Position numbers and translations under genes: made by a program. Positions 1 to 64,000 of a stretch of DNA of 64,000 nt are shown here, piece by piece (position 1 is the stretch's first letter; each line of letters starts with the position of its first letter). Origin of the DNA: Anadara kagoshimensis (taxonomy: Eukaryota > Mollusca > Bivalvia > Arcoida > Arcidae); assembly GCA_021292105.1 (NCBI GenBank), contig CM037873.1, positions 10,517,489-10,581,488 of the forward strand, in the 5' to 3' direction. The notes beneath the pieces are model-generated. The model did not search any database and was not told where the DNA came from. It was given only the letters and a program-made list of their open reading frames with translations.

Positions 1-1432
1 AGGTGCTGTCTTTTGGCAGATTTTCTACACCACTACATATCTATCGAGAGGTGCTGTCTTTTGGCAGATTTTCTACACCACTACATATCTATCGAGAGGT
101 GCGGTCTTTTAGCAGATTTTCTACATCACTACATATCTATCGAGAGGTGCTGTCTTTTGGCAGATTTTCTACACCACTACATATCTATCGACAGGTGGGG
201 TCTTTTAGCAGATTTTCTACACCACTACATATCTATCGAGAGGTGCGGTCTTTTGGCAGATTTTCTACACCACTACATATCTATCGACAGGTGGGGTCTT
301 TTAGCAGATTTTCTACACCACTACATATCTATCGAGAGGTGCGGTTTTTTGGCAGATTTTCTACACCACTACATATCTATCGAGAGGTGCGGTCTTTTGG
401 CAGATTTTCTACATCACTACATATCTATCGAGAGGTGCTGTCTTTTGGCAGATTTTCTACACCACTACATATCTATCGGGAGGTGCTGTCTTTTGGCAGA
501 TTTTCTACACCACTACATATCTATCGAGAGGTGCGGTCTTTTGGCAGATTTTCTACACCACTACATATCTATCGAGAGGTGCGGTCTTTTGGCAGATTTT
601 CTACACCACTACATATCTATCGAGAGGTGCGGTCTTTTAGCAGATTTTCTACACCACTACATATCTATCGAGAGGTGCGGTCTTTTGGCAGATTTTCTAC
701 ATCACTACGTATCTATCGAGAGGTGCTGTCTTTTGGCAGATTTTCTACACCACTACATATCTATCGAGAGGTGCGGTCTTTTGGCAGATTTTCTACACCA
801 CTACATATCTATCGAGAGGTGCGGTCTTTTGGCAGATTTTCTACACCACTACATATCTATCGAGAGGTGCGGTCTTTTAGCAGATTTTCTACACCACTAC
901 ATATCTATCGAGAGGTGCGGTCTTTTGGCAGATTTTCTACACCACTACATATCTATCGAGAGGTGCGGTCTTTTAGCAGATTTTCTACACCACTACATAT
1001 CTATCGAGAGGTGCGGTCTTTTAGCAGATTTTCTACACCACTACATATCTATCGACAGGTGGGGTCTTTTAGCAGATTTTCTACACCACTACATATCTAT
1101 CGAGAGGTGCGGTCTTTTGGCAGATTTTCTACACCACTACATATCTATCGAGAGGTGCGGTCTTTTAGCAGATTTTCTACACCACTACATATCTATCGAG
1201 AGGTGCGGTCTTTTAGCAGATTTTCTACACCACTACATATCTATCGAGAGGTGCTGTCTTTTAGCAGATTTTCTACACCACTACATATCTATCGAGAGGT
1301 GCGGTCTTTTAGCAGATTTTCTACACCACTACATATCTATCGAGAGGTGCTGTCTTTTGGCAGATTTTCTACACCACTACATATCTATCGAGAGGTGCGG
1401 TCTTTTAGCAGATTTTCTACACCACTACATAT
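1..1432. repeat. 48-bp minisatellite array, about 30 units
   Basis: About 30 head-to-tail units of 48 bp, cut by the left edge of the window and ending in a truncated unit near 1432. Units differ at a few fixed positions: GCG or GCT in the AGGTGC part, GGCAGA or AGCAGA, CACCAC or CATCAC, and a linked GAC/GGGG variant seen near 190, 286 and 1054. The period is a multiple of three, so two forward frames stay open for about 500 codons with a 16-residue repeat; a third is closed by TAG in the AGCAGA units. No signal peptide, splice context or non-repeat coding flank is visible, so the open frames are taken as a by-product of the period. Confidence 0.95.
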
Positions 1433-2227
1433 TTGTGTTTTTGGCATCTCGACAGCCAAGTTATGGCTCATTTTTCATTAGATCCATGTTGAAATTTCGA
1501 GCTGTCTGTACTGTACTCCAATGTGGGCACGTTCAATTCAATTAAAGATTGCTGCTGTTTTCTATTACAAAACTATTTCCTCCTAAGATGGCACTGTTGA
1601 TTATTGTGTATAATGTGATAAAGTTGACATGTGCTAAATACATATCTTTATGTTAATATGAAATGTAACTGCTTTGTTTTGACAAATATCCGTTAGCGTG
1701 CTTTAAATGAATCTGTATTGTACTACGTTAGCGCTTCGCTAGTCACCATTGTGGGTTATAATTATTAATTAAATGCTAAAATACGCATAAAAAACTTAGT
1801 TTCATGTTCATATTATTTTAGTTTGTGTATAATGTAATTATGTCCTCATCCATGGCCTAAATCTTTCAGTAAAGGTAAATCAATCCGAATGTTGTTTTTT
1901 TTGCTTCAAATCGGCTTGAGTGATCACACCCCCTTTTTTACTTCTACCGTGATGATGACGATTCTAGTTTTGTTTTGGCATAACAAGGATTTGATATCCA
2001 CCACCTGCAGCACTCTTACATAAACCCCAAAATATTTATGTGTTATAGTGTTAAAGACGGATAATGACGTGTTTAAGAATTAACGAGTATAAAAGTTCTG
2101 CATTGGATAACCGATTTAAGTTTATATACGTGTATGTCTTTATACTTCCGATAGTGTCGGTATCTCTGCTTGGTGGAAATTTCCCCGAAAATAGCTTTAC
2201 GCCATTCGCAAATTAAAACTAGTATGC

Positions 2228-2228
<1 letters not shown>
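1433..2228. other. AT-rich intergenic stretch, no gene seen
   Basis: Unique-looking AT-rich sequence between the minisatellite and a CA microsatellite. No open frame with protein-like composition was found on either strand. Confidence 0.5.

Positions 2229-2275
<47 letters not shown>
2229..2275. repeat. (CA)n microsatellite
   Basis: An uninterrupted run of about 23 CA dinucleotides. Short open frames across it (poly-His/Thr or poly-Cys/Val) are artefacts of the repeat. Confidence 0.98.
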
Positions 2276-2277
<2 letters not shown>

Positions 2278-2454
2278 GCCAATTCAAACTTTGCTTTGGG
2301 ATGTAGTTTGGACATATATCTATTGTTACATTTTTTTTGGGGGGGTGGTTTATGATGATTACAATGGTAATACTTATTTTGCCCCACGGCCGATAATTAG
2401 CGCTCTGAGTATTTCCGCTTTAAATATAGAAAGATTAAAAAATGCACTCGTGTT

Positions 2455-2650
2455 AATAAAAAAACCAGAAAAAACTAATCCATGCCAGAATCACAATCTA
2501 GAAACAAAGTAAAATCTTTGAAACTAAGAAATTAGGTTTAACACGTGAACTTCCATTAGGGAAGTGAGGACGGGTGCTCCGGAAGAATAAGCATCTCCTG
2601 TTTAGCTAGCTACTCCTTCAAGGTGTGTAATCACAATTGACTGAAAAGAA
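2455..2650 (-). mobile_element. Family A (Penelope-like) 3' end fragment
   Basis: Read on the minus strand this matches the 3' untranslated end of the element at 17650-18700. Diagnostic blocks are the GTTTAGCTAGCTAC motif, the GGGTGCTCCGGAAG hairpin arm and the CACGTGAACTTCCA block. The outermost tip is eroded. The RT-coding part is absent. Confidence 0.7.
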
Positions 2651-2786
2651 ATAATATATATTATCATTGCATATAATGGTGCATTGTACAATCATTATAC
2701 CCTTCTTTTAATCATTGCGTCATGTCAATATTAAAATAAACCCAAACTGTGTGCAGACAGAGCTCGTGAAAAAGAAAGCACCCGAA

Positions 2787-2937
2787 ACTTTGGCAAACGG
2801 AATGAACAATACTGCCGGTAAATGAAAAAAAAAACAATACTTTCGTTAAACGAAATGAAATATAATTTCGCTAAACGAAATGAACAATTCTTTCGCTAAA
2901 CGCAATGAAGAATACTTTCGTAAACGAAATGAGAAAC
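2787..2937. repeat. 25-bp tandem repeat, about 6 units, each with a near-palindrome
   Basis: Six degenerate units of about 25 bp. Each later unit holds a near-palindromic TTTCGTTAAACGAAA-type core followed by TGAACAAT. The second unit is disrupted by a run of A. Confidence 0.8.
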
Positions 2938-2957
2938 TTTTCTAACTAAAGTCTGTC

Positions 2958-3026
2958 CTAAATGGGATTCCAACCTAGGCATGAGAGGCGCTGTGATGTG
3001 TAAGTATCTGCCATCTGGATGTGTTA
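2958..3026 (-). other. Possible degenerate tRNA-derived (SINE-like) promoter remnant
   Basis: On the minus strand the sequence GGTTGGAATCC differs by one base from the polymerase III B-box consensus GGTTCGAATCC, and a weak A-box-like TGGCAGA lies about 36 bases upstream of it. No cloverleaf can be folded with confidence, so this is not called a tRNA gene. Confidence 0.2.
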
Positions 3027-3049
3027 ATATTCTAGTTTATGTGTAAGCA

Positions 3050-4371
3050 GTTTTCTTCTTTCATTCCCAACGGGTTTTACTGTGATCAACAGGGTTATAC
3101 TGAATACACTTTAAATAATACACTTGATGATAATGTTGAGTAGAACACAAGTGGATAACACTTTGTCATTATATCCGGTACGAATCAAACTATGGGAAAT
3201 TCTCAAATTTTGAGTCTTGTCCTTCTAATACACGATACATAGAAACATAGAAAGACACATTGCATCAGGTGGACTATAGCAATCTTCAGCAAACATTTAT
3301 CAATACCAAAAGTCATATCTCAGAATTCAACATAAAAGTGCCATGACATCATAATATTATTTTATTTTAAAATGCACAACTAAATTCTTAAACAGCCAAT
3401 AACTAAAGACTAAAGGCCAGCTGAAAACCACCCGGGCAAAAACATGTATAAAACTGAATTACATAAAAACTATGAAAAATCTGTATCTGACAACACCTAA
3501 AAATTATTAGGTATGATGTTGATAAGACGAATACTTGGTGCAGAACGACAAAACCATTCATCCATACTTTGAAGAAAATAACATAACTGTAAAATCATGG
3601 TATATGTGTCAAACGATACACTATTTCCTTGCCAAACCTCGAAAAGCGCAAAAAATAAAATCATCCATATATAACATGTAAAGGTTAATCAGCCATAATA
3701 GTGTATTTATTATTATTTTTTTTATATTTTTTTTCATTTTTATATTTACTAATAACATCGGTGTTAGTTCTTGTTTTGTCTTTTAAATGCCAAGTGATTA
3801 CTAAACGTTTTTTTAATTTTACAACACTAGATGACCCAAAGGTATTTTACCAAATCGACTTATATATCTATTTATTTATATAATTTATACATGAAGTACA
3901 AGTTTTAGCTCAAATAATTTTTCATTCACAAAATACAGTGATACAATAACATACATATATACATAATGAAAAGGATTCGAGAAAAAGACCAAGGTCTTAT
4001 ATAAACTCGTCTCCACAGTCTTTGCTTAAAATACATAAAGTTATAAGATCAGGAAAGCAAGTTTAAGAATTAAATATTCAAGAAAGTACGAGGTTTAGTT
4101 GCATGTACATGTGCGCATATTGGGATTGATAGACACATTTGAGAACATAATTTATCAAGCATTTCTGAAAACAAATGTAGGAATTATGATATATAAAATC
4201 TTCCTATTTTCTGTTTAAAAATTTAACCCCCGCATTACTAAGGAAATGATAAATGAAGACATTCAGGAAGAAAACAATACATATATACAATATATTGTAG
4301 GAATTACAACTGAATTAGTCATACATTATAATTACACTACATGACAATGTAGCTTTTACTCTTACTTCAAA
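3050..4371. other. AT-rich upstream region of the TRIM-like gene
   Basis: No gene seen. It contains a small internally deleted family B fragment near 3808-3858 and otherwise AT-rich sequence. A promoter for the downstream gene must lie here or behind an unseen 5' exon, but no clear TATA or initiator element can be singled out. Confidence 0.4.
3808..3858 (-). mobile_element. Family B (retrozyme-like) fragment, ribozyme core deleted
   Basis: The sequence reads TTTTAATTTTACAACACTAGA and then jumps to the TACCAAAT block that in full copies (54128-54365) lies about 80 bases further on. The intervening hammerhead core is missing. Confidence 0.5.
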
Positions 4372-6276
4372 ATGGCTACAACTGAACAGGACAATATGAA
4401 TAGAGATGACAAAATTTGTAATCTATGTGATACTAAAACGGTTTCAGTGTTAGCTACATGCGTGGACTGTGATATACAGATGTGTGAAATTTGTACAAAA
4501 GCCCATACAAGAGTCAAACTTACCAAAGACCACAAAATAGCATATAATGGACGCACAGAGTTAAAAAAGACTCATCACAGCAAACCTTGCTCTGTTCATT
4601 CTGGTGAGGATGTGACCTTTTACTGTTATACCTGTAACAGACTTATTTGTCCTCACTGCATCACTGGTTCCCATAAAGGACACCGATGCGCCGTTATCAA
4701 AGCAGTAGCACAGGAAATATCGGAAAAACTTGCACTAGGATTGGAGAATTTCAAATCAACTAAGATAGCAGTCATTAAATCAAAGATTGCTGAAGTGGAA
4801 AATCTCCAAAGTGAAAATGAAAACGTTGGGAAGCATAATAGTCAAAACATCGAGAAAAGAAAGGATGAACTTCTAAACGCAGTACAGGATGTAGCAGAAA
4901 GGTATTTAAATCAAAATTCAACCACAACAAGAGAGAATGAACAAAACTTATCAAAAATCCATGTAAATTTGAAAAATAAATTTACCGAAATGGAACGTTC
5001 ATACACAGAACATAGCGCTGCTCTTGATTCTGACGCGGGTATTGATGTGATAATAGCTTTCCTTAAAATGCAAGAGGGATTTGATTTGAGTTTTGACATT
5101 CCAAGCGTTAATGAACCCAACGTACCTATTAACAGATTTCTTCCCGGTAGTACAAGCGGGCCCTGTCTTCTGAACATGTTATTTGGATCCTTGGAGTCGG
5201 AAAAGGATACTGGGTGTGATTTTGAATCATCCGAAGATGAAGACACGGGGAATGATTTTGAATCATTCGAAGATGAAGACCAAACATCAATGCCAATTGG
5301 AAACCTTACGGAAAGTAATTCCAAAGAAATAAACCAAGATACACCACCTGTAAATGTGGCAGAGAGTCAACAAACACCACCCGTAAATGTAGCAGAGAGA
5401 CAATATACACAACCCGTAAATATGGCAGAGATTCGGCATAAACCACCCGTCAAGATCAATGTCAAAGTGTTATCTAAATTCAATCACCTTGGGGCAATCA
5501 TTACATGTCTGCATCCCTGTGCACAGAATAAGGTCTTAGTTTTTTGCCAAGATGATTATAAATACTACTATTTGAGCATGAAAGGGAAAGTCCTAAACCA
5601 ATACAGACAAGAGTTTATCATAAATGACTGTGTAACTTTTGGTGACAACACAGTTCTAGTTACCGATGTTGAGAACAAAACGATCAGCAAACTGCGTTTG
5701 TCGGGGGAACATATGACGGATATAAACCTTGCATTATTGTATCCGCTGTGTTTGTGCAAGTCCAGGGCTGGAAATATTTTAGTCACTGTTTGTGATGCCT
5801 TCACTTACGAAATCAAAGGAGACAGCAGACGGATGGTGATGCGGATTGATTTTAACGGGACAGAAATTGAGGCATACGAATATCATGACGGGAAACGATT
5901 GTTTACAAAAGCAATAGGGATAGATGAAAATACAAACGGGGATATATGCGTGATTGATAGATACAGTAAGAAGAAAGGAAGTCTCGTTGTCCTAAACAAA
6001 ACAGGAGAGTTTAGGTACAGATACAAAGGAGGACTGTACCAAACTCATTTTGACCCATTGAGGGTTAAATGTGACATACATGGTCATATGATTGTTACTG
6101 ACCGATGGGAAAACAAAATCCATCTTATTAACATTGCTGGCGAATTAGTTCAATATTTAATGACTGATACAAAGTTAAAACATCAGCCATTGTCTCTTGT
6201 ACCCACCAGATCTGGATTGTTATGGATAGGGTGTTGGGATGGACGTGTGTACCTTATTAGATATGTGGATCAATGA
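4372..6276 (+). CDS. TRIM-like protein: two B-boxes, coiled coil, C-terminal NHL-like beta-propeller; no RING
   Basis: 634 residues in one exon. Start context AAAATGG has A at -3 and G at +4. B-box 1 spans residues 15-56 (C16, C19, C30, C33, C38, C41, H45, H54). B-box 2 spans 68-106 (C73, H76, C85, C88, C93, C96, H101, H104). A charged helical region at about 112-230 is the likely coiled coil. Next comes a low-complexity linker (about 275-362) with an acidic 12-residue repeat twice and an 11-residue VNVAE repeat about three and a half times. The C-terminal ~270 residues show repeated GDNTVLVTD- and GHMIVTD-like strands typical of NHL-type six-bladed propellers. No RING finger precedes B-box 1, so ubiquitin-ligase activity is doubtful; scaffold or RNA/protein-binding roles as in TRIM2/3/56-like families are possible. 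Large families of such intronless genes are known in bivalves. A missing upstream RING exon cannot be excluded. Confidence 0.9.
   Translation: MATTEQDNMNRDDKICNLCDTKTVSVLATCVDCDIQMCEICTKAHTRVKLTKDHKIAYNGRTELKKTHHSKPCSVHSGEDVTFYCYTCNRLICPHCITGSHKGHRCAVIKAVAQEISEKLALGLENFKSTKIAVIKSKIAEVENLQSENENVGKHNSQNIEKRKDELLNAVQDVAERYLNQNSTTTRENEQNLSKIHVNLKNKFTEMERSYTEHSAALDSDAGIDVIIAFLKMQEGFDLSFDIPSVNEPNVPINRFLPGSTSGPCLLNMLFGSLESEKDTGCDFESSEDEDTGNDFESFEDEDQTSMPIGNLTESNSKEINQDTPPVNVAESQQTPPVNVAERQYTQPVNMAEIRHKPPVKINVKVLSKFNHLGAIITCLHPCAQNKVLVFCQDDYKYYYLSMKGKVLNQYRQEFIINDCVTFGDNTVLVTDVENKTISKLRLSGEHMTDINLALLYPLCLCKSRAGNILVTVCDAFTYEIKGDSRRMVMRIDFNGTEIEAYEYHDGKRLFTKAIGIDENTNGDICVIDRYSKKKGSLVVLNKTGEFRYRYKGGLYQTHFDPLRVKCDIHGHMIVTDRWENKIHLINIAGELVQYLMTDTKLKHQPLSLVPTRSGLLWIGCWDGRVYLIRYVDQ
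5206..5277 (+). repeat. 36-bp in-frame duplication coding an acidic 12-residue repeat
   Basis: Two adjacent 36-bp copies (5206-5241, 5242-5277) encode D-T-G-x-D-F-E-S-x-E-D-E twice, inside the linker of the TRIM-like gene. The copies differ at only a few bases. Confidence 0.9.
5335..5454 (+). repeat. 33-bp in-frame repeat, about 3.6 units
   Basis: Units at 5335-5367, 5368-5400, 5401-5433 and a partial one to about 5454 encode an 11-residue repeat with core T-P-P-V-N-V-A-E. It lies between the acidic repeat and the propeller, and so may vary in copy number without breaking the frame. Confidence 0.9.
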
Positions 6277-6299
6277 ACTTTAATTATCGACCACTCACC

Positions 6300-6835
6300 A
6301 GGAACAGACGATCTAATATTGGGCTGGTCGTTTCAATTTCATACAATATGTGGACCTTCTCCAATAGAATCCTAGTTTATTGTGGAGTGTTATGGTTAAA
6401 ATATTGGACTGGACTCTTGTAGTTCATAAGATATTTGATTCAATGGTTTTTCTCCGATAGGCCTAATCTGTTTCGGATTGTTATGGTTAAGATATTGGAC
6501 TGGATGTTTGCATTTCATTGGATATTAGGTTTAATGGACTTTGTCCGCTGATGTTTATCTGGTCCGAAGCGTTACGGTTAAGATATTTGACTGGACGTTT
6601 GTATATTTGGTTAAATAAACATTACCAGTTGGACCCAATCTGTATCGGATTATTACGATTACAATATTGGACTAGACCTTTGTACTTCATAATATATTTG
6701 GTTAAATCGAATTTTTCAGCTGGACCCAATCTATTATGGAGTATTACAGTTAAGATACTGGACTAGACGTTAGTATTTTAAACTTACAGGATTGGATTAT
6801 TTAGCTGTATTTTTAATGCAGCCAATCTGTTAATC
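6300..6835. repeat. About 91-bp tandem repeat, five or more units
   Basis: The block TTAAGATATTGGACTGGA or close variants recurs near 6394, 6486, 6577, 6658 and 6749, at spacings of about 91, 91, 81 and 91 bp. Each unit also carries a GGACCCAATCTG-like block. It lies directly after the TRIM-like stop codon and so probably in its 3' untranslated region. Confidence 0.85.
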
Positions 6836-7020
6836 TATCTTTACTTATAAAAAATATATTTTGCTAGGTTTTGTAATTTTGTTATAATGGGGTTTTGCAA
6901 TATCTTGAATGTTCATATCCTGATGTTTAGGCTTTTTTGTACCTTTTTGCTTGTTTTATTTTTGTAACTAATGGATACATATTAGTGAATGTGCAAAGAA
7001 CACAATTCCATGTTTTTTAA

Positions 7021-7026
7021 AATAAA
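7021..7026 (+). terminator. Candidate poly(A) signal of the TRIM-like gene
   Basis: AATAAA about 745 bases after the stop codon, followed by a T/G-rich stretch. It is the first good candidate after the 91-bp repeats; assignment is by position only. Confidence 0.4.
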
Positions 7027-7044
7027 GTCATTTGTTTTATTTTG

Positions 7045-8178
7045 TAAATGTTGATGATGTCTGTTTCCAAAACTATCCTGGATATATACTTCACGACCTA
7101 TAGTTACAAAAACCCTTCATTATTATAACCCAATCCCCGCAAACGAAGTTAAGGGTTATATAGGAATCGCTCTGTATGCATGTCTGTCCGTCTAGTTGTC
7201 CGTTCAAATATCGTGTCTGCTCCATATCTTTGCATAAATTTTAATCAAACTTGGCAAAAATGTAAACCAATATAAGACAATGTGTCGCATACCGAATTGT
7301 TGTGCATAAGTCAAAAGTCAATGTCAGGAGGTCAATGTTGGCTGCGGGGGGTTTTAGGCTCTCAAGTGACAGTTCTAGTTCATATTGATTTTACACGTGT
7401 TGGGTGTAGCTAGTTAGTCAGTGTTACAGTGTACATAATATTATTGTTTACTTTGTTTTCAATAACCAAAAATTGTATATTCATTATTTAATGTCCAGTC
7501 CATGTTTTGTATATTGTCCTTAACACAGGTGTGATTATCAAGTCCAGTATTTGTGCTTTTGTGGTGTCTTTTAACTGGGGTGAATGTGCTAGTTTTCATG
7601 AAGTGTATGATAGGTGTGTTAGAATTGATGAGTTAGCATTGTAACTAGTGACTAGTGATTTGTGTACTAAGGGGCAAATGCTGTATTGTATGTCTAGAAT
7701 TTTTGTGGTAACTATGGGGCTTAGTTAAATATTAAAATTTGGTATAATATTTGGTTTTAATATATATTGGTATAGCCCACTGCTATGGATTAAGGTATAT
7801 ATTATTGCTTTATTTCAAATAATATACTAGTTTCCAAAAAAGTAAGGATTTTTATGTTTGTATTTTGTAGTTTGGTTTTAAATGTGGGATGATAATGGAA
7901 AGAGATGAAAATTTGATTGTTGGAAATTATAATAGAAAATAAATATATATTGGAAAAAAGTGTTTTGTTTGCCTGAGATGAGATACCTAGGACTATCCAG
8001 AAATTCCCTTAAAATACCAACCCAACAGTGACAGTCAGAAGGCTTTTAACCTTTCAGAAAACCCTTCCTTACTTCCATGAAAGTTCATGTATTTAATTTA
8101 ATTTGCCACTTTTTAATGTTTTTACTTTGCTTTTGGGATTTTGATTTGGACATAGACTGGTATTGTTGTGTTTGATTG
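7045..8178 (+). mobile_element. Family A copy split by two insertions
   Basis: Three pieces of one plus-strand copy are collinear. 7045-7122 matches the last RT codons (GTTGATGATGTCTGTTTCCA, with CCTGGATATAT). 7381-7418 matches the ACACGTGTTGGGTGTAGCTAG block. About 8040-8178 matches the TTACTTCC to tip block ending TGTTTGATTG. The gaps hold a separate dispersed repeat (7123-7380) and about 620 bp of other DNA. Confidence 0.6.
7123..7380 (+). repeat. Dispersed repeat of the CCCCGCAAACGAAGTT type, nested in a family A copy
   Basis: It begins AACCCAATCCCCGCAAACGA, continues with a CTGTCCGTCTAGTTGTCCG stretch and the AATCAAACTTGGCA block, and ends in GTGACAGTTCTAGTT. From memory this layout resembles a repeat that is very common in mollusc genomes. 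No protein is encoded. Its class (SINE-like or other non-autonomous element) is not clear from one copy. Confidence 0.6.
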
Positions 8179-8179
8179 T

Positions 8180-9905
8180 AACGGTGCAATTTAAAATATC
8201 GGTGTAACAATTTCCACATTCCCCTTAATAAGGTGAACCATATCCTTACTTTAAAAGAAAAATAAAAGAACTTTATACAAAGTTAAAAATAAAACCAAGT
8301 AAAATATATTATTTTCTTTAAATCAAGAATTAAGACAAAATAAAAAGAACGGAATTAAAGTAGTTTAAATAATTAAATCACATTATTTTTCCCTCCGTTA
8401 GTTACAAAAACGGGTAAGGTTAAATATCTATGTTAAATATTAATTAATTTAAAATAGAAGACATTTGTTCCAAACACTATGACAAAAGGCTTGGAAAGAA
8501 CTGTCAACCCTAAAAGACAATCAAAAATATTGAATCTTGTGACCACTGATTATAAAAATACAGACGAGCATTAGCGTGAAACTGCAAATGGTTTGGTTAT
8601 AATACTATATTGGAAAACTTTATAATTACCCACTTATTTATATAACCAGTCGTCAATAAATATGGATGTTTCCATAGTTACAGAACATCAATACTTATGT
8701 CATCAACAAAAGTCACTTTAGGCATGGATTGGTGTATTTGTAATTTGTAAGATTTAGATTTTATGAAATAATTTTGTATCCATAGTGTCAAATTTTATTC
8801 ATTTAAATAAATTGGCAGGTGATGCGTATACACTAAAATTTTGAGAAAATCCTGCAATGCGTGGTGAATGTGATTTAGTATTGTTTCAACAAAAGTGTAC
8901 ATGTAGCTCAGCAATTCATGTTTGTTCCTACTAAATTATTGAATAGCAATCACCAGAGTAAGATTTAAGAAATATCGGAAGGTTACTCTGAGTTTCCCCA
9001 GTAAATAAGAACCGATAGACCGTCTCACTAAGTGGCAGAATTTTTGTGGGATGTAAAACACTATAACTCTATTCTTCTACACTATACAAATTCCGAGATC
9101 CATATAATCAAATCATGATTTCGTTCCATTACTTCAAGATCTGTATTTGGAGCATAACGTAGTACTACATTTCAATAAAGATGCGTAGCTATAGTGTTTA
9201 CTCACAAGTCAAGATACTTATATCGAGGCGGTTCTTTCTAGGACGGTGAATACAGGTGGCGACCATCTGCGTACTGTTGTATTTCTTTCTTGCACTTGTA
9301 TATATGGGTGTTTTGAATTCAATTGATTTTTTGTTTAGATTACCCTTCTAGACAAATCACTTTAACGTTCCAGAATATAGTCCATTATCTTTTCCTTGTA
9401 TAAACAGTATTGTTGTTATAACACAAACCCATCTTGTGATCTAAAACGTGGAATCAATTATCCATAATTATTAGCTCGGTGCCAAGCTCCTTACCGGTGT
9501 ATTCAGTTGAAGGTTACCATTTCAATTAAGTAGTAGATAAGATTTGATTTTGATTGATCTCACCGTCATTCAATTGGCCAAATTTATCAATAAATCAATG
9601 TATATTCTATACATTGAACGATCATTGACATCTACTAGTGAATGCTATTTCTAGTGTATGCAGAAAATTTGTTGTCATGTTATGAACATTACAAAATAAA
9701 TGTTTGAAAATGTGGAACGACTTACTGTATAACAGTTCCTGAGTTGGGTGGAATAGACAGCAGTGCATATATAAAAACATTCTGATCATTGCTTCCTCTT
9801 TCCGCCAAAGTATAGTCATTCAAATAGAAATTATGTTGCCATAAAATAACATATTTAAGATCTAGTTTTGATAAGGTTTATTTTGGTATAATTGCTGTAT
9901 CTACT
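8180..9905. other. AT-rich intergenic stretch, no gene seen
   Basis: No coding signal, RNA gene or clear repeat was recognised on either strand. Confidence 0.5.
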
Positions 9906-9907
9906 CT

Positions 9908-10058
9908 AAAGCTAACTAGCTAAACAGGAGGTGCTTACCCTTCCGGAGCACCCGGCCTCACTTGCCTTGTGGAAGTTCACGTGTCTAGCCTAACTTGTCA
10001 GTTCCAAAGTTTTTACTTGGATTGTGATTCGGACATGGATTAGTGTGTTTATTTTTTA
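9908..10058 (+). mobile_element. Family A 3' end fragment
   Basis: A clean match from CTAGCTAAACAGGAGGTGCT through the CCGGAGCACCCGGCCTCAC hairpin arm to the tip GGATTAGTGTGTTTATTTTT. A short deletion removes CTTTGCTTC before the tip. No RT sequence is left. Confidence 0.85.
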
Positions 10059-11805
10059 TTACATCCCCACGATTACCTTGTATTCAAAAAGATCTAGTTG
10101 CTGTGATGTTCAGGCAACAATGCTTGAATAAACCACAGGAAGTTTTGTGATGTTTAAGACGAAAGTACATGTAACATCCAAAAGAGCAGTTTATAATACC
10201 AACATGTTCACACATGCTGGTTATACAGTGGGTCAAAGACAATTTAAAATACCTTTATCATTTTTTCAATCTTGATATCAATTAGACTACCAATTGATGC
10301 TAGAGTATAATCTTCAGTACTGATGTCTTCCTTTTATTGTCTTTAAGACCGCCTGGAATGGAAAACACCAGGTTATTCAAGTCTTCAAAATCAAACTCAT
10401 AACATGTGAATTGTTAGTCAGAACTAACTGTTCTAACACATCAATCCTTTCATGATGTAATTATTTCATGTATACCTAATGTTCACCAGTTTCATCCTAC
10501 CATGCTACTAATGGTGTCCAGACCATGAAGATCATACCGCTAGTCACTAACTGCGCGTTTCATTGCTAAATCTCAACTCAGATACCAAGCTCTTAAAACA
10601 TAAGTCAAGATTAATTTATGTTAGTGCGATATAATAAAAGCTGTGAAACTGTGAGTTTGGATGAAAGCAGATTCGTTACAAACCATTTTACAAAGGCCAA
10701 CTTGATGTCTTTGTGTCAACCATCCATTTAACCAATGAAAAAGGGGTGTAGATCATATGCAAACAAATATAAGCATTATACTAAATGTGTTACAGCTCAA
10801 TTAATCCTCACAGCTAAAAAAAACCATTGACAAGTAATGACCATGTTTAAAAATCGTCTTACGGGGCGGGGCTATTGATAAAACCAACACGTACGTTGGA
10901 AAGGTACTCGGGCCTATACTGTTCAATCTTTTACCCAGTATTCCATTTAAATCGAGTACACTTTATCGGTAATCTCACACTGAAAGAATATAGTCAGTGT
11001 TTTATCACAACTCTATCTCCTAATTGTTTAATAATTGTATATGCAAATGATACAGATGGGTCACATCTTGTTAAATGTGGTCTTTATGAACAATGAACAC
11101 CTATATAACAGTATATGCTTAAAACTGTTATAAACCTACATTATGGGACGACAATTCAATTCTCATGTTTCAATCCATTTGATTAGCCAGATCTTTTCTG
11201 TTACATTTGCATCAATAGATTGGCTTACAATGACGTCATCTTATTACGCACGACGCACTGTGTGAATATTACTACGCCATAGCGATGATATGTTTTACTC
11301 GTTACTATTGTTGTTTGAACTGTTGGTTTGTTGTTCTAGAAATTGAATTATAAGAAATGAAATTAATTTTCTCTTTGTTATAGAAATATGAAAGAGTTGG
11401 ACAATTTGCCCACGTAATATAATTTGCTACGGGAATTATTCAGTGTGCAAAATTTCCAATTCTTTTGTAATTCCATAACAAAAACAATAATTTCATTCCT
11501 ATAATAAATATCATGAAAAATTAACGATGATGTAAAATACTTGGTGACAAAGGTGTGGTTTTAAATTTGCATTTCACGGCCATGTTGGATATCTGCGAAT
11601 TATGCAAATTGTCATAGTTGGACATGCATAAAAACAACAATGCCAATTAGTATTATTTCTTTTAATATTTATTATTTTGGCATTCAACATACATGCAAAT
11701 ATAATTATACTGACATTGAATCTTAATAACTAGTGCAACAAGAAATATAAGTAATAAATACATAAAACACATGACCTACTATTGTAATGTTGAATGTTTT
11801 ATAAC

Positions 11806-11830
11806 AGAGAGAGAGAGAGAGAGAGAGAGA
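11806..11830. repeat. (GA)n microsatellite
   Basis: About 12 uninterrupted GA dinucleotides. Confidence 0.95.
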
Positions 11831-12114
11831 TGAATATAATTTATAATATTATTTGTTAGTTTAACATTGTTAAAAATTGTCCCCATAATTTTGAAAATGT
11901 TCATACTCTCCTTTTTGTTGCTATAGATTTTTGGTTTATCATGTCTTAAATTGTATTTCCATAGGATCTAATTAAAACTACTACTACTAATAATAATAAT
12001 AAAAATAATAATAAAAATAAATAAATAATAATGATAATAATCAACAGGAAAAAAACATTTTAAAGTTTAAGTATTGAATGTCAACTCGGCAGAATTTAAA
12101 TTGACATTATTTCA

Positions 12115-12310
12115 GCGTATTACACTCCTTAACTGTCATAGCTTCAATTCTAATTTTTTTAATGTTGTAAAACTCTTTGCTAGCACATTCCTTTGGGAAA
12201 TCACCATGTCACCCAGTTTAAGTCCCGATACATCATTGTGTCAAAAGTGTAATAAAATAATCCTGATCATGTCAATTAAACATGTAGATTTTATAGAGAC
12301 TCACAGAAAA
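12115..12310. repeat. Family D, copy 1 of a local diverged pair
   Basis: Shares with 14015-14195 an opening ACACTCCT, a middle TTTTTAATGTT, and the block CCCGATACATCATTGTGTC followed by an AATAAAATAAT-like stretch. Identity is partial by eye. Confidence 0.45.
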
Positions 12311-13187
12311 TACTGAACTTTCTCTTCGTTTAAAAAATTTTTTATCAAGTTACAGACAATGCATGTTTTATTATTTATAGTGAATATTGTTCACCGAGGG
12401 TTTTATACATCGACATTTTAATAGTTTATGATGTTAGTGCTGTAAACATTTGCGACATGTATACATATGTAAGCTAATTTGTTTTCAATCTTTTTTTCTG
12501 CATTTATATAATTTCGGATAGCATTGCGTTCAAATAACTCTATTCATCCCATCGTGCGCTATTGTTAAATACATTCCAATTATTTTCAATCTTTTATATA
12601 GAATGAATCTTTTATTTGATATATAACTTATTTCAATAGATATTTATAAATAGCTTCAAGATGGATTCTTCGTGTCTTTCTAAAAGCTACACATAAACTG
12701 CATTGCTACAATATATTATGTTGTTTAATTGCACCATAAATAATTTAATAACAATGTTTATTATTGGAACCCATAGATGGTTGTTTAATGATTAAATTAT
12801 CACTTAAGTTTTCTTATGTTTAAACTGAAACAGAAACAAGGAAACTAAAGTGTTGACATTAACCACGTTGTGTAGACGGTACAATTCTGTATCAGGAACG
12901 AAAACAATAAATTGGACAGCATGTTTTCCTGTATCATAAACTATATACTGAAATACCGTTTTCCGGTATATAACTTATCCATGTTGTAAAGTATTATCTT
13001 AATCTTAATTTGAATAGAAAGAATGTGTAAATGAAGTTGTTCAGATAAATCATTAAATTAAATAGTGTTTGTTCATCAAATTAAGTACTCAACGGAAGCC
13101 TACACTGGTCAGGAAAATCAACGGAACTTATCATTTAAACTATGCTCAATCTTGGTCTTTATTTTAGCTCAAACACCCTTACTGTAG

Positions 13188-13214
13188 TTTTTTTTTTTGG
13201 GGGGGGGGGGGGGT
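13188..13214. repeat. Poly(T)-poly(G) run
   Basis: About 11 T followed directly by about 15 G and then TGAAAGGTTGGGG. The G run could form a quadruplex on the plus strand, and its length is likely to vary or be assembly-sensitive. Confidence 0.8.
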
Positions 13215-13274
13215 GAAAGGTTGGGGTGATAGAAGTGGTTTTGGTTTGAGTGTTGTAATTAAACGTAATTACAT

Positions 13275-13515
13275 ATATTAGCAGTTTTAATTTTACAGCA
13301 CTAGACGGCCGTTTCAGAATACAATTCCTCACCAGTAGTGCTTAGACCAAAATTATAAAACCAAAATTATTTTGAAGATGTTGAAAAGCTACCAAAATAT
13401 ATCTTACCAAATTAAGCTAAGGAAATACTTTGCATGAGGGAGTATACCTTAGTTTTTGAGAAATTTCAAATTTTAACTTGCAGGTAATTTAGAGAATTAT
13501 AGTATATTTCTGACC
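13275..13515 (-). mobile_element. Family B retrozyme-like element, about 240 bp
   Basis: Nearly collinear with 54128-54365 over its whole length, from GCAGTTTTAATTTTACAG to TATATTTCTGAC. The ribozyme sense is the minus strand. It encodes no protein. The boundaries are inferred from where the two copies stop matching. Confidence 0.75.
13297..13342 (-). ncRNA. Hammerhead ribozyme, type I small form, core mutated (A6 to G)
   Basis: On the minus strand stem I is AGCACTA/TAGTGCT (perfect). Stem II is GGAAT-TGT-ATTCT (one wobble), followed by GAAA, a short palindromic CGGCCG stem III, and a GTC cleavage triplet. The CTGATGA core reads CTGGTGA, which should abolish or greatly reduce cleavage. Confidence 0.75.
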
Positions 13516-15138
13516 ATAATACGAAATTATTGCCTACTGAGTTTTTATATCCTCGGGGCACCAGCCACCAGCAAAGTATCAGTAATCCAGTATCATTTTA
13601 GAAAATACATAATGTAATGAATTTAATCCCGATATAAAGCAATTTGTTGTTAACGTTTCCTAGATTATTTCTTGCCGATATAAAGCAATTTGTTGTAAAC
13701 GTTTTCTAGGTTTTTTTCACCATATTTTCAAAGCAAGTTAATTACATATTTTGTGGGTCTAGCTTATTTACTAAACGTTTTTTTTTAAATTTAAATATGT
13801 TAGTCTCATATATGTGTATATATATGTGACTTTTAATCAAATGGTTCTGATGCTTCTGACTTTGAAAATGCTTTATATTTTATTCTATCGTAATTTTCTG
13901 GTTACTTTTAAGTTTTATTTGCCCTTACATCATAACTTATTCTGGTTCTAATAAAGAAAATGTGACTAAATTTTAAACCCTAATAACACGGTTAATGGAC
14001 AAAACACGTTATTGATATTACGCTACACTCCTCATAATAAAGCGATTTTAAGGATATTTTTAATGTTTAAATCTTTTTGAAGAAAATTCCACGGGGGTAT
14101 TTCCGTGTCATTCCGTTTGAATCCCGATACATCACTATGTCGGAGGTTCAATAAACTAATACAAATGGCATTAGTTTAATAGAGCTTTTAGCTGAAGGAC
14201 TCCAAGATCCAGTGCATTGTTTATCTATATTTAATGCTAAAACGATTTACATGGTATTTTGTGATCGAGTTAAACAAAATACATTTTTATAATCCATAGG
14301 AAATGTATCATCGGTTCATCCAGGTTTCTTTACCTTGACAACCTTAAGCTTATTTAACTGATCGTTGGAAGAACTGAGATCAATGTGAATTCTAATTTTA
14401 CTACGAATTGATAAGTTTAAAGATACATTAATTTTATACATTGAACAGTGTATTTCATCATTTCATTAGATTAGGGATTTTTGTTCCTGTGCCACCGTCT
14501 GGTTTTTCGGGATTAAAATTACATGTTAAAAAACAATTAAAAAAGACTACCCCACCCCCCAAAAACCTATGAATTCACATTAACCAAACAGACAGCGTAA
14601 CACGGTAATGTGCAACGCAACCAAGAATACCACACAATGCATGTAAAGGATGAAATAGCTAGACAAAGGAGTACAAACGTATTGTAACCACTGATTACAA
14701 ATTAGCCTGCATTGGACAGAAACAGTACTACCCGAGGGACACCAACCGCCCCACGTATGTTACAACCAATAATTGTAGACTCTCCCTATTCCTAATTTAT
14801 ATTTGTAGTGTTATTATTAATTAGTATATTATACCTATTACGTACGATTCATTTCTTACCGCTTATTGTTAAACATTTTGTGTAGGCAAACGCATTATTT
14901 TACAAAATTTAATTATAACGATTGCATATAAATTACTGTTTTAATATACTTTTGATAAGACTTAACGAGGAATAAAGTACCATTATATTGTACTGCTTGT
15001 TTGAGGTGTTAAATTACGTGGGTTTGATTTCTTGTTTGTATATAGATTGGTATTTATTTTGATACAACGAATGAACAAATTAATGCTAATAACATATATA
15101 ATATAAATTTCTCTGTTATAGATGGACAGTTTTTTACC
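13516..15138. other. AT-rich intergenic stretch, no gene seen
   Basis: Contains a short direct duplication (GATATAAAGCAATTTGTTGT twice near 13632 and 13678) and the second family D copy at 14015-14195. No coding signal. Confidence 0.45.
14015..14195. repeat. Family D, copy 2 of a local diverged pair
   Basis: Pairs with 12115-12310; the best block is CCCGATACATCACTATGTC. Both copies lie in the same orientation 1.9 kb apart. Confidence 0.45.
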
Positions 15139-15525
15139 AAGTGATATTGCAAGTCTAGGATCACTAGGGCCCTCAAAAAGTTGCTGTCATTACCGTATTT
15201 TTAATAAGTTTGGTGTTTCCGTGTCCAGGATTGGCCCTGGACGGACCTTTAATCTATTTATCACAAGTTTAATATAGAAGCAGTTTATTACATGTTAATT
15301 ATAGTCACCTCTGAAATACATATGTTTCAATGCAAAGAATGCTATATCTAAACTTTCTAAAGATGTACTCGTAATATTTTTATTAAACAGGAGTTGCTTA
15401 CCCTTCCGGAGCACCCGACCTCACTTCCCTGTTGAAAGTTCACGTGTCTAACCTGACTTGACAGTTCCAAAGTCTTTACTCTGCTTCTGGATTATGATTC
15501 GAACATGGATAAGTATGTTTTTTTT
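15139..15525 (+). mobile_element. Family A fragment with RT C-terminal remnant, interrupted
   Basis: 15139-15252 matches the end of the RT frame (GATATTGCAAGTCTAGGATC and GTGTCCAGGATTGGCCCTGG). About 135 bp of unrelated sequence follows. 15388-15520 then matches the 3' untranslated part, from AACAGGAGTTGCTTACCC to the tip. Confidence 0.8.
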
Positions 15526-15529
15526 TTTG

Positions 15530-16750
15530 TTTTTTTTTTTATTATTATTAAAATATATTTTGTATACTGTCTTAGGGACCTTTTAAATTGTCTTCCTTAC
15601 TAAGATTTGCACAAGCCCAATGCTTATCCTTAGTGTTCTATATATAATAATGACAAACAACTTATAGAGCCCTCTAAATCATAGGAATAATTACTAAAAA
15701 CCCGTTTTCTGAAATTATACCTACATGTTACAAACATTTACATCTTGTGTCTAGTGGCATCATTTTATTAGGAAGTGGCCTATTGTACAATGTCAGTTTC
15801 TGCTCAAAAGTCTGAACGCTTCGTAAAATTTTTAATCACTTTAAACTAAAAAAAATTTTATGTCAAACTACTTCACCTGTTTATGCTTAAATGAGTAATT
15901 GACAGATGCGAATGTGCATAACAAAACCTACTGTCTCTAACAAAATATTTTACCATTGTTACCTGACTAAATTATAAAGGTACATGGAGATGGTAATATT
16001 AAACATCTGTGAACTTTGAGCATATGACTAGATGTCCTATACCACATTTTTTTTTATCAAAAATTGGTCTGGAAATTGTTAATGTCACCCAGAATACAAG
16101 TTATCAAACATTCCCAAGTATGTTTTGTTGACCAATACTGCCACCGTTACCAAACTCCATTGCAAGTTTTTTTTTCAATAAAGACAATAGGTAAAACTTT
16201 TATTCAATGCAATTTCAGTAAACTATTCTCTCCCGAAACACCGACAGCTTCAAGGATAATTTTAATACTTGCATGGTTGGTTGGCGTCGCGATATTTGCT
16301 CTAAAACACAGTTAATTGCATTAAAACATTATGGTTACCAACAAGAACCATAACTCTAATCATCAAACTTTAGCTTTGATACCGACCTGAAATATTTTGT
16401 TGCATATATTTCAAAATGCATATGTTGTATTAAAGATTCTCATAAGCTTTTATTATTTCGTCTGGCCTTAAAAAGCAACAGGTATGTTTGGTATGCGTGG
16501 TATCTTTTTACACTCTACGATTTTTGTCAACGTCTATTCTTATTTGTCTCAATGATGATGTATAAATGATATAATCGATCGTGTTTTGTCGGTTTGGTAT
16601 TATTTATCTTCATTTTACATGTCTACATGTCATGGATGACTACAAACTGATTTTAGTTGATTAACGGAACGAGACAACACAAACTACGATAGCCTTGAAT
16701 CACTCTTTAAAGGGAATTTATACAATGTTATATACATTTCTGGTACATAA
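15530..16750. other. AT-rich intergenic stretch, no gene seen
   Basis: Only T-rich runs near 15518-15545. An 83-codon frame at 16064-16315 shows no recognisable motif. Confidence 0.45.
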
Positions 16751-16751
16751 T

Positions 16752-17120
16752 CAAAAACAAACATACTAATCCATGTCCGAATCACAATCCAGAAGCAAGG
16801 TAAATACTTTGAAACTAACAAGTTGGGTTAGACACGTGAACTTCCAACAGGGATGTGAGATCGGGTGCTCCGGAAGGGTAAGCACCTCCTGTTTAGCTAG
16901 CTACACCCACCACGTGTGTAATCAAAATTGTGTGAAAGGAACATGGAACTATGAGACGTCAAATATATCCAGGACAATCCTGGACACAGAGACACCAAAC
17001 TTGTCAACAATACTGTGATGACAGACATAAAACTTTTTGGGGCCCTTGATAAGCCTAGGCTTGCAATATCCCTGCGTCATCAATTTGTTTGCAAGCAGCC
17101 TACTTCGTTGTACAAATAAT
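16752..17120 (-). mobile_element. Family A fragment, 3' end plus RT C-terminus
   Basis: Read on the minus strand it runs from the last RT codons (GCAAGCCTAGGCTTATCAAG, FDVSVS-type end) through the 3' untranslated region to the tip at 16752. It is very close to 17650-18000. It forms a minus-plus-minus cluster with the next two entries. Confidence 0.9.
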
Positions 17121-17164
17121 CATTTCTTGTAATTAGCAGCAGTCCCATTTTCTACCTTCTTAAC

Positions 17165-17495
17165 GGAGGTTGTCATTTTGATATTATGTTTGGAAGCCTA
17201 GGCTCATCAAGGCCCTCAAAAAGGTTTATGGTAGTCATTACACTATTGTTGATAAATATAATGTATCTCTATCCAAAATTATCCTGGATACATTTGACGT
17301 TTCATTCTTTCACTCTCAATATTTTTACACGTGGCAGGTGTAGCTTGTTAAACAGGCGTACCTATCTTTCTGGAGCACCTGACCTCGCTTTCCTAGGGGA
17401 AGTTCTTGTGTTTAATTTACTTTGTCAGTTTCAAAGATTTCACTCTGCTTTGGGATTTTGATCTATATATGGATTGTTTTGTTTGTATTTTGTTC
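17165..17495 (+). mobile_element. Family A fragment in the opposite orientation to its neighbours
   Basis: Begins with RT C-terminal sequence (AAGCCTAGGCTCATCAAGGC) and ends near the tip (GGATTGTTTTGTTTG). It is more diverged than the two minus-strand copies on either side, which suggests an older insertion. Confidence 0.8.
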
Positions 17496-17649
17496 TTGGT
17501 GATTACATGCCAAAGATATATTACACTTTCTAATGCTTAAATTAAGAAGCGACAATCATCGACTAAACCAAACAATTAAGGTTTCATATTAAATATCTTG
17601 GAGATTCATAATTTTGGCAATTTATGTATTGTTTAAAATCACCTTTAAA

Positions 17650-18700
17650 ATCAAAAACAAACATACTTATCCATTTCCGAATCACAATCCAGAAGCAAAG
17701 TAAAAACTTTGGAACTGACAAGTTAGGTTAGACACGTGAACTTCCACCAGGGAAGTGAGGCCGGGTGCTCCGGAAGGGTAAGCACCTCCTGTTTAGCTAG
17801 CTACACCCGCCACGTGTGTAATCAAAATTGTGTGAAAGGAACATGGAACTATGAGACGTCAAATATATCCAAGGCAATCCTGGACACAGAGACATCAAAC
17901 TTATCAACAATACTGTGATGACGGCCATAAAACTTTTTGAGGGCCTTGATAAGCCTAGGCTTGCAATATCCCTGAGTCAACAATTTATTTGCAAGCAGCC
18001 TACTTCGTTGTACAAAGTCCCCGTAGTGGGAACAAGCTCTACCATAGCGTATTAATTGGGAAACAAATACACCATAAGCAGGAGAAGCAGGTATATTGCT
18101 GCATAAAAAAGGAAAGTTGACAATAGAAAAATTGAAGTCATCACGTTTGTCATAAAGTTTCAAATGTAGCCTTTCCTGTGCGTCATATTTCAGGTATAAG
18201 TCTAAATATGAAGCAGAACTTGAGGAATCAGTCGTGTCTTTTATTTCAAGCTCACTAGGATAGATGACATTTACATAGTCTCCAAATTTAGGATTGTTAA
18301 GAGACAGAACGTCATCTATATATCTGTATGTTGAGTTGAATGATTTGGCGACAGTTTTTTCTCCAGATTTAACAAGGTTCTGCATAAATTCTGCTTCGTA
18401 AGAATAAAGAAACAAATCAGCAAGCAATGGTGCACAGTTTGTACCCATTGGTATACCGATTGTTTGCTGAAAAACTATATTACCAAACACTACAAATATG
18501 TTATCTATCAAAAACTCCAACATTTTGTTGATGGTATCTTCAGTATATTTTTGTTTGGAATCCGTATGGTGCTTGACAAAATAACCAGAATCCCTATTCA
18601 GCACCAGATATTTGTATCTAGGCTTACCGTTTTTGTAGAAGAAAGACAAGTGAATAATTATATAAAGTGAATATGCCATTGGTACGTTAGTATAGAATAA
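17650..18700 (-). mobile_element. Family A: best copy of the Penelope-like element, 5'-truncated
   Basis: Contains the 276-codon RT remnant (17849-18679) followed on the minus strand by about 200 bp of 3' untranslated region. That region holds a potential hairpin GGTGCT...AGCACC and ends at TATGTTTGTTTTTGATT. All other family A pieces align to this copy, and every piece with a definable end stops at this 3' tip or inside it. Confidence 0.9.
17849..18679 (-). pseudogene. Reverse transcriptase C-terminal part, Penelope-like element
   Basis: 276 codons open on the minus strand. Residues 75-95 (GIPMGTNCAPLLADLF then LYSYE) are RT motif B. Residues 119-123 (R-Y-I-D-D) are the catalytic motif, with both aspartates present. 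About 150 residues follow, ending in a basic segment (LLANKLLTQGY, then KALKKFYGRHHS) and a stop. The upstream palm/finger motifs, including the first catalytic aspartate, are missing, so the copy is 5'-truncated and cannot be active. The combination GxPMGxxxAPxxADL with YxDD fits Penelope-like RTs better than LINE or LTR RTs; that assignment is from family knowledge. No C-terminal GIY-YIG endonuclease is seen before the stop, so the family may lack one or carry it N-terminally. The codons up to residue 15 may be flank rather than element. Confidence 0.85.
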
Positions 18701-21700
18701 AATTGCTTTTGTAATCTCTATAGAAACACCGTCAGTTCAAATAGTGTAATAATTATTGTTCTCGAAGTAACTTTATCACAAACATTAGGTCTTATAACAT
18801 TAGAACATGAAGTTTAATTCTTATCTTCAGATATTTTTTTTAAAGTGAGCATTTTATGAAATTGAAGAATAGATTTATTAGATTTGATTATAAAATACAA
18901 TTATAATTGCAATTCGAAGGTAGGAATCCGGCGAAAAAACTTCTTTGAGTTGGCAATATAAAAGTGAAGTGAAATAAATGCTCTCTCTATAGTTGCCATG
19001 GTCTCTATAGTTGACAGTAAAATAAGAACATTGTACATATTATTAGTTTTATAAAAGAAGTGACATGACATAATATTGAGAAAAGTATTGTGTGTGCATT
19101 CTATTTGTGTAATCAAAAACAAACATACTAATCCATTTCGTAGCATATATGCTTGTAAGACTAGTATTTCATCTCATAAAAGAAGATTTTGGAATTTTTT
19201 CTCGTCTGCTAGGTGTATAATTTTAGACATAATGGTTTCTCCGCTTATTTCTTCTAAAATATAACAATATAAGATATGCTGAAATGAAACCGTTTTCTTT
19301 AAAGATTACACAGATTTACGCACACTACCTACTCGAATAACATTTATTAATATCAATTCAGGTTCAACATTTATATTGAGTTATGTGAAACTATATTTAT
19401 TAAGAAAATAAAATATCCACAATATAGGACAATTTCATATAATGTACAGAATAACAATGTTTATTAAAACTTGAATATCTTCCTTTTCTAGTTGGAAAAT
19501 CACTTATATTTACAATTACACAGGAAACAAATTATGGCGTTATACTACACGAGTAAAACGAAAAAGGCAGGATATTTAAATGAAGAATCGATGTACTATC
19601 CTTATTTTCTTCCCTTGTTACAATAGTTATGAGTTGATAGCTTTCAGTACGTACAAGTTTGAATAACAATCTAGATATTTATTTGACTATTTAAATACAT
19701 GTCACTTGAAATTAAATCATCATTACATATGATTGTGTTGCTAAAGTTCGTGCAATTAAAAGTTCGTTGTCAATCGTGAGCAAACAACAGTTAAAAGCAG
19801 ACTGAAAACAGTTTGAAAACAAAACCCAAACCACATACTCATTTTGAAAAAAATGTTATAAACTTTAGGACTGATTAAGGCTTAAAACAACCTAAATTTT
19901 CAAATAAATGTAAAACATTCTAGTGCATATTTATGATGCAATTTGCATAAATAACTATGATAAGATTGTTCATTTCTATTATTACGCATACAAATGGGCA
20001 CAATATGTTGACATTGAAACAAATTTTTATGCCCATGATCAAAAGATTAAAATTACTTTGTTTAACGGACATTGATAGTTTAATTGGTCATTATTTTATC
20101 ACTCAGAGCGACACACTGCCTGACTAAAAGTCATGCCACTGCGTTTACATGTATTAAATGTTTTATTTTGTATGTAGGATATGATCGTAACGACTTATAA
20201 TGCTGTATATAAGGTTTGCTTTTTAAATGACAAATGTAATTTAAGTATAAATAAGCAACTTCTGGCGAAGCAGAAGTACGCTGTAAACATGTATGCAGAT
20301 ATACCCCCTGAGACCAATATTCCGTGTTCTTATACAATTAGATTAAATTATTTACATGTAATGTATGTTCCATTTAGGAAAAATTAGTTTTGTAGGCAAC
20401 ACCGTGACCTATATGACGCATCAAACAGATCTCATTACAATAATGCTCTATAGAATCCTTTTAAATGAACTTTGATGGATTTTTAGGCGGATAACATGTC
20501 AGGCTGATTTATATAGTGATTGTAGGAGTCTAATTTTTAGTTTTTCTACTGTTTCCTTTGTAATTCAGTATTATTGTTTTTCCTAATACTTGGAGTAAAA
20601 ATACACTTTTAATTGATTACCTGTGTTTAGCATCTGTCCAAGCATTCAAGAACACGACACAAAATAAGAAATTGATTAAAAAAATCAAACCAAGACCATA
20701 CAAGAAAAGACTACACAATAGTCATCACGTTTGTTACACGTACATATCTAATATTGTTCCTGAAGGAAAGATGGACACGACATTGTTCAAGTTTTCTGAA
20801 ACACCTACAAGGCATGTGTAGTTTCTGGAGCTGAATAACTGTCTGTCTTTTTATATTTTTGTACAAAATATTAACAGCCTGTCTTTTTATACTTTTTATA
20901 CAAAATCAATTTTTCTACATAAAATAAACATGCATGTTTTGTAACTGATATTCCTGAAATTTGTACTTGCCCTTGTTAGATTTCTCGAAGCAAATTGCAG
21001 TCAGCCATTTCGACTGTTTTAGTTCAATGTTTTCAGAACTTTATTCATATTGGCAACTTACCGCAAGAGACAAATTTATCTCGTATTGGCCACGTTTCTG
21101 GCAGTGAATTTGATTAGAAATACTATTGCCTATTAATAATTCTTTAGAAGGTAGAATTATTGCAATATTAAAGATTTGCAAAACGAGTGTTGCATTTTTG
21201 AAGACAAATTTTTTACTGCTTTAGACCACTCGACAAACTTTACAAGTTCTTGTAAGTTGTTATAATACAACGTTGTGATTAAGTTTTTCTGTAATCCACA
21301 TAAACATCATTGAACAATTAATATGCAACGCAATAATCCGGTCCGTTGGGAATGTATATTGTAATAAATGGGTTTTAACATCCGTGAACAAACGTATAGA
21401 GGAAGTCATGAATAAATGACAAACTACGAATCCCTTGAAAATTGACGATCTTGATTTTACCGGTCTGTAAATGATTTGAGAACTAAAATGTATACACGTT
21501 GTTATTTGTGATGTATTGGCAATTCAACAAAACAGTAATTAAAACATACTTATGTCGCATGTAGATACATATAAGTAACGGCTCAATGATTTAATAGAAA
21601 TCAGGGACGCTGAATACTCCCAAGGGTAAAACGATATATTAAAATGGAATAAAGTATTACATTTTAGAATCCATTGCCAGAAATATTAAGTATCCGGAAA

Positions 21701-22290
21701 TAATTTGGACAAAATTGTTCACACATGATTTTTCTGGTGTCTAGCTATGGAGAAGGGTAATATGGCGTGACTAATGTTCAAAATCACAGGGGAATTACAC
21801 ACGACATTTTGGTATTCTGACAAACATAATGTATAGCGGATTTAGATTATATACCCTACCTAACGTGCATAGTAACAAATACAATGCAGAATCGTCAACT
21901 ACACGTACTAACGCGTGCTTCATTCTTTGACTAGCTATAGTTAATTAGTAAGAATTCGACTGTCAATTTTACTTGTAGTTTTAAATATTTCCTCAATAGT
22001 GCATTAAGTGTTTGACGTATATTTAACAATTAAACTGTTTTGGAATGGCGCTCATAGTCCATATGAATGCCAAACCTTTGCACGACAAACCGATCATAAT
22101 GCGCTACCAAACCTTTGCAGGACAAACTGAATAATGCACGTGCACGATAGTCCTATGAATGCCAAAAGTCTCAAACTAGAAGACATAGGAAATATGCAAG
22201 GCTAATAAAAATATACGATTTTGATTTTTACCATAATATCTAAATAGTTATTTGCCGTATAGTTCCACTTTTCTTTCATTTTTATTTTTT
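18701..22290. other. AT-rich intergenic stretch, no gene seen
   Basis: Apart from a 30-bp family A tip at 19107 and small direct repeats near 20850-20900 and 22070-22150 (CCAAACCTTTGCACGACAAAC twice), nothing is recognisable. ATG frames of 60-80 codons here lack domain character. Confidence 0.45.
19107..19136 (-). mobile_element. Minimal family A tip (about 30 bp)
   Basis: The sequence TAATCAAAAACAAACATACT and the next nine bases match the outermost 3' end of family A exactly. The match then stops at once. It may be an extremely truncated insertion or the shared target/tip sequence. Confidence 0.55.
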
Positions 22291-22440
22291 AATACACACG
22301 TTGCGATTGGAGCTACCCACACAAGCGGTGTTTACCCTTTAGGAGCACGAAGTATCACTAAAGGACGTGTTTAACTAAATTTGCCAGTTCAAACGTTATG
22401 GAATTGTGGTTGGGAAATTCAACTCCACATACAGATATAT
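22290..22440 (+). mobile_element. Degenerate family A 3' end fragment
   Basis: Aligns loosely: ACACGTTGCGATTGGAGCTA, GTGTTTACCCTTTAGGAGCA, and TTTGCCAGTTCAAACGTTATGG followed by ATTGTGGTTGGG. An old copy. Confidence 0.5.
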
Positions 22441-22623
22441 ACGATGAAGATCTTTCTATTAATAATCTAAAACTTGGAAATTAGTATAATCCAAATAAAT
22501 CTGGTATAATACATTACACATTTTACAAAATTCAGAACTCGGGAACAAGAGTTGAACTCTTATGCTTACGAATTTCCTGATAAATAAATTAAAAAGAATT
22601 AAGAAGTTATCAAATAGTATTCC

Positions 22624-22662
<39 letters not shown>

Positions 22663-22675
22663 TTATTATTATTAT
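22624..22675. repeat. (TAA)n-(ATT)n microsatellite forming a palindrome
   Basis: About 12 TAA units followed by about five ATT units. The two halves are complementary, so the tract can fold into a hairpin. Confidence 0.9.
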
Positions 22676-22926
22676 AGGAATAACAATTTTCAATAATGAC
22701 AATAATAAGACTAATTGCATAAAACAAGTAAATTTGGTGGGTGTGTACTATCAATGTAACAAAAGTTAAACAAAAAAGTATAGACTGTGTATACGGCATA
22801 GCACATACTAATACAGTGGTACAAATCCAGCCACATGTGCAAAAAATGACCGAAAAACTTGCGTGAAAAATAAACAAACAGGTAAACAAAATAAAACAAT
22901 AAAAGTAATAATAAAGGGAATTAATA

Positions 22927-23172
22927 ATCAAAAACAAACATACTAATCCATGTCCGAATCACAATCCAGAAGCAAAGTAAAAACTTTGGAACTGACGAGT
23001 TAGGTTAGACACGTGAACTTCCACCAGGGAAGTGAGGCCGGGTGCTCTGGAAGGGTAAGCACATCCTGTTTAGCTAGCTCCACCCACCACGTGTGTAATC
23101 AAATTGTGTGAAAGAAACATTGAACTATGGGTGGGACGTCAAATATATCCACCGCAATCCTGGACGCTGAGG
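22927..23172 (-). mobile_element. Family A 3' end fragment
   Basis: Near-consensus from the tip (AATCAAAAACAAACATACTA) through GCCGGGTGCTCTGGAAGGGT to the GACGTCAAATATATCCACCG block, where the last RT codons should begin. Truncated there. Confidence 0.9.
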
Positions 23173-23880
23173 TAAAAATGGTCAATAGTCCAAAGGTCCG
23201 AAGTATGAAGTAGAATTTAATAGAGATATTTTAGAGAAAGCGATTTTGCAGACGCGTATGCCCTGGTCAAAGTTGGAGAGATGACATTCGTCTATTGAAA
23301 GTTTGTTGAAGGTGTTTCGGCTTTAAAGGGATCTAAGTCACTTTGTTGGTCAATTCTTATTGTTTTATTAAAAATTTCTTTCCATTACATGTCGAAGATT
23401 TTGAATTTAATTTGCCCCCGCTACAACAGTTCCCTCGTTGCCTCCTGGATACCTGAGATTCTTACCGCATTACGTCTGTCGTATTGTTCTAGCTCGTCAA
23501 TACCGGCAATACAGTTTCAACTCTGTTTTTCAATTTTCAACAAGTATTTTCTTTCTTTAGATTAAAGATTTCACAATCAATAAATTAACAGAATTTAAAA
23601 AGAAATTTTCGACAGTTAATGTTATTCCAGGGATAATTACATATTTTAGCGTGTTTTTTACAGCTGCAATACGATTGACATCGGTATCGGTAAGATATAG
23701 CAACACCTGTCCGTCCACACTAATGGTTGAGCTTTCAGTACTTAATGTTACATTAGTATTATCGTTATTGCGGCTGTCGGTTTCCGGAAGAGGAGAATAA
23801 TGTTTATATCTGTGTCTCCTTTCTTAAATTCTGCGGCATAACACATCTCTGATATATAAAAAATAAAAAGTGTCATTTAC
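23173..23880. other. Intergenic stretch, no gene seen
   Basis: Unique-looking sequence between a family A fragment and the inverted-repeat arm next to the LINE. No coding signal. Confidence 0.4.
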
Positions 23881-23882
23881 AT

Positions 23883-23932
23883 GTATAGGTAAACATCTTT
23901 GACCTGTCCGTTTCACCTTTAATTTAAATATT
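23883..23932 (+). repeat. Left arm of an inverted repeat flanking the LINE
   Basis: About 45 bp that pairs with the reverse complement of 26912-26958. The core GACCTGTCCGTTT is identical, and both arms share a TATAGG-AAACA block outside it. Confidence 0.65.
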
Positions 23933-23961
23933 AATTATGGACGACTGCATTTATCTATAGG

Positions 23962-26855
23962 AGTCACAAGATTCAAGATTCTTTATTACACTCTGTACCA
24001 CGGAGGTGGTTTTAGAGGTTAAACTATACAATATATATCTATATACAATGGCGGTACACATATAACAAAATTATATTACAACAAAATATTATTAAAACGA
24101 TTTACAATAATTACTCAGTATGATAGATATCAATAGATACATGTTATAAACAGGAAAAAAGAAATAAAATTGATATTTAAGTATAATACTTTAAACCCTC
24201 TTTTAGAAATTTGCATAAATTTAACAGTTCAACCTTATTTGTACTAGTCATTAACATTTGTAATTTTAGAATATTTGGTCTGATATAATATTTTTTCTTT
24301 ATATATTTTTTTCTATTATTTTCAAAAAAGCTACATTCCAATAAAAAATGATACTCATCACCAATTCTGTTTAGATTACATAGATTACATGTTCTGTAGC
24401 TCCTTTCAACATTTGCCTATCTTCCCTTTTCAATTGGAAGAAAATGATTACATGTGCGAAATCTAGCAAAAATTTGTCTTAAATTAAAAGGTAAAATTTC
24501 TAAATATTTCTCTAAGCCAAAATCTACTTTATATATTCTATAAATAACAGCCTTGCTTGAATTTTGAATTTGGGAATACCATGTTTGTAAAAATTGATCT
24601 TTAAGTTTAAGTTCAACAGCTTTACACAACCAATTTTTGTTTATATTCAACGCTTGACAATTCCAAATATTACTAAACCAAGTATTGTTTAACAATTTTT
24701 TTTATTTCAGATATCCATGCTATATTTTTACCGTTATTATTCATAAACAAAAGTGTTCTATAAATATAATTTGACAATTTATCTTCACAAAAAATCAATT
24801 GATACCAAAAAGACAACATTCTTTTGAAAATATGTATATAAATTGGATGTCTACCTAGCTCGCCATAAACCATATAATTTGGCGTAGTCTTTTTCATGTT
24901 TAAAATTCTTTTACAAAATTTAAGGTAAAGTGTTTCAAAAAGTTCTATATTCTCAAACCCCCATACTTCACAACCATATAACATAATTGGTAAAACTAAG
25001 TGATCGAATAATCCTAACTGACATTCGATCGATAATTGTAAATTATTATTTTTTTTATAAACTCCATATAGTGCCTTATTTGCTTGATCTAATAATCTTT
25101 TCCTAGCTTTACAATATTTGTTGTTTGAGCTAAATAAAATACCAAGATAACAATAAATATCTGTATATTCTAATAAAACTTTATCAAACATTATTTTAGG
25201 CAAAATCTTTGGTTTTCTTCTACAAAATAGCATAACTTTAGTCTTTGAAATATTAACTTCTCACTTCCAAAATTTACAATACTCAATAAAAACATTAACA
25301 GCATGTTGCAATTCATTGGCGCTCTCGGCAAAAATGACTGTATCATCAGCATAAAGAAGTATCAAAATTCTTAGAAATATATCAAGATATTCATTACCTA
25401 TTTGAGAAATACTCTCAAGACCTTTACACCCTTTTGACAATAAGAAGTCTTCTAAATCATTAATAAAAATTGAAAATAAGAAAGGGGAGAGATTTTCCCC
25501 TTGTCTAACACCAATTTCACAAGAAAAATACTCTGACATTTTGTTACCTTCAATAACACAAGATTTTATCATATCATACATATTTTTGATTATATTAAAA
25601 CATTTTCCATTAATATTACACTCCCTTAACTTACACCATAATCCATTTCTCCATACCTTATCGAAAGCTTTTTTGAAATCTACAAAAACACAAAAGAGTT
25701 TCTTTCTAGAGGCAAATAAAGTTTCAATAATCCCATTTAACACAAATATATTATCAACAGTTGAGTAAGACTGGCGACACCCCGCTTGTGCCCTTGTAAG
25801 TATATTTTCATTTTCTACGTAATTTTTAAGGCGGCTGTTTATAATAGACGTAAACAATTTTCCAAAACAGCTTAAAATCGTAATGCCTCTATAATTATCA
25901 GGACTTTTTGGATCTCCCTTATTCTTATAAATTGGCTTGATAGAGCCTATTACCCATTCCTCCGGGATTATACCGGTATCTAATATAAAATTAAACAAAA
26001 GTAAATATACAGGTAAAATCTTACTGAGAGTAGACTTTATATATTCGTTTAACACACCATCGGTACCAGAAGATTTACCATTTTTTAACTTTTTGACATT
26101 GTCAATAATCTCTTTTTCTGTAATTTCACCATTAATATCTGCATTATCAACATCACACATTTCATCCATATCTAGCTCGTCTCTGCGAGAGTCATCATTA
26201 TCAAAAGAATTTAAACTCTTAAAATATTCATAAAATTCCCCCAAATCAATCTTTTCATTTTGCTTTTTATTAACATTTCTATTTAAAACCTTCCAATAAT
26301 CCTTTGGATTAGTGGTACGTATACTTTTTAATTTAAGTTCTAAATTTCTTTTATAAATACCATAATGTTTAGACAGTGTTCTTTTGTAAGATTTACAGGC
26401 TACATTCATATTTTTCTTAGCATTTTCAGTTTTAACATTTACAAAATATTTTTTAGCTTTATAATATTGTTTTCTCTTCTGAGTACACTCATTCCCAAAC
26501 CAAGGTAAATTTTTCTTTCTCTTGCGATTATTTCTTTTAAACCCAAACGATGCCCTAGCAGAATTAGTAAACACATTACATATTTTCTGAACAACATTAT
26601 TTACAAATATTTTTTTGTCTGTTGTATTATTAATTAACTGAAAATCATTTACAATTTCTACAATATCCTCATCAAAAACATTATTTACAAAAACTTCAGA
26701 TTTATCTGAACACCATTTTATAGGAAATGTGACACACTCTGTATTATTTACAACACTTTCTGTTATAGAACATTTTAACCTTAACGAAATTGGACAGTGT
26801 ATATCTGAGTACATCTTATTCAACTCAAGTACTGCAAAGTACTACAGGGTTACAA
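23962..26855 (-). mobile_element. Non-LTR retrotransposon (LINE), 5'-truncated
   Basis: On the minus strand: the end of an endonuclease domain, a full reverse transcriptase, a cysteine-rich C-terminus, an AT-rich 3' untranslated region of about 210 bp, AATAAA (plus-strand TTTATT at 23982-23987), and the 3' end GAATCTTGAATCTTGTG with a doubled 7-mer. The 5' side stops at the last residues of the endonuclease (S-D-I-H-C-P-I), the usual result of incomplete target-primed reverse transcription. No clear target-site duplication was found by eye. Clade not assigned; Jockey/CR1-like or related. Confidence 0.85.
24177..26844 (-). pseudogene. LINE ORF2-type protein: endonuclease end, reverse transcriptase, CCHC-like C-terminus
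   Basis: About 885 codons with three lesions. Residues S-D-I-H-C-P-I at the start are the end of an apurinic-type endonuclease. RT motifs follow in order: an NYRGITILSC block, AQAGCRQSYSTVDNIF, FVDFKKAFDKVW (first catalytic aspartate), GVRQGENLSPFLFSIFINDL and LLYADDTVIFAES (catalytic YADD). Lesion 1 is an in-frame TGA at 25261-25263, after CKFWK; the same frame resumes at once. Lesion 2 is a frameshift in a run of eight A (minus strand) near 24690-24697. Lesion 3 is an in-frame TAG at 24417-24419. Beyond it the frame continues through C-x2-C-x9-H-x4-C (RTCNLCNL...EYHFLLEC) to a TAA at 24177-24179. The relic is thus young; one or two more mutations than this would be expected in an old copy. 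The long frames on the opposite strand are shadows. Confidence 0.9.
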
Positions 26856-26911
26856 AGTGAGAACACTAATCACATATGTTGTATAAACATAATTAACTGC
26901 GAATCCTACTA

Positions 26912-26960
26912 TTCTATTTAAAGATAAAACGGACAGGTCAATGCTGTTTGCCTATAACAG
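26912..26960 (-). repeat. Right arm of the inverted repeat flanking the LINE
   Basis: Reverse complement of 23883-23932, with core AACGGACAGGTCAATGC. About 60 bp separates it from the LINE 5' end. Confidence 0.65.
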
Positions 26961-27284
26961 GTATATTACGGGTAGTTATGTAGACAGGTAAATTATGTAT
27001 ACGTGTACATATTGCTATAATTTCCTCAAAATTCTATAATATGGAGAAAATGTCAAAAATTAGGAACGAATAAACAGTTCATCATGTACAGGAAACTTAT
27101 ACACAAACTTACATTTTTTTTCGATTCTTTTGACTATCTAGTAGATGAAAATTTACATATTGAGTTCACAGGTGTAACTTCATTCCATAGACCATGAAGG
27201 CAATTTGGAAATTATGTAGATACCATCTGCCCCAGTGAGCTTAAAACAGAAAATACGATTGATTCTTCAATTTCTGCTTCATAT

Positions 27285-27790
27285 TTTTAGTCTTATTCCT
27301 AAATTATGACACCATTAAAAGGCTATATTTTAAGCTTTATGAAAAACGTGATGACTTCTTTTTTTTATTTGCAACTGTCCTTTTATATCCAGCAATATAC
27401 ATGTACCTGCTTCTCCTGCTTATGTGGTATTTGTTTTATAATTAATACTTCATGGTGGAGCTTCTTCCCACTACGCGATTTTTATGCAACAAAGCAAGCT
27501 TCTTACAATAGTTGACGCAAGGATATTGTAAACCTAGACTTGTCAACGCCCTCAAAAAGTTTTATGTCTGCATCACAATATTGTTGATAAATATGATGTT
27601 TCTGTATCCAAAATTACTCTGGAAACATTTCATGTCCGATAACTCCATGTGCCGGCAGCTGAAGAGGAGTTACTTATCTTTTTAGAGCTCGCATGTTAAA
27701 GTTCGCATGTTTAACCTATTCTGCAAGCTTCAAAGTTTTTACTTTGCTTTTGGATTTAGTTTGGCAGGGATTGGTATGTTGTTTTTCTTT
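27285..27790 (+). mobile_element. Family A fragment with about 90 RT C-terminal codons, frameshifted
   Basis: The RT sequence is recognisable from KRLYFKLYEKRDDF (27318 on) through YCKPRL-like and HHNIVDKYDV-like segments, in shifting frames. The eroded 3' untranslated region follows and ends near GGGATTGGTATGTTG. An older copy than 17650-18700. Confidence 0.8.
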
Positions 27791-28685
27791 TTTATTGCAA
27801 ATAATTTACCAAAAATGTTAATCATTTAAATACATCTTCAATCCTAGTGTAGGCAATTGAGCTAGTTAAATTGAATATTTATATTTATAATTTATTGACA
27901 TTATTTCTGTATCAGGATAGAAATATTTTAATGATTCAGAATTTGAATCAGTGCCGTCTGTGAACCTATTGTTATATTGTGGATTGGAATGTTCTACTGT
28001 TATGCTAGATTTTATTATGATAATATAATTAAGAAACAAATTACATGAATTAAAGAGGACAATAATAATCGTCTTCATTTATATGTATATGGAGGAATTG
28101 GGAAAGCGTCCTGAAATTATCCCCTTACAATTAAAATGTATTTACTATTTCAGTTTTTATATAAGTATTTATTTGATCTTAAGACTTGCCTATTTCATAC
28201 AAGACAGTTCCGTGTTCAATCAAAATACAGATCTACAAGACGAGATTTACCGTGCATAAAAGTCGATAAATCCGTGTGATAGATGGATGTAAGAGTAACG
28301 GGATTCCCTAAGTGACAGGGGTTAAATAACGGTAAAGACAATTAAATACCAAAGGAGGAGAATAATTAGTTTAATACATAGAATGGATCGTATTTTAATA
28401 ATTCGGACAAATGACTGATTCAAGGAATGGTTAATTGACACTAATTTAACCATAAATTCAATATGAGTGGGTTGTTTACATTTTTACCCTGTATACACCG
28501 AATATATACGTGGTTGAAAAAAAGAATTTGAATATGGGCCGGTATTTTTGTTTTCAGTCAACTACATAACGTCATTACTAGCGCTGTTGCTTTACTATCC
28601 TGTTTATGGAATTTTAAGAGCCATATTAGAACTATTGTTTCTGGAAAATTTAATTAAAAAAAACTCCAAATTTTAACTAATTTAT
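27791..28685. other. AT-rich intergenic stretch, no gene seen
   Basis: No coding signal or recognisable repeat. Confidence 0.4.
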
Positions 28686-28689
28686 CAAA

Positions 28690-29345
28690 ATTATTAAGCT
28701 TTGGGCAGCAAGGCTTATTGATTAAACCTATCAAGCTTGAAGCAAATTGCCGGTCCATTTATCAAACTTATCTCAAGCTACGAGCAGCTTGGTCTATTGA
28801 TTAAACCTATCAAGCTTGAAGCAAATTGCCGGTCCATTTATCAAACTTATCTCAAGCTACGAGCAGCTTGGTCTATTGATTAAATCTATCAAGTGTCTGT
28901 GTAGTCTATTGATTACACCTATCAAATTTCGAGCAAATTGATCCATTGGTTGAACCTAAAAAGCTTCGAGCAATTTGGCCCATGGATTAAACCTATCAAG
29001 CTTCATGTAACTAAGTCCTTTTTTTTAATAACCTATCGCGTTTCGTGCAACTTGGTCCATTGATAAAATCTATTAAGCCTCGAGCAACTTTGCCCATTGA
29101 TTTTAGGTTATCAAGTTTTGGGCAACTTGGTCCATTAATTAAACCTAATAAACGTGTTTAAACTTATCTCAAGTTTTGAGCATTTTGGCTCATTGATTAA
29201 ACCTATCAAGCTTCAAGTAACTTGGTCCTGTGATTAAATCTATTTAGCTTCGAGCAACGTTGCACATTGATTGAATTTATCAAGCTTCGAGAAGCTTGGC
29301 CCATTTTTAAAATTTATCAAACTTGAAGCAACTTTGCCCAGTTTT
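28690..29345. repeat. Degenerate tandem repeat, unit about 40 bp
   Basis: The motif TTGATTAAACCTATCAAGCTT followed by CGAGCAACTTGGTCCA recurs about 16 times with many substitutions. Two neighbouring 79-bp blocks (near 28734 and 28813) are almost identical, showing a recent duplication of two units. No coding frame persists. Confidence 0.85.
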
Positions 29346-29867
29346 CCATACACGTGTTATTTAAAACGTGTGTTATCACATTACTTACAAGGAATGGTAC
29401 GATGTGATTCCTCAAAATGTTTGTTCGGAAGAATCATTTCAATTAAATATCAAGATGCGGAAATATGGGATGATTTTTATTGAATTGGAATGTATATGAT
29501 ATATTTTCTCTTGGGAAATGTAGACTCCTAATTGGATAAAAAACCAGACCAGATTGCAAATATAGAAACACAGACTGAACATTATAATGTTAGTAGAAAA
29601 ATTTACTAAACACATTCTTTATCCTGTCGATGTGACCACCGTATGATCTATTTATTCAGCCCATTACTTACAATAAATAGAAAAGTTGTAGTAGGTTTTC
29701 GTTACAAATTGAATGCAATAATGGGTACCTGTGGACACACGTGTCATTATTATGAAAAATATATACGATGCCAAGACAATGTAATTGATAATTTGTCACC
29801 TGTTTCTAATTTGCTGGACGCGTCGACTGTACAGTGGCCGATTGAGTAATTTACTAGGAAAAGGCAA

Positions 29868-29945
29868 GTTTCAATGTTCTGGACATATATTGTACAGTGT
29901 TTACGGCAGTAGCGGATCTCATTCAGTAGCGGATCATTTTTTAGA
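29868..29945 (-). repeat. GATCCGCTACTG repeat, copy 1 (inverted)
   Basis: The reverse complement reads GATCCGCTACTGAATGAGAT and continues CCGCTACTGCCGTAAACACTG. It matches 31268-31330 in inverted orientation over about 25 bp with one mismatch, and it has the same doubled motif as 31064-31120. Confidence 0.6.
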
Positions 29946-31063
29946 ATAAAGTTAATTTTTTCCATATCATTACGAGAGACCAAGAAAACTCGGATATATT
30001 TCTGTAAAGCTGGTAATTTTACTTAATTCTACGTTTCATTTGTGTTGATAAACGTCCTATTTTTTAAAATTCTCGGCTTTTTAATGCGAATGTCACAAGC
30101 GTCTTAGCGACATGGATGTGATTTTCAAACCCTAACTGTCTATTTGACAAACGTGTTCAATACTTTCAAAGGTAATTTGAAATGATTACAATAGCTCTTT
30201 ACACTCGTTAACATGTCTTTTTTCACGACATAAACTTTAATTGAGCTTTCCAGTTCATGACAATAAAAGATAAACCAGTTTATGCAGGGTGCAGTTACGG
30301 CAATAACGGATCAGCTGCTTTCTACAGGGGACCTCTCGAAAGGCTAAGAAAAATATGGCATGTACCTATGGGGCTGTCAGGTGCTTTCAGAAAAAATAAT
30401 AAATTCTGGTGGGTTCAGTTATGCAGAGGCTATTGGAGAACCAGTGCCTAGCTCCCCCCCCCCTCATGAGAAAGATGGAGGCATTGTCATGCCACTATCT
30501 TATTTATCAAATGATAAGACCAGATCAATGGGAATTTTAAAGAAGCCATAATTGTCATGCTTAAAGGATTATCTGTATGAGATTAGAATACATGTATATT
30601 GAATAAATACATTAATATCCAATCCTATATTGTGTGTTTAAGACAATTAAAGTTTTATTCCGTTCTATATTTTTGTCTGGTAACAATTTTGGATCTATGA
30701 TGTACAGTGTACAATACCAATAAGTAGGATTGTATGCATATACTGTTCTTGTCAAAATAAAATCTTCATGGACAAGAGTATGTCATAATATTTATAACTT
30801 ATAAGGTACAATTATTTTATTTTATTTCCTTTGCCATTTACTGCTTTTATAATTCAGTATTCAAGACAATGTTAATTGACTTAATTTATCAGGGACATTG
30901 CGATGATTAGGTTTTTCTTATTTATTTTTATAATGACATTTGTGGATATTACGATTAAAACTCTTTAATATTGTTTCATGATTAGTGTTATTTTGCAATT
31001 AAATGGTGGAAACTCAACCTAATCATGTTTTGAGTTAATCGCCTATCGTTTTCTTCACACTAG

Positions 31064-31120
31064 GTGGCGCGATCTGCTACTCACAAATTGATTCGTTACT
31101 GACGTAAATACATGGGATAC
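31064..31120 (+). repeat. GATCCGCTACTG repeat, copy 2 (diverged)
   Basis: GCGATCTGCTACTCACAAAT followed by TGATTCGTTACTGACGTAAAT, a diverged doubled motif. Confidence 0.45.
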
Positions 31121-31267
31121 AAAACGCGTGGATTGTCCATACTTATAGTCGGACGATTTTTATCATCTAATGATAAATTGAAAGAGTGGAGAAATGTCAA
31201 TTGATAGTACCAAAAAAAAAATACAATCGGCAGCGATGTTTTTCTCGGAGAGCAGTGAATATTGCAC

Positions 31268-31330
31268 TTATGATCCGCTACTGCCGTAAGCACTGTATCC
31301 ATAAGTATGAAAGCTTGTTTCTGTCATTTT
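31268..31330 (+). repeat. GATCCGCTACTG repeat, copy 3
   Basis: GATCCGCTACTGCCGTAAGC followed by ACTGTATCC. A single motif with the same right-hand continuation as copy 1. Confidence 0.6.
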
Positions 31331-31429
31331 GTACGAAAGATAAATATATAATAAGTCTGTTACCAACGGCTCGGCAGATTGGCAACAACTTAATTTTTTT
31401 TTAAAAGAAAAAAAAACCACACATATACA

Positions 31430-32400
31430 AAATGTTCATAATTATTCAGGAATTTCAATTTATAAACCACATTCATCAAAATACTCAAAACTTCAAATAT
31501 AGATTGTCAAATCCATCATAGTTCATCTTCAGAACAATTTAACTCTTCTCAATGTCCGATTCACAATAATACATCAATTCAATTCAATTCGATTTTCACT
31601 TCACAGTTCAATAATTTCACTGTATCTCAATATTACAATTCAACTCAAACAACTTCAATATCAAATTAAATTATCTGCAATTACACAGAATTATTCAGTT
31701 CTTTTTACATTATTCAATTTTCAGTTCACCAATACATCACATAAATTTTCTATGTGCAAACAATTCCACAATAATTATTTTTGACTTTTCTTCTGCTCAT
31801 GGTATCAAGCCAAACTAAAATTATCAGAAACAAACAATTTGTAAGAAATTTGAGATTTTAAATGACTAAATTATTATTTAAATTTCCAAATAAAACAAAA
31901 GGTGCCTAATATGGTGCTCAATTAACACAATAATTATAATAGTTGCCCATTAATTATGTAATATGACGTCATTACTAAATCACGAAAATCTCACCAATAT
32001 ATATCTCAGTATTTCACAAATACATCTCATTATTTCACATCTCATTATTTTACATCTCATTATGTCACAATTACATCACATTATTTTACAATTACTCCAT
32101 ATAGCACCCAGTGCAGAATTTGCAGATTTAAATTTTAAATTTTAATGTAATTACTTTCTTTAATGAATTTAAGTATAGCAAGTGCTAAACTGTTTTTTTA
32201 TTTATTTAAAATAAGTAAAATATGTACTCACACTACCCATATCTTCAAAAATTCCTTTAAAATACATATATCAGCACCTCTGTCATTCTATCTGATCATG
32301 TCATACTCCCACCAAGTTAACTTTCACACCTTCTTTTATACCTTCAAAATCATTCATCCATCAAAAATTCATGCACTCACACACTTAAACTATTTTATGG
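31430..32400. repeat. G-poor, C-biased tract with short degenerate repeats
   Basis: For about 1 kb the plus strand has very few G (often 2-4 per 60 bases) but 10 or more C. It is built from CAATTCAATTCAA-like and ATTTCACATCTCATT-like words; 32005-32100 is an imperfect 15-20-bp tandem repeat. No frame with gene character is seen despite several ATG-initiated runs. Confidence 0.65.
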
Positions 32401-32635
32401 ACAACATGAAAACTGGACTTCACATGGACAAGTTAAACTATTAGATAAAAGTACAAATGACCTAACAAAATGATTACTGGACAATAGATGAACTGGACAT
32501 ATAAAAGATTGACACTTATTGATTTTTAGAGGTACCTTTAGGGATAATTTTGGTCCAATTAAATTAAACAGGTAGTTTTGGCTTAAACAAAATAAAATAA
32601 AATAATTACTGTAACAAAGTCGTTTAAACTAGATA

Positions 32636-32700
32636 ATTAAGTCGTTTAAAAGAGATACTAAGTCTCGTCTAAACGACTTAATATCCTGTTTAAACGATAA
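32636..32700. repeat. Inverted repeat with 11-bp perfect stem
   Basis: TAAGTCGTTTA near 32639 pairs with TAAACGACTTA near 32671. A related GTCGTTTAAACTAGAT lies just before and a TGTTTAAACGATAAG just after, giving overlapping dyads. Confidence 0.7.
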
Positions 32701-33104
32701 GAGTAATACAAGGAATAAAACGTTACGTGGATAAATGTGCAGAGACAAAAAGTATCATAGAATAATGTGTCAAAAGACAATCAAAACCTTGTGTCAGTTA
32801 TCATATCGTCTTCAAGTAACCGTTACTTTCTGTTTCAATGTTACTAAAACTGAACCAACGCGCTTCCAATACAATCAGAAACCCTTGTTATTTGTGGCTC
32901 CTAAACGATGTGGTGAATATACCGATTCCTGTGTTTCTTCTTTTTACATTCAAACCTTCGTCAAAAACGTTCCTAAAAATGGATGTAGGTTATAAGAATT
33001 TCTAATTACGAGCTGCTACTTTTCTTACTGTTAGTTGTCATCACCTTTTAATAATTTTACTCGATTAAAACATTTTTTTCAAATGAAATGATTCAATATG
33101 TCTG

Positions 33105-33470
33105 AGTTTCAAGAATTTTGATTGGTTGCTTGCAAATAAATATTTGACTCAGGGATATTGCAAGCCTATGCTTATCAAGGCCAACAAAAAGTTTTATGGT
33201 TGTCAACACAGTATTGTTGATAAGTTTAATGTCTCTGGGTCCAGAATTGCCCTGGATACATTTGATGTCCTAAAGTGCCATGTTTTTGTCACACAATTTC
33301 GAGTACACACGTAGCTAGCTAAACAGGGGGTGCTTATCCTTCCGGAGCACCAGGCCTCACTTCCTTGGTGAAAGTTGACGTGTCTATCCTGTCTTGTTAG
33401 TTCCAAACGTTTAGCTTTGCTTCTGGATGGTAATTCAAGCATGGATACGTTTGTTTGTTTTTGATTATAA
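33105..33470 (+). mobile_element. Family A fragment with about 50 RT C-terminal codons
   Basis: The frame at 33126 on reads LANKYLTQGYCKPMLIKANK and HSIVDKFNVSGSRIALD, clearly the C-terminus of the 17849-18679 RT. The untranslated part and the tip TTTGTTTGTTTTTGATTA follow. Confidence 0.9.
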
Positions 33471-35230
33471 ATTTTATGTTAGTTTGGTTAAATTTTAAAA
33501 AATGACTTTTATTGCTGTCATGCTATAGTGTACGACACACAAACAATTGTATTCTTACGCTATAGCAATAGTAAATAGTTTTTGAGCTGCAGTTTCAAAA
33601 GTAATAAGTGCGCTTTTTTGTTGATTAAAAATTCAAAAAAAAAAGTAATAAATAATAAAAAAAATTCCGTTTTTGTTGCTGAATTTTTTTTAAAAAAATG
33701 GACATTTCGCACACTGGACAAAATTCATTTTATAATATGGCAATATGCAAAATATTTTGTTCCTTCTATTCTAATAACAAAAAAAAGAAACTAATTTCAA
33801 TTCTATAGTGAATAAACAGAATGATATATTTACTTGACCTCAGTATAATGATGTTTATTTTCTGGTACTGTTTATAAATAAAATACATAATAATTAGCGC
33901 GAGGTTACATGACATCATTTATAAATCCCCCAACCTAAGCCAACCTTACTGGGCCCTATCCATCATTTTAACATGTAGACATTATTTTGTAATCTTATAC
34001 GATATCATAACATTTCTTTTTTTAATATATTTTAGCTCATATGAGATATTTATCTATACCTATATCCTTTTATAACCGTAATAAACATTAAATGCAATGA
34101 TGTCTGGTATGTTACAGACAGTTATTTCCAGTTATCTGAGAAAAAGAAATGATTTAGAAAGAAGGAAAAATTGAATATCCAAAAACGGAGCTTATTACGT
34201 ATAAAATACTAGAACCTACCATTTTCAGTTTCATTGGAGGTTGTAATCTAGTCAGGCATTATGAATACATTTTATTTCACTAAAATTAATTCTATAGCCA
34301 GCGACTAAATCAGACATCATTACAGATACATAATAAACATGAGAAATAAGAATTATGTATTGAAACTTTAACCTTCGCATAAAATACTACAGGTAAGACA
34401 GGAACGATTCAGAAAACAGTAGTATGCTAACATTAATTAAAGAGTGTCAAATGAAATTTACAACTAGTGTCAACTAGAAAGAAATTAAGTTTAAGAAAAA
34501 ATATAAGCGTAAACCAATCACTCAGATGATTTTTTGTACAGATGAAATAGTTGAATCTAAGAAATATATACAGGACATTGCATAAAATAATAGAAATATT
34601 ATAGAAATAAATGGGGAAGAAACTTGATAATAAATAGACTGTTAATTTGATGTAACATAATTCTTGCATGCTTCTATAGAACTCGAGAACCTTTTTGCCT
34701 TGGAAATTTAATTATTATAAAATACTCATACTGGAAAGTGAAAAATACAAAAGCAGACCTTGATTGAAATCGTTAACAACCAAAAACGTCTTATTGAAGT
34801 TTGTAATTGAAAGGAAAGCAAATGATTGAATATCCAGCAAGTTTGATAGATGAGAAAATTGTCCCACTTACATTTCACTGTATGTTTTTCAGAAAGACTA
34901 CTAATGGTGTTGGAGTTTGTAGGTTTTTTTACAATGTTTTTATTTTGTGACCTAAATGCAATGTGCATATAAATACATTTACAATCGCCAAACTTTATAT
35001 GCTTTGTAGTAACTATTACATGTTCTTGAATAATTTTATTACAAATACTTAAATACTATACGAAAAGTTATGTATATACTAATTAAGGCATACTAAGTAT
35101 AAGACAGGAAATTATTAATTGTGGAGAAATTTTTTTTCGTAAATTCGGTAAAGGAGCTTTTAGATATTATATTTCTTCTTTCGCGCCTCATAGACGAATA
35201 CATCGTAATAGGTAACTCTTTATGTTATGT
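33471..35230. other. AT-rich intergenic stretch, no gene seen
   Basis: Poly(A)/poly(T)-rich, no coding signal. Short ATG frames on both strands have simple composition. Confidence 0.4.
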
Positions 35231-35237
35231 TGTTTAA

Positions 35238-35366
35238 TTACAACCAAAACATACCAGTTCGTGTCTAGATCACAATTCAAAAGTAAAAAATGGCAAGATT
35301 TTTACTTTGCTTCTGGATTGTGATTCGGACATGGATTAGTATGTTTGTTTTTGATTTAAACATGTG
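35238..35366. mobile_element. Two family A tips joined head to head (palindrome)
   Basis: 35238-35298 is a minus-strand tip (ACAACCAAAACATACCAGTT, CACAATTCAAAAGTAAAAA). 35301-35366 is a plus-strand tip (TTTTTACTTTGCTTCTGGAT to GTATGTTTGTTTTTGATT). Their 5' cut points abut, so the whole forms an imperfect palindrome of about 125 bp. Confidence 0.7.
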
Positions 35367-35389
35367 CACTTCTAACATAGAATTGAGGC

Positions 35390-35535
35390 TGGTTGCTACT
35401 AGCACCTTTTGTTTAACTAGTGAAATTGAATAGAATTGTGGAACGTCATATAGATCAATATTATTATGATGGTCATAAAACTTTGCAGGCCTTGATTAGC
35501 CTTGGTTTGCAATATCCCTGCCTCATCGCTAGACT
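35390..35535 (-). mobile_element. Family A fragment, internal part
   Basis: Minus-strand match from AGCACCTTTTGTTTAACTAG to GGTTTGCAATATCCCTGCCTC. Together with the minus tip at 35238-35298 it could be one copy whose middle was replaced by an inverted tip. Confidence 0.6.
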
Positions 35536-35799
35536 AGACAGATTTCGAATATATATATATTGAACGTTTTAAACGATCTGGTTTATTTTTTGCTATTGTA
35601 ATTCGTACTGTATCTGTGACCGGATGCATGGAACTTGTTTCTTTTAGACACGTTTCGGCACTGTTTAGACAATTTTTTAATATTTCTTTTTACAATTTCC
35701 AATTGTTATTTTTCATTCTAAGATATCAGATTTGTGTAACCAACGTGTATACTGTATATTTGATTTGATTCTAGTTGAGAAGTCAAAACAATATTAATT

Positions 35800-36060
35800 G
35801 TTTATATAGCTGTTATCACAATATTATTGATAAGTATGATGAGTTCTGAAATTGGATATGTATGGCTTTCATGGCTATTCGCAACTTTCGTCGTTTTATT
35901 TTAAAAACATATGTAAAGAGTGTAGATAGCTAAACAGGAGGTGCTTACTCTTTCGGAGCATCTGGTCTCGTTTTATTGGTCGGGGTTCTCTTATTGAACT
36001 TAATTTGGCATATTTCAAAGCTGTTCAGTTTGTAGTGAAATTTGTATTGTTGCCGATAAA
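35800..36060 (+). mobile_element. Family A fragment, diverged
   Basis: Starts with ATCACAATATTATTGATAAG (RT end), continues with GATAGCTAAACAGGAGGTGC and CGGAGCATCTGGTCTCG, and fades before the tip. Confidence 0.65.
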
Positions 36061-37250
36061 AAACAATCGTCACTACCTGCAATGACTTACAGATGTAGTT
36101 TCTTTGTCTGAACAAGAATACTCAAATACCATTGTTCTTTTCTCTAAATGCTTAACACATCTGTGATTAGTTCAGGATTTTTCAAATAATCCCATAATTG
36201 CAATAGATTTCTTCTTAAAATTGTGTTTGTTTTCACAAGTAAAAGCAATTTCAAGATATCAAAAAGTACGTCGAATTACTTTATCGAATTAAATTATTTA
36301 AGTGCTGTCAGTCAAAACAGTTTAAAAAACATGCTGTTAGTGCACTTATATTACAAAGTTTTTAATTGAAAGGTTAAATTCCTAGACAGAATATGGTTTT
36401 TCCTAGACAGAATATGATTTATCAGGCTCACACGTTTTACACATTTAAATATCAAAATAGGAAAGCAGTAGCGCAAATTATTGATCGCCCTAATATATCT
36501 TTTAAAGACAACAATTACATGCTGAAGTTACAAATCAGGTCACCTATTTGTTAGGATAGAATAGTTCTAAATGAAGGATGAAGGAGTGGACTGAAGTAAT
36601 TTCGTTTACGTCCTAATCAAGATGCTTTTAACAACATCAAAGTGGATATTTCATGGATGGTGAAAGAATCCGGTTTGTCATGAAAAAACCACATTCAGCA
36701 AGCGAACTGACAGAATTTGGAACATTTGGACTTTTCTGGATTCAAAACTAGGCATTGATAAGCACTCTGATCCGTAAGTGTGCAGTTAAGATCACTCGGT
36801 TACATCAAGATAAAAGAAAAAGTTGCATTGAAATTCCAAGACAATAGTCACAGCAACAAACATCAGGATAGACGGTAAATTCATATTAAGACAATTGGTT
36901 TTATTACTCAGTAGTCTATGTTTAATTACAAAACCGAAACATTTCACTTATGTACAAACTTATAAAAAAAATTATTGGTCCATTAAAGACTCGAACAGAG
37001 ATTAGGATTTTGAAATCATTTGCAAAGACAACCATTAAGTGTTTCCAAATCATGTCATTTCTGGTTGTTTATTGGCATATTCCTGACATATTCTTCGATT
37101 AAGTGTTTGTGTGCAATTGGCTACAGGCAACATTACGTTAAAGTGGAAAACTATTCAACTACTTCAAAGAAAAAAGGAAAATAATCCAATATTGAAATTT
37201 GTTTAAACATCAATATAACGATCAACAAATTTTCAAAGAAAAAGAATCAA
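36061..37250. other. Intergenic stretch, no gene seen
   Basis: Contains a short direct duplication TTCCTAGACAGAATATG twice near 36378 and 36401. No coding signal was recognised. Confidence 0.4.
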
Positions 37251-37252
37251 GC

Positions 37253-37621
37253 TCAGACAGTGAAAACGGGCTGTAAAATGATTGCCACGGGACAAAAAAT
37301 TATACGCTTTAATAAAACAGTTTTCTTTAGTGTGTAATCATTCAAAATAACCAAACCAAATTGTTCATTGAGTGAAATAATTATGTTTGCTGTCACGAGG
37401 TCGTCATACGTTTCTTTATCACAGAACGAACAAATTAAATGTAGACACCATAGACGTTTATTTGGATAAATATCATTTATAGGACATTCCCTAATTGATT
37501 TTGGCGTTATTACTTTTCTTATTGCTTTATAAAGTATTCCGAGATGTTCATTCGTCTTCCAAATAAAGGATGTCTGATGTTCTTGATAGCAGGTTAACGT
37601 TAAAGATTCTAAACTTAGTAT
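37253..37621 (-). other. ATG-less open frame of 122 codons, possible exon or coding relic
   Basis: A minus-strand frame open from after a TAG (37622-37624) to TGA at 37253-37255, with no methionine. Composition is protein-like in a region of random-looking AT-rich DNA: WKTNEHLGILYKAIRKV, NDIYPNKRLWCLHLICSFCD, then KETYDDLVTANIIISLNEQF. The CSFCDKETYDDLV segment faintly recalls the opening of a TIR domain, but no second TIR motif was found, so no function is claimed. No clear donor or acceptor sites. It could also be a chance frame. Confidence 0.3.
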
Positions 37622-37834
37622 CTAAATGATAATGTTTTCAAATCGATTGTCGTATCAGTCAAATATCTGTTGACTATGGGCTAGCTACAGTCCTTATCTA
37701 AATAATTATCGAAAATGTTGACGCCTCCACCAAAAGGATATATTGGATAGATCAATATTCGTTAAATGACTTTAAACATACTGTATTCCATGATTAATCA
37801 TAAACATAGCTAAGTATACCTACATTTTAATAAC

Positions 37835-37910
37835 AAGCAGAGACAAACATACCAATCCATGTTCCAATCAGAATCAAAAACAAAGCTTTGAAAATGAAAA
37901 ATTCCAATTT
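37835..37910 (-). mobile_element. Family A tip, diverged
   Basis: AAGCAGAGACAAACATACCA and ATCCATGTTCCAATCAGAATC follow the tip sequence with scattered changes. Nothing further matches. Confidence 0.45.
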
Positions 37911-38289
37911 CGTTTGTATAAAAGAATTGGACATTTTGCACAATGAAAAATTCGCGTAATCTTATAGGTTAAGTAATTATATATAAATTAATTAATTAAT
38001 AATAATATCTACATATAAAGTAAACGTGTCTGATTTTGTGAATTGCTTACATGTGACTTATTGCTGTATTAGAAGAAACTACAACCAAACATATCAATAT
38101 ACATGTACGACATTGAAAATGAAAATATTGTGCAATAAGTAACGGAATATATATATCCAAATGGAATACTGGATAAATGGACTTATGTAATGCCTGAATA
38201 TAATGGATTGGACTAAGCTGTTATATCAGAACAAGTGTTTTGTAAAATCTTTATTTCAAAGAGAATGTTGGTGTTGTAACAAAAGATAT

Positions 38290-38478
38290 ATACATATCTA
38301 CTTCTTATTGTTTGACGGTTTACATGTGGCAGGTGTAACTAGCTAAACAGGAGGTGCTTACCCTTCTGGAAAACGCGACCTCACTTCCTTGGTGAAACTT
38401 CACGATATAAACTTATTTTTTTACCTTCCTGTTGGGTTGTGGTTTGGGCATAGATTGGTATGTTTGTTTGTTTTTAAA
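38290..38478 (+). mobile_element. Family A 3' end fragment
   Basis: From ACATGTGGCAGGTGTAACTA and GCTAAACAGGAGGTGCTTAC to GGTATGTTTGTTTGTTTTT. A deletion removes part of the CACGTGTCTAACC block. Confidence 0.8.
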
Positions 38479-38479
38479 T

Positions 38480-39155
38480 GAATGCTGATGTTGTTTCAAT
38501 ATAATAGTTAATATTTTGATTTTAATTTATGCAACATGTACAACTTCATGTACTTCTACACATTTGACTGAGTGTAACTACGTCTTTATCTATCCTAATG
38601 TTTAAGGGAATTAGAATTAGGAAACAATCACTATAAAGTTACACACCATGTTTATGTTGATAGTGTAGCAATGAACTTGTCTGCTTTACCGGTTTTTTGC
38701 CTTACCATCATGACGGAACCTTTAACCCAGACAAAACTTTATACAAGTTACTTATAAAATGAATTGTCATGTCAAAAACAGCCTTATGATAAACCTAATG
38801 CAAGTATCAGTGATTTATTCAGTGTTTAAAATAATTGGACAAAACTCTCAGGATGCAGACACATCTTTTACATAAAGGCCATAATAGTGTTTTGTATATG
38901 ATACAAATAAATAGTAAAGTATGCTTTGCTTACAAATAACAATCTGACATTATATTATACCCAACTTCCTTTGGGTGTATAATTCTAAAATATCGATTTT
39001 AGATTACCAATAGACTAATGTGTAATTAACGCCTCAATACTCATGTGTAATACAACATGCGCTATATCAAACTAAGGAGATACTAATCATATGACTAGAA
39101 TCATAACTCGTTGTCCTTCTGCTAAAATAGATTCTTCCATCTATTTATTATCAAA
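38480..39155. other. AT-rich intergenic stretch
   Basis: No gene. A short hairpin TTATACCCAA...TTTGGGTGTATAA lies at 38954-38983. Confidence 0.4.
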
Positions 39156-39350
39156 ACACAAACACACCAGCCAACGTACAAACTACATGCTAAAATGACA
39201 AATTCGGTTAAAACGTCATCTTTAAAAAAAGAATTGAGACCGTTTCATTCATAAGGGTAAGCAACTCTTGTTAAGTTAGCTATACCCGCTAGGCGTTAAT
39301 TTAAAATTGAGAATAAAAGGAAAGTAAAACTTTAAACATCCAAATTACAC
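39155..39350 (-). mobile_element. Family A fragment, strongly diverged
   Basis: Recognisable by CATAAGGGTAAGCAACTCTT and GTTAGCTATACCCGCTAGGC in the right order and spacing. The rest is eroded. Confidence 0.45.
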
Positions 39351-39597
39351 AAATTGTCAGCATAATGTGCAATGCAAGCGAAAAGTTTTTCTTTCAAAAT
39401 ATTCTATAATATACTTTTTTCTACGTAATGTTTCCGGTCTTTTTGTTTCAATATATTGGGTTGCAATGAGCACCTCATATCTGTCACAGTGAAAAAGCGT
39501 TATAAACATTGGCGTGCTACATATATAGTAACGTCATCGTGATTTTTTACCATATACACGTAGGCCTATTATATATGGCGTAATATATTTATTACAT

Positions 39598-39785
39598 ATT
39601 ATACCAGTTTCAATTTTACAGCATTAGACGGCCGTTTCAAAATACAATTCCTTATCAGTAGTAGTGCTTAGACCAAAATTGAGAAAGCAAACATTTTACT
39701 GAGATGTTGACAAGATATTCAAAAGGATCAAATATATGTTACCAAATTTAGATAAGGGAGTGTATTATTGGAAACATTATAGTAA
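39598..39785 (-). mobile_element. Family B retrozyme-like element, shortened
   Basis: Begins ATTATACCAGTTTCAATTTT and includes the ribozyme and the GTTACCAAATTTAGATAAGG block. The far end, present in the 13275 and 54128 copies, is missing or diverged. Confidence 0.65.
39620..39668 (-). ncRNA. Hammerhead ribozyme, core mutated (CTGATAA)
   Basis: The minus strand has GAAA, the CGGCCG stem III and a GTC triplet, but the first core reads CTGATAA (G8 to A). A 3-bp insertion extends stem I, and stem II has a mismatch plus weak pairs. Expected to be inactive. Confidence 0.65.
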
Positions 39786-40416
39786 ACTATCCAATCTTTA
39801 AAAGGTAAACTAATTTGTTTTATATAACCTAAATGTGCATGTTAAGCAATTTTGTCTCTTTATCAATTATTTCTATTTTAGCTACAAAGTTCATAATTAT
39901 ACTATATCATAGCTATATTTTGTTATATTTAGGTGAAAATATAGCGGTCATTGTTCTTGATCGTGGTCATTGAACGACGTTAATAATGTCTGCTCTCCTG
40001 CGACTATAGTTTTGCCTCAAGACAATCAATGTTATATATATTATTGTAAAGTGCACATAAGTGCTTCACAGAGAACTTTATCTTAAATCTCAAATTGCAC
40101 TTTACTGACATTATAAGGCTTTCACATTACCTACGAGTGTTTTTGATTTGTTGGGGACATTGTTTCGGAGACTCTTTCTTCGTAATTAACAGATAATTTA
40201 AATTTCTAAATTTCTACTGCATTTAAACGGCGTCTATAAGCAAAGATTGGTTTGAAAATGTACAATGGCAAACCTCAAAACATATTTTTCAGGAATAGGT
40301 TTACCCCGAAGTCTTATAACTTGACCACAATTTAACATGTTGATATTAACATATGTCATTTAACACATATATATGCAAGATGTAAGATTAAATAAAAATC
40401 GATAATATACACATAT

Positions 40417-40600
40417 TAATCAAAAACAAACATACTAATCCATGTCCGAATAACAACCCAGAAGCAATGTTAAAACTATGGAATGGACAAGTCAGGTAAG
40501 ACACGTGTACTTCCAACAGTAAAGTGAGCCGGGTGCTTCAGTAGGTAAGCACCTCCTGTTATGCTAGCTACACCCGCCATGCGTTTAATCAAAATTGCTA
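40417..40600 (-). mobile_element. Family A 3' end fragment
   Basis: Near-consensus tip AATCAAAAACAAACATACTA and GCTAGCTACACCCGCCATGC. Truncated before the RT codons. Confidence 0.9.
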
Positions 40601-41009
40601 TGGAATTATCTTTAAAGAAAAATCACAATAAATTTAAAGTTTTTTTTATTTATCTGGAATGAACTATTTATCTGGAATAAACTAAAGAATTTAAGTTTTA
40701 ATTTTAAAAAAAATGTTTACCACCAAGACAGACTGAAAACTGTTTTGAATATAAGAACATGTACCATACATCAGGAAATGTATATTGATCAAAACCCACA
40801 ACTTGAGATTCACCTTGGAATTTTAGGTGACTGTCGTAGCTAAATGCGGCGTGTCAATCATGAAAAGGATGAGTGAATAAGTAAAGCAGGGAGGAGATGA
40901 ATACAAAGGAAATCACGTACAGTACACAAAAGATACTGCATAATAAGCAAAATAGAATCCTGGTGAGGGCATAAAAACTTCAACAAATTATTTTGAAAAT
41001 TCCACAGTA

Positions 41010-41100
41010 TGTAGATGTAGCTTACCCGTCCGGACTATAGGCTTCGCTTCCCCTCCCTGGTGGATTTACATATGTTTTGCATATGTTTTACTCGGCAAGC
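41010..41100 (+). mobile_element. Possible family A remnant
   Basis: GATGTAGCTTACCCGTCCGG and CTTCGCTTCCCCTCCCTGGTGG keep the order of the consensus, with a deletion between GTAGCTAG and TTACCC. Confidence 0.4.
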
Positions 41101-41944
41101 CTCGTTCTGGACCAAATATATTAGAAATTGGTGGAGATTTCCCTATCTTGCACTTCAAAAAGTGATAGATTCTATTAGTCATTTTCAGCACTTGATATTT
41201 ATATTTTGCCATACTGAATTTGTTAAATAACGGAAAATAAATTATAAGTTTTATTATTCTTTAAATTTGGAAAAGAGTTATGTGAAGTTTAAGCAAACCA
41301 ATAGTTTTTATATTTTGTTTTAAGAATTAATTTTACATGAGATTAAGTATTATTTCAATTTGTTTCGGATAATTTAAAAAAAATAAGAATCCACATTTAG
41401 TTAATACTATATATAGAACATATTTTATCTGAATATGGCTAATTTCAAATTTCTATCAAAAATTCTTTTATGGATATTATTACATTCAGAGGAACCTGCA
41501 ATATATCCTTTCTGCGAAGTTTATGCTAACGATATTATTGTAGTATGTAAGTTTTAATGTCGTAACTTGTCACTTGATAAATATGCAACTAATTGAGAAA
41601 TGAAAATTACAAGGCAAAATAATACTTTTATAATTCGTATAGAAAAGTGTGTATGTGATATAATCGTGTTGATCACATTTCTACAACGCTGACACATTCC
41701 ACATACAAAACCCTATTTTACCACTTTGAAATATTCTTTGAAATTAAAGTTGATAGTTTTCATATAAACTTAAATAGATAAAGCTTAATATCTTCATGCT
41801 ATTAAGAAATTTAATGTGTTTTTCTCTTTAAACATCTGCATTCTAGCTATTTATTTGTAGAGTATTTTAAGTATTACCATACAATTATTTGTTAGATTTC
41901 CATTAATGAAAATCTTGGTTTATGAATTGTTAAATTTGTGTTTA

Positions 41945-42140
41945 AATAGATTCCTGTTTAACAAGCATACCGATCCATGTTCAAAACATAATCGTAAAAT
42001 CAAAGTAAAAACAAAAAACTCGCATAATATGTAAAACGCATGAATTTTCTCAAAAAATGGAAGTGAGACAAGCTGCTCTGGCAGAGTAAGTATCCCCTGT
42101 CTAGTTATCTGCACGCGATATAATTTTTAATTAACTTTAT
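41945..42140 (-). mobile_element. Family A fragment, diverged
   Basis: AACAAGCATACCGATCCATG, GAAGTGAGACAAGCTGCTCT and GTAAGTATCCCCTGTCTAGT follow consensus order. Confidence 0.55.
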
Positions 42141-42244
42141 GAACATATTATACTCAATAGATGTAAACGTGTCAACATCCACAATCGTCTTCGTCTATTT
42201 GAAAATATTTTTAATAGTGTAATTAATTACTATAATTAGACATT

Positions 42245-42450
42245 CCACAAAAACTAAGGTATACTCCTTCATGCAAAGTATTTCCTTAGCTAAATGTGGT
42301 AAAATATATTTCGGTTCTTTGCTAATCTTTTCAACATCTTGAAAACAAGTTTGGTTTCAAACATGCGTATTTTCAAAGCACCACTAATGAGAAATTGTAT
42401 TCCGAAACGGCCGTCTAGTGCTGTAAAATTAAAACGTATAATTTGCAACT
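42245..42450 (+). mobile_element. Family B retrozyme-like element
   Basis: Ribozyme sense on the plus strand. From AAAAACTAAGGTATACTCCT through TTTCCTTAGCTAAATGTGGT to the ribozyme and CTGTAAAATTAAAACGTATA. Confidence 0.7.
42377..42422 (+). ncRNA. Hammerhead ribozyme, core mutated (CTAATGA)
   Basis: Stem I AGCACCA/TAGTGCT (one mismatch), core CTAATGA (G5 to A), stem II GAAAT-TGT-ATTCC (one mismatch), GAAA, CGGCCG, GTC. The G5 change should inactivate it. Confidence 0.7.
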
Positions 42451-44629
42451 TTATAAAATTAGGCATCGGAATATAAGTTCTGATCCTTTTGTACATTTTA
42501 CGATTTTATATCAATACGAGGACAAATCGATTAGTGCCAATATTGTATGTATAAGGTGTCCATGTGTTGGTGTGACTACAAACTCAGTAGGCGTCACTAT
42601 CTATACGTAAAAAGTGATAGAAAGTTTGCCTTTATAGTGCACCGAGAACAGCATAACTCTCTATCATGTCACGTTTACCATGCAGTTGTCATCTGAATTG
42701 AGGTCTAACGAAGGACCCGTGATTTCAATATGTACATGTTTTGTGCTGAGGGCCATTGGCTAATTTTAAGTCTTCATCAGAACCGGTCGCAAATCAACCC
42801 AATACCTCACATATACGGAGCGATCACTCTATTACACGTGTTACCGTTGTCGTTAATCTTAATTAAATCTAGAATCAGCACGTTAAATACTATGTACCTT
42901 CAAGACATTTTTCTTACAAGATTCCATCCCATTTCAGCTGACAAGGAAGTGATGGCAACTAACACGGTTAGTAATAAAACTATAATGTGTAAAAAGTCAG
43001 GCAGAGAGACACTGCGTCTGATGGACCAGTTAAACAATATAGTTAGCATTGCATTTATACAGTAGAAAAAAAAAAATCAAAAAAATCCAATTTCCGTATT
43101 TTCTAACGCACATGTTAACCTAACTCAATCATTCATCTTCAGATTTTACATAAATGAAAGGGAAGCGTGACTTCTATCAGATTCTAGGAATTATACTTTA
43201 TAGAACATATAAGATTCTCTTTTTCACAATTTTGTCAATATTACGAACCGAAACAAAATTCCATTACCGTTATTATTACTATTTTGCTGTTGTTTCGGTC
43301 ATATTCCTTTTTTAATAAATACCTTATTCGATTCTTATAATCTCGATGATTGAACAGCATTACTATTTTATGATATAGAATTTCTGATTTCATTAGTACT
43401 CTTTTAATCTTTTAAGGTATGAAATTGCCGATATTATAAGCATTATTCTAAGATATAGAATTCTGATTTGATACTACAGACAGAGCGTAAGAGTAACGGG
43501 TATATGAACAAATTATAAATGTACCCCATATTCAATAGATTTTATTGGAGCTATTTTTATTTTAGTCAAATTCCATTCTTGATCTCAGTGTTATTATCAC
43601 TTACTTTTTCTTAGAGATTTTATTATTACTCTTGATGATTGTTTCACAACAATCAAAATTCCTATTTACATGTAGATTCGCCACTGACTACAATGGCGAT
43701 AGCTCAAGTAATATGAACGTAACGTAGACAATTTTACGTAAGACGTCATTTGTATTTAATTCATTGATTTCACATTTTGTTTTCGTTACTTGGTTCAAAA
43801 CTCAATAAATAGACAATGTATTTTTTTTACCTCTTCCAATCACGAAATCCAATTTTGGTCGAATGTTTGACAATCTGCATCGGGTTGCTTTGTACCATAT
43901 TAACTACTTTTGCTCCAAATAACCGACATAATACAATTTTCTTTAATTAAAAATCCATATTGTAATCTTAGTACTTATTTTGATTTTTTTTTTTTGTTAA
44001 TAAAGTCATATCACCTACCATATTTCACAACACGGAGAAAAATCAATGTGTTGTATATACCCAAATGTATCTCATTTGGTAAAAGTCGCACCTATATCAC
44101 CTGTATAGGTGTATATTTATCATCACACAGGTCAAAAACAAGGTTGGCTTTCAGGTGTGCAGTTCGGATTTTTAGCTTTAAAGAGACACAATGGCCCTTA
44201 ATGTAAGTCGGAGTAGCCATTTTATGCATTTGTGGAGTAATTAATAAAAAGTTATTCACTGTTGAGTAAAATTGATTCAGTTAATTAGAGGCCAAATGTT
44301 ACACCCTTATTTCCCAGTTACAACATTTTGCATAACCGATTCTTGTGTAAAAAGTATCGGGTATTTTTTCTAAATTTCTACAATGCCATATAGCAATTTT
44401 TATGCATACAACGAGCATTCGCAATAAGTTAGAATGTTTTCTATGAAGATATAACCTAGCAAAGACTTTAGACTACATGTATTTAAGTAGATGTTTGGTG
44501 TAAAAATACAACAGATATCAGTATTGTCAGACGGCGGACAATGATGTGGATCAAAAGGTGTAACCAGTGCAGGTGGATGAATAGTATGTAACGTTTAACT
44601 CACCTACTCAAAATCTGTACTTTATGTAT
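42451..44629. other. AT-rich intergenic stretch, no gene seen
   Basis: A 111-codon frame at 42730-43065 has no recognisable motif and no coding-like context. Nothing else stands out. Confidence 0.4.
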
Positions 44630-45835
44630 CAGATTCGAAATTTATCGTAGATTTATCCATCTCGCTGTATTCAAGTCCGTCAGATTTTCAGTAGTGTTTT
44701 TCAATATCCAATTAATTCTTTTCACGATTGTTTCATATGTCGGGTTTGATTAATTAAAATGACTCAAAATGGTCTTCTAATATCAGTTATTTTGTTTGTG
44801 GTGTTGTGTTTGGCAACATCATTTTTCACCTGACCCAGACAAGCTCAATAGGACTAAGATTTCGATGTCTCAATGGTAATATGTCCCTAGGAACCAGCCT
44901 TAACATCGGTTTTGTAAGTAGGTTGTGGTTTGATGAGTTTTAAAAAGTTATACAGTTCGGGTTTTAATGCATTGGAAAAAAATAGAATCTAGTGTTTAGT
45001 TAACCGTTAAATTATATCTGCTTTTTTATTGTTAGAGGTAGCTACCACACTCTGTTCATTTCGTATATTGTGGTACGGAGCATTGTTCCTTGGACTTTCA
45101 ATGTCGGGTTTGTCAAACTTAGCAATAATTTATGCTCAAACGAATCGAGGTTGCAGGTGTCATTCATTTCAGAGTGATAGTCACCTTCGCTTGACTTTGC
45201 TCTAAACACAAGATCACAGCCATCAATTAAACCTTCTTAATTTCTACCAGCAAGCAAATTAATGAAGCGATGCCCCTTACCAGATAGGTAAATCGGAGTG
45301 TCGTGGAAGTCTCTCAAGTTTTGGCATATCCACCAATGTGTATTTGATAGTGTGGTTCTGATTTACCCATGTTTTATCCAAATCAACGATATGAAATCCT
45401 AGATCTCTTTGCATTTTGATTGTTCCTAAATAATTATAACATCTATCGACTATGGGTGTGTTTAATGCATGTGCAGTCGGACACTTTTTCTTGTGAATTT
45501 AAACCCAATTCCATTAAGAGTGAGTGTTATTAAGCTATTTGAAATTTTGATTGTCTTTAATTTTATCTTGTATCAATGGTGGGGGTACTTTTCTTATATA
45601 TCCAGTGACCTGCCAGCCTTATTGAACACTTATCAATATCATCAAGAATTATTTTCCTTCTATGTTTGTGTCCTTATAAAGTACCTTGCTTACACCGGTA
45701 GCTAAAGTAGCCCTTTCAATAGAAACAAAAAACTTTCCTTTAACTTTTCATTCCGAAAACTTCAAACCTTTGCCACAGTAGCAAGGGCATCCTCGGGGAG
45801 GCTTTTCTTCTTAACCCATGCTTTACTCGTACAAA
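44630..45835 (-). pseudogene. Relic of a DDE-type (Tc1/mariner-like superfamily) transposase
   Basis: No long frame survives, but reading the minus strand in shifting frames gives ordered pieces. KAWVKKKSLPEDAL is near 45820. ERATLATGVSKVLYKDT-like helix-turn-helix sequence is near 45690. KCPTAHAL is near 45480. VDLDKTWVNQNHTIKYT (first catalytic D, usually D-E-T-W) is near 45385. PRHSDLPIW follows, then RAKSSEGDYHSEMND near 45195, FEHKLLLSLTNPTLKV near 45135, and RHRNLSPIELVWV near 44850 (usual LPPYHC-x-NPIELxW block). The order and spacing match animal HTH-plus-DDE transposases of roughly 400-450 residues, from family knowledge. Stops and frameshifts are numerous, so the copy is old. Terminal inverted repeats were not identified. 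Confidence 0.65.
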
Positions 45836-46228
45836 ATGGATATGTTTTGTAATTAACCTTCATGCAATGCAAAAACATTTTCAATTTGGAAATACGAGGC
45901 ACTGATAAAGTGGGGTATATGTATAATTTTTGAAAAAAATCTTATTTTTCGGTATGTAGAGGAAAACCAGAAGGCTACAGAATAGTTATGTTTGTAAATT
46001 TAATTAGGCTTCTATATTTAAAATTCAACAGTCTTAACATTAAATACAAAGTATTTAATATGAAAGCTTAACTGACAAAAAGCGACTATCTAAGTTACCT
46101 AGAACAACAGTAGTACATGTATATTTATTCTAATTGTTTTTCGAATCTTGGAAATTACTGATGTTAGGTATAGCAATAAATCCATTGGAACAGATAACTG
46201 AAGGCCGCTGGTTGGCACTGGTACTTTA

Positions 46229-46275
<47 letters not shown>

Positions 46276-47870
46276 GACTGAAGCCTTCGACAACCTTATA
46301 TACTCTTTAGTTAAGAACATGACTAAACCTTTTACCAAATATCATGATTTTACAAGTTAATTGGACAAGGTGCATACATCATGTAATGACCAAACTGTAA
46401 GTTATTGAATTATTGCTTAGAGGCTTACATACTTGTCTGACCATTGACATGAGGATGACTTGAGTAATTAACATTATATAAAATAGCCGTGGTATATAAT
46501 ATTGAAAAAAAAACAGAAAATATTTGGGTTTATTTTTATAAATTCCTAATAGCGTGACAAATGTATTTCTAACTACAAAACATAAAACTATGTGCACAAA
46601 CTTCAGCAAGCATTTAATAAACTTTTCTATAAATTTGCTAATGATAGCTTAAAGTATGAACAAAATATATTGCTTTGGCAATGTCAAAATAATAACAACC
46701 CATTTATCAAGTTTTTAAAGAATTTCATGAGCGATGTTTTATTTTTTTCAGTTTAATAACCTTCAAGCATTTTAAATCCCATAAATCATCAAAGTATTTT
46801 ATTAAGCTTAAAGATATTATTACGTTGGTTATTAAAATAAAAATGGCAAAGAAAAAGAAATCGGGTTGTGTATACTTTATCATAATTGTCGTTAAACAAC
46901 TGTACTTCAGGCGCTATTTTTATATCAGTTTTCATTTTGTCTCATTATTAAACCATTAAAAAGTATGAACTTGTATTACAGAATCCTTTGTCGTAATAGA
47001 TACGCCTAGGTCTATAATATATTATGTATTATTGGCCTTAGAAACTACACCGGCGATAATGCCGTTAGCCAACTTTCGCAATTCTCTCACCAAAATAAAA
47101 TCGCGTGTGGTTTAAGGTCGCGTAGTGCGCGAGGACAAAAGTATCACGAAATTTAACCAGATTGGTCCACATTGTGTTTTGGTAAGGGAACCGCTAAAGT
47201 TACTAGCCGCGAATATGAATTCGTTGACAATACAACAAATGGCCATGTATTTTTCTTCATTAAAACAGTTTACATAATATGTAAAAAAAGTCTTTTAAAT
47301 AAGAAAAATACATGGTTATTTGTTGTATTGTATATGTATTCTTTGTTTATACAGTTGTCTACTATGTTCTATGTTTTAACCTGCAAATGATAATCTTATT
47401 TACGGGAATGATTTAATATCCTGAAAATATGATGGTTCAGAGCATCCTTAATTACATAGAGTTTTACATGCACAAGTGGTATTGGATACGTTCATTTAGT
47501 CTCCCATTATCAAATTAGATGCCCATAAGAGTATGCCGTAGATTGCAAGTATTCATCTCCCGATTTCTAATACAAGCCGTATATTGGGCCAGAATGTAAA
47601 ACAAAATGTGCATGCTATATAGGCATCATCAAAAGCATGACAGAAAACAAATCTTTAGAAACATAAATCTTCATTTACTTTGGCTTCGTATACAAACATT
47701 TTGAATGTTATACACGTATAAACAAAACGGCATAGAGAAAACGTTTGATTCGAGAAGGCATAATACTAAGAAAAGACAAATATTTTTCCCATGAGCATGT
47801 TGTCATTCTGTTCTATAATGCTTACGAATACTCAGTAGTAGTAATATAATGAATGAATAAACAGTGATTA
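45836..47870. other. Intergenic stretch, no gene seen
   Basis: Contains a GT microsatellite and, at about 47040-47225, a short patch unusually rich in CpG (TCGCGTAGTGCGCGAGG) for this AT-rich region. No coding signal. Confidence 0.4.
46233..46274. repeat. (GT)n microsatellite
   Basis: 21 uninterrupted GT units. The frame through it on the minus strand (poly-His/Thr) is an artefact. Confidence 0.97.
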
Positions 47871-47873
47871 GAT

Positions 47874-47879
47874 TTTATT
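47874..47879 (-). terminator. Candidate poly(A) signal of the GPCR gene
   Basis: AATAAA on the minus strand about 50 bases after the stop codon; close spacing and position make it a good candidate. Confidence 0.5.
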
Positions 47880-47929
47880 GAGACACCAAAAAAATTACAG
47901 TTTTGATAAAAGAATTTTAAAATCTAAGT

Positions 47930-48931
47930 TTAAAGTACCTGTGGACGAGGTCTCCTAAATCGTAAAGATGGGCCACGGGAACCTGATCTATTAATTACAT
48001 TATTTGCTCTTACACTAGCCAAATGCCGCTTTTTACACACATAACGCTTAAAGTATCCGTATATAATAAGATTCCACATTCCTCTTGTAAAATGAAAACT
48101 TATTAAGGCGTTGTATATGATCAGTGATGTCTCAGAAACGTGCCAAACCTTTGTTTCAAAAAATATAAATATTTCCAACGGAAGGTGAGTTATCACTACT
48201 GTCAAATATAACGCAACAAAAAGTTTGATCACATAGAAATAAGTTAATATCCTTTCTCTAAGAACTGTAAAATATTTCCGTGCTAATTTGATATACAGAA
48301 ATGATACAATCACAGTAGGGGTTATAAACAACACAATACAATCCAGTGTAAGGAAGATGTCGTGCAGGTAATAAAAACGGGAACCAAGTGTGCATCTAGG
48401 TAACATACTAAACCCAGAAGCCGAATTTCCAGTTAAAGTTACATTTTCCGAAGTAAAAAGAATCACAGACCATATGTTATATGACGCCGAAAAAAACCAC
48501 AACAAACTTGTTAAAAACATACACCTTGCTACTGCAATTATTTCCCTTGTAGGGCACAATATCCTTATGGTTTTCTCGATGGTCATGAAAACAACTGTGT
48601 ATGGTACAATGGTTTTGTTTAGGTATAACATAAATGAATAAAGTTTGCATAGATATATAGAAGATCCAGTACCGTTTGTGAGGAAAAGTATATGAGTAGG
48701 TATTGTTATAATTCCATTTAAAAAATCCGACGTTGCTATTGAAAAAACAAACACATTCGTTGATCTTCCCAAAAGTTTCCTTTTATGAATTAATGAAAGA
48801 ACAAATCCGTTTCCAATAACAACAAAAACACAAACAGATATATCGGCAATGCTTATAGCATTTAGATAAACATAATCTGTATCCTTGGCCGTAGCATTAG
48901 TATCTGTTACATTAAAAGTATAAGGATTCAT
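47930..48931 (-). CDS. Rhodopsin-like (class A) seven-transmembrane receptor, orphan
   Basis: 333 residues, single exon, ATG with a purine at -3. N-glycosylation sites lie in the N-terminus (N7-V-T, N12-A-T) and second extracellular loop (N163-V-T). Hydrophobic segments: TM1 about 26-48 (G40-N41), TM2 58-80 (D69 in IATSD), TM3 93-118, TM4 135-158, TM5 191-215 (P205), TM6 234-258 (P251), TM7 267-292. C95 and C180 can form the conserved TM3-loop disulphide. Departures from the family norm: the DRY position reads E119-K-T, the CWxP motif of TM6 reads V-I-T-H-L-P, and NPxxY of TM7 reads N-L-I-I-Y (287-291). The C-tail is short and very basic. These features suit a lineage-expanded invertebrate orphan receptor, perhaps peptide- or chemosensory-type; the ligand is unknown. 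Frame and motifs are otherwise intact, so it is called a gene rather than a relic. Confidence 0.88.
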   Translation of the reverse strand: MNPYTFNVTDTNATAKDTDYVYLNAISIADISVCVFVVIGNGFVLSLIHKRKLLGRSTNVFVFSIATSDFLNGIITIPTHILFLTNGTGSSIYLCKLYSFMLYLNKTIVPYTVVFMTIEKTIRILCPTREIIAVARCMFLTSLLWFFSASYNIWSVILFTSENVTLTGNSASGFSMLPRCTLGSRFYYLHDIFLTLDCIVLFITPTVIVSFLYIKLARKYFTVLRERILTYFYVIKLFVALYLTVVITHLPLEIFIFFETKVWHVSETSLIIYNALISFHFTRGMWNLIIYGYFKRYVCKKRHLASVRANNVINRSGSRGPSLRFRRPRPQVL

Positions 48932-50765
48932 TTCAAGTTTTCAAGCATTTTTATGATTTAAAACAAAACTCATACCTCTTCAAAACATTAATAAGTATGC
49001 ATATCATTCCATTTTGATTTTTTCCATTTAAATATAAAATTACACTTAAATAATTAAGTCAAATTGAACAAAAGCACTCATTTGAAACAGACTGTAATGC
49101 TAAGTCAACTTGTGAAATTATATCATGATAGTCCGTTTATCCTTTTTTACATATAAGTCATTGGAATCGCGCGTGAAACTTCTGGAATTATTTAAACAGC
49201 TTACTTGATATTACATCTAATGTTAAAACAAAACAAAATATATTTCTATCAGTCTTCCTTTCCTTATACATTTACGTATTACAGTCGCTTGACATTGATC
49301 CTAAAACGTGACAGTTTAATCTTCTATGAAAATATCTTTCTCCAACTTGATGTGCCACAATATTGGACTTATATAACTGTCCTCTGAATTTCACATACAC
49401 TGGCACAGAACATATATGCTATAGTTGATAGCAGCTGTCTGAAGTCTTTGTGACTCATAGAAGATTACATTTTGTTGTTGTCTATGAACTGATTGGTTCT
49501 TTAGCATATTCATGTGTTTGATGTCACCGTGTCAATCAAAATTGTCACAGTCACATTCGCTTTCAAACAACCATAGAAATACTTTCATTGATTCTATCTG
49601 ATAAAATGTTCATTCATATACTCTCTAGCCAGTGACTTTAAATCATGTTTTTATGTAAAAATGTAGGAAGCTTGGGTAATGATTTATCGTAACGATTTGA
49701 GTTTAGAGCTGATGTAACGATTGATCACTTCTTAAATCAGCGTTGTATAACGATAATTAATCAAACAGTTATGTTGTAGGATGTGTGTTTTTATATATTG
49801 TATTTACTTATATTAACAATTACGAGACAAAGTCAACTTATATACAACATAAGAGTTAACATTTCAGTGTAGAAACAAATGTGCTGTTGTCTTAGAAACA
49901 TAAAGGTATTTATGGAGAGTCATAAAAAGTGTAGGGGCAATATATAATGTATATGTTAACAATGTAGTCTAGAAATTGAATTGCAATATCAATGTATCAT
50001 TTATTGTCAATCGTAAAAAGTGTAGGAGTATTTCAATTATTTTTTTTAACGGTGTAAATACAGGCGTGGTATATTTACAGTAATTTTTTGTAGTATTAAA
50101 TATCAAAATGTTAGAAAAAAGAACAATACACAGTCAGTTCTTTTTTCAAACATAAATTGTCTTCGGCTTTCCCGATAAGATGTTCTTAATTTTCGTAAGG
50201 TAATAAATATTTTGATAGAACGACCAGTTATTTTATTGTTTAGATGCGGTTCTGTCTAGTCAAATATTTAAAGAACCGTCGTATATCTGATATTACTTTC
50301 GATAAACTGAAATGTTTCAAATAAAATAAAAGTACTATAGAGAACCGTTTGTCAACTATCTATGCAATTAAAGACTTCAGAAATGATTTTGTCACTCTGA
50401 ACACATAGACATATATAACGACAAGAACTTTTGTCATTCATTGTGAATTAAAAACATCTTTACTTCTAGTTTTAGTTCTTATGGTCATACAATAAATTCC
50501 CAAACATCGCAATGCCTAAGGTTCTCCTTAGCATTGAAATGGGGTTAAGAAATGTTTTCCCTATCGAAAAATTCTGCTTTTAATGTTCTGGTTTTATTGA
50601 AACTGAAACAAAAATACGTTTGTGAAATGTTTTGTCGCCGGCAACACTTATAGAGGGTCAATTAGGGATCACAACGGCGTTTGCAGCGTCCGCGATGGTC
50701 TCCAGATAAACAAACTTATATTATTGATCAGATTTTATCGCAGGTTGATCAGTTTAAGTGATAAA
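48932..50765. other. Upstream region of the GPCR and intergenic DNA
   Basis: AT-rich with no second gene seen. The receptor promoter should lie in the first few hundred bases above 48931, but no clear core element can be named. Confidence 0.4.
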
Positions 50766-50769
50766 CTTA

Positions 50770-50840
50770 AATTGCCAGTTTCCGACATATCACTTTGCTT
50801 TTTGGATTGTGGTTTTAAACTTGACCGATATGTTTGTGTT
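50770..50840 (+). mobile_element. Family A tip, diverged
   Basis: AATTGCCAGTTTCCGACATA, CTTTGCTTTTTGGATTGTGG and GATATGTTTGTGTTTAATC follow the last 70 bp of the consensus. Confidence 0.45.
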
Positions 50841-50931
50841 TAATCAGTTTATTTAATACCAAAATACCTAGGTCAGGTTAGATTTATCACAAATTTGACA
50901 TAATCATTAAGTCATTGGAAATACTTAAATC

Positions 50932-51447
50932 TGATTATGCGATGATTTCCAAATGATAACTCATGTAATGCTGATCGAAATTGGACGAACGTTGGTACGT
51001 ATTAGCAAAGTACCTATCAAGGTTTAGGGCTGAAAGAATTTGCCTATATTTTTAATGATACTCCAAAATTCATTGGTCGATGATTTCAAGTTTATATCCC
51101 TTTAATCATGATGGAATTTTAATGATTCTATTGATTGGATTTAAATCAAAGCACTAGAAGTTCCTTAAAATTGATTACTGCAAAGCCACGCGACTTATCC
51201 ATATGCTAGGACATCATCAAACATTAAATGATTTTTATTCTGTGCTTGTATTTTTATATATGCGATAACTTGTATACAGCCGTAAAAATCTCAGACAGGA
51301 GAAATGCCATATAAGTGTTTGGACTTTCTTAATGAAATATTAAAAATAATACGACATAATCATTTACTTATTGTGTATTTTTATCTAAACATGTTTTACA
51401 AAATAAGACTTGTTATCTCTAATAACGTTGTATAATACAAATTGTTT
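50932..51447 (+). repeat. Left copy of a ~520-bp direct repeat
   Basis: Starts GATTATGCGATGATTTCCAA and ends AATACAAATTGTTTTTTAA. Matches 51791-52316 nearly end to end with about 35-40 differences by eye (roughly 7%). No coding function is recognised. Confidence 0.95.
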
Positions 51448-51448
51448 T

Positions 51449-51790
51449 TTAATCAAAAACAAACATACTAATCCATGTCCGAATCACAATCCAGAAGCAA
51501 AGTAAAAACGTTGGAACTGACAAGTTAGGTTGGACACGCGAACTTCCACCAGGGAAGTGAGGCCGGGTGCTCCGGAAGGGTAAGTACCTTCTGTTTAGCT
51601 AGCTACACCCGCCACGTGTGTAATCAAAATTGTGTGAAAGGAACATGGAACTATGAGACGTCAAATATATCTAGGGCAATCCTGGAAACAGAGACAACAA
51701 ACTTATCAACAATGCTGTGATGACGGCCATAAAACTTTTTGAGGGCCTTGATAAGCCTAGGCTTGCAATATCCCTGAGTCAACAGTCTAT
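51449..51790 (-). mobile_element. Family A fragment lying exactly between two direct repeats
   Basis: Near-consensus copy: the tip AATCAAAAACAAACATACTA is at its left edge, and the RT C-terminal codons run to TTGCAATATCCCTGAGTCAAC at its right edge. By eye it differs from 17650-17990 at about 4% of positions. Confidence 0.9.
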
Positions 51791-52316
51791 TTGATTATGC
51801 GATGATATTTAGATGATAACTTATGTAATGTGATCGAAATTGGACGAACGTTGGTACGTATCAGCAAAGTACATGTACCTATCAAGGTTAAGGGCTGAAA
51901 GAATTTGCCTATATTTTTTATGATACTCCAAAATTGATTGGTCGGTAATTTCAAGTTTATATCCCTTTAATCATGATGGAATTTTGATGATTATATTGAT
52001 TGGATTTAAATCAAAGCACTTGGAGTTCCTTAAAATTGATTACTGCAAAGCCGCGCGACTTATCCATGTGCTAGGACATCATCAAACATTAAATGTTTTT
52101 TATCTGTGCTTGTATTTTTATATTTGCGATAACTTGTATACAGCTGTAAATATCCTAGAAAGGAGAAATGCAATATAAGTGTTTGGATTTTCTTAATGAA
52201 ATATAAAAAACTAATATGACAGAATCATTTACGTATTATGTATTTTTATCTAAACATGTTTTTCAAAATAAGACTTGTTATCTCTAATAACGTTGTATAA
52301 TACAAATTGTGTTTTA
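51791..52316 (+). repeat. Right copy of a ~520-bp direct repeat
   Basis: Starts GATTATGCGATGATATTTAG and ends AATACAAATTGTGTTTTAA. It has a 6-bp insertion (TACATG) and scattered substitutions relative to the left copy. Confidence 0.95.
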
Positions 52317-53335
52317 AACTATTGTGATGTAGTTTTACTGTCACTACAATATACTTTAAAATACGTATGATAAAACATTGGATTAATTCTCCGTATGCAG
52401 TCAATATACTAATTTACTTGTAAGCAATATTTTACTAGAGTAACATTTCCATATGTACATGCAATTTTGTTGATTCCCTAAGTATTTACATTCTAATTCT
52501 AACATTCAACATAGTCATGTTATTCCGTTGACCTAAAAATACTTTTACTTGAAAGTTACTTAAGTACATTTTCGTAAATCCTTGTTTCCTAGATCGAGAA
52601 AGTCCGAAATAACAAATTAAGAATAATTGGCGAGTCTTGTTAAGTTTTTAAGAGTGTTATAGAGTTTACGGAAAACCACTAATTATGATTTTTATTATGT
52701 TACCATATATATTGATTTTTCTATAATTTCTATCTTTATCAGTCGCTGTCATTTGTAGTAAATATTGTCAGGGATATACATTAGAACTTCTAATCTTGTT
52801 ATCTGTTCCAGACCTGAAGGCTCATTTTCAGATTCTCTCCACTCTCAGATTATCAGATTGAGTTCAAGTTCAGATGATGGCTAACTCTCATTGTTAATAA
52901 ATAAGGAAAATCTAATTCATCCTTTTATCGACTAGTTTGTCAGTATAAATATACATAAAATTGGTCCATTGTTAGGAGGAGTACATTTTGTGAGAAGAGG
53001 TAGAAAAACAACCAGTATCAACAGCGAGGCTGTAAACTTTAAAACGCCAGTATATTCAATCTGCAAGCTTGTTAACCAAATATTAAGAAATCTGTCTATG
53101 TACGTCAAAGCTTGGTTATCAGAAACCCGTAAACAAGCTTATTATGTAATCATTGATAATCAACCTAATTCAAAGACTTAAGAAAGGCTATTAAACACCG
53201 GAGTTGTCGTCTTTCTGTAATTTTACCAATGACAATGTTGTTCTCTGTTTCAAACAACGTGGATGGTTTCATACCTTGACCAGCTCAGTATACAATACTT
53301 TTGTTTTGTCAAAAAAAATTGTCGTTTCAATCTGA
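52317..53335. other. AT-rich intergenic stretch, no gene seen
   Basis: A 70-codon frame at 52969-53181 lacks recognisable features. Confidence 0.4.
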
Positions 53336-53339
53336 AAAT

Positions 53340-53535
53340 CCTCACAAACTAAGGTGTACCCTTATGCAAAATATTTTCTTAGCTAAATTTGGTTCAATAT
53401 AATTTGGTCTTTAAATAAAATTTTCAACTCCTTGAAAAACAGTTTGGTTTCACAATCGTGGTCCAACACTACCGATGAGGAATTGTATTCGGAAACGACC
53501 GTATAGTGCTGAAAATTAACGCTGGTATTATATGT
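53340..53535 (+). mobile_element. Family B retrozyme-like element
   Basis: Ribozyme sense on the plus strand. From CACAAACTAAGGTGTACCCT through TTAGCTAAATTTGGTTCAAT to the ribozyme and the closing CTGAAAATTAACGCTGGTAT. Confidence 0.7.
53465..53510 (+). ncRNA. Hammerhead ribozyme, core mutated (CCGATGA)
   Basis: Stem I AACACTA/TAGTGCT (one mismatch), core CCGATGA (T4 to C), stem II GGAAT-TGT-ATTCG (one mismatch), GAAA, CGACCG and a GTA triplet. Probably inactive or very weak. Confidence 0.7.
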
Positions 53536-54127
53536 GTTGAATTCAGGTACAGGCACTACATTTTTTCTTTTGCTACTAGGTCTCCCTGTTATAAGAGTTA
53601 GAAATGTAGGTTTCAATTCTAGGTTGAATAAAAAACAACGGAGTAAGAAATCTTAATAGACAACATTCCGCTCGTTGAGAAGATCCCGGGGTTCGCTTCC
53701 CGGTAAGGCTGCTGTATTATCTCCTTTGTTCTTAATCTATAAATATTGTTACTTAAACAATAAATATTGTTAGTAGAAATACTTTATTTTTTATCATTTA
53801 AAAATAGAAAAAATAGGACTTGACAAACATAATATATAATCAGATTAACTTTTAACACAAAAGAAAGAAAATTCAGGTGGGATTGTACCACAGTTCACAT
53901 ACCGACTCGTAATTATATCACCAAGTACCTGGCCAGAGTCGAAATATTCTCCTGATGTCAAAAAGAGGCTTTTACACTTAAATGAAGGCGATGATTAGTC
54001 ACTTCTGAGGTGAAGTAATTTGGTGTACATACGAACGTGATAATCAAATCAAATTGCGGTAATATTTTGATGTAACGCGACATTGGGAAGTTATTGAGCT
54101 GAAATATTAGTATGTTATTTGTATTAC

Positions 54128-54367
54128 ATATTATACCAGTTTTAATTTTACAGAACTAAACGGCCGTTTCGGAATACAATTCCTCATCAGTAGTGCTTGG
54201 ACCAAAATTATGAAACCAAAATTAGTTTGCTACCCAAAGGACCAAAATATATTTTACCAAATTAAGCTAAGAAAACACTTTGCATGAGGGAGTATACCTT
54301 AGTTTTTGAGAAATTTCAAATTTTAATTTGCAGGAAATTTAGACAATTATGGTATATTTCTGACAAT
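54128..54367 (-). mobile_element. Family B retrozyme-like element, best copy, about 240 bp
   Basis: Runs on the plus strand from TTATACCAGTTTTAATTTTA to GGTATATTTCTGAC. It is collinear with 13275-13515 along its whole length, including the ATGAGGGAGTATACCTTAG and GAGAAATTTCAAATTTTAA blocks. No coding capacity. The ribozyme lies near the 3' end of the minus-strand sense. It faces the family B copy at 53340 in inverted orientation about 700 bp away. Confidence 0.8.
54152..54197 (-). ncRNA. Hammerhead ribozyme with intact catalytic core (small type I, dimer-like stem III)
   Basis: Minus strand, in order: stem I 5' side AGCACTA, core CTGATGA, stem II GGAAT-TGT-ATTCC (five perfect pairs, 3-base loop), core GAAA, stem III CGGCCG, cleavage triplet GTT, stem I 3' side TAGTTCT (six of seven pairs). 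All invariant hammerhead residues are present. Stem III is only A-U plus two pairs with almost no loop but is palindromic, so two molecules can pair through it. Small hammerheads of this kind that cut as dimers are known from Penelope-like elements and metazoan retrozymes. Cleavage would fall after GTT. Activity is inferred, not shown. Confidence 0.85.
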
Positions 54368-54509
54368 ACTTACTATTTGATTTAAAAACAATTACCAAAA
54401 TTATGTCTTGGTTATAAAGTATTATGTACAACACAAGTCAAGGCGCTAGTGGTTAGCAAGATTGGGCATTCGTTCAGATCCTTAACTCTTATAAATGTCC
54501 AATACATTC

Positions 54510-54835
54510 AAATCAAAAGCAAACATACAAATCCACGTCAAAAACACAATCCTAAAGCATATGAAAATGTTCAAAATTGCAATAAAGATAAACACGAGAA
54601 CTTCAACCAGGTAAGTGAAGCCGGGTGCTCCAGAAAGTACTTACTGTTTAGCTAGCTACATGTAAAATTAACATTGGGGATAAAATGAAATTTAACTACA
54701 GGACGTCAAATATATGCAGGGTAATGTTGGTCACGGAGACAACAAACTCATTGGTATTATAATGACGGCTAAATTTTTAGGGCTTTGTTTAGCTTAGGCT
54801 TACACTATCTTTGTAACTGTAATATCCAGATTCCT
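54510..54835 (-). mobile_element. Family A fragment with RT C-terminal remnant, diverged
   Basis: Tip ATCAAAAGCAAACATACAAA, GAAGCCGGGTGCTCCAGAAA, GTTTAGCTAGCTACATGTAA, and then RT-end sequence GGGCTTTGTTTAGCTTAGGC. Confidence 0.75.
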
Positions 54836-56640
54836 ATCATATTTGTATATTATAAATATGTATGACGCCAATAGTGTATGTTACGTGACGTTGGTATGAC
54901 GTGGTCAGTCAAAAAAGATAAATTGAACAGCCATATTGTGTCTGTGTGATGTCTCCAAAGGGCAAGCCAAATATCTACTTATATATCCGTGATACAAAGC
55001 CATCAACCAAGTCCACTACAGTGACAACAAAGACATTGCTATAGTTTTTATCAAGATTGTTGTTTTACAAATATTTAAAACTATACAAAATATATATCAA
55101 CAAGCATTTTACATGTAGATTGAGAAGATATCTACTGAACCCAATTCACATAAGACTTACATATCGATCATACCGAATGGTAATTCGTTAACAACTAATT
55201 GAATATAACTGAAGTAGTTTATTCTTGTTCTATCGTCATTATCACACAATCAACTAACTGGCTTCAGTAGATATTTCCTCTTATTTGTTTCCTAACTGTT
55301 TTATTGTGATACAATTTATTTATATCAAGTGGAGTAAATTGGATGTAAATGTTTGCGACAGGGTAGAAAATAAGACAAAATCGTACGTTTGAGGGCAGTT
55401 TTATAAACAATTATTGTAACTTTAGGGTTATGTTCAGGATTATTGAGTATGAAAGTGTTGTGAATGTTTTTTACTTATTGTTTTTATTAATTTATCTTTG
55501 ACCTAAATTCGCCAGTTGAAGTTAATTTAGTTGTCACAATGAAGGTTTGCATTAACTAGCTTTCAACATTTAAGGATATTTACTGCTGAAGACCCAGATA
55601 TTTCCTGCATTAATTTTTGTACCTACTTTTGGGATTGATATGACTATGAAACAATGATTTATGAAAAAATCATATGTTAGTGGCCTACTTTTTCGCTATG
55701 CTCTTGCAAATTACCTATATGCAAAGTTCGTTCCGCAATTACCCTTTATTTAAACCTTTGACCGACATGTATCTCACGAAACAAAATAATTATTTAACAA
55801 AACAGCTATATGTTATTGCTAATATATAAAATGTTTATAAAATCTGCCGTTTGTCTTAGTGAAAATTGTGCTTATTAGATGAAGATAATCAAATTCTCTC
55901 TTTTTTCAGATTAATGACTGTAAAAATGTAAACCAATGAATTTTGATAAACTAAAACAGATATATATTAGATATGCATTAATTCTGTTAAGTCAATTTTT
56001 TAGACCTACTCTATTCTCTTCATATTTTGGCTTAGGTCAATGACTTTTTCTTAGTTATAAAACAGTTATATACAAAAAATTACAATACTAAAAACTACTT
56101 GTAATAATTAAACACATAATTTTTTCATAGAGCGTAATGAAATGATAAATATTCATAAATTCATTAACAACTTTCACCAGTGGTACATATTTTGTAAATT
56201 ATTTTAACGAGACTGTAACATTTAAAAAATACATCTTTTATACCGCTCAAACGCGGCAAAATTAAACATAATACCAGTTTTAATTTTACAGCTTTCAGTA
56301 AAGTGATATCTTTATAACCTTGAACATTTGTATTGAGCTTTCTCCGTGTTTGTTTTGTTTTGAAGAAAACAAGCATTTGACAAAATCCAGAAGATTGGCT
56401 TTAAAATTCTAACACTTAACATTGATGACTGATACCTGGAGAAAAACAAAGGTGTTTGTATTGCATCGATAAGCTAATTAAGAAACGTTTGAATTAAATT
56501 ACGGCAATATCACTTGTCAGTTTTATACGATCCATTTGTTTGAATTTGAAATTGATTGTTTCCACTCTTTAATCGAGCGAGAATTGTAAATTAATGATAA
56601 AAGTTCAATGTCCTATAATAGACATGTTTCCACTTTGCAT
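54836..56640. other. AT-rich intergenic stretch, no gene seen
   Basis: Contains a possible tiny family B end at 56268-56298 (ATACCAGTTTTAATTTTACA). No coding signal. Confidence 0.4.
56268..56298 (-). mobile_element. Family B terminal fragment without ribozyme
   Basis: TAATACCAGTTTTAATTTTA then CAGCT. The match stops within stem I of the ribozyme, close to the predicted cleavage site. Confidence 0.45.
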
Positions 56641-56644
56641 CAAG

Positions 56645-56950
56645 CTGTTTATAGATAAATTGATCAGCCAAGGTTATTACAAGCCCAGGAGCCCTATTAA
56701 CGCCTTAAAAAATTTCATTTCCGTCATCACAATATTGTTAAGTATGATGTATTTATGACCAAGTTTGTCCAGGATATATTTTACGTCTCATAGTGCCATG
56801 TTCCTTTCATTCTCCATTTTGATAACACGTGGCGAGTATAGCTAGCTAAACAGGGGTTTAACCTAATTTTTCAACTTCAAATGTGTTACTTTACTTCAAG
56901 ACTGTGGTTTTGACATGTATGGATTGGTATGTTTGGGCTTTTTTTATTAT
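56645..56950 (+). mobile_element. Family A fragment with RT C-terminal remnant
   Basis: CAAGGTTATTACAAGCCCAG and CATCACAATATTGTTAAGTA (RT end), then AACACGTGGCGAGTATAGCT and AGCTAAACAGG. A deletion removes the hairpin and the CCTCACTTCC block, and the tip is GGATTGGTATGTTTG. Confidence 0.75.
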
Positions 56951-57159
56951 ATACGATTTATTTATTTCTTGAATTTAAAGTGACCAATTTTACTCTTTTA
57001 TCAGGAGAGAGAATCAATCATACATTCTACTATCATTTGCAGCAAAAAATGTACGACACATATAAGAAAATAATACACACGTTTCGAAAAGTATAGTAAT
57101 TGTTATCAGTCATATGAAAAACCGTTGTTAATTATTTGTTTCTCCAATTCGTATACATT

Positions 57160-57272
57160 GTCAACGTCTTGAAAAAAAATTTGGTTTCATAATTTTGGTC
57201 CAAGCACTATTAATGAGGAATTGTAGCCCGGAACGACCGTCTATTGGTGTAAAATTAAAAGTGATACAATAT
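57160..57272 (+). mobile_element. Family B fragment, degraded
   Basis: From GTCAACGTCTTGAAAAAAAA and TTGGTTTCATAATTTTGGTC through a degraded ribozyme to GTGTAAAATTAAAAGTGATA. Confidence 0.6.
57203..57248 (+). ncRNA. Hammerhead ribozyme relic (both cores damaged)
   Basis: AGCACTA/TATTGGT stem I mostly broken, first core TTAATGA, stem II 3' side AGCCC, second core GGAA. The order is recognisable only by comparison with the other copies. Confidence 0.5.
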
Positions 57273-58215
57273 AATTATAGCTGGTAAAAATAATTTTACT
57301 ATTCTGGATTTTGAGTTAAGCCTGTAAAACAAACTATTGTAAAAGTTGTGCCTATATTCTGAATATTAGCTCAATCACTCATGACTGAATGAATATTACA
57401 ACCATCATTATTGTTGTTTATGTAGTAATTCAAATTGGAGTCAATCAAATACAATCATACTAATAGCCAATAATTTAATGGATATCAAGTAAACATTCAT
57501 AAAATTTCAGCAGAAGATTTAATCACCAATTTGAGAAAATATTTTATGCCGAAGCTCATCAAAAAAATAAGTAAATAATAAAATAACAAAATAAAAACAA
57601 ACGCGTAAGTACCATTACGGTGAAACAGGCTAACGTGTATCACAACAATCATTTAGAAATGTAAAGCTCGTCATAAAACTTCATTGATTTCAAAGATATA
57701 ACTTTTAAGCAAGCTAACAAAATTTTTGATGGTAGGGGTTTATGAAGGTCCGCAAAACACAAACATATAATTCTGCAAGAATATTTTATTAGAATTAACT
57801 TTTATCCAGAATTGGCAGTCCTAACCCATAAAAATGAGATATTGAAGGCGGTATGATTAAAGAATTTTTACTACGTCGGCTTTGGTTTCAAAACTTTCTC
57901 AAAATCTAATCGTTTCTATTTTACAAAGATGATAATGGCGGTGCATATGTTACTGCAGACAAGAGAGTAAAGAAAAAACAAAGCAAAGAGATCTTGAAAG
58001 CGAATCACAAAAAGCTGACAAACGGATGTATGAATCAAATGATCAACAATGTGTCCCGTTGATTCATTGAACGCTTGATTTCAGACACAAATGTTGAATT
58101 ACTTTTTAACCACCATTGTTCCAAATTGGGATAATCGTCGTCTCCAAAAAAAAAAACAAATAGTTTCACTACTACTCAAGAAAAATATGACAGTTTACAT
58201 GATTACTTGGTGTAC
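57273..58215. other. AT-rich intergenic stretch, no gene seen
   Basis: No coding or repeat signal recognised. Confidence 0.4.
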
Positions 58216-58217
58216 TC

Positions 58218-60003
58218 TGCAAGAATTCACCTTGCACACTGCCCACTCACTACCTGTATCTGGTAAGACTAAAAATTCCCCAGTACACTGCCCACTCACT
58301 ACCTGTATCGCTTAAGTCTCTAAGAATTCACCTTGTACACTGCCCACTCACTACCTGTATCTGGTAAGACTAAAAATTCCCCAGTACACTGCCCACTCAC
58401 TACCTGTATCGCTTAAGTCTCTAAGAATTCACCTTGTACACTGCCCACTCACTTCCTGTATCTGGTAAGACTAAGAATTAACCCTGTACACTGTCCACTC
58501 ACTACCTGTATCTGTTAAGTCTGTAAGAATTCACCCTGTACACTGTCCACTCACTATCTGTATCTGTTAAGTCTCTAAGAATTCACCCTGTACACTGCCC
58601 ACTCACTACCTGTATCTGTTAAATCTCTAACAATTCACCCTGTACACTGCCCACTCACTTCCTGTATCTGGTAAGACTAAGAATTCACCCTGTACACTGT
58701 CCACTCACTACCTGTATCTGGTAAGACTAAGTATTCACCCTGTACACTGTCCACTCACTACCTGTATCTGTTAAGTCTGTAAGAATTCACCCTGTACACT
58801 GCCCACTCACTACCTGTATCTGTTAAATCTCTAACAATTCACCCTGTACACTGCCCACTCACTACCTGTATCTGTTAAGTCTGTAAGAATTCACCCTGTA
58901 CACTGTCCACTCACTACCTGTATCTGTTAAATCTCTAACAATTCAACATGTACACTGTCTACCCACTTCCTGTATCTGGTAAGACTAAGAATTCACCCTG
59001 TACACTGTCCACTCACTACCTGTATCTGGTAAGACTAAGTATTCACCCTGTACACTGTCCACTCACTACCTGTATCTGTTAAGTCTGTAAGAATTCACCC
59101 TGTACACTGCCCACTCACTACCTGTATCTGTTAAATCTCTAACAATTCACCCTGTACACTGCCCACTCACTACCTGTATCTGTCAAGTCTAAGAATTCAC
59201 CTTGTACACTACCTGTATCTGGTAAGACTAAGAATTCACCTTTAACACTGTCCACTCACTACCTGTATTTGTTATGTCTCTAAGAATTCACCCTGTACAC
59301 TGTCCACTCACTACCTGTATCTGTTAAGTGTCTAAGAATTCACCTTGTACACTGTCCACTCACTACCTGTATCTGTTAAGTCTCTAAGAATTCACCTTGT
59401 ACACTGTCCACTCACTACCTGTATCTGTTAAGTCTCTAAGAATTCACCTTGTACACTGTCCACTCACTACCTGTATTTGTTATGTCTCTAAGAATTCACC
59501 CTGTACACTGTCCACTCACTACCTGTATCTGTTAAGTCTCTAAGAATTCACCTTGTACACTGTCCACTCACTACCTGTATCTGTTAAGTCTGTAAGAATT
59601 CACCTTGTACACTGTCCACTCACTACCTGTATCTGTTAAGTCTCTAAGAATTCACCCTTTACACTGTCCACTCACTACCTGTATCTGTTAAGTCTCTAAG
59701 AATTCACCTTGTACACTGTCCAATCACTACCTGTATCTGTTAAGTCTGTAAGAATTCACCTTGTGCACTGTCCTCTCACTAACTGTATCTGTTAAATCTC
59801 TAAGAATTCACATTGTACACTGTCCACTCACTACCTGTATCTGATAAGTCTCTAAGAATTCACCTTGTACACTGTCCACTCACTCCCTGTATCTGTTAAG
59901 TCTGTAAGAATTCACCTTGTACACTGTGCACTCACTACCTGTATTTGATAAGTCTCTAGGATTTCACCTTGTGCACTGTCCACTCTCTACCTGTATCTGT
60001 CAT
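58218..60003. repeat. Minisatellite of about 34 units, 52-bp and 50-bp variants
   Basis: The unit contains CACTGTCCACTCACTACCTG, TATCTGTTAAGTCTCTAAGA and ATTCACC. A 50-bp form has GGTAAGACTAAG instead of GTTAAGTCTCTAAG. Early units alternate as a dimer of about 100 bp (near 58223 and 58323), and a block starting GTATTCACCCTGTACACTGT recurs at 58731 and 59039, 308 bp apart. The period is not a multiple of three and no frame persists. Confidence 0.95.
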
Positions 60004-62740
60004 ACAAAAATGAATGACAGTGTTTTAGGATTGAGACATATTTGTATACGTCTGGGCATAAAAATAAGGGTTCAATACTTAGTTACAATAGAGAGTGTTC
60101 CACTGTGAAGAAACGAAAACGACAAATCGCCTTGAGAAGAATTACTAGTGGACCAGTGTCTTTTTGATAGGAAGCTCTTGTACTCTTTTATATATTACAT
60201 ATTAAACTGATAGAGACAGACTAATGGCATTCCATAAAAAGTATATAAGAATTTTATTATACTGAAGCTTTTTCTGTTCGTCATTATCAAATAATAACTA
60301 AGTTATTTACCCAGACGTATAACTCGCACAAAACATTATCATCATATACATTTCAAACTTGTTGTTACACACTTGAATCGTATTGAGGATCTATTACTGT
60401 CTGGCCATTGAGTACTAAGGTTCATTAAAACAAAAATATTTCATAAAGTTGGGTTTTAGGTAGGTGAACGGGGTTTCCCTGTTGCGTTTTATTAATTACG
60501 GAAAGATAGGACACCATTTCTCCAAGAAGCTGTGTTTGTAGGCTTCATATAGGAAATTGAATGCCTTGAAGGAAAATGACACAGGTTGGTCTGAGGCATT
60601 AGCCCTGAATTATAATTTTTCAGCACATATAACTCAAAAAAACATCAACTGCAAGCTCGGGGTTCAATCTTGTTTTGAGTTCATCGATATAGCAGTTGAT
60701 TGCCCCATCATCGAACGTTTGTGCATAAATTAAGAATAGGCCCTTAGTAACCATAAGAAATGACGTTATGTAAGAAAATGATAACCATGAACATGGTGAT
60801 TTTTTATTTATAAATGCATCGTTGTCATTATAAAGTTTATAGGAATAAGCAATATTGTGATTGCGGCTATAAATCGTTTAGAGGGGCGTTGATAAACCTA
60901 GGCTTATAATACTCCTTCTGTCATCGTTTATTTGGAAACAGTTTGCTTTTTGTATAAGTTGCCGAGAACTAAGTTTATTACCATATGCCTTTTTCTTTCA
61001 TAGTACGGCAATAAAATACTCGATTGAAAAAAACACGGTGTTGAAAATGAGGCAGCAATGCTGATACGTAGATTTCTCTTCGTCGATATGTTTTATCCTT
61101 AACAGTATACATAGGCTACACCTTATGTTAAATTTAATGCTGAACTATTTCGATTTTGAGCAGATATGATGTAGTACAAAACAAATATTTAATTATTTTA
61201 CATGTTGAACCCATATTTGATTTATCAAAATGAAAAAAAATAAATAAATAAATAAACGGTGTATCATACATATTACTTGTGTTTACAATTTAGCATGGGC
61301 ATGTAGTTCTGTCCAATGACGTTTTTTTTCTATTGACTAATACCATATAAACAACATGAATGTATTTTTCTTTAGGAACAGAGCAAATATGGTTAAATTA
61401 ACCCAATATTGGCTGTCATAAACGCCAAAACAAGGTTAATACAAACGTAACTTTATTGAGAAAACCACCTTTGCATAAAATTGAGAACGTGTGCTGGTCG
61501 TGCATTTAAATTTTTAAATAAATAATGTGTTTTGTTTAAAAGAGCTGAAGTAAAGCTAGCCAATAAAGACCAGTAAAACAAATAAATGCAATAAACTATT
61601 GTTATTAGTCCCGTGTGTCTTCAGTTTTTACCTTTGACATACGTACAGCCCTATATAAAACAATCACTTTACCAGTCCTGATGAGAGATATAAATCAACA
61701 ATATTAAATTCCTTTGACTTAATGTTGTTTCCAAGGCTTCATCAATGCCAATAGCCTAAGTATGAGACCCATAATCCTGAAACAAACAAAAAGAATAAAT
61801 CATATTATACTAATAAAAAGCTTTCTGAGAATGTTAATTTTCCCATTTTCTCCCTGAATGCGTAAAGGGGTTTCCTATAATTTTTCACCTTGTTGCTATT
61901 CAGCAGTTTATAATGGTGAGGATAGAAAGTACTGTATTTTAATTGCCACTTCAGTTATTGGAAATGTTACTTTTATCACGTTTAAAAACCAGCACTACTT
62001 CCTTATACGGTGTTTTTTCGCACCTACGCGATTGCCTTGTTGATATTATTGAATAAAAAGTAAAGAAATAAATGCTTTTAAATTACGGTAGTATTGAATG
62101 TATTTACATCCTACAACTAGTTTTCTGTCGTTTCCTCTGTAGCTGTAGAATGATAAATTTATGTATTTGTCCATTTGATAATGACGAAAATAATATCTGT
62201 ATTATTTAAAGCCAGTGTGGCAATCTTAATATAAACGCTTATATTGTTGTAGCTTGCAATGTGAGTTGCGTGAATCTATAAAAAAAATTGTTCTCCTCTT
62301 TTTTCATAAGTGTTTTTAAACTCGTTGTTTGGTAATGGTCGTAATGTCCCTTTAGCTACTTATTCAACACTAGTTTGATAGTTAGAAATAAATGAATGGC
62401 AGCGTAGCAGGATGCAATATATCAAAATTGTCTGCCTAGATGACCCCTTTCATCAATCAAAGACTTAAAGATATCAAGGATATTCGTTGACATTATCAAC
62501 TATTGTTTCATCAGACGATTTTCAGATCATTTTTTCAATTTTATTTGATTTTTCAATACTATACCAGAAAACCAGTAAGAACATTATCATCATTAGAGTT
62601 ATTCAACAAAAGACCAGAAATTGCAGAGTCCGATGTCAAACAAGAGTAACATTTAGTTTTTGGTGTCTGCCATTACCTTTGTATATATGTGTGTTTCTAT
62701 AGTTTTACATCTGGCACAGATTGTTTCCAAATATACAATA
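60004..62740. other. AT-rich intergenic stretch, almost featureless
   Basis: Only one family A remnant at 60865-60965 is recognised. A 61-codon frame at 61858-62043 has no motif. Confidence 0.4.
60865..60965 (-). mobile_element. Family A internal remnant (RT C-terminus only)
   Basis: GTTTAGAGGGGCGTTGATAA, ACCTAGGCTTATAATACTCC and ATTTGGAAACAGTTTGCTTT match the minus-strand RT end (GGGCCTTGATAAGCCTAGGC, TTGCAATATCCC). The 3' untranslated part is missing. Confidence 0.5.
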
Positions 62741-62749
62741 CTGTTTTTT

Positions 62750-62880
62750 CAGTACAGACACGTTTTTTCTGATGATTATTGTGTCGCTGATGAAGCCAGT
62801 AGAAGAGTCAAACTGTACCCCGGTCATTCGCCGGTTATCCCTTTGGCTGTTGACCCATGTCATGACCTTTATTACTGTCT
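62750..62880 (+). other. Exon-like segment, possible YWTD/LDL-receptor-type remnant
   Basis: A T-rich stretch ending TTTTTTCAG (a good acceptor) is followed by a more GC-rich open stretch. It reads HVFSDDYCVADEASRRVKLY and then PGHSPVIPLAVDPCHDLYY. The D-E-A-S-R-R-V spacing to A-V-D-P-x-H-D-x-L-Y-Y recalls an LDL-receptor class B (YWTD) repeat. No donor site is obvious, and only one repeat is seen, so it may be an isolated exon, a relic or chance. Confidence 0.3.
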
Positions 62881-62964
62881 AGTAATTAATACTGTGTATT
62901 TTGATTTTCCACTATATTGCTTAAGTGAGCACGTTGTTTTGTACATTCAAGTCTTTAATTAACT

Positions 62965-64000
62965 ACTCGCGTCAGGAATCATATAAAGTTTAATTGATCT
63001 GTCCAATGACGTCAAGGTTAACAATAAAATTAATATAATGAGTACTTTTAATATTATTATTTAATATAATTTATTATCTTTAATATATCATTTGTTTACT
63101 TATTCATTGTTGTTAATAGTAATTATAAATATGCATTTTTATTTTCATTTTTGAAAACAAGATTTTTTCTTAATGTTTGGAATCTATCAGACATTGTGTT
63201 GCATGCATCTAGCTGTTAATACCTCTTTGAAAGTACTGAGTATTAGATAACTTGTATAAACGAACAAAGAACAAATAATCAAAAATAGAGATATAATGTA
63301 TCCTAGCGGTCTCAATTACAGTTATATAAATATTTAATGTATTATGTGTTATGCATGTGTACATGACCACTTTACATTAACTGAAATTGTTGTACATTTA
63401 TCTAAATTACATTTGTTAACATTGTCACTTAGATCATGTTTTTCCTACTATTACGGAGAACAATTTGTGTATTTGATTCAATTATATTTTTATTAATGGC
63501 AACCAAGCTGTAAAATAGTGCCTAACTAGACGTGTAAATGATTGGCTAAGAGCAGCTGTTGCGTAGTTACAAGCAATAAGACATTTTTGTATTAAATGTT
63601 CAAAGAACTTAAAAAACTGAAAAAAATAAAAAGCGATTAATGTTGTACTCTGTATAACTAATTAGACATTCCCTGAAATCATTTCAAATTTCCAATGAAC
63701 CTGTCTGTTTTCATTAACCAAGCAATTAATAAAGAGGATTTTTTTCTACGTTTAAAGTAACGAATGTAAAATGGCATTTTTAGACAAAACATGACCATTA
63801 CATGCACATTGAACCATATGTTCATTTGTTCAAGCATCCATATTTACAATAAATTGAATGTTTTTGAATATTGAAAATAATTAAGAATTATAAAGCAGAA
63901 GTTAAAAAATAAATCTGATGTTTTTCAGATGAATATTTTCTGCGAAGTCTTCAATTCTCACGTTTTCACTTCAGTTTATTTTGTCAAAAGTTAAACCATT
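62965..64000. other. AT-rich intergenic stretch, no gene seen
   Basis: No coding, RNA or repeat signal recognised up to the window end. Confidence 0.4.

Follow-up and report, generated by a model that had tools for sequence, protein, structure and literature searches.

Minimal hammerhead ribozymes are known both as dispersed motifs and in the ends of Penelope-like elements (PMC7761336), and retrozymes reside in mussel repeats of about 350–390 bp (PMC7229834). The enzyme that copies retrozyme circles into the genome, and the way in which this enzyme is primed, were left open in the 2020 retrozyme paper, in which Penelope-like elements are described as strong helper candidates (PMC7229834). A purified Penelope-like enzyme has been found to start reverse transcription internally, downstream of its hammerhead, at sites matching the ends of the genomic copies; this enzyme requires the first 172 nt of the ORF as RNA, and the hammerhead is dispensable for insertion in vitro (PMC11167929). 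The family described here, from the bivalve Anadara kagoshimensis, combines thousands of intact hammerhead motifs with a fixed 3' end, and it shares a sequence motif with a Penelope-like element that is abundant in the same genome; together these would permit a direct two-component test of the copying enzyme. The copy present in the window (the whole stretch of 64,000 nucleotides analysed) is of little interest in itself.

Judged by its sequence, this window copy is probably a single, decayed copy, truncated at its 5' end, of a non-autonomous retroelement that carries a hammerhead and belongs with the metazoan non-LTR retrozymes. Younger copies of the repeat point to a spread via RNA, perhaps circular, that is reverse-transcribed from a single fixed start. 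The original prediction, that the order of motifs on the minus strand is that of a type I hammerhead, was borne out by direct reading of the sequence and by a strict descriptor, with the core (CUGAUGA/GAAA/GUU) intact. The components of the motif are as follows.

54152..54197, minus strand: type I hammerhead ribozyme motif with intact core (sequence; strict descriptor; Rfam Hammerhead_1 at 19.1 bits, below the cut-off of 34)
54194-54191, minus strand: 5' strand of stem I, ACUA
54190-54184, minus strand: core, CUGAUGA
54183-54171, minus strand: stem II, GGAAU/AUUCC, a perfect 5 bp with loop UGU
54170-54167, minus strand: core, GAAA
54166-54161, minus strand: palindromic stem III, CGGCCG
Predicted cut after 54159, minus strand: GUU
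54158-54155, minus strand: 3' strand of stem I, UAGU

The strict descriptor (the core, a stem I of at least 3 bp, a stem II of at least 4 bp and a minimal stem III) was composed with the motif already known; it gave a single match on the two strands of the whole window, at 54152-54197, and no match on one strand of 19.2 Mb of first-order Markov sequence. A looser hammerhead pattern was not significant, with two overlapping matches in the window and at least two matches in 16 of 100 shuffles. The covariance-model search proposed with the original prediction fell short: Rfam returned no family at gathering score for the whole window, no hammerhead at E <= 10 for 601 bases and none listed at E <= 1 for 20 loci (41.7 kb), and Hammerhead_1 (RF00163) stayed below its gathering cut-off of 34 both on a 71-base stretch of the window (19.1 bits, E 0.011, whole model covered) and on two units of the related locus L003 (28.1 bits each, E 0.00012). 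Rfam also recognized a U1 spliceosomal RNA at L005 (3035-3161, 108 bits), cut off by the end of that locus. Genome-wide, the 35-base motif with GUH was found exactly 2,842 times (1483 + 1359), against 0 + 0 for the reversed control, and the general hammerhead pattern CTGATGAGN{5,14}CGAAACN{2,8}GTC 7,054 times (3516 + 3538), against 4 + 0 for its control. By these counts the motif is real, although the formal covariance-model test was not passed. A chance resemblance would agree with the loose pattern and with the Rfam scores under the cut-off, but it was rejected, its probability being negligible in view of the empty random sequence, the two genome-wide counts and the fact that the hammerhead varies less than the remainder of the unit.

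The genome (1.1 Gb, in which at least 19 contigs reach 37 Mb) was sampled by fetching, with their flanks, 40 places that are the best matches to the window copy rather than a random sample, together with 20 blind-chosen stretches of 10 kb, and the copies were aligned to a consensus. Two of the 67 aligned copies, from the window locus itself (L001), were removed; the remaining 65 include both the window copy and its duplicate, L046. The element had been described as a dispersed one of 240 bp, which is about right for the window copy (245 bp); the family unit is 338–339 bp long, non-coding and often tandem. The unit (338 bp, GC 0.346, with a longest open stretch of 49 codons in three joined units) has the features looked for in a retrozyme, namely a type I hammerhead with an intact core, in the family as in the window copy, within a non-coding, low-GC repeat of about 150–450 bp. 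Head-to-tail tandem copies, also expected, occur in the family, the window copy itself being single: a search with the whole unit gave 40 best places, of which 22 hold at least two full units (each with 321 or more of 337 bases), the largest arrays have 12 and 10 units, and the period is 338 or 339 bases in 42 of 53 unit steps.

The best matches are spread over all 19 large contigs, and most exact motifs seem to be single, given that only 17 of the first 100 listed of the 2,842 lie within 700 bases of a same-strand motif and 83 have no neighbour within this distance (counted by eye). The cleavage triplet in these first 100, all from contig C1, is GUC in 98, GUA in two and GUU in none. Tandem neighbours are mutually closest in five of the eight pairs with at least 100 shared columns (for example, 0.9% at L003 against a mean of 5.4%), and the other three are not clean, with 1 of 26 loci closer at L034, 7 of 48 at L038 and 40 of 41 at L050; the sister pattern is seen in three of the eight shorter pairs compared and not in five, one further pair being too short. 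Ordinary satellite DNA, multiplied by unequal exchange or extrachromosomal circles and carrying the hammerhead along, would produce the near-constant period and the similar neighbours, but it is very improbable with best matches on all 19 large contigs, so many motifs without a neighbour and the same end shared by 50 of the 65 copies. The blind-chosen stretches (200 kb) contained seven unit fragments, with an intact core in none of the four that span the whole core, which corresponds, as a rough figure, to some tens of thousands of fragments genome-wide.

In units of at least 88% identity, the hammerhead (2.1%) and the tail (1.7%) vary less than positions 200-264 (5.3%) and 1-199 (3.8%), and 13 alignments not picked as best matches lean the same way (11.5% and 13.0% against 14.8% and 22.2%), although the choice of copies as best matches may account for part of this difference in the hammerhead. 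Covariation was considered and rejected as proof: among 53 non-consensus motifs from 100 places listed, a standard change on both sides of stem II was seen once (G-C to T-A), beside many broken pairs, and the palindrome of stem III persists in 14, as expected of decaying copies. In the consensus hammerhead, stem I has seven continuous pairs and loop II is 3 nt long, which leaves little room for a loop-loop contact between stems I and II. The double-hammerhead dimer of the consensus is the minimum-energy fold (-36.7 kcal/mol), which agrees with the original prediction of a type I hammerhead whose minimal palindromic stem III lets two molecules pair, as in Penelope-like elements and retrozymes. 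A stable, highly self-paired circular RNA, a typical though not a strict trait of retrozymes, was not obtained for the unit; its circular fold (-64.4, against a shuffle mean of -59.3, sd 4.7, n=100; z -1.1) is not unusually stable.

The window contains the following copies and parts of the unit, placed by alignment to the unit; the extent of the tail rests on the 50 of 65 copies that end at unit 337-338.

54124..54368, minus strand: 5'-truncated single copy, unit 80-338, 245 bp, 92% identical to the consensus, with the family 3' end at 54124/54123
54124..54158, minus strand: 35-nt tail, from the predicted cut to the fixed element 3' end
13269..13580, minus strand: longer related copy, unit 16-338, core changed to CUGGUGA
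42231..42448, plus strand: related copy, unit 123-338, core changed to CUAAUGA
53329..53535, plus strand: related copy, unit 126-336, core changed to CCGAUGA
39592..39757, minus strand: related copy, unit 176-338, core changed to CUGAUAA
57158..57272, plus strand: related copy, unit 220-334, core changed to UUAAUGA and GGAA
56262..56292, minus strand: 31-nt tail-only stub, unit 308-338, starting 4 nt past the expected cut position

CUGAUGA is thus intact in one of the six window copies that reach the hammerhead, that at 54124-54368. Even this copy is weakened relative to the consensus: its stem I consists of four continuous pairs followed by a C-U mismatch, so that the fifth pair is lost, and it has GUU instead of GUC, a triplet also present in several loci picked for their likeness to it. 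For this copy, the hammerhead dimer (-23.3) is less stable than the minimum-energy dimer (-26.3). The release of a unit needs two cuts, and the window copy is single and 5'-truncated, with no second intact ribozyme in the window (none of the five other core-covering copies being intact); the suggestion that it could still release a circular or unit-length RNA was not upheld, and such a release seems unlikely. The copy is probably a relic of a retrozyme-type insertion that produces nothing useful today. The same insertion with the same flanks is found at L046 677-932 (G000:C17, about 8.78 Mb), in a duplicated segment of the same contig, and the hammerhead of this duplicate has GUC, CUGAAGA and a stem I as short as that of the window copy. 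Elsewhere, the window carries two tandem repeats, one of 48 bp (about 30 copies, 1-1432) and one of 52 bp (about 35 copies, 58221-60000, with strong GC skew), and encodes a B-box zinc finger protein with a weak NHL match (4345-6273, plus strand) and a rhodopsin-like receptor (47933-48940, minus strand).

The 50 copies that share the 3' end at unit position 337-338 stop 35–36 nt downstream of the predicted ribozyme cut, and their 5' starts vary from 16 to 310, none falling at unit 1-3 and a single one at 301-307; tandem copies make up 11 of the 50. What follows the tail, within the 30 bases of flank taken for each copy, is either the next unit or copy-specific sequence. Array 5' ends seemed to accumulate at unit 289, a pattern that was rejected: the unit continues upstream in nine of the ten edges fetched, L071 alone starting near there, so that the accumulation looks like a clipping effect of the search. 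An extra ACA after the 3' end was also rejected as a part of the element, the next sequence being TAC in 30 and TT in 15 of the 50 copies; array units begin with TTAAACC, and ACA is thus more likely to be target sequence. Target duplications of 15 bp have been reported for Nematostella repeats (PMC4918200), and those of retrozymes, where they occur, are expected to exceed 4 bp. Those seen here, in 48 copies (the window row and L046 being left out), are weak and irregular and have no fixed length, with a mean flank-match score of 3.90 against a permuted mean of 2.97 (highest of 200 permutations, 3.65) and scores of at least 7 in three copies against a permuted average of 0.8 (up to 4). At L008 (1162-1675) and L032 (353-870), young copies lie inside older copies of the same family, in the opposite orientation, with about four repeated edge bases.

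The fixed 3' end fits reverse transcription started internally on a circular or uncut multimeric RNA; internal starts have been reported for a Penelope-like element. In the pathway envisaged for the family, an array would be transcribed by read-through, adjacent hammerheads would cut the RNA, and a host ligase would circularize the units (after Cervera and de la Pena 2020). Reverse transcription would then start from one internal site, placed 35–36 nt downstream of the cut by the fixed genomic 3' ends, and the resulting DNA copies would have the same 3' end but different 5' ends and would comprise from under one to several units; the enzyme would most likely come from a Penelope-like element. 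The template would have to be a circle or an uncut multimer, because a linear monomer cut by the hammerhead offers only 35 nt upstream of the start. The 31-nt stub at 56262-56292 has about the shape expected from reverse transcription of such a linear cut monomer.

Many features of the single copies would also be produced if the unit had moved as a linear SINE-like RNA by target-primed reverse transcription, with the hammerhead as a role-less leftover and the arrays arising by template jumping or by insertion beside an older copy. Single copies have a common 3' end and variable 5' truncation, just as SINEs and LINEs do, copies that are not tandem or whose tandem form does not reach the 3' end number 54 of the 65 (the tandem ones being 11 among the 50), and the hammerhead of an active Penelope-like element can be dispensed with in vitro (PMC11167929). 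This route is nevertheless unlikely: the 5' ends do not pile up at a defined transcript start (0 of 50 at unit 1-3), the period stays near-constant at 338/339 in arrays that reach 12 units, neighbouring units are often each other's closest relatives, and the hammerhead and tail are the least variable part of the unit.

For the copying of retrozyme RNA, a candidate helper is represented in the window by the following fragment.

17852..18736, minus strand: reverse transcriptase fragment of an abundant Penelope-like element, candidate helper and not part of the retrozyme (RVT_1 E 0.0005, below the curated cut-off)

The only solved relative of this fragment at E <= 0.1 is a telomerase reverse transcriptase (E 0.00024), as expected of Penelope-like elements. 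Near-identical copies are very many, with 73,198 first-look candidates genome-wide and 133 scored copies that are 94–100% identical. L081, the one long copy read, has an open frame of 1067 codons in which GIY-YIG (E 0.00017, 22.2 bits, cut-off 22.6) lies ahead of the reverse transcriptase (E 0.0002, below the cut-off), an arrangement that we take to be that of the 'Naiad' type; our search found no literature on Penelope-like elements with GIY-YIG before the reverse transcriptase. Unit 17-52 matches L081:496-531 at 29 of 36 bases, and one of 400 shuffles was as good or better (39 against 37). From L081:497 onward, but not upstream of it, L081 and L082 are 99% identical in the 344 bases compared, and the shared motif sits at the point where this agreement begins; a third copy, L083, begins only at L081:736, and the slice fetched for L084 contained no part of the element. 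Two further links were rejected: the two versions of the 36-nt motif fold differently alone and have only sequence in common, and the Penelope-like 3' end (17640-18016 and copies) is not the source of the tail, having a different sequence and other flanks. The connection between the Penelope-like element and the retrozyme unit is suggestive, not proven, and the helper role is one that we infer.

Many Penelope-like 3' ends of various ages are present in the window (16749-18016, 22921-23171, 51451-51793, 54507-54809 and others), one of them about 140 bp beside the hammerhead copy. On the minus strand of L083 (reverse-complement 140-572), an old partial-plus-full retrozyme tandem (81–87% identity) lies upstream of, and in the same orientation as, a 5'-truncated Penelope-like copy. 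The window also carries the reverse transcriptase of a further retroelement (25264-26841, minus strand; RVT_1 E 8.7e-32).

The shared motif could also mean that the unit is itself the ORF-less end (pseudo-LTR) of an autonomous Penelope-like element with the same hammerhead, its copies being solo or tandem ends; minimal hammerheads are known in Penelope-like pseudo-LTRs, and such ends can be moved alone in trans (PMC7761336, PMC3846280). This is distinctly unlikely, as L081 lacks a hammerhead and its family has another 3' end, and as the 30-base flanks lead from the tail into the next unit or into copy-specific sequence. An ORF for a telomerase-like reverse transcriptase joined to a hammerhead end was not encountered, the unit having no ORF and the ORF of L081 no hammerhead. 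If the family is instead a retrozyme, as preferred here, it may be speculated, though with considerable doubt, that it parasitizes the Penelope-like element through the geometry of its RNA, having taken over the motif from the helper's 5' end (unit 17-52, matching L081:496-531), which it carries 17–52 nt downstream of the start. The role of the hammerhead would then be to make the circle that places the motif behind the start: on a linear cut monomer, a start 35 nt from the 5' end would give a stub only, and full copies would need a circle or an uncut multimer.

Among described systems, the metazoan non-LTR retrozymes of mussel, coral and axolotl (Cervera and de la Pena 2020, PMC7229834) resemble the family in having a type I hammerhead in a short, AT-rich, non-coding tandem repeat, with a weak stem III and thousands of motifs. 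They differ from it in that most exact motifs here seem to be single, the predicted circle is not unusually stable, whereas highly self-paired RNAs are described there, and the hammerhead here is minimal (seven continuous stem I pairs, 3-nt loop II); the parts of that account drawn on do not describe a fixed 3' end beyond the cut site such as the one seen here (PMC7229834). A literature search for a hammerhead element of bivalves or SINEs found none, and the family is not claimed to be new to the literature. It would be a further member of the retrozyme kind, and its fixed 3' end and shared motif may be new, neither appearing in the excerpts examined, which came from searches with other aims than retrozyme 3' ends.

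Penelope-like elements and Terminons likewise carry minimal type I hammerheads, placed near the 3' end and with a short sequence after them (PMC7761336, PMC6431247; Cervera and De la Pena 2014, as cited). Partial tandem and 5'-truncated copies, seen in the unit family, are reported from Penelope-like elements too (PMC3846280); unlike these elements, the unit has no ORF. In Poseidon of Anolis (PAc; Frangieh et al. 2024, PMC11167929), genomic copies stop at fixed places past the hammerhead cut while the template continues beyond, a likeness to the fixed 3' end described here. PAc differs in being autonomous, with the reverse transcriptase before GIY-YIG, and in its main starts, which lie 85–92 nt after the cut (reckoned from the positions given), against 35–36 nt for the end of the unit; the main text of that paper contains neither the word retrozyme nor the word circular. 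The abundant Penelope-like element of this genome has the other order, with GIY-YIG before the reverse transcriptase, and carries at its 5' end a version of the 36-nt motif of the unit; it is of interest here as a candidate helper, not as the hammerhead feature itself.
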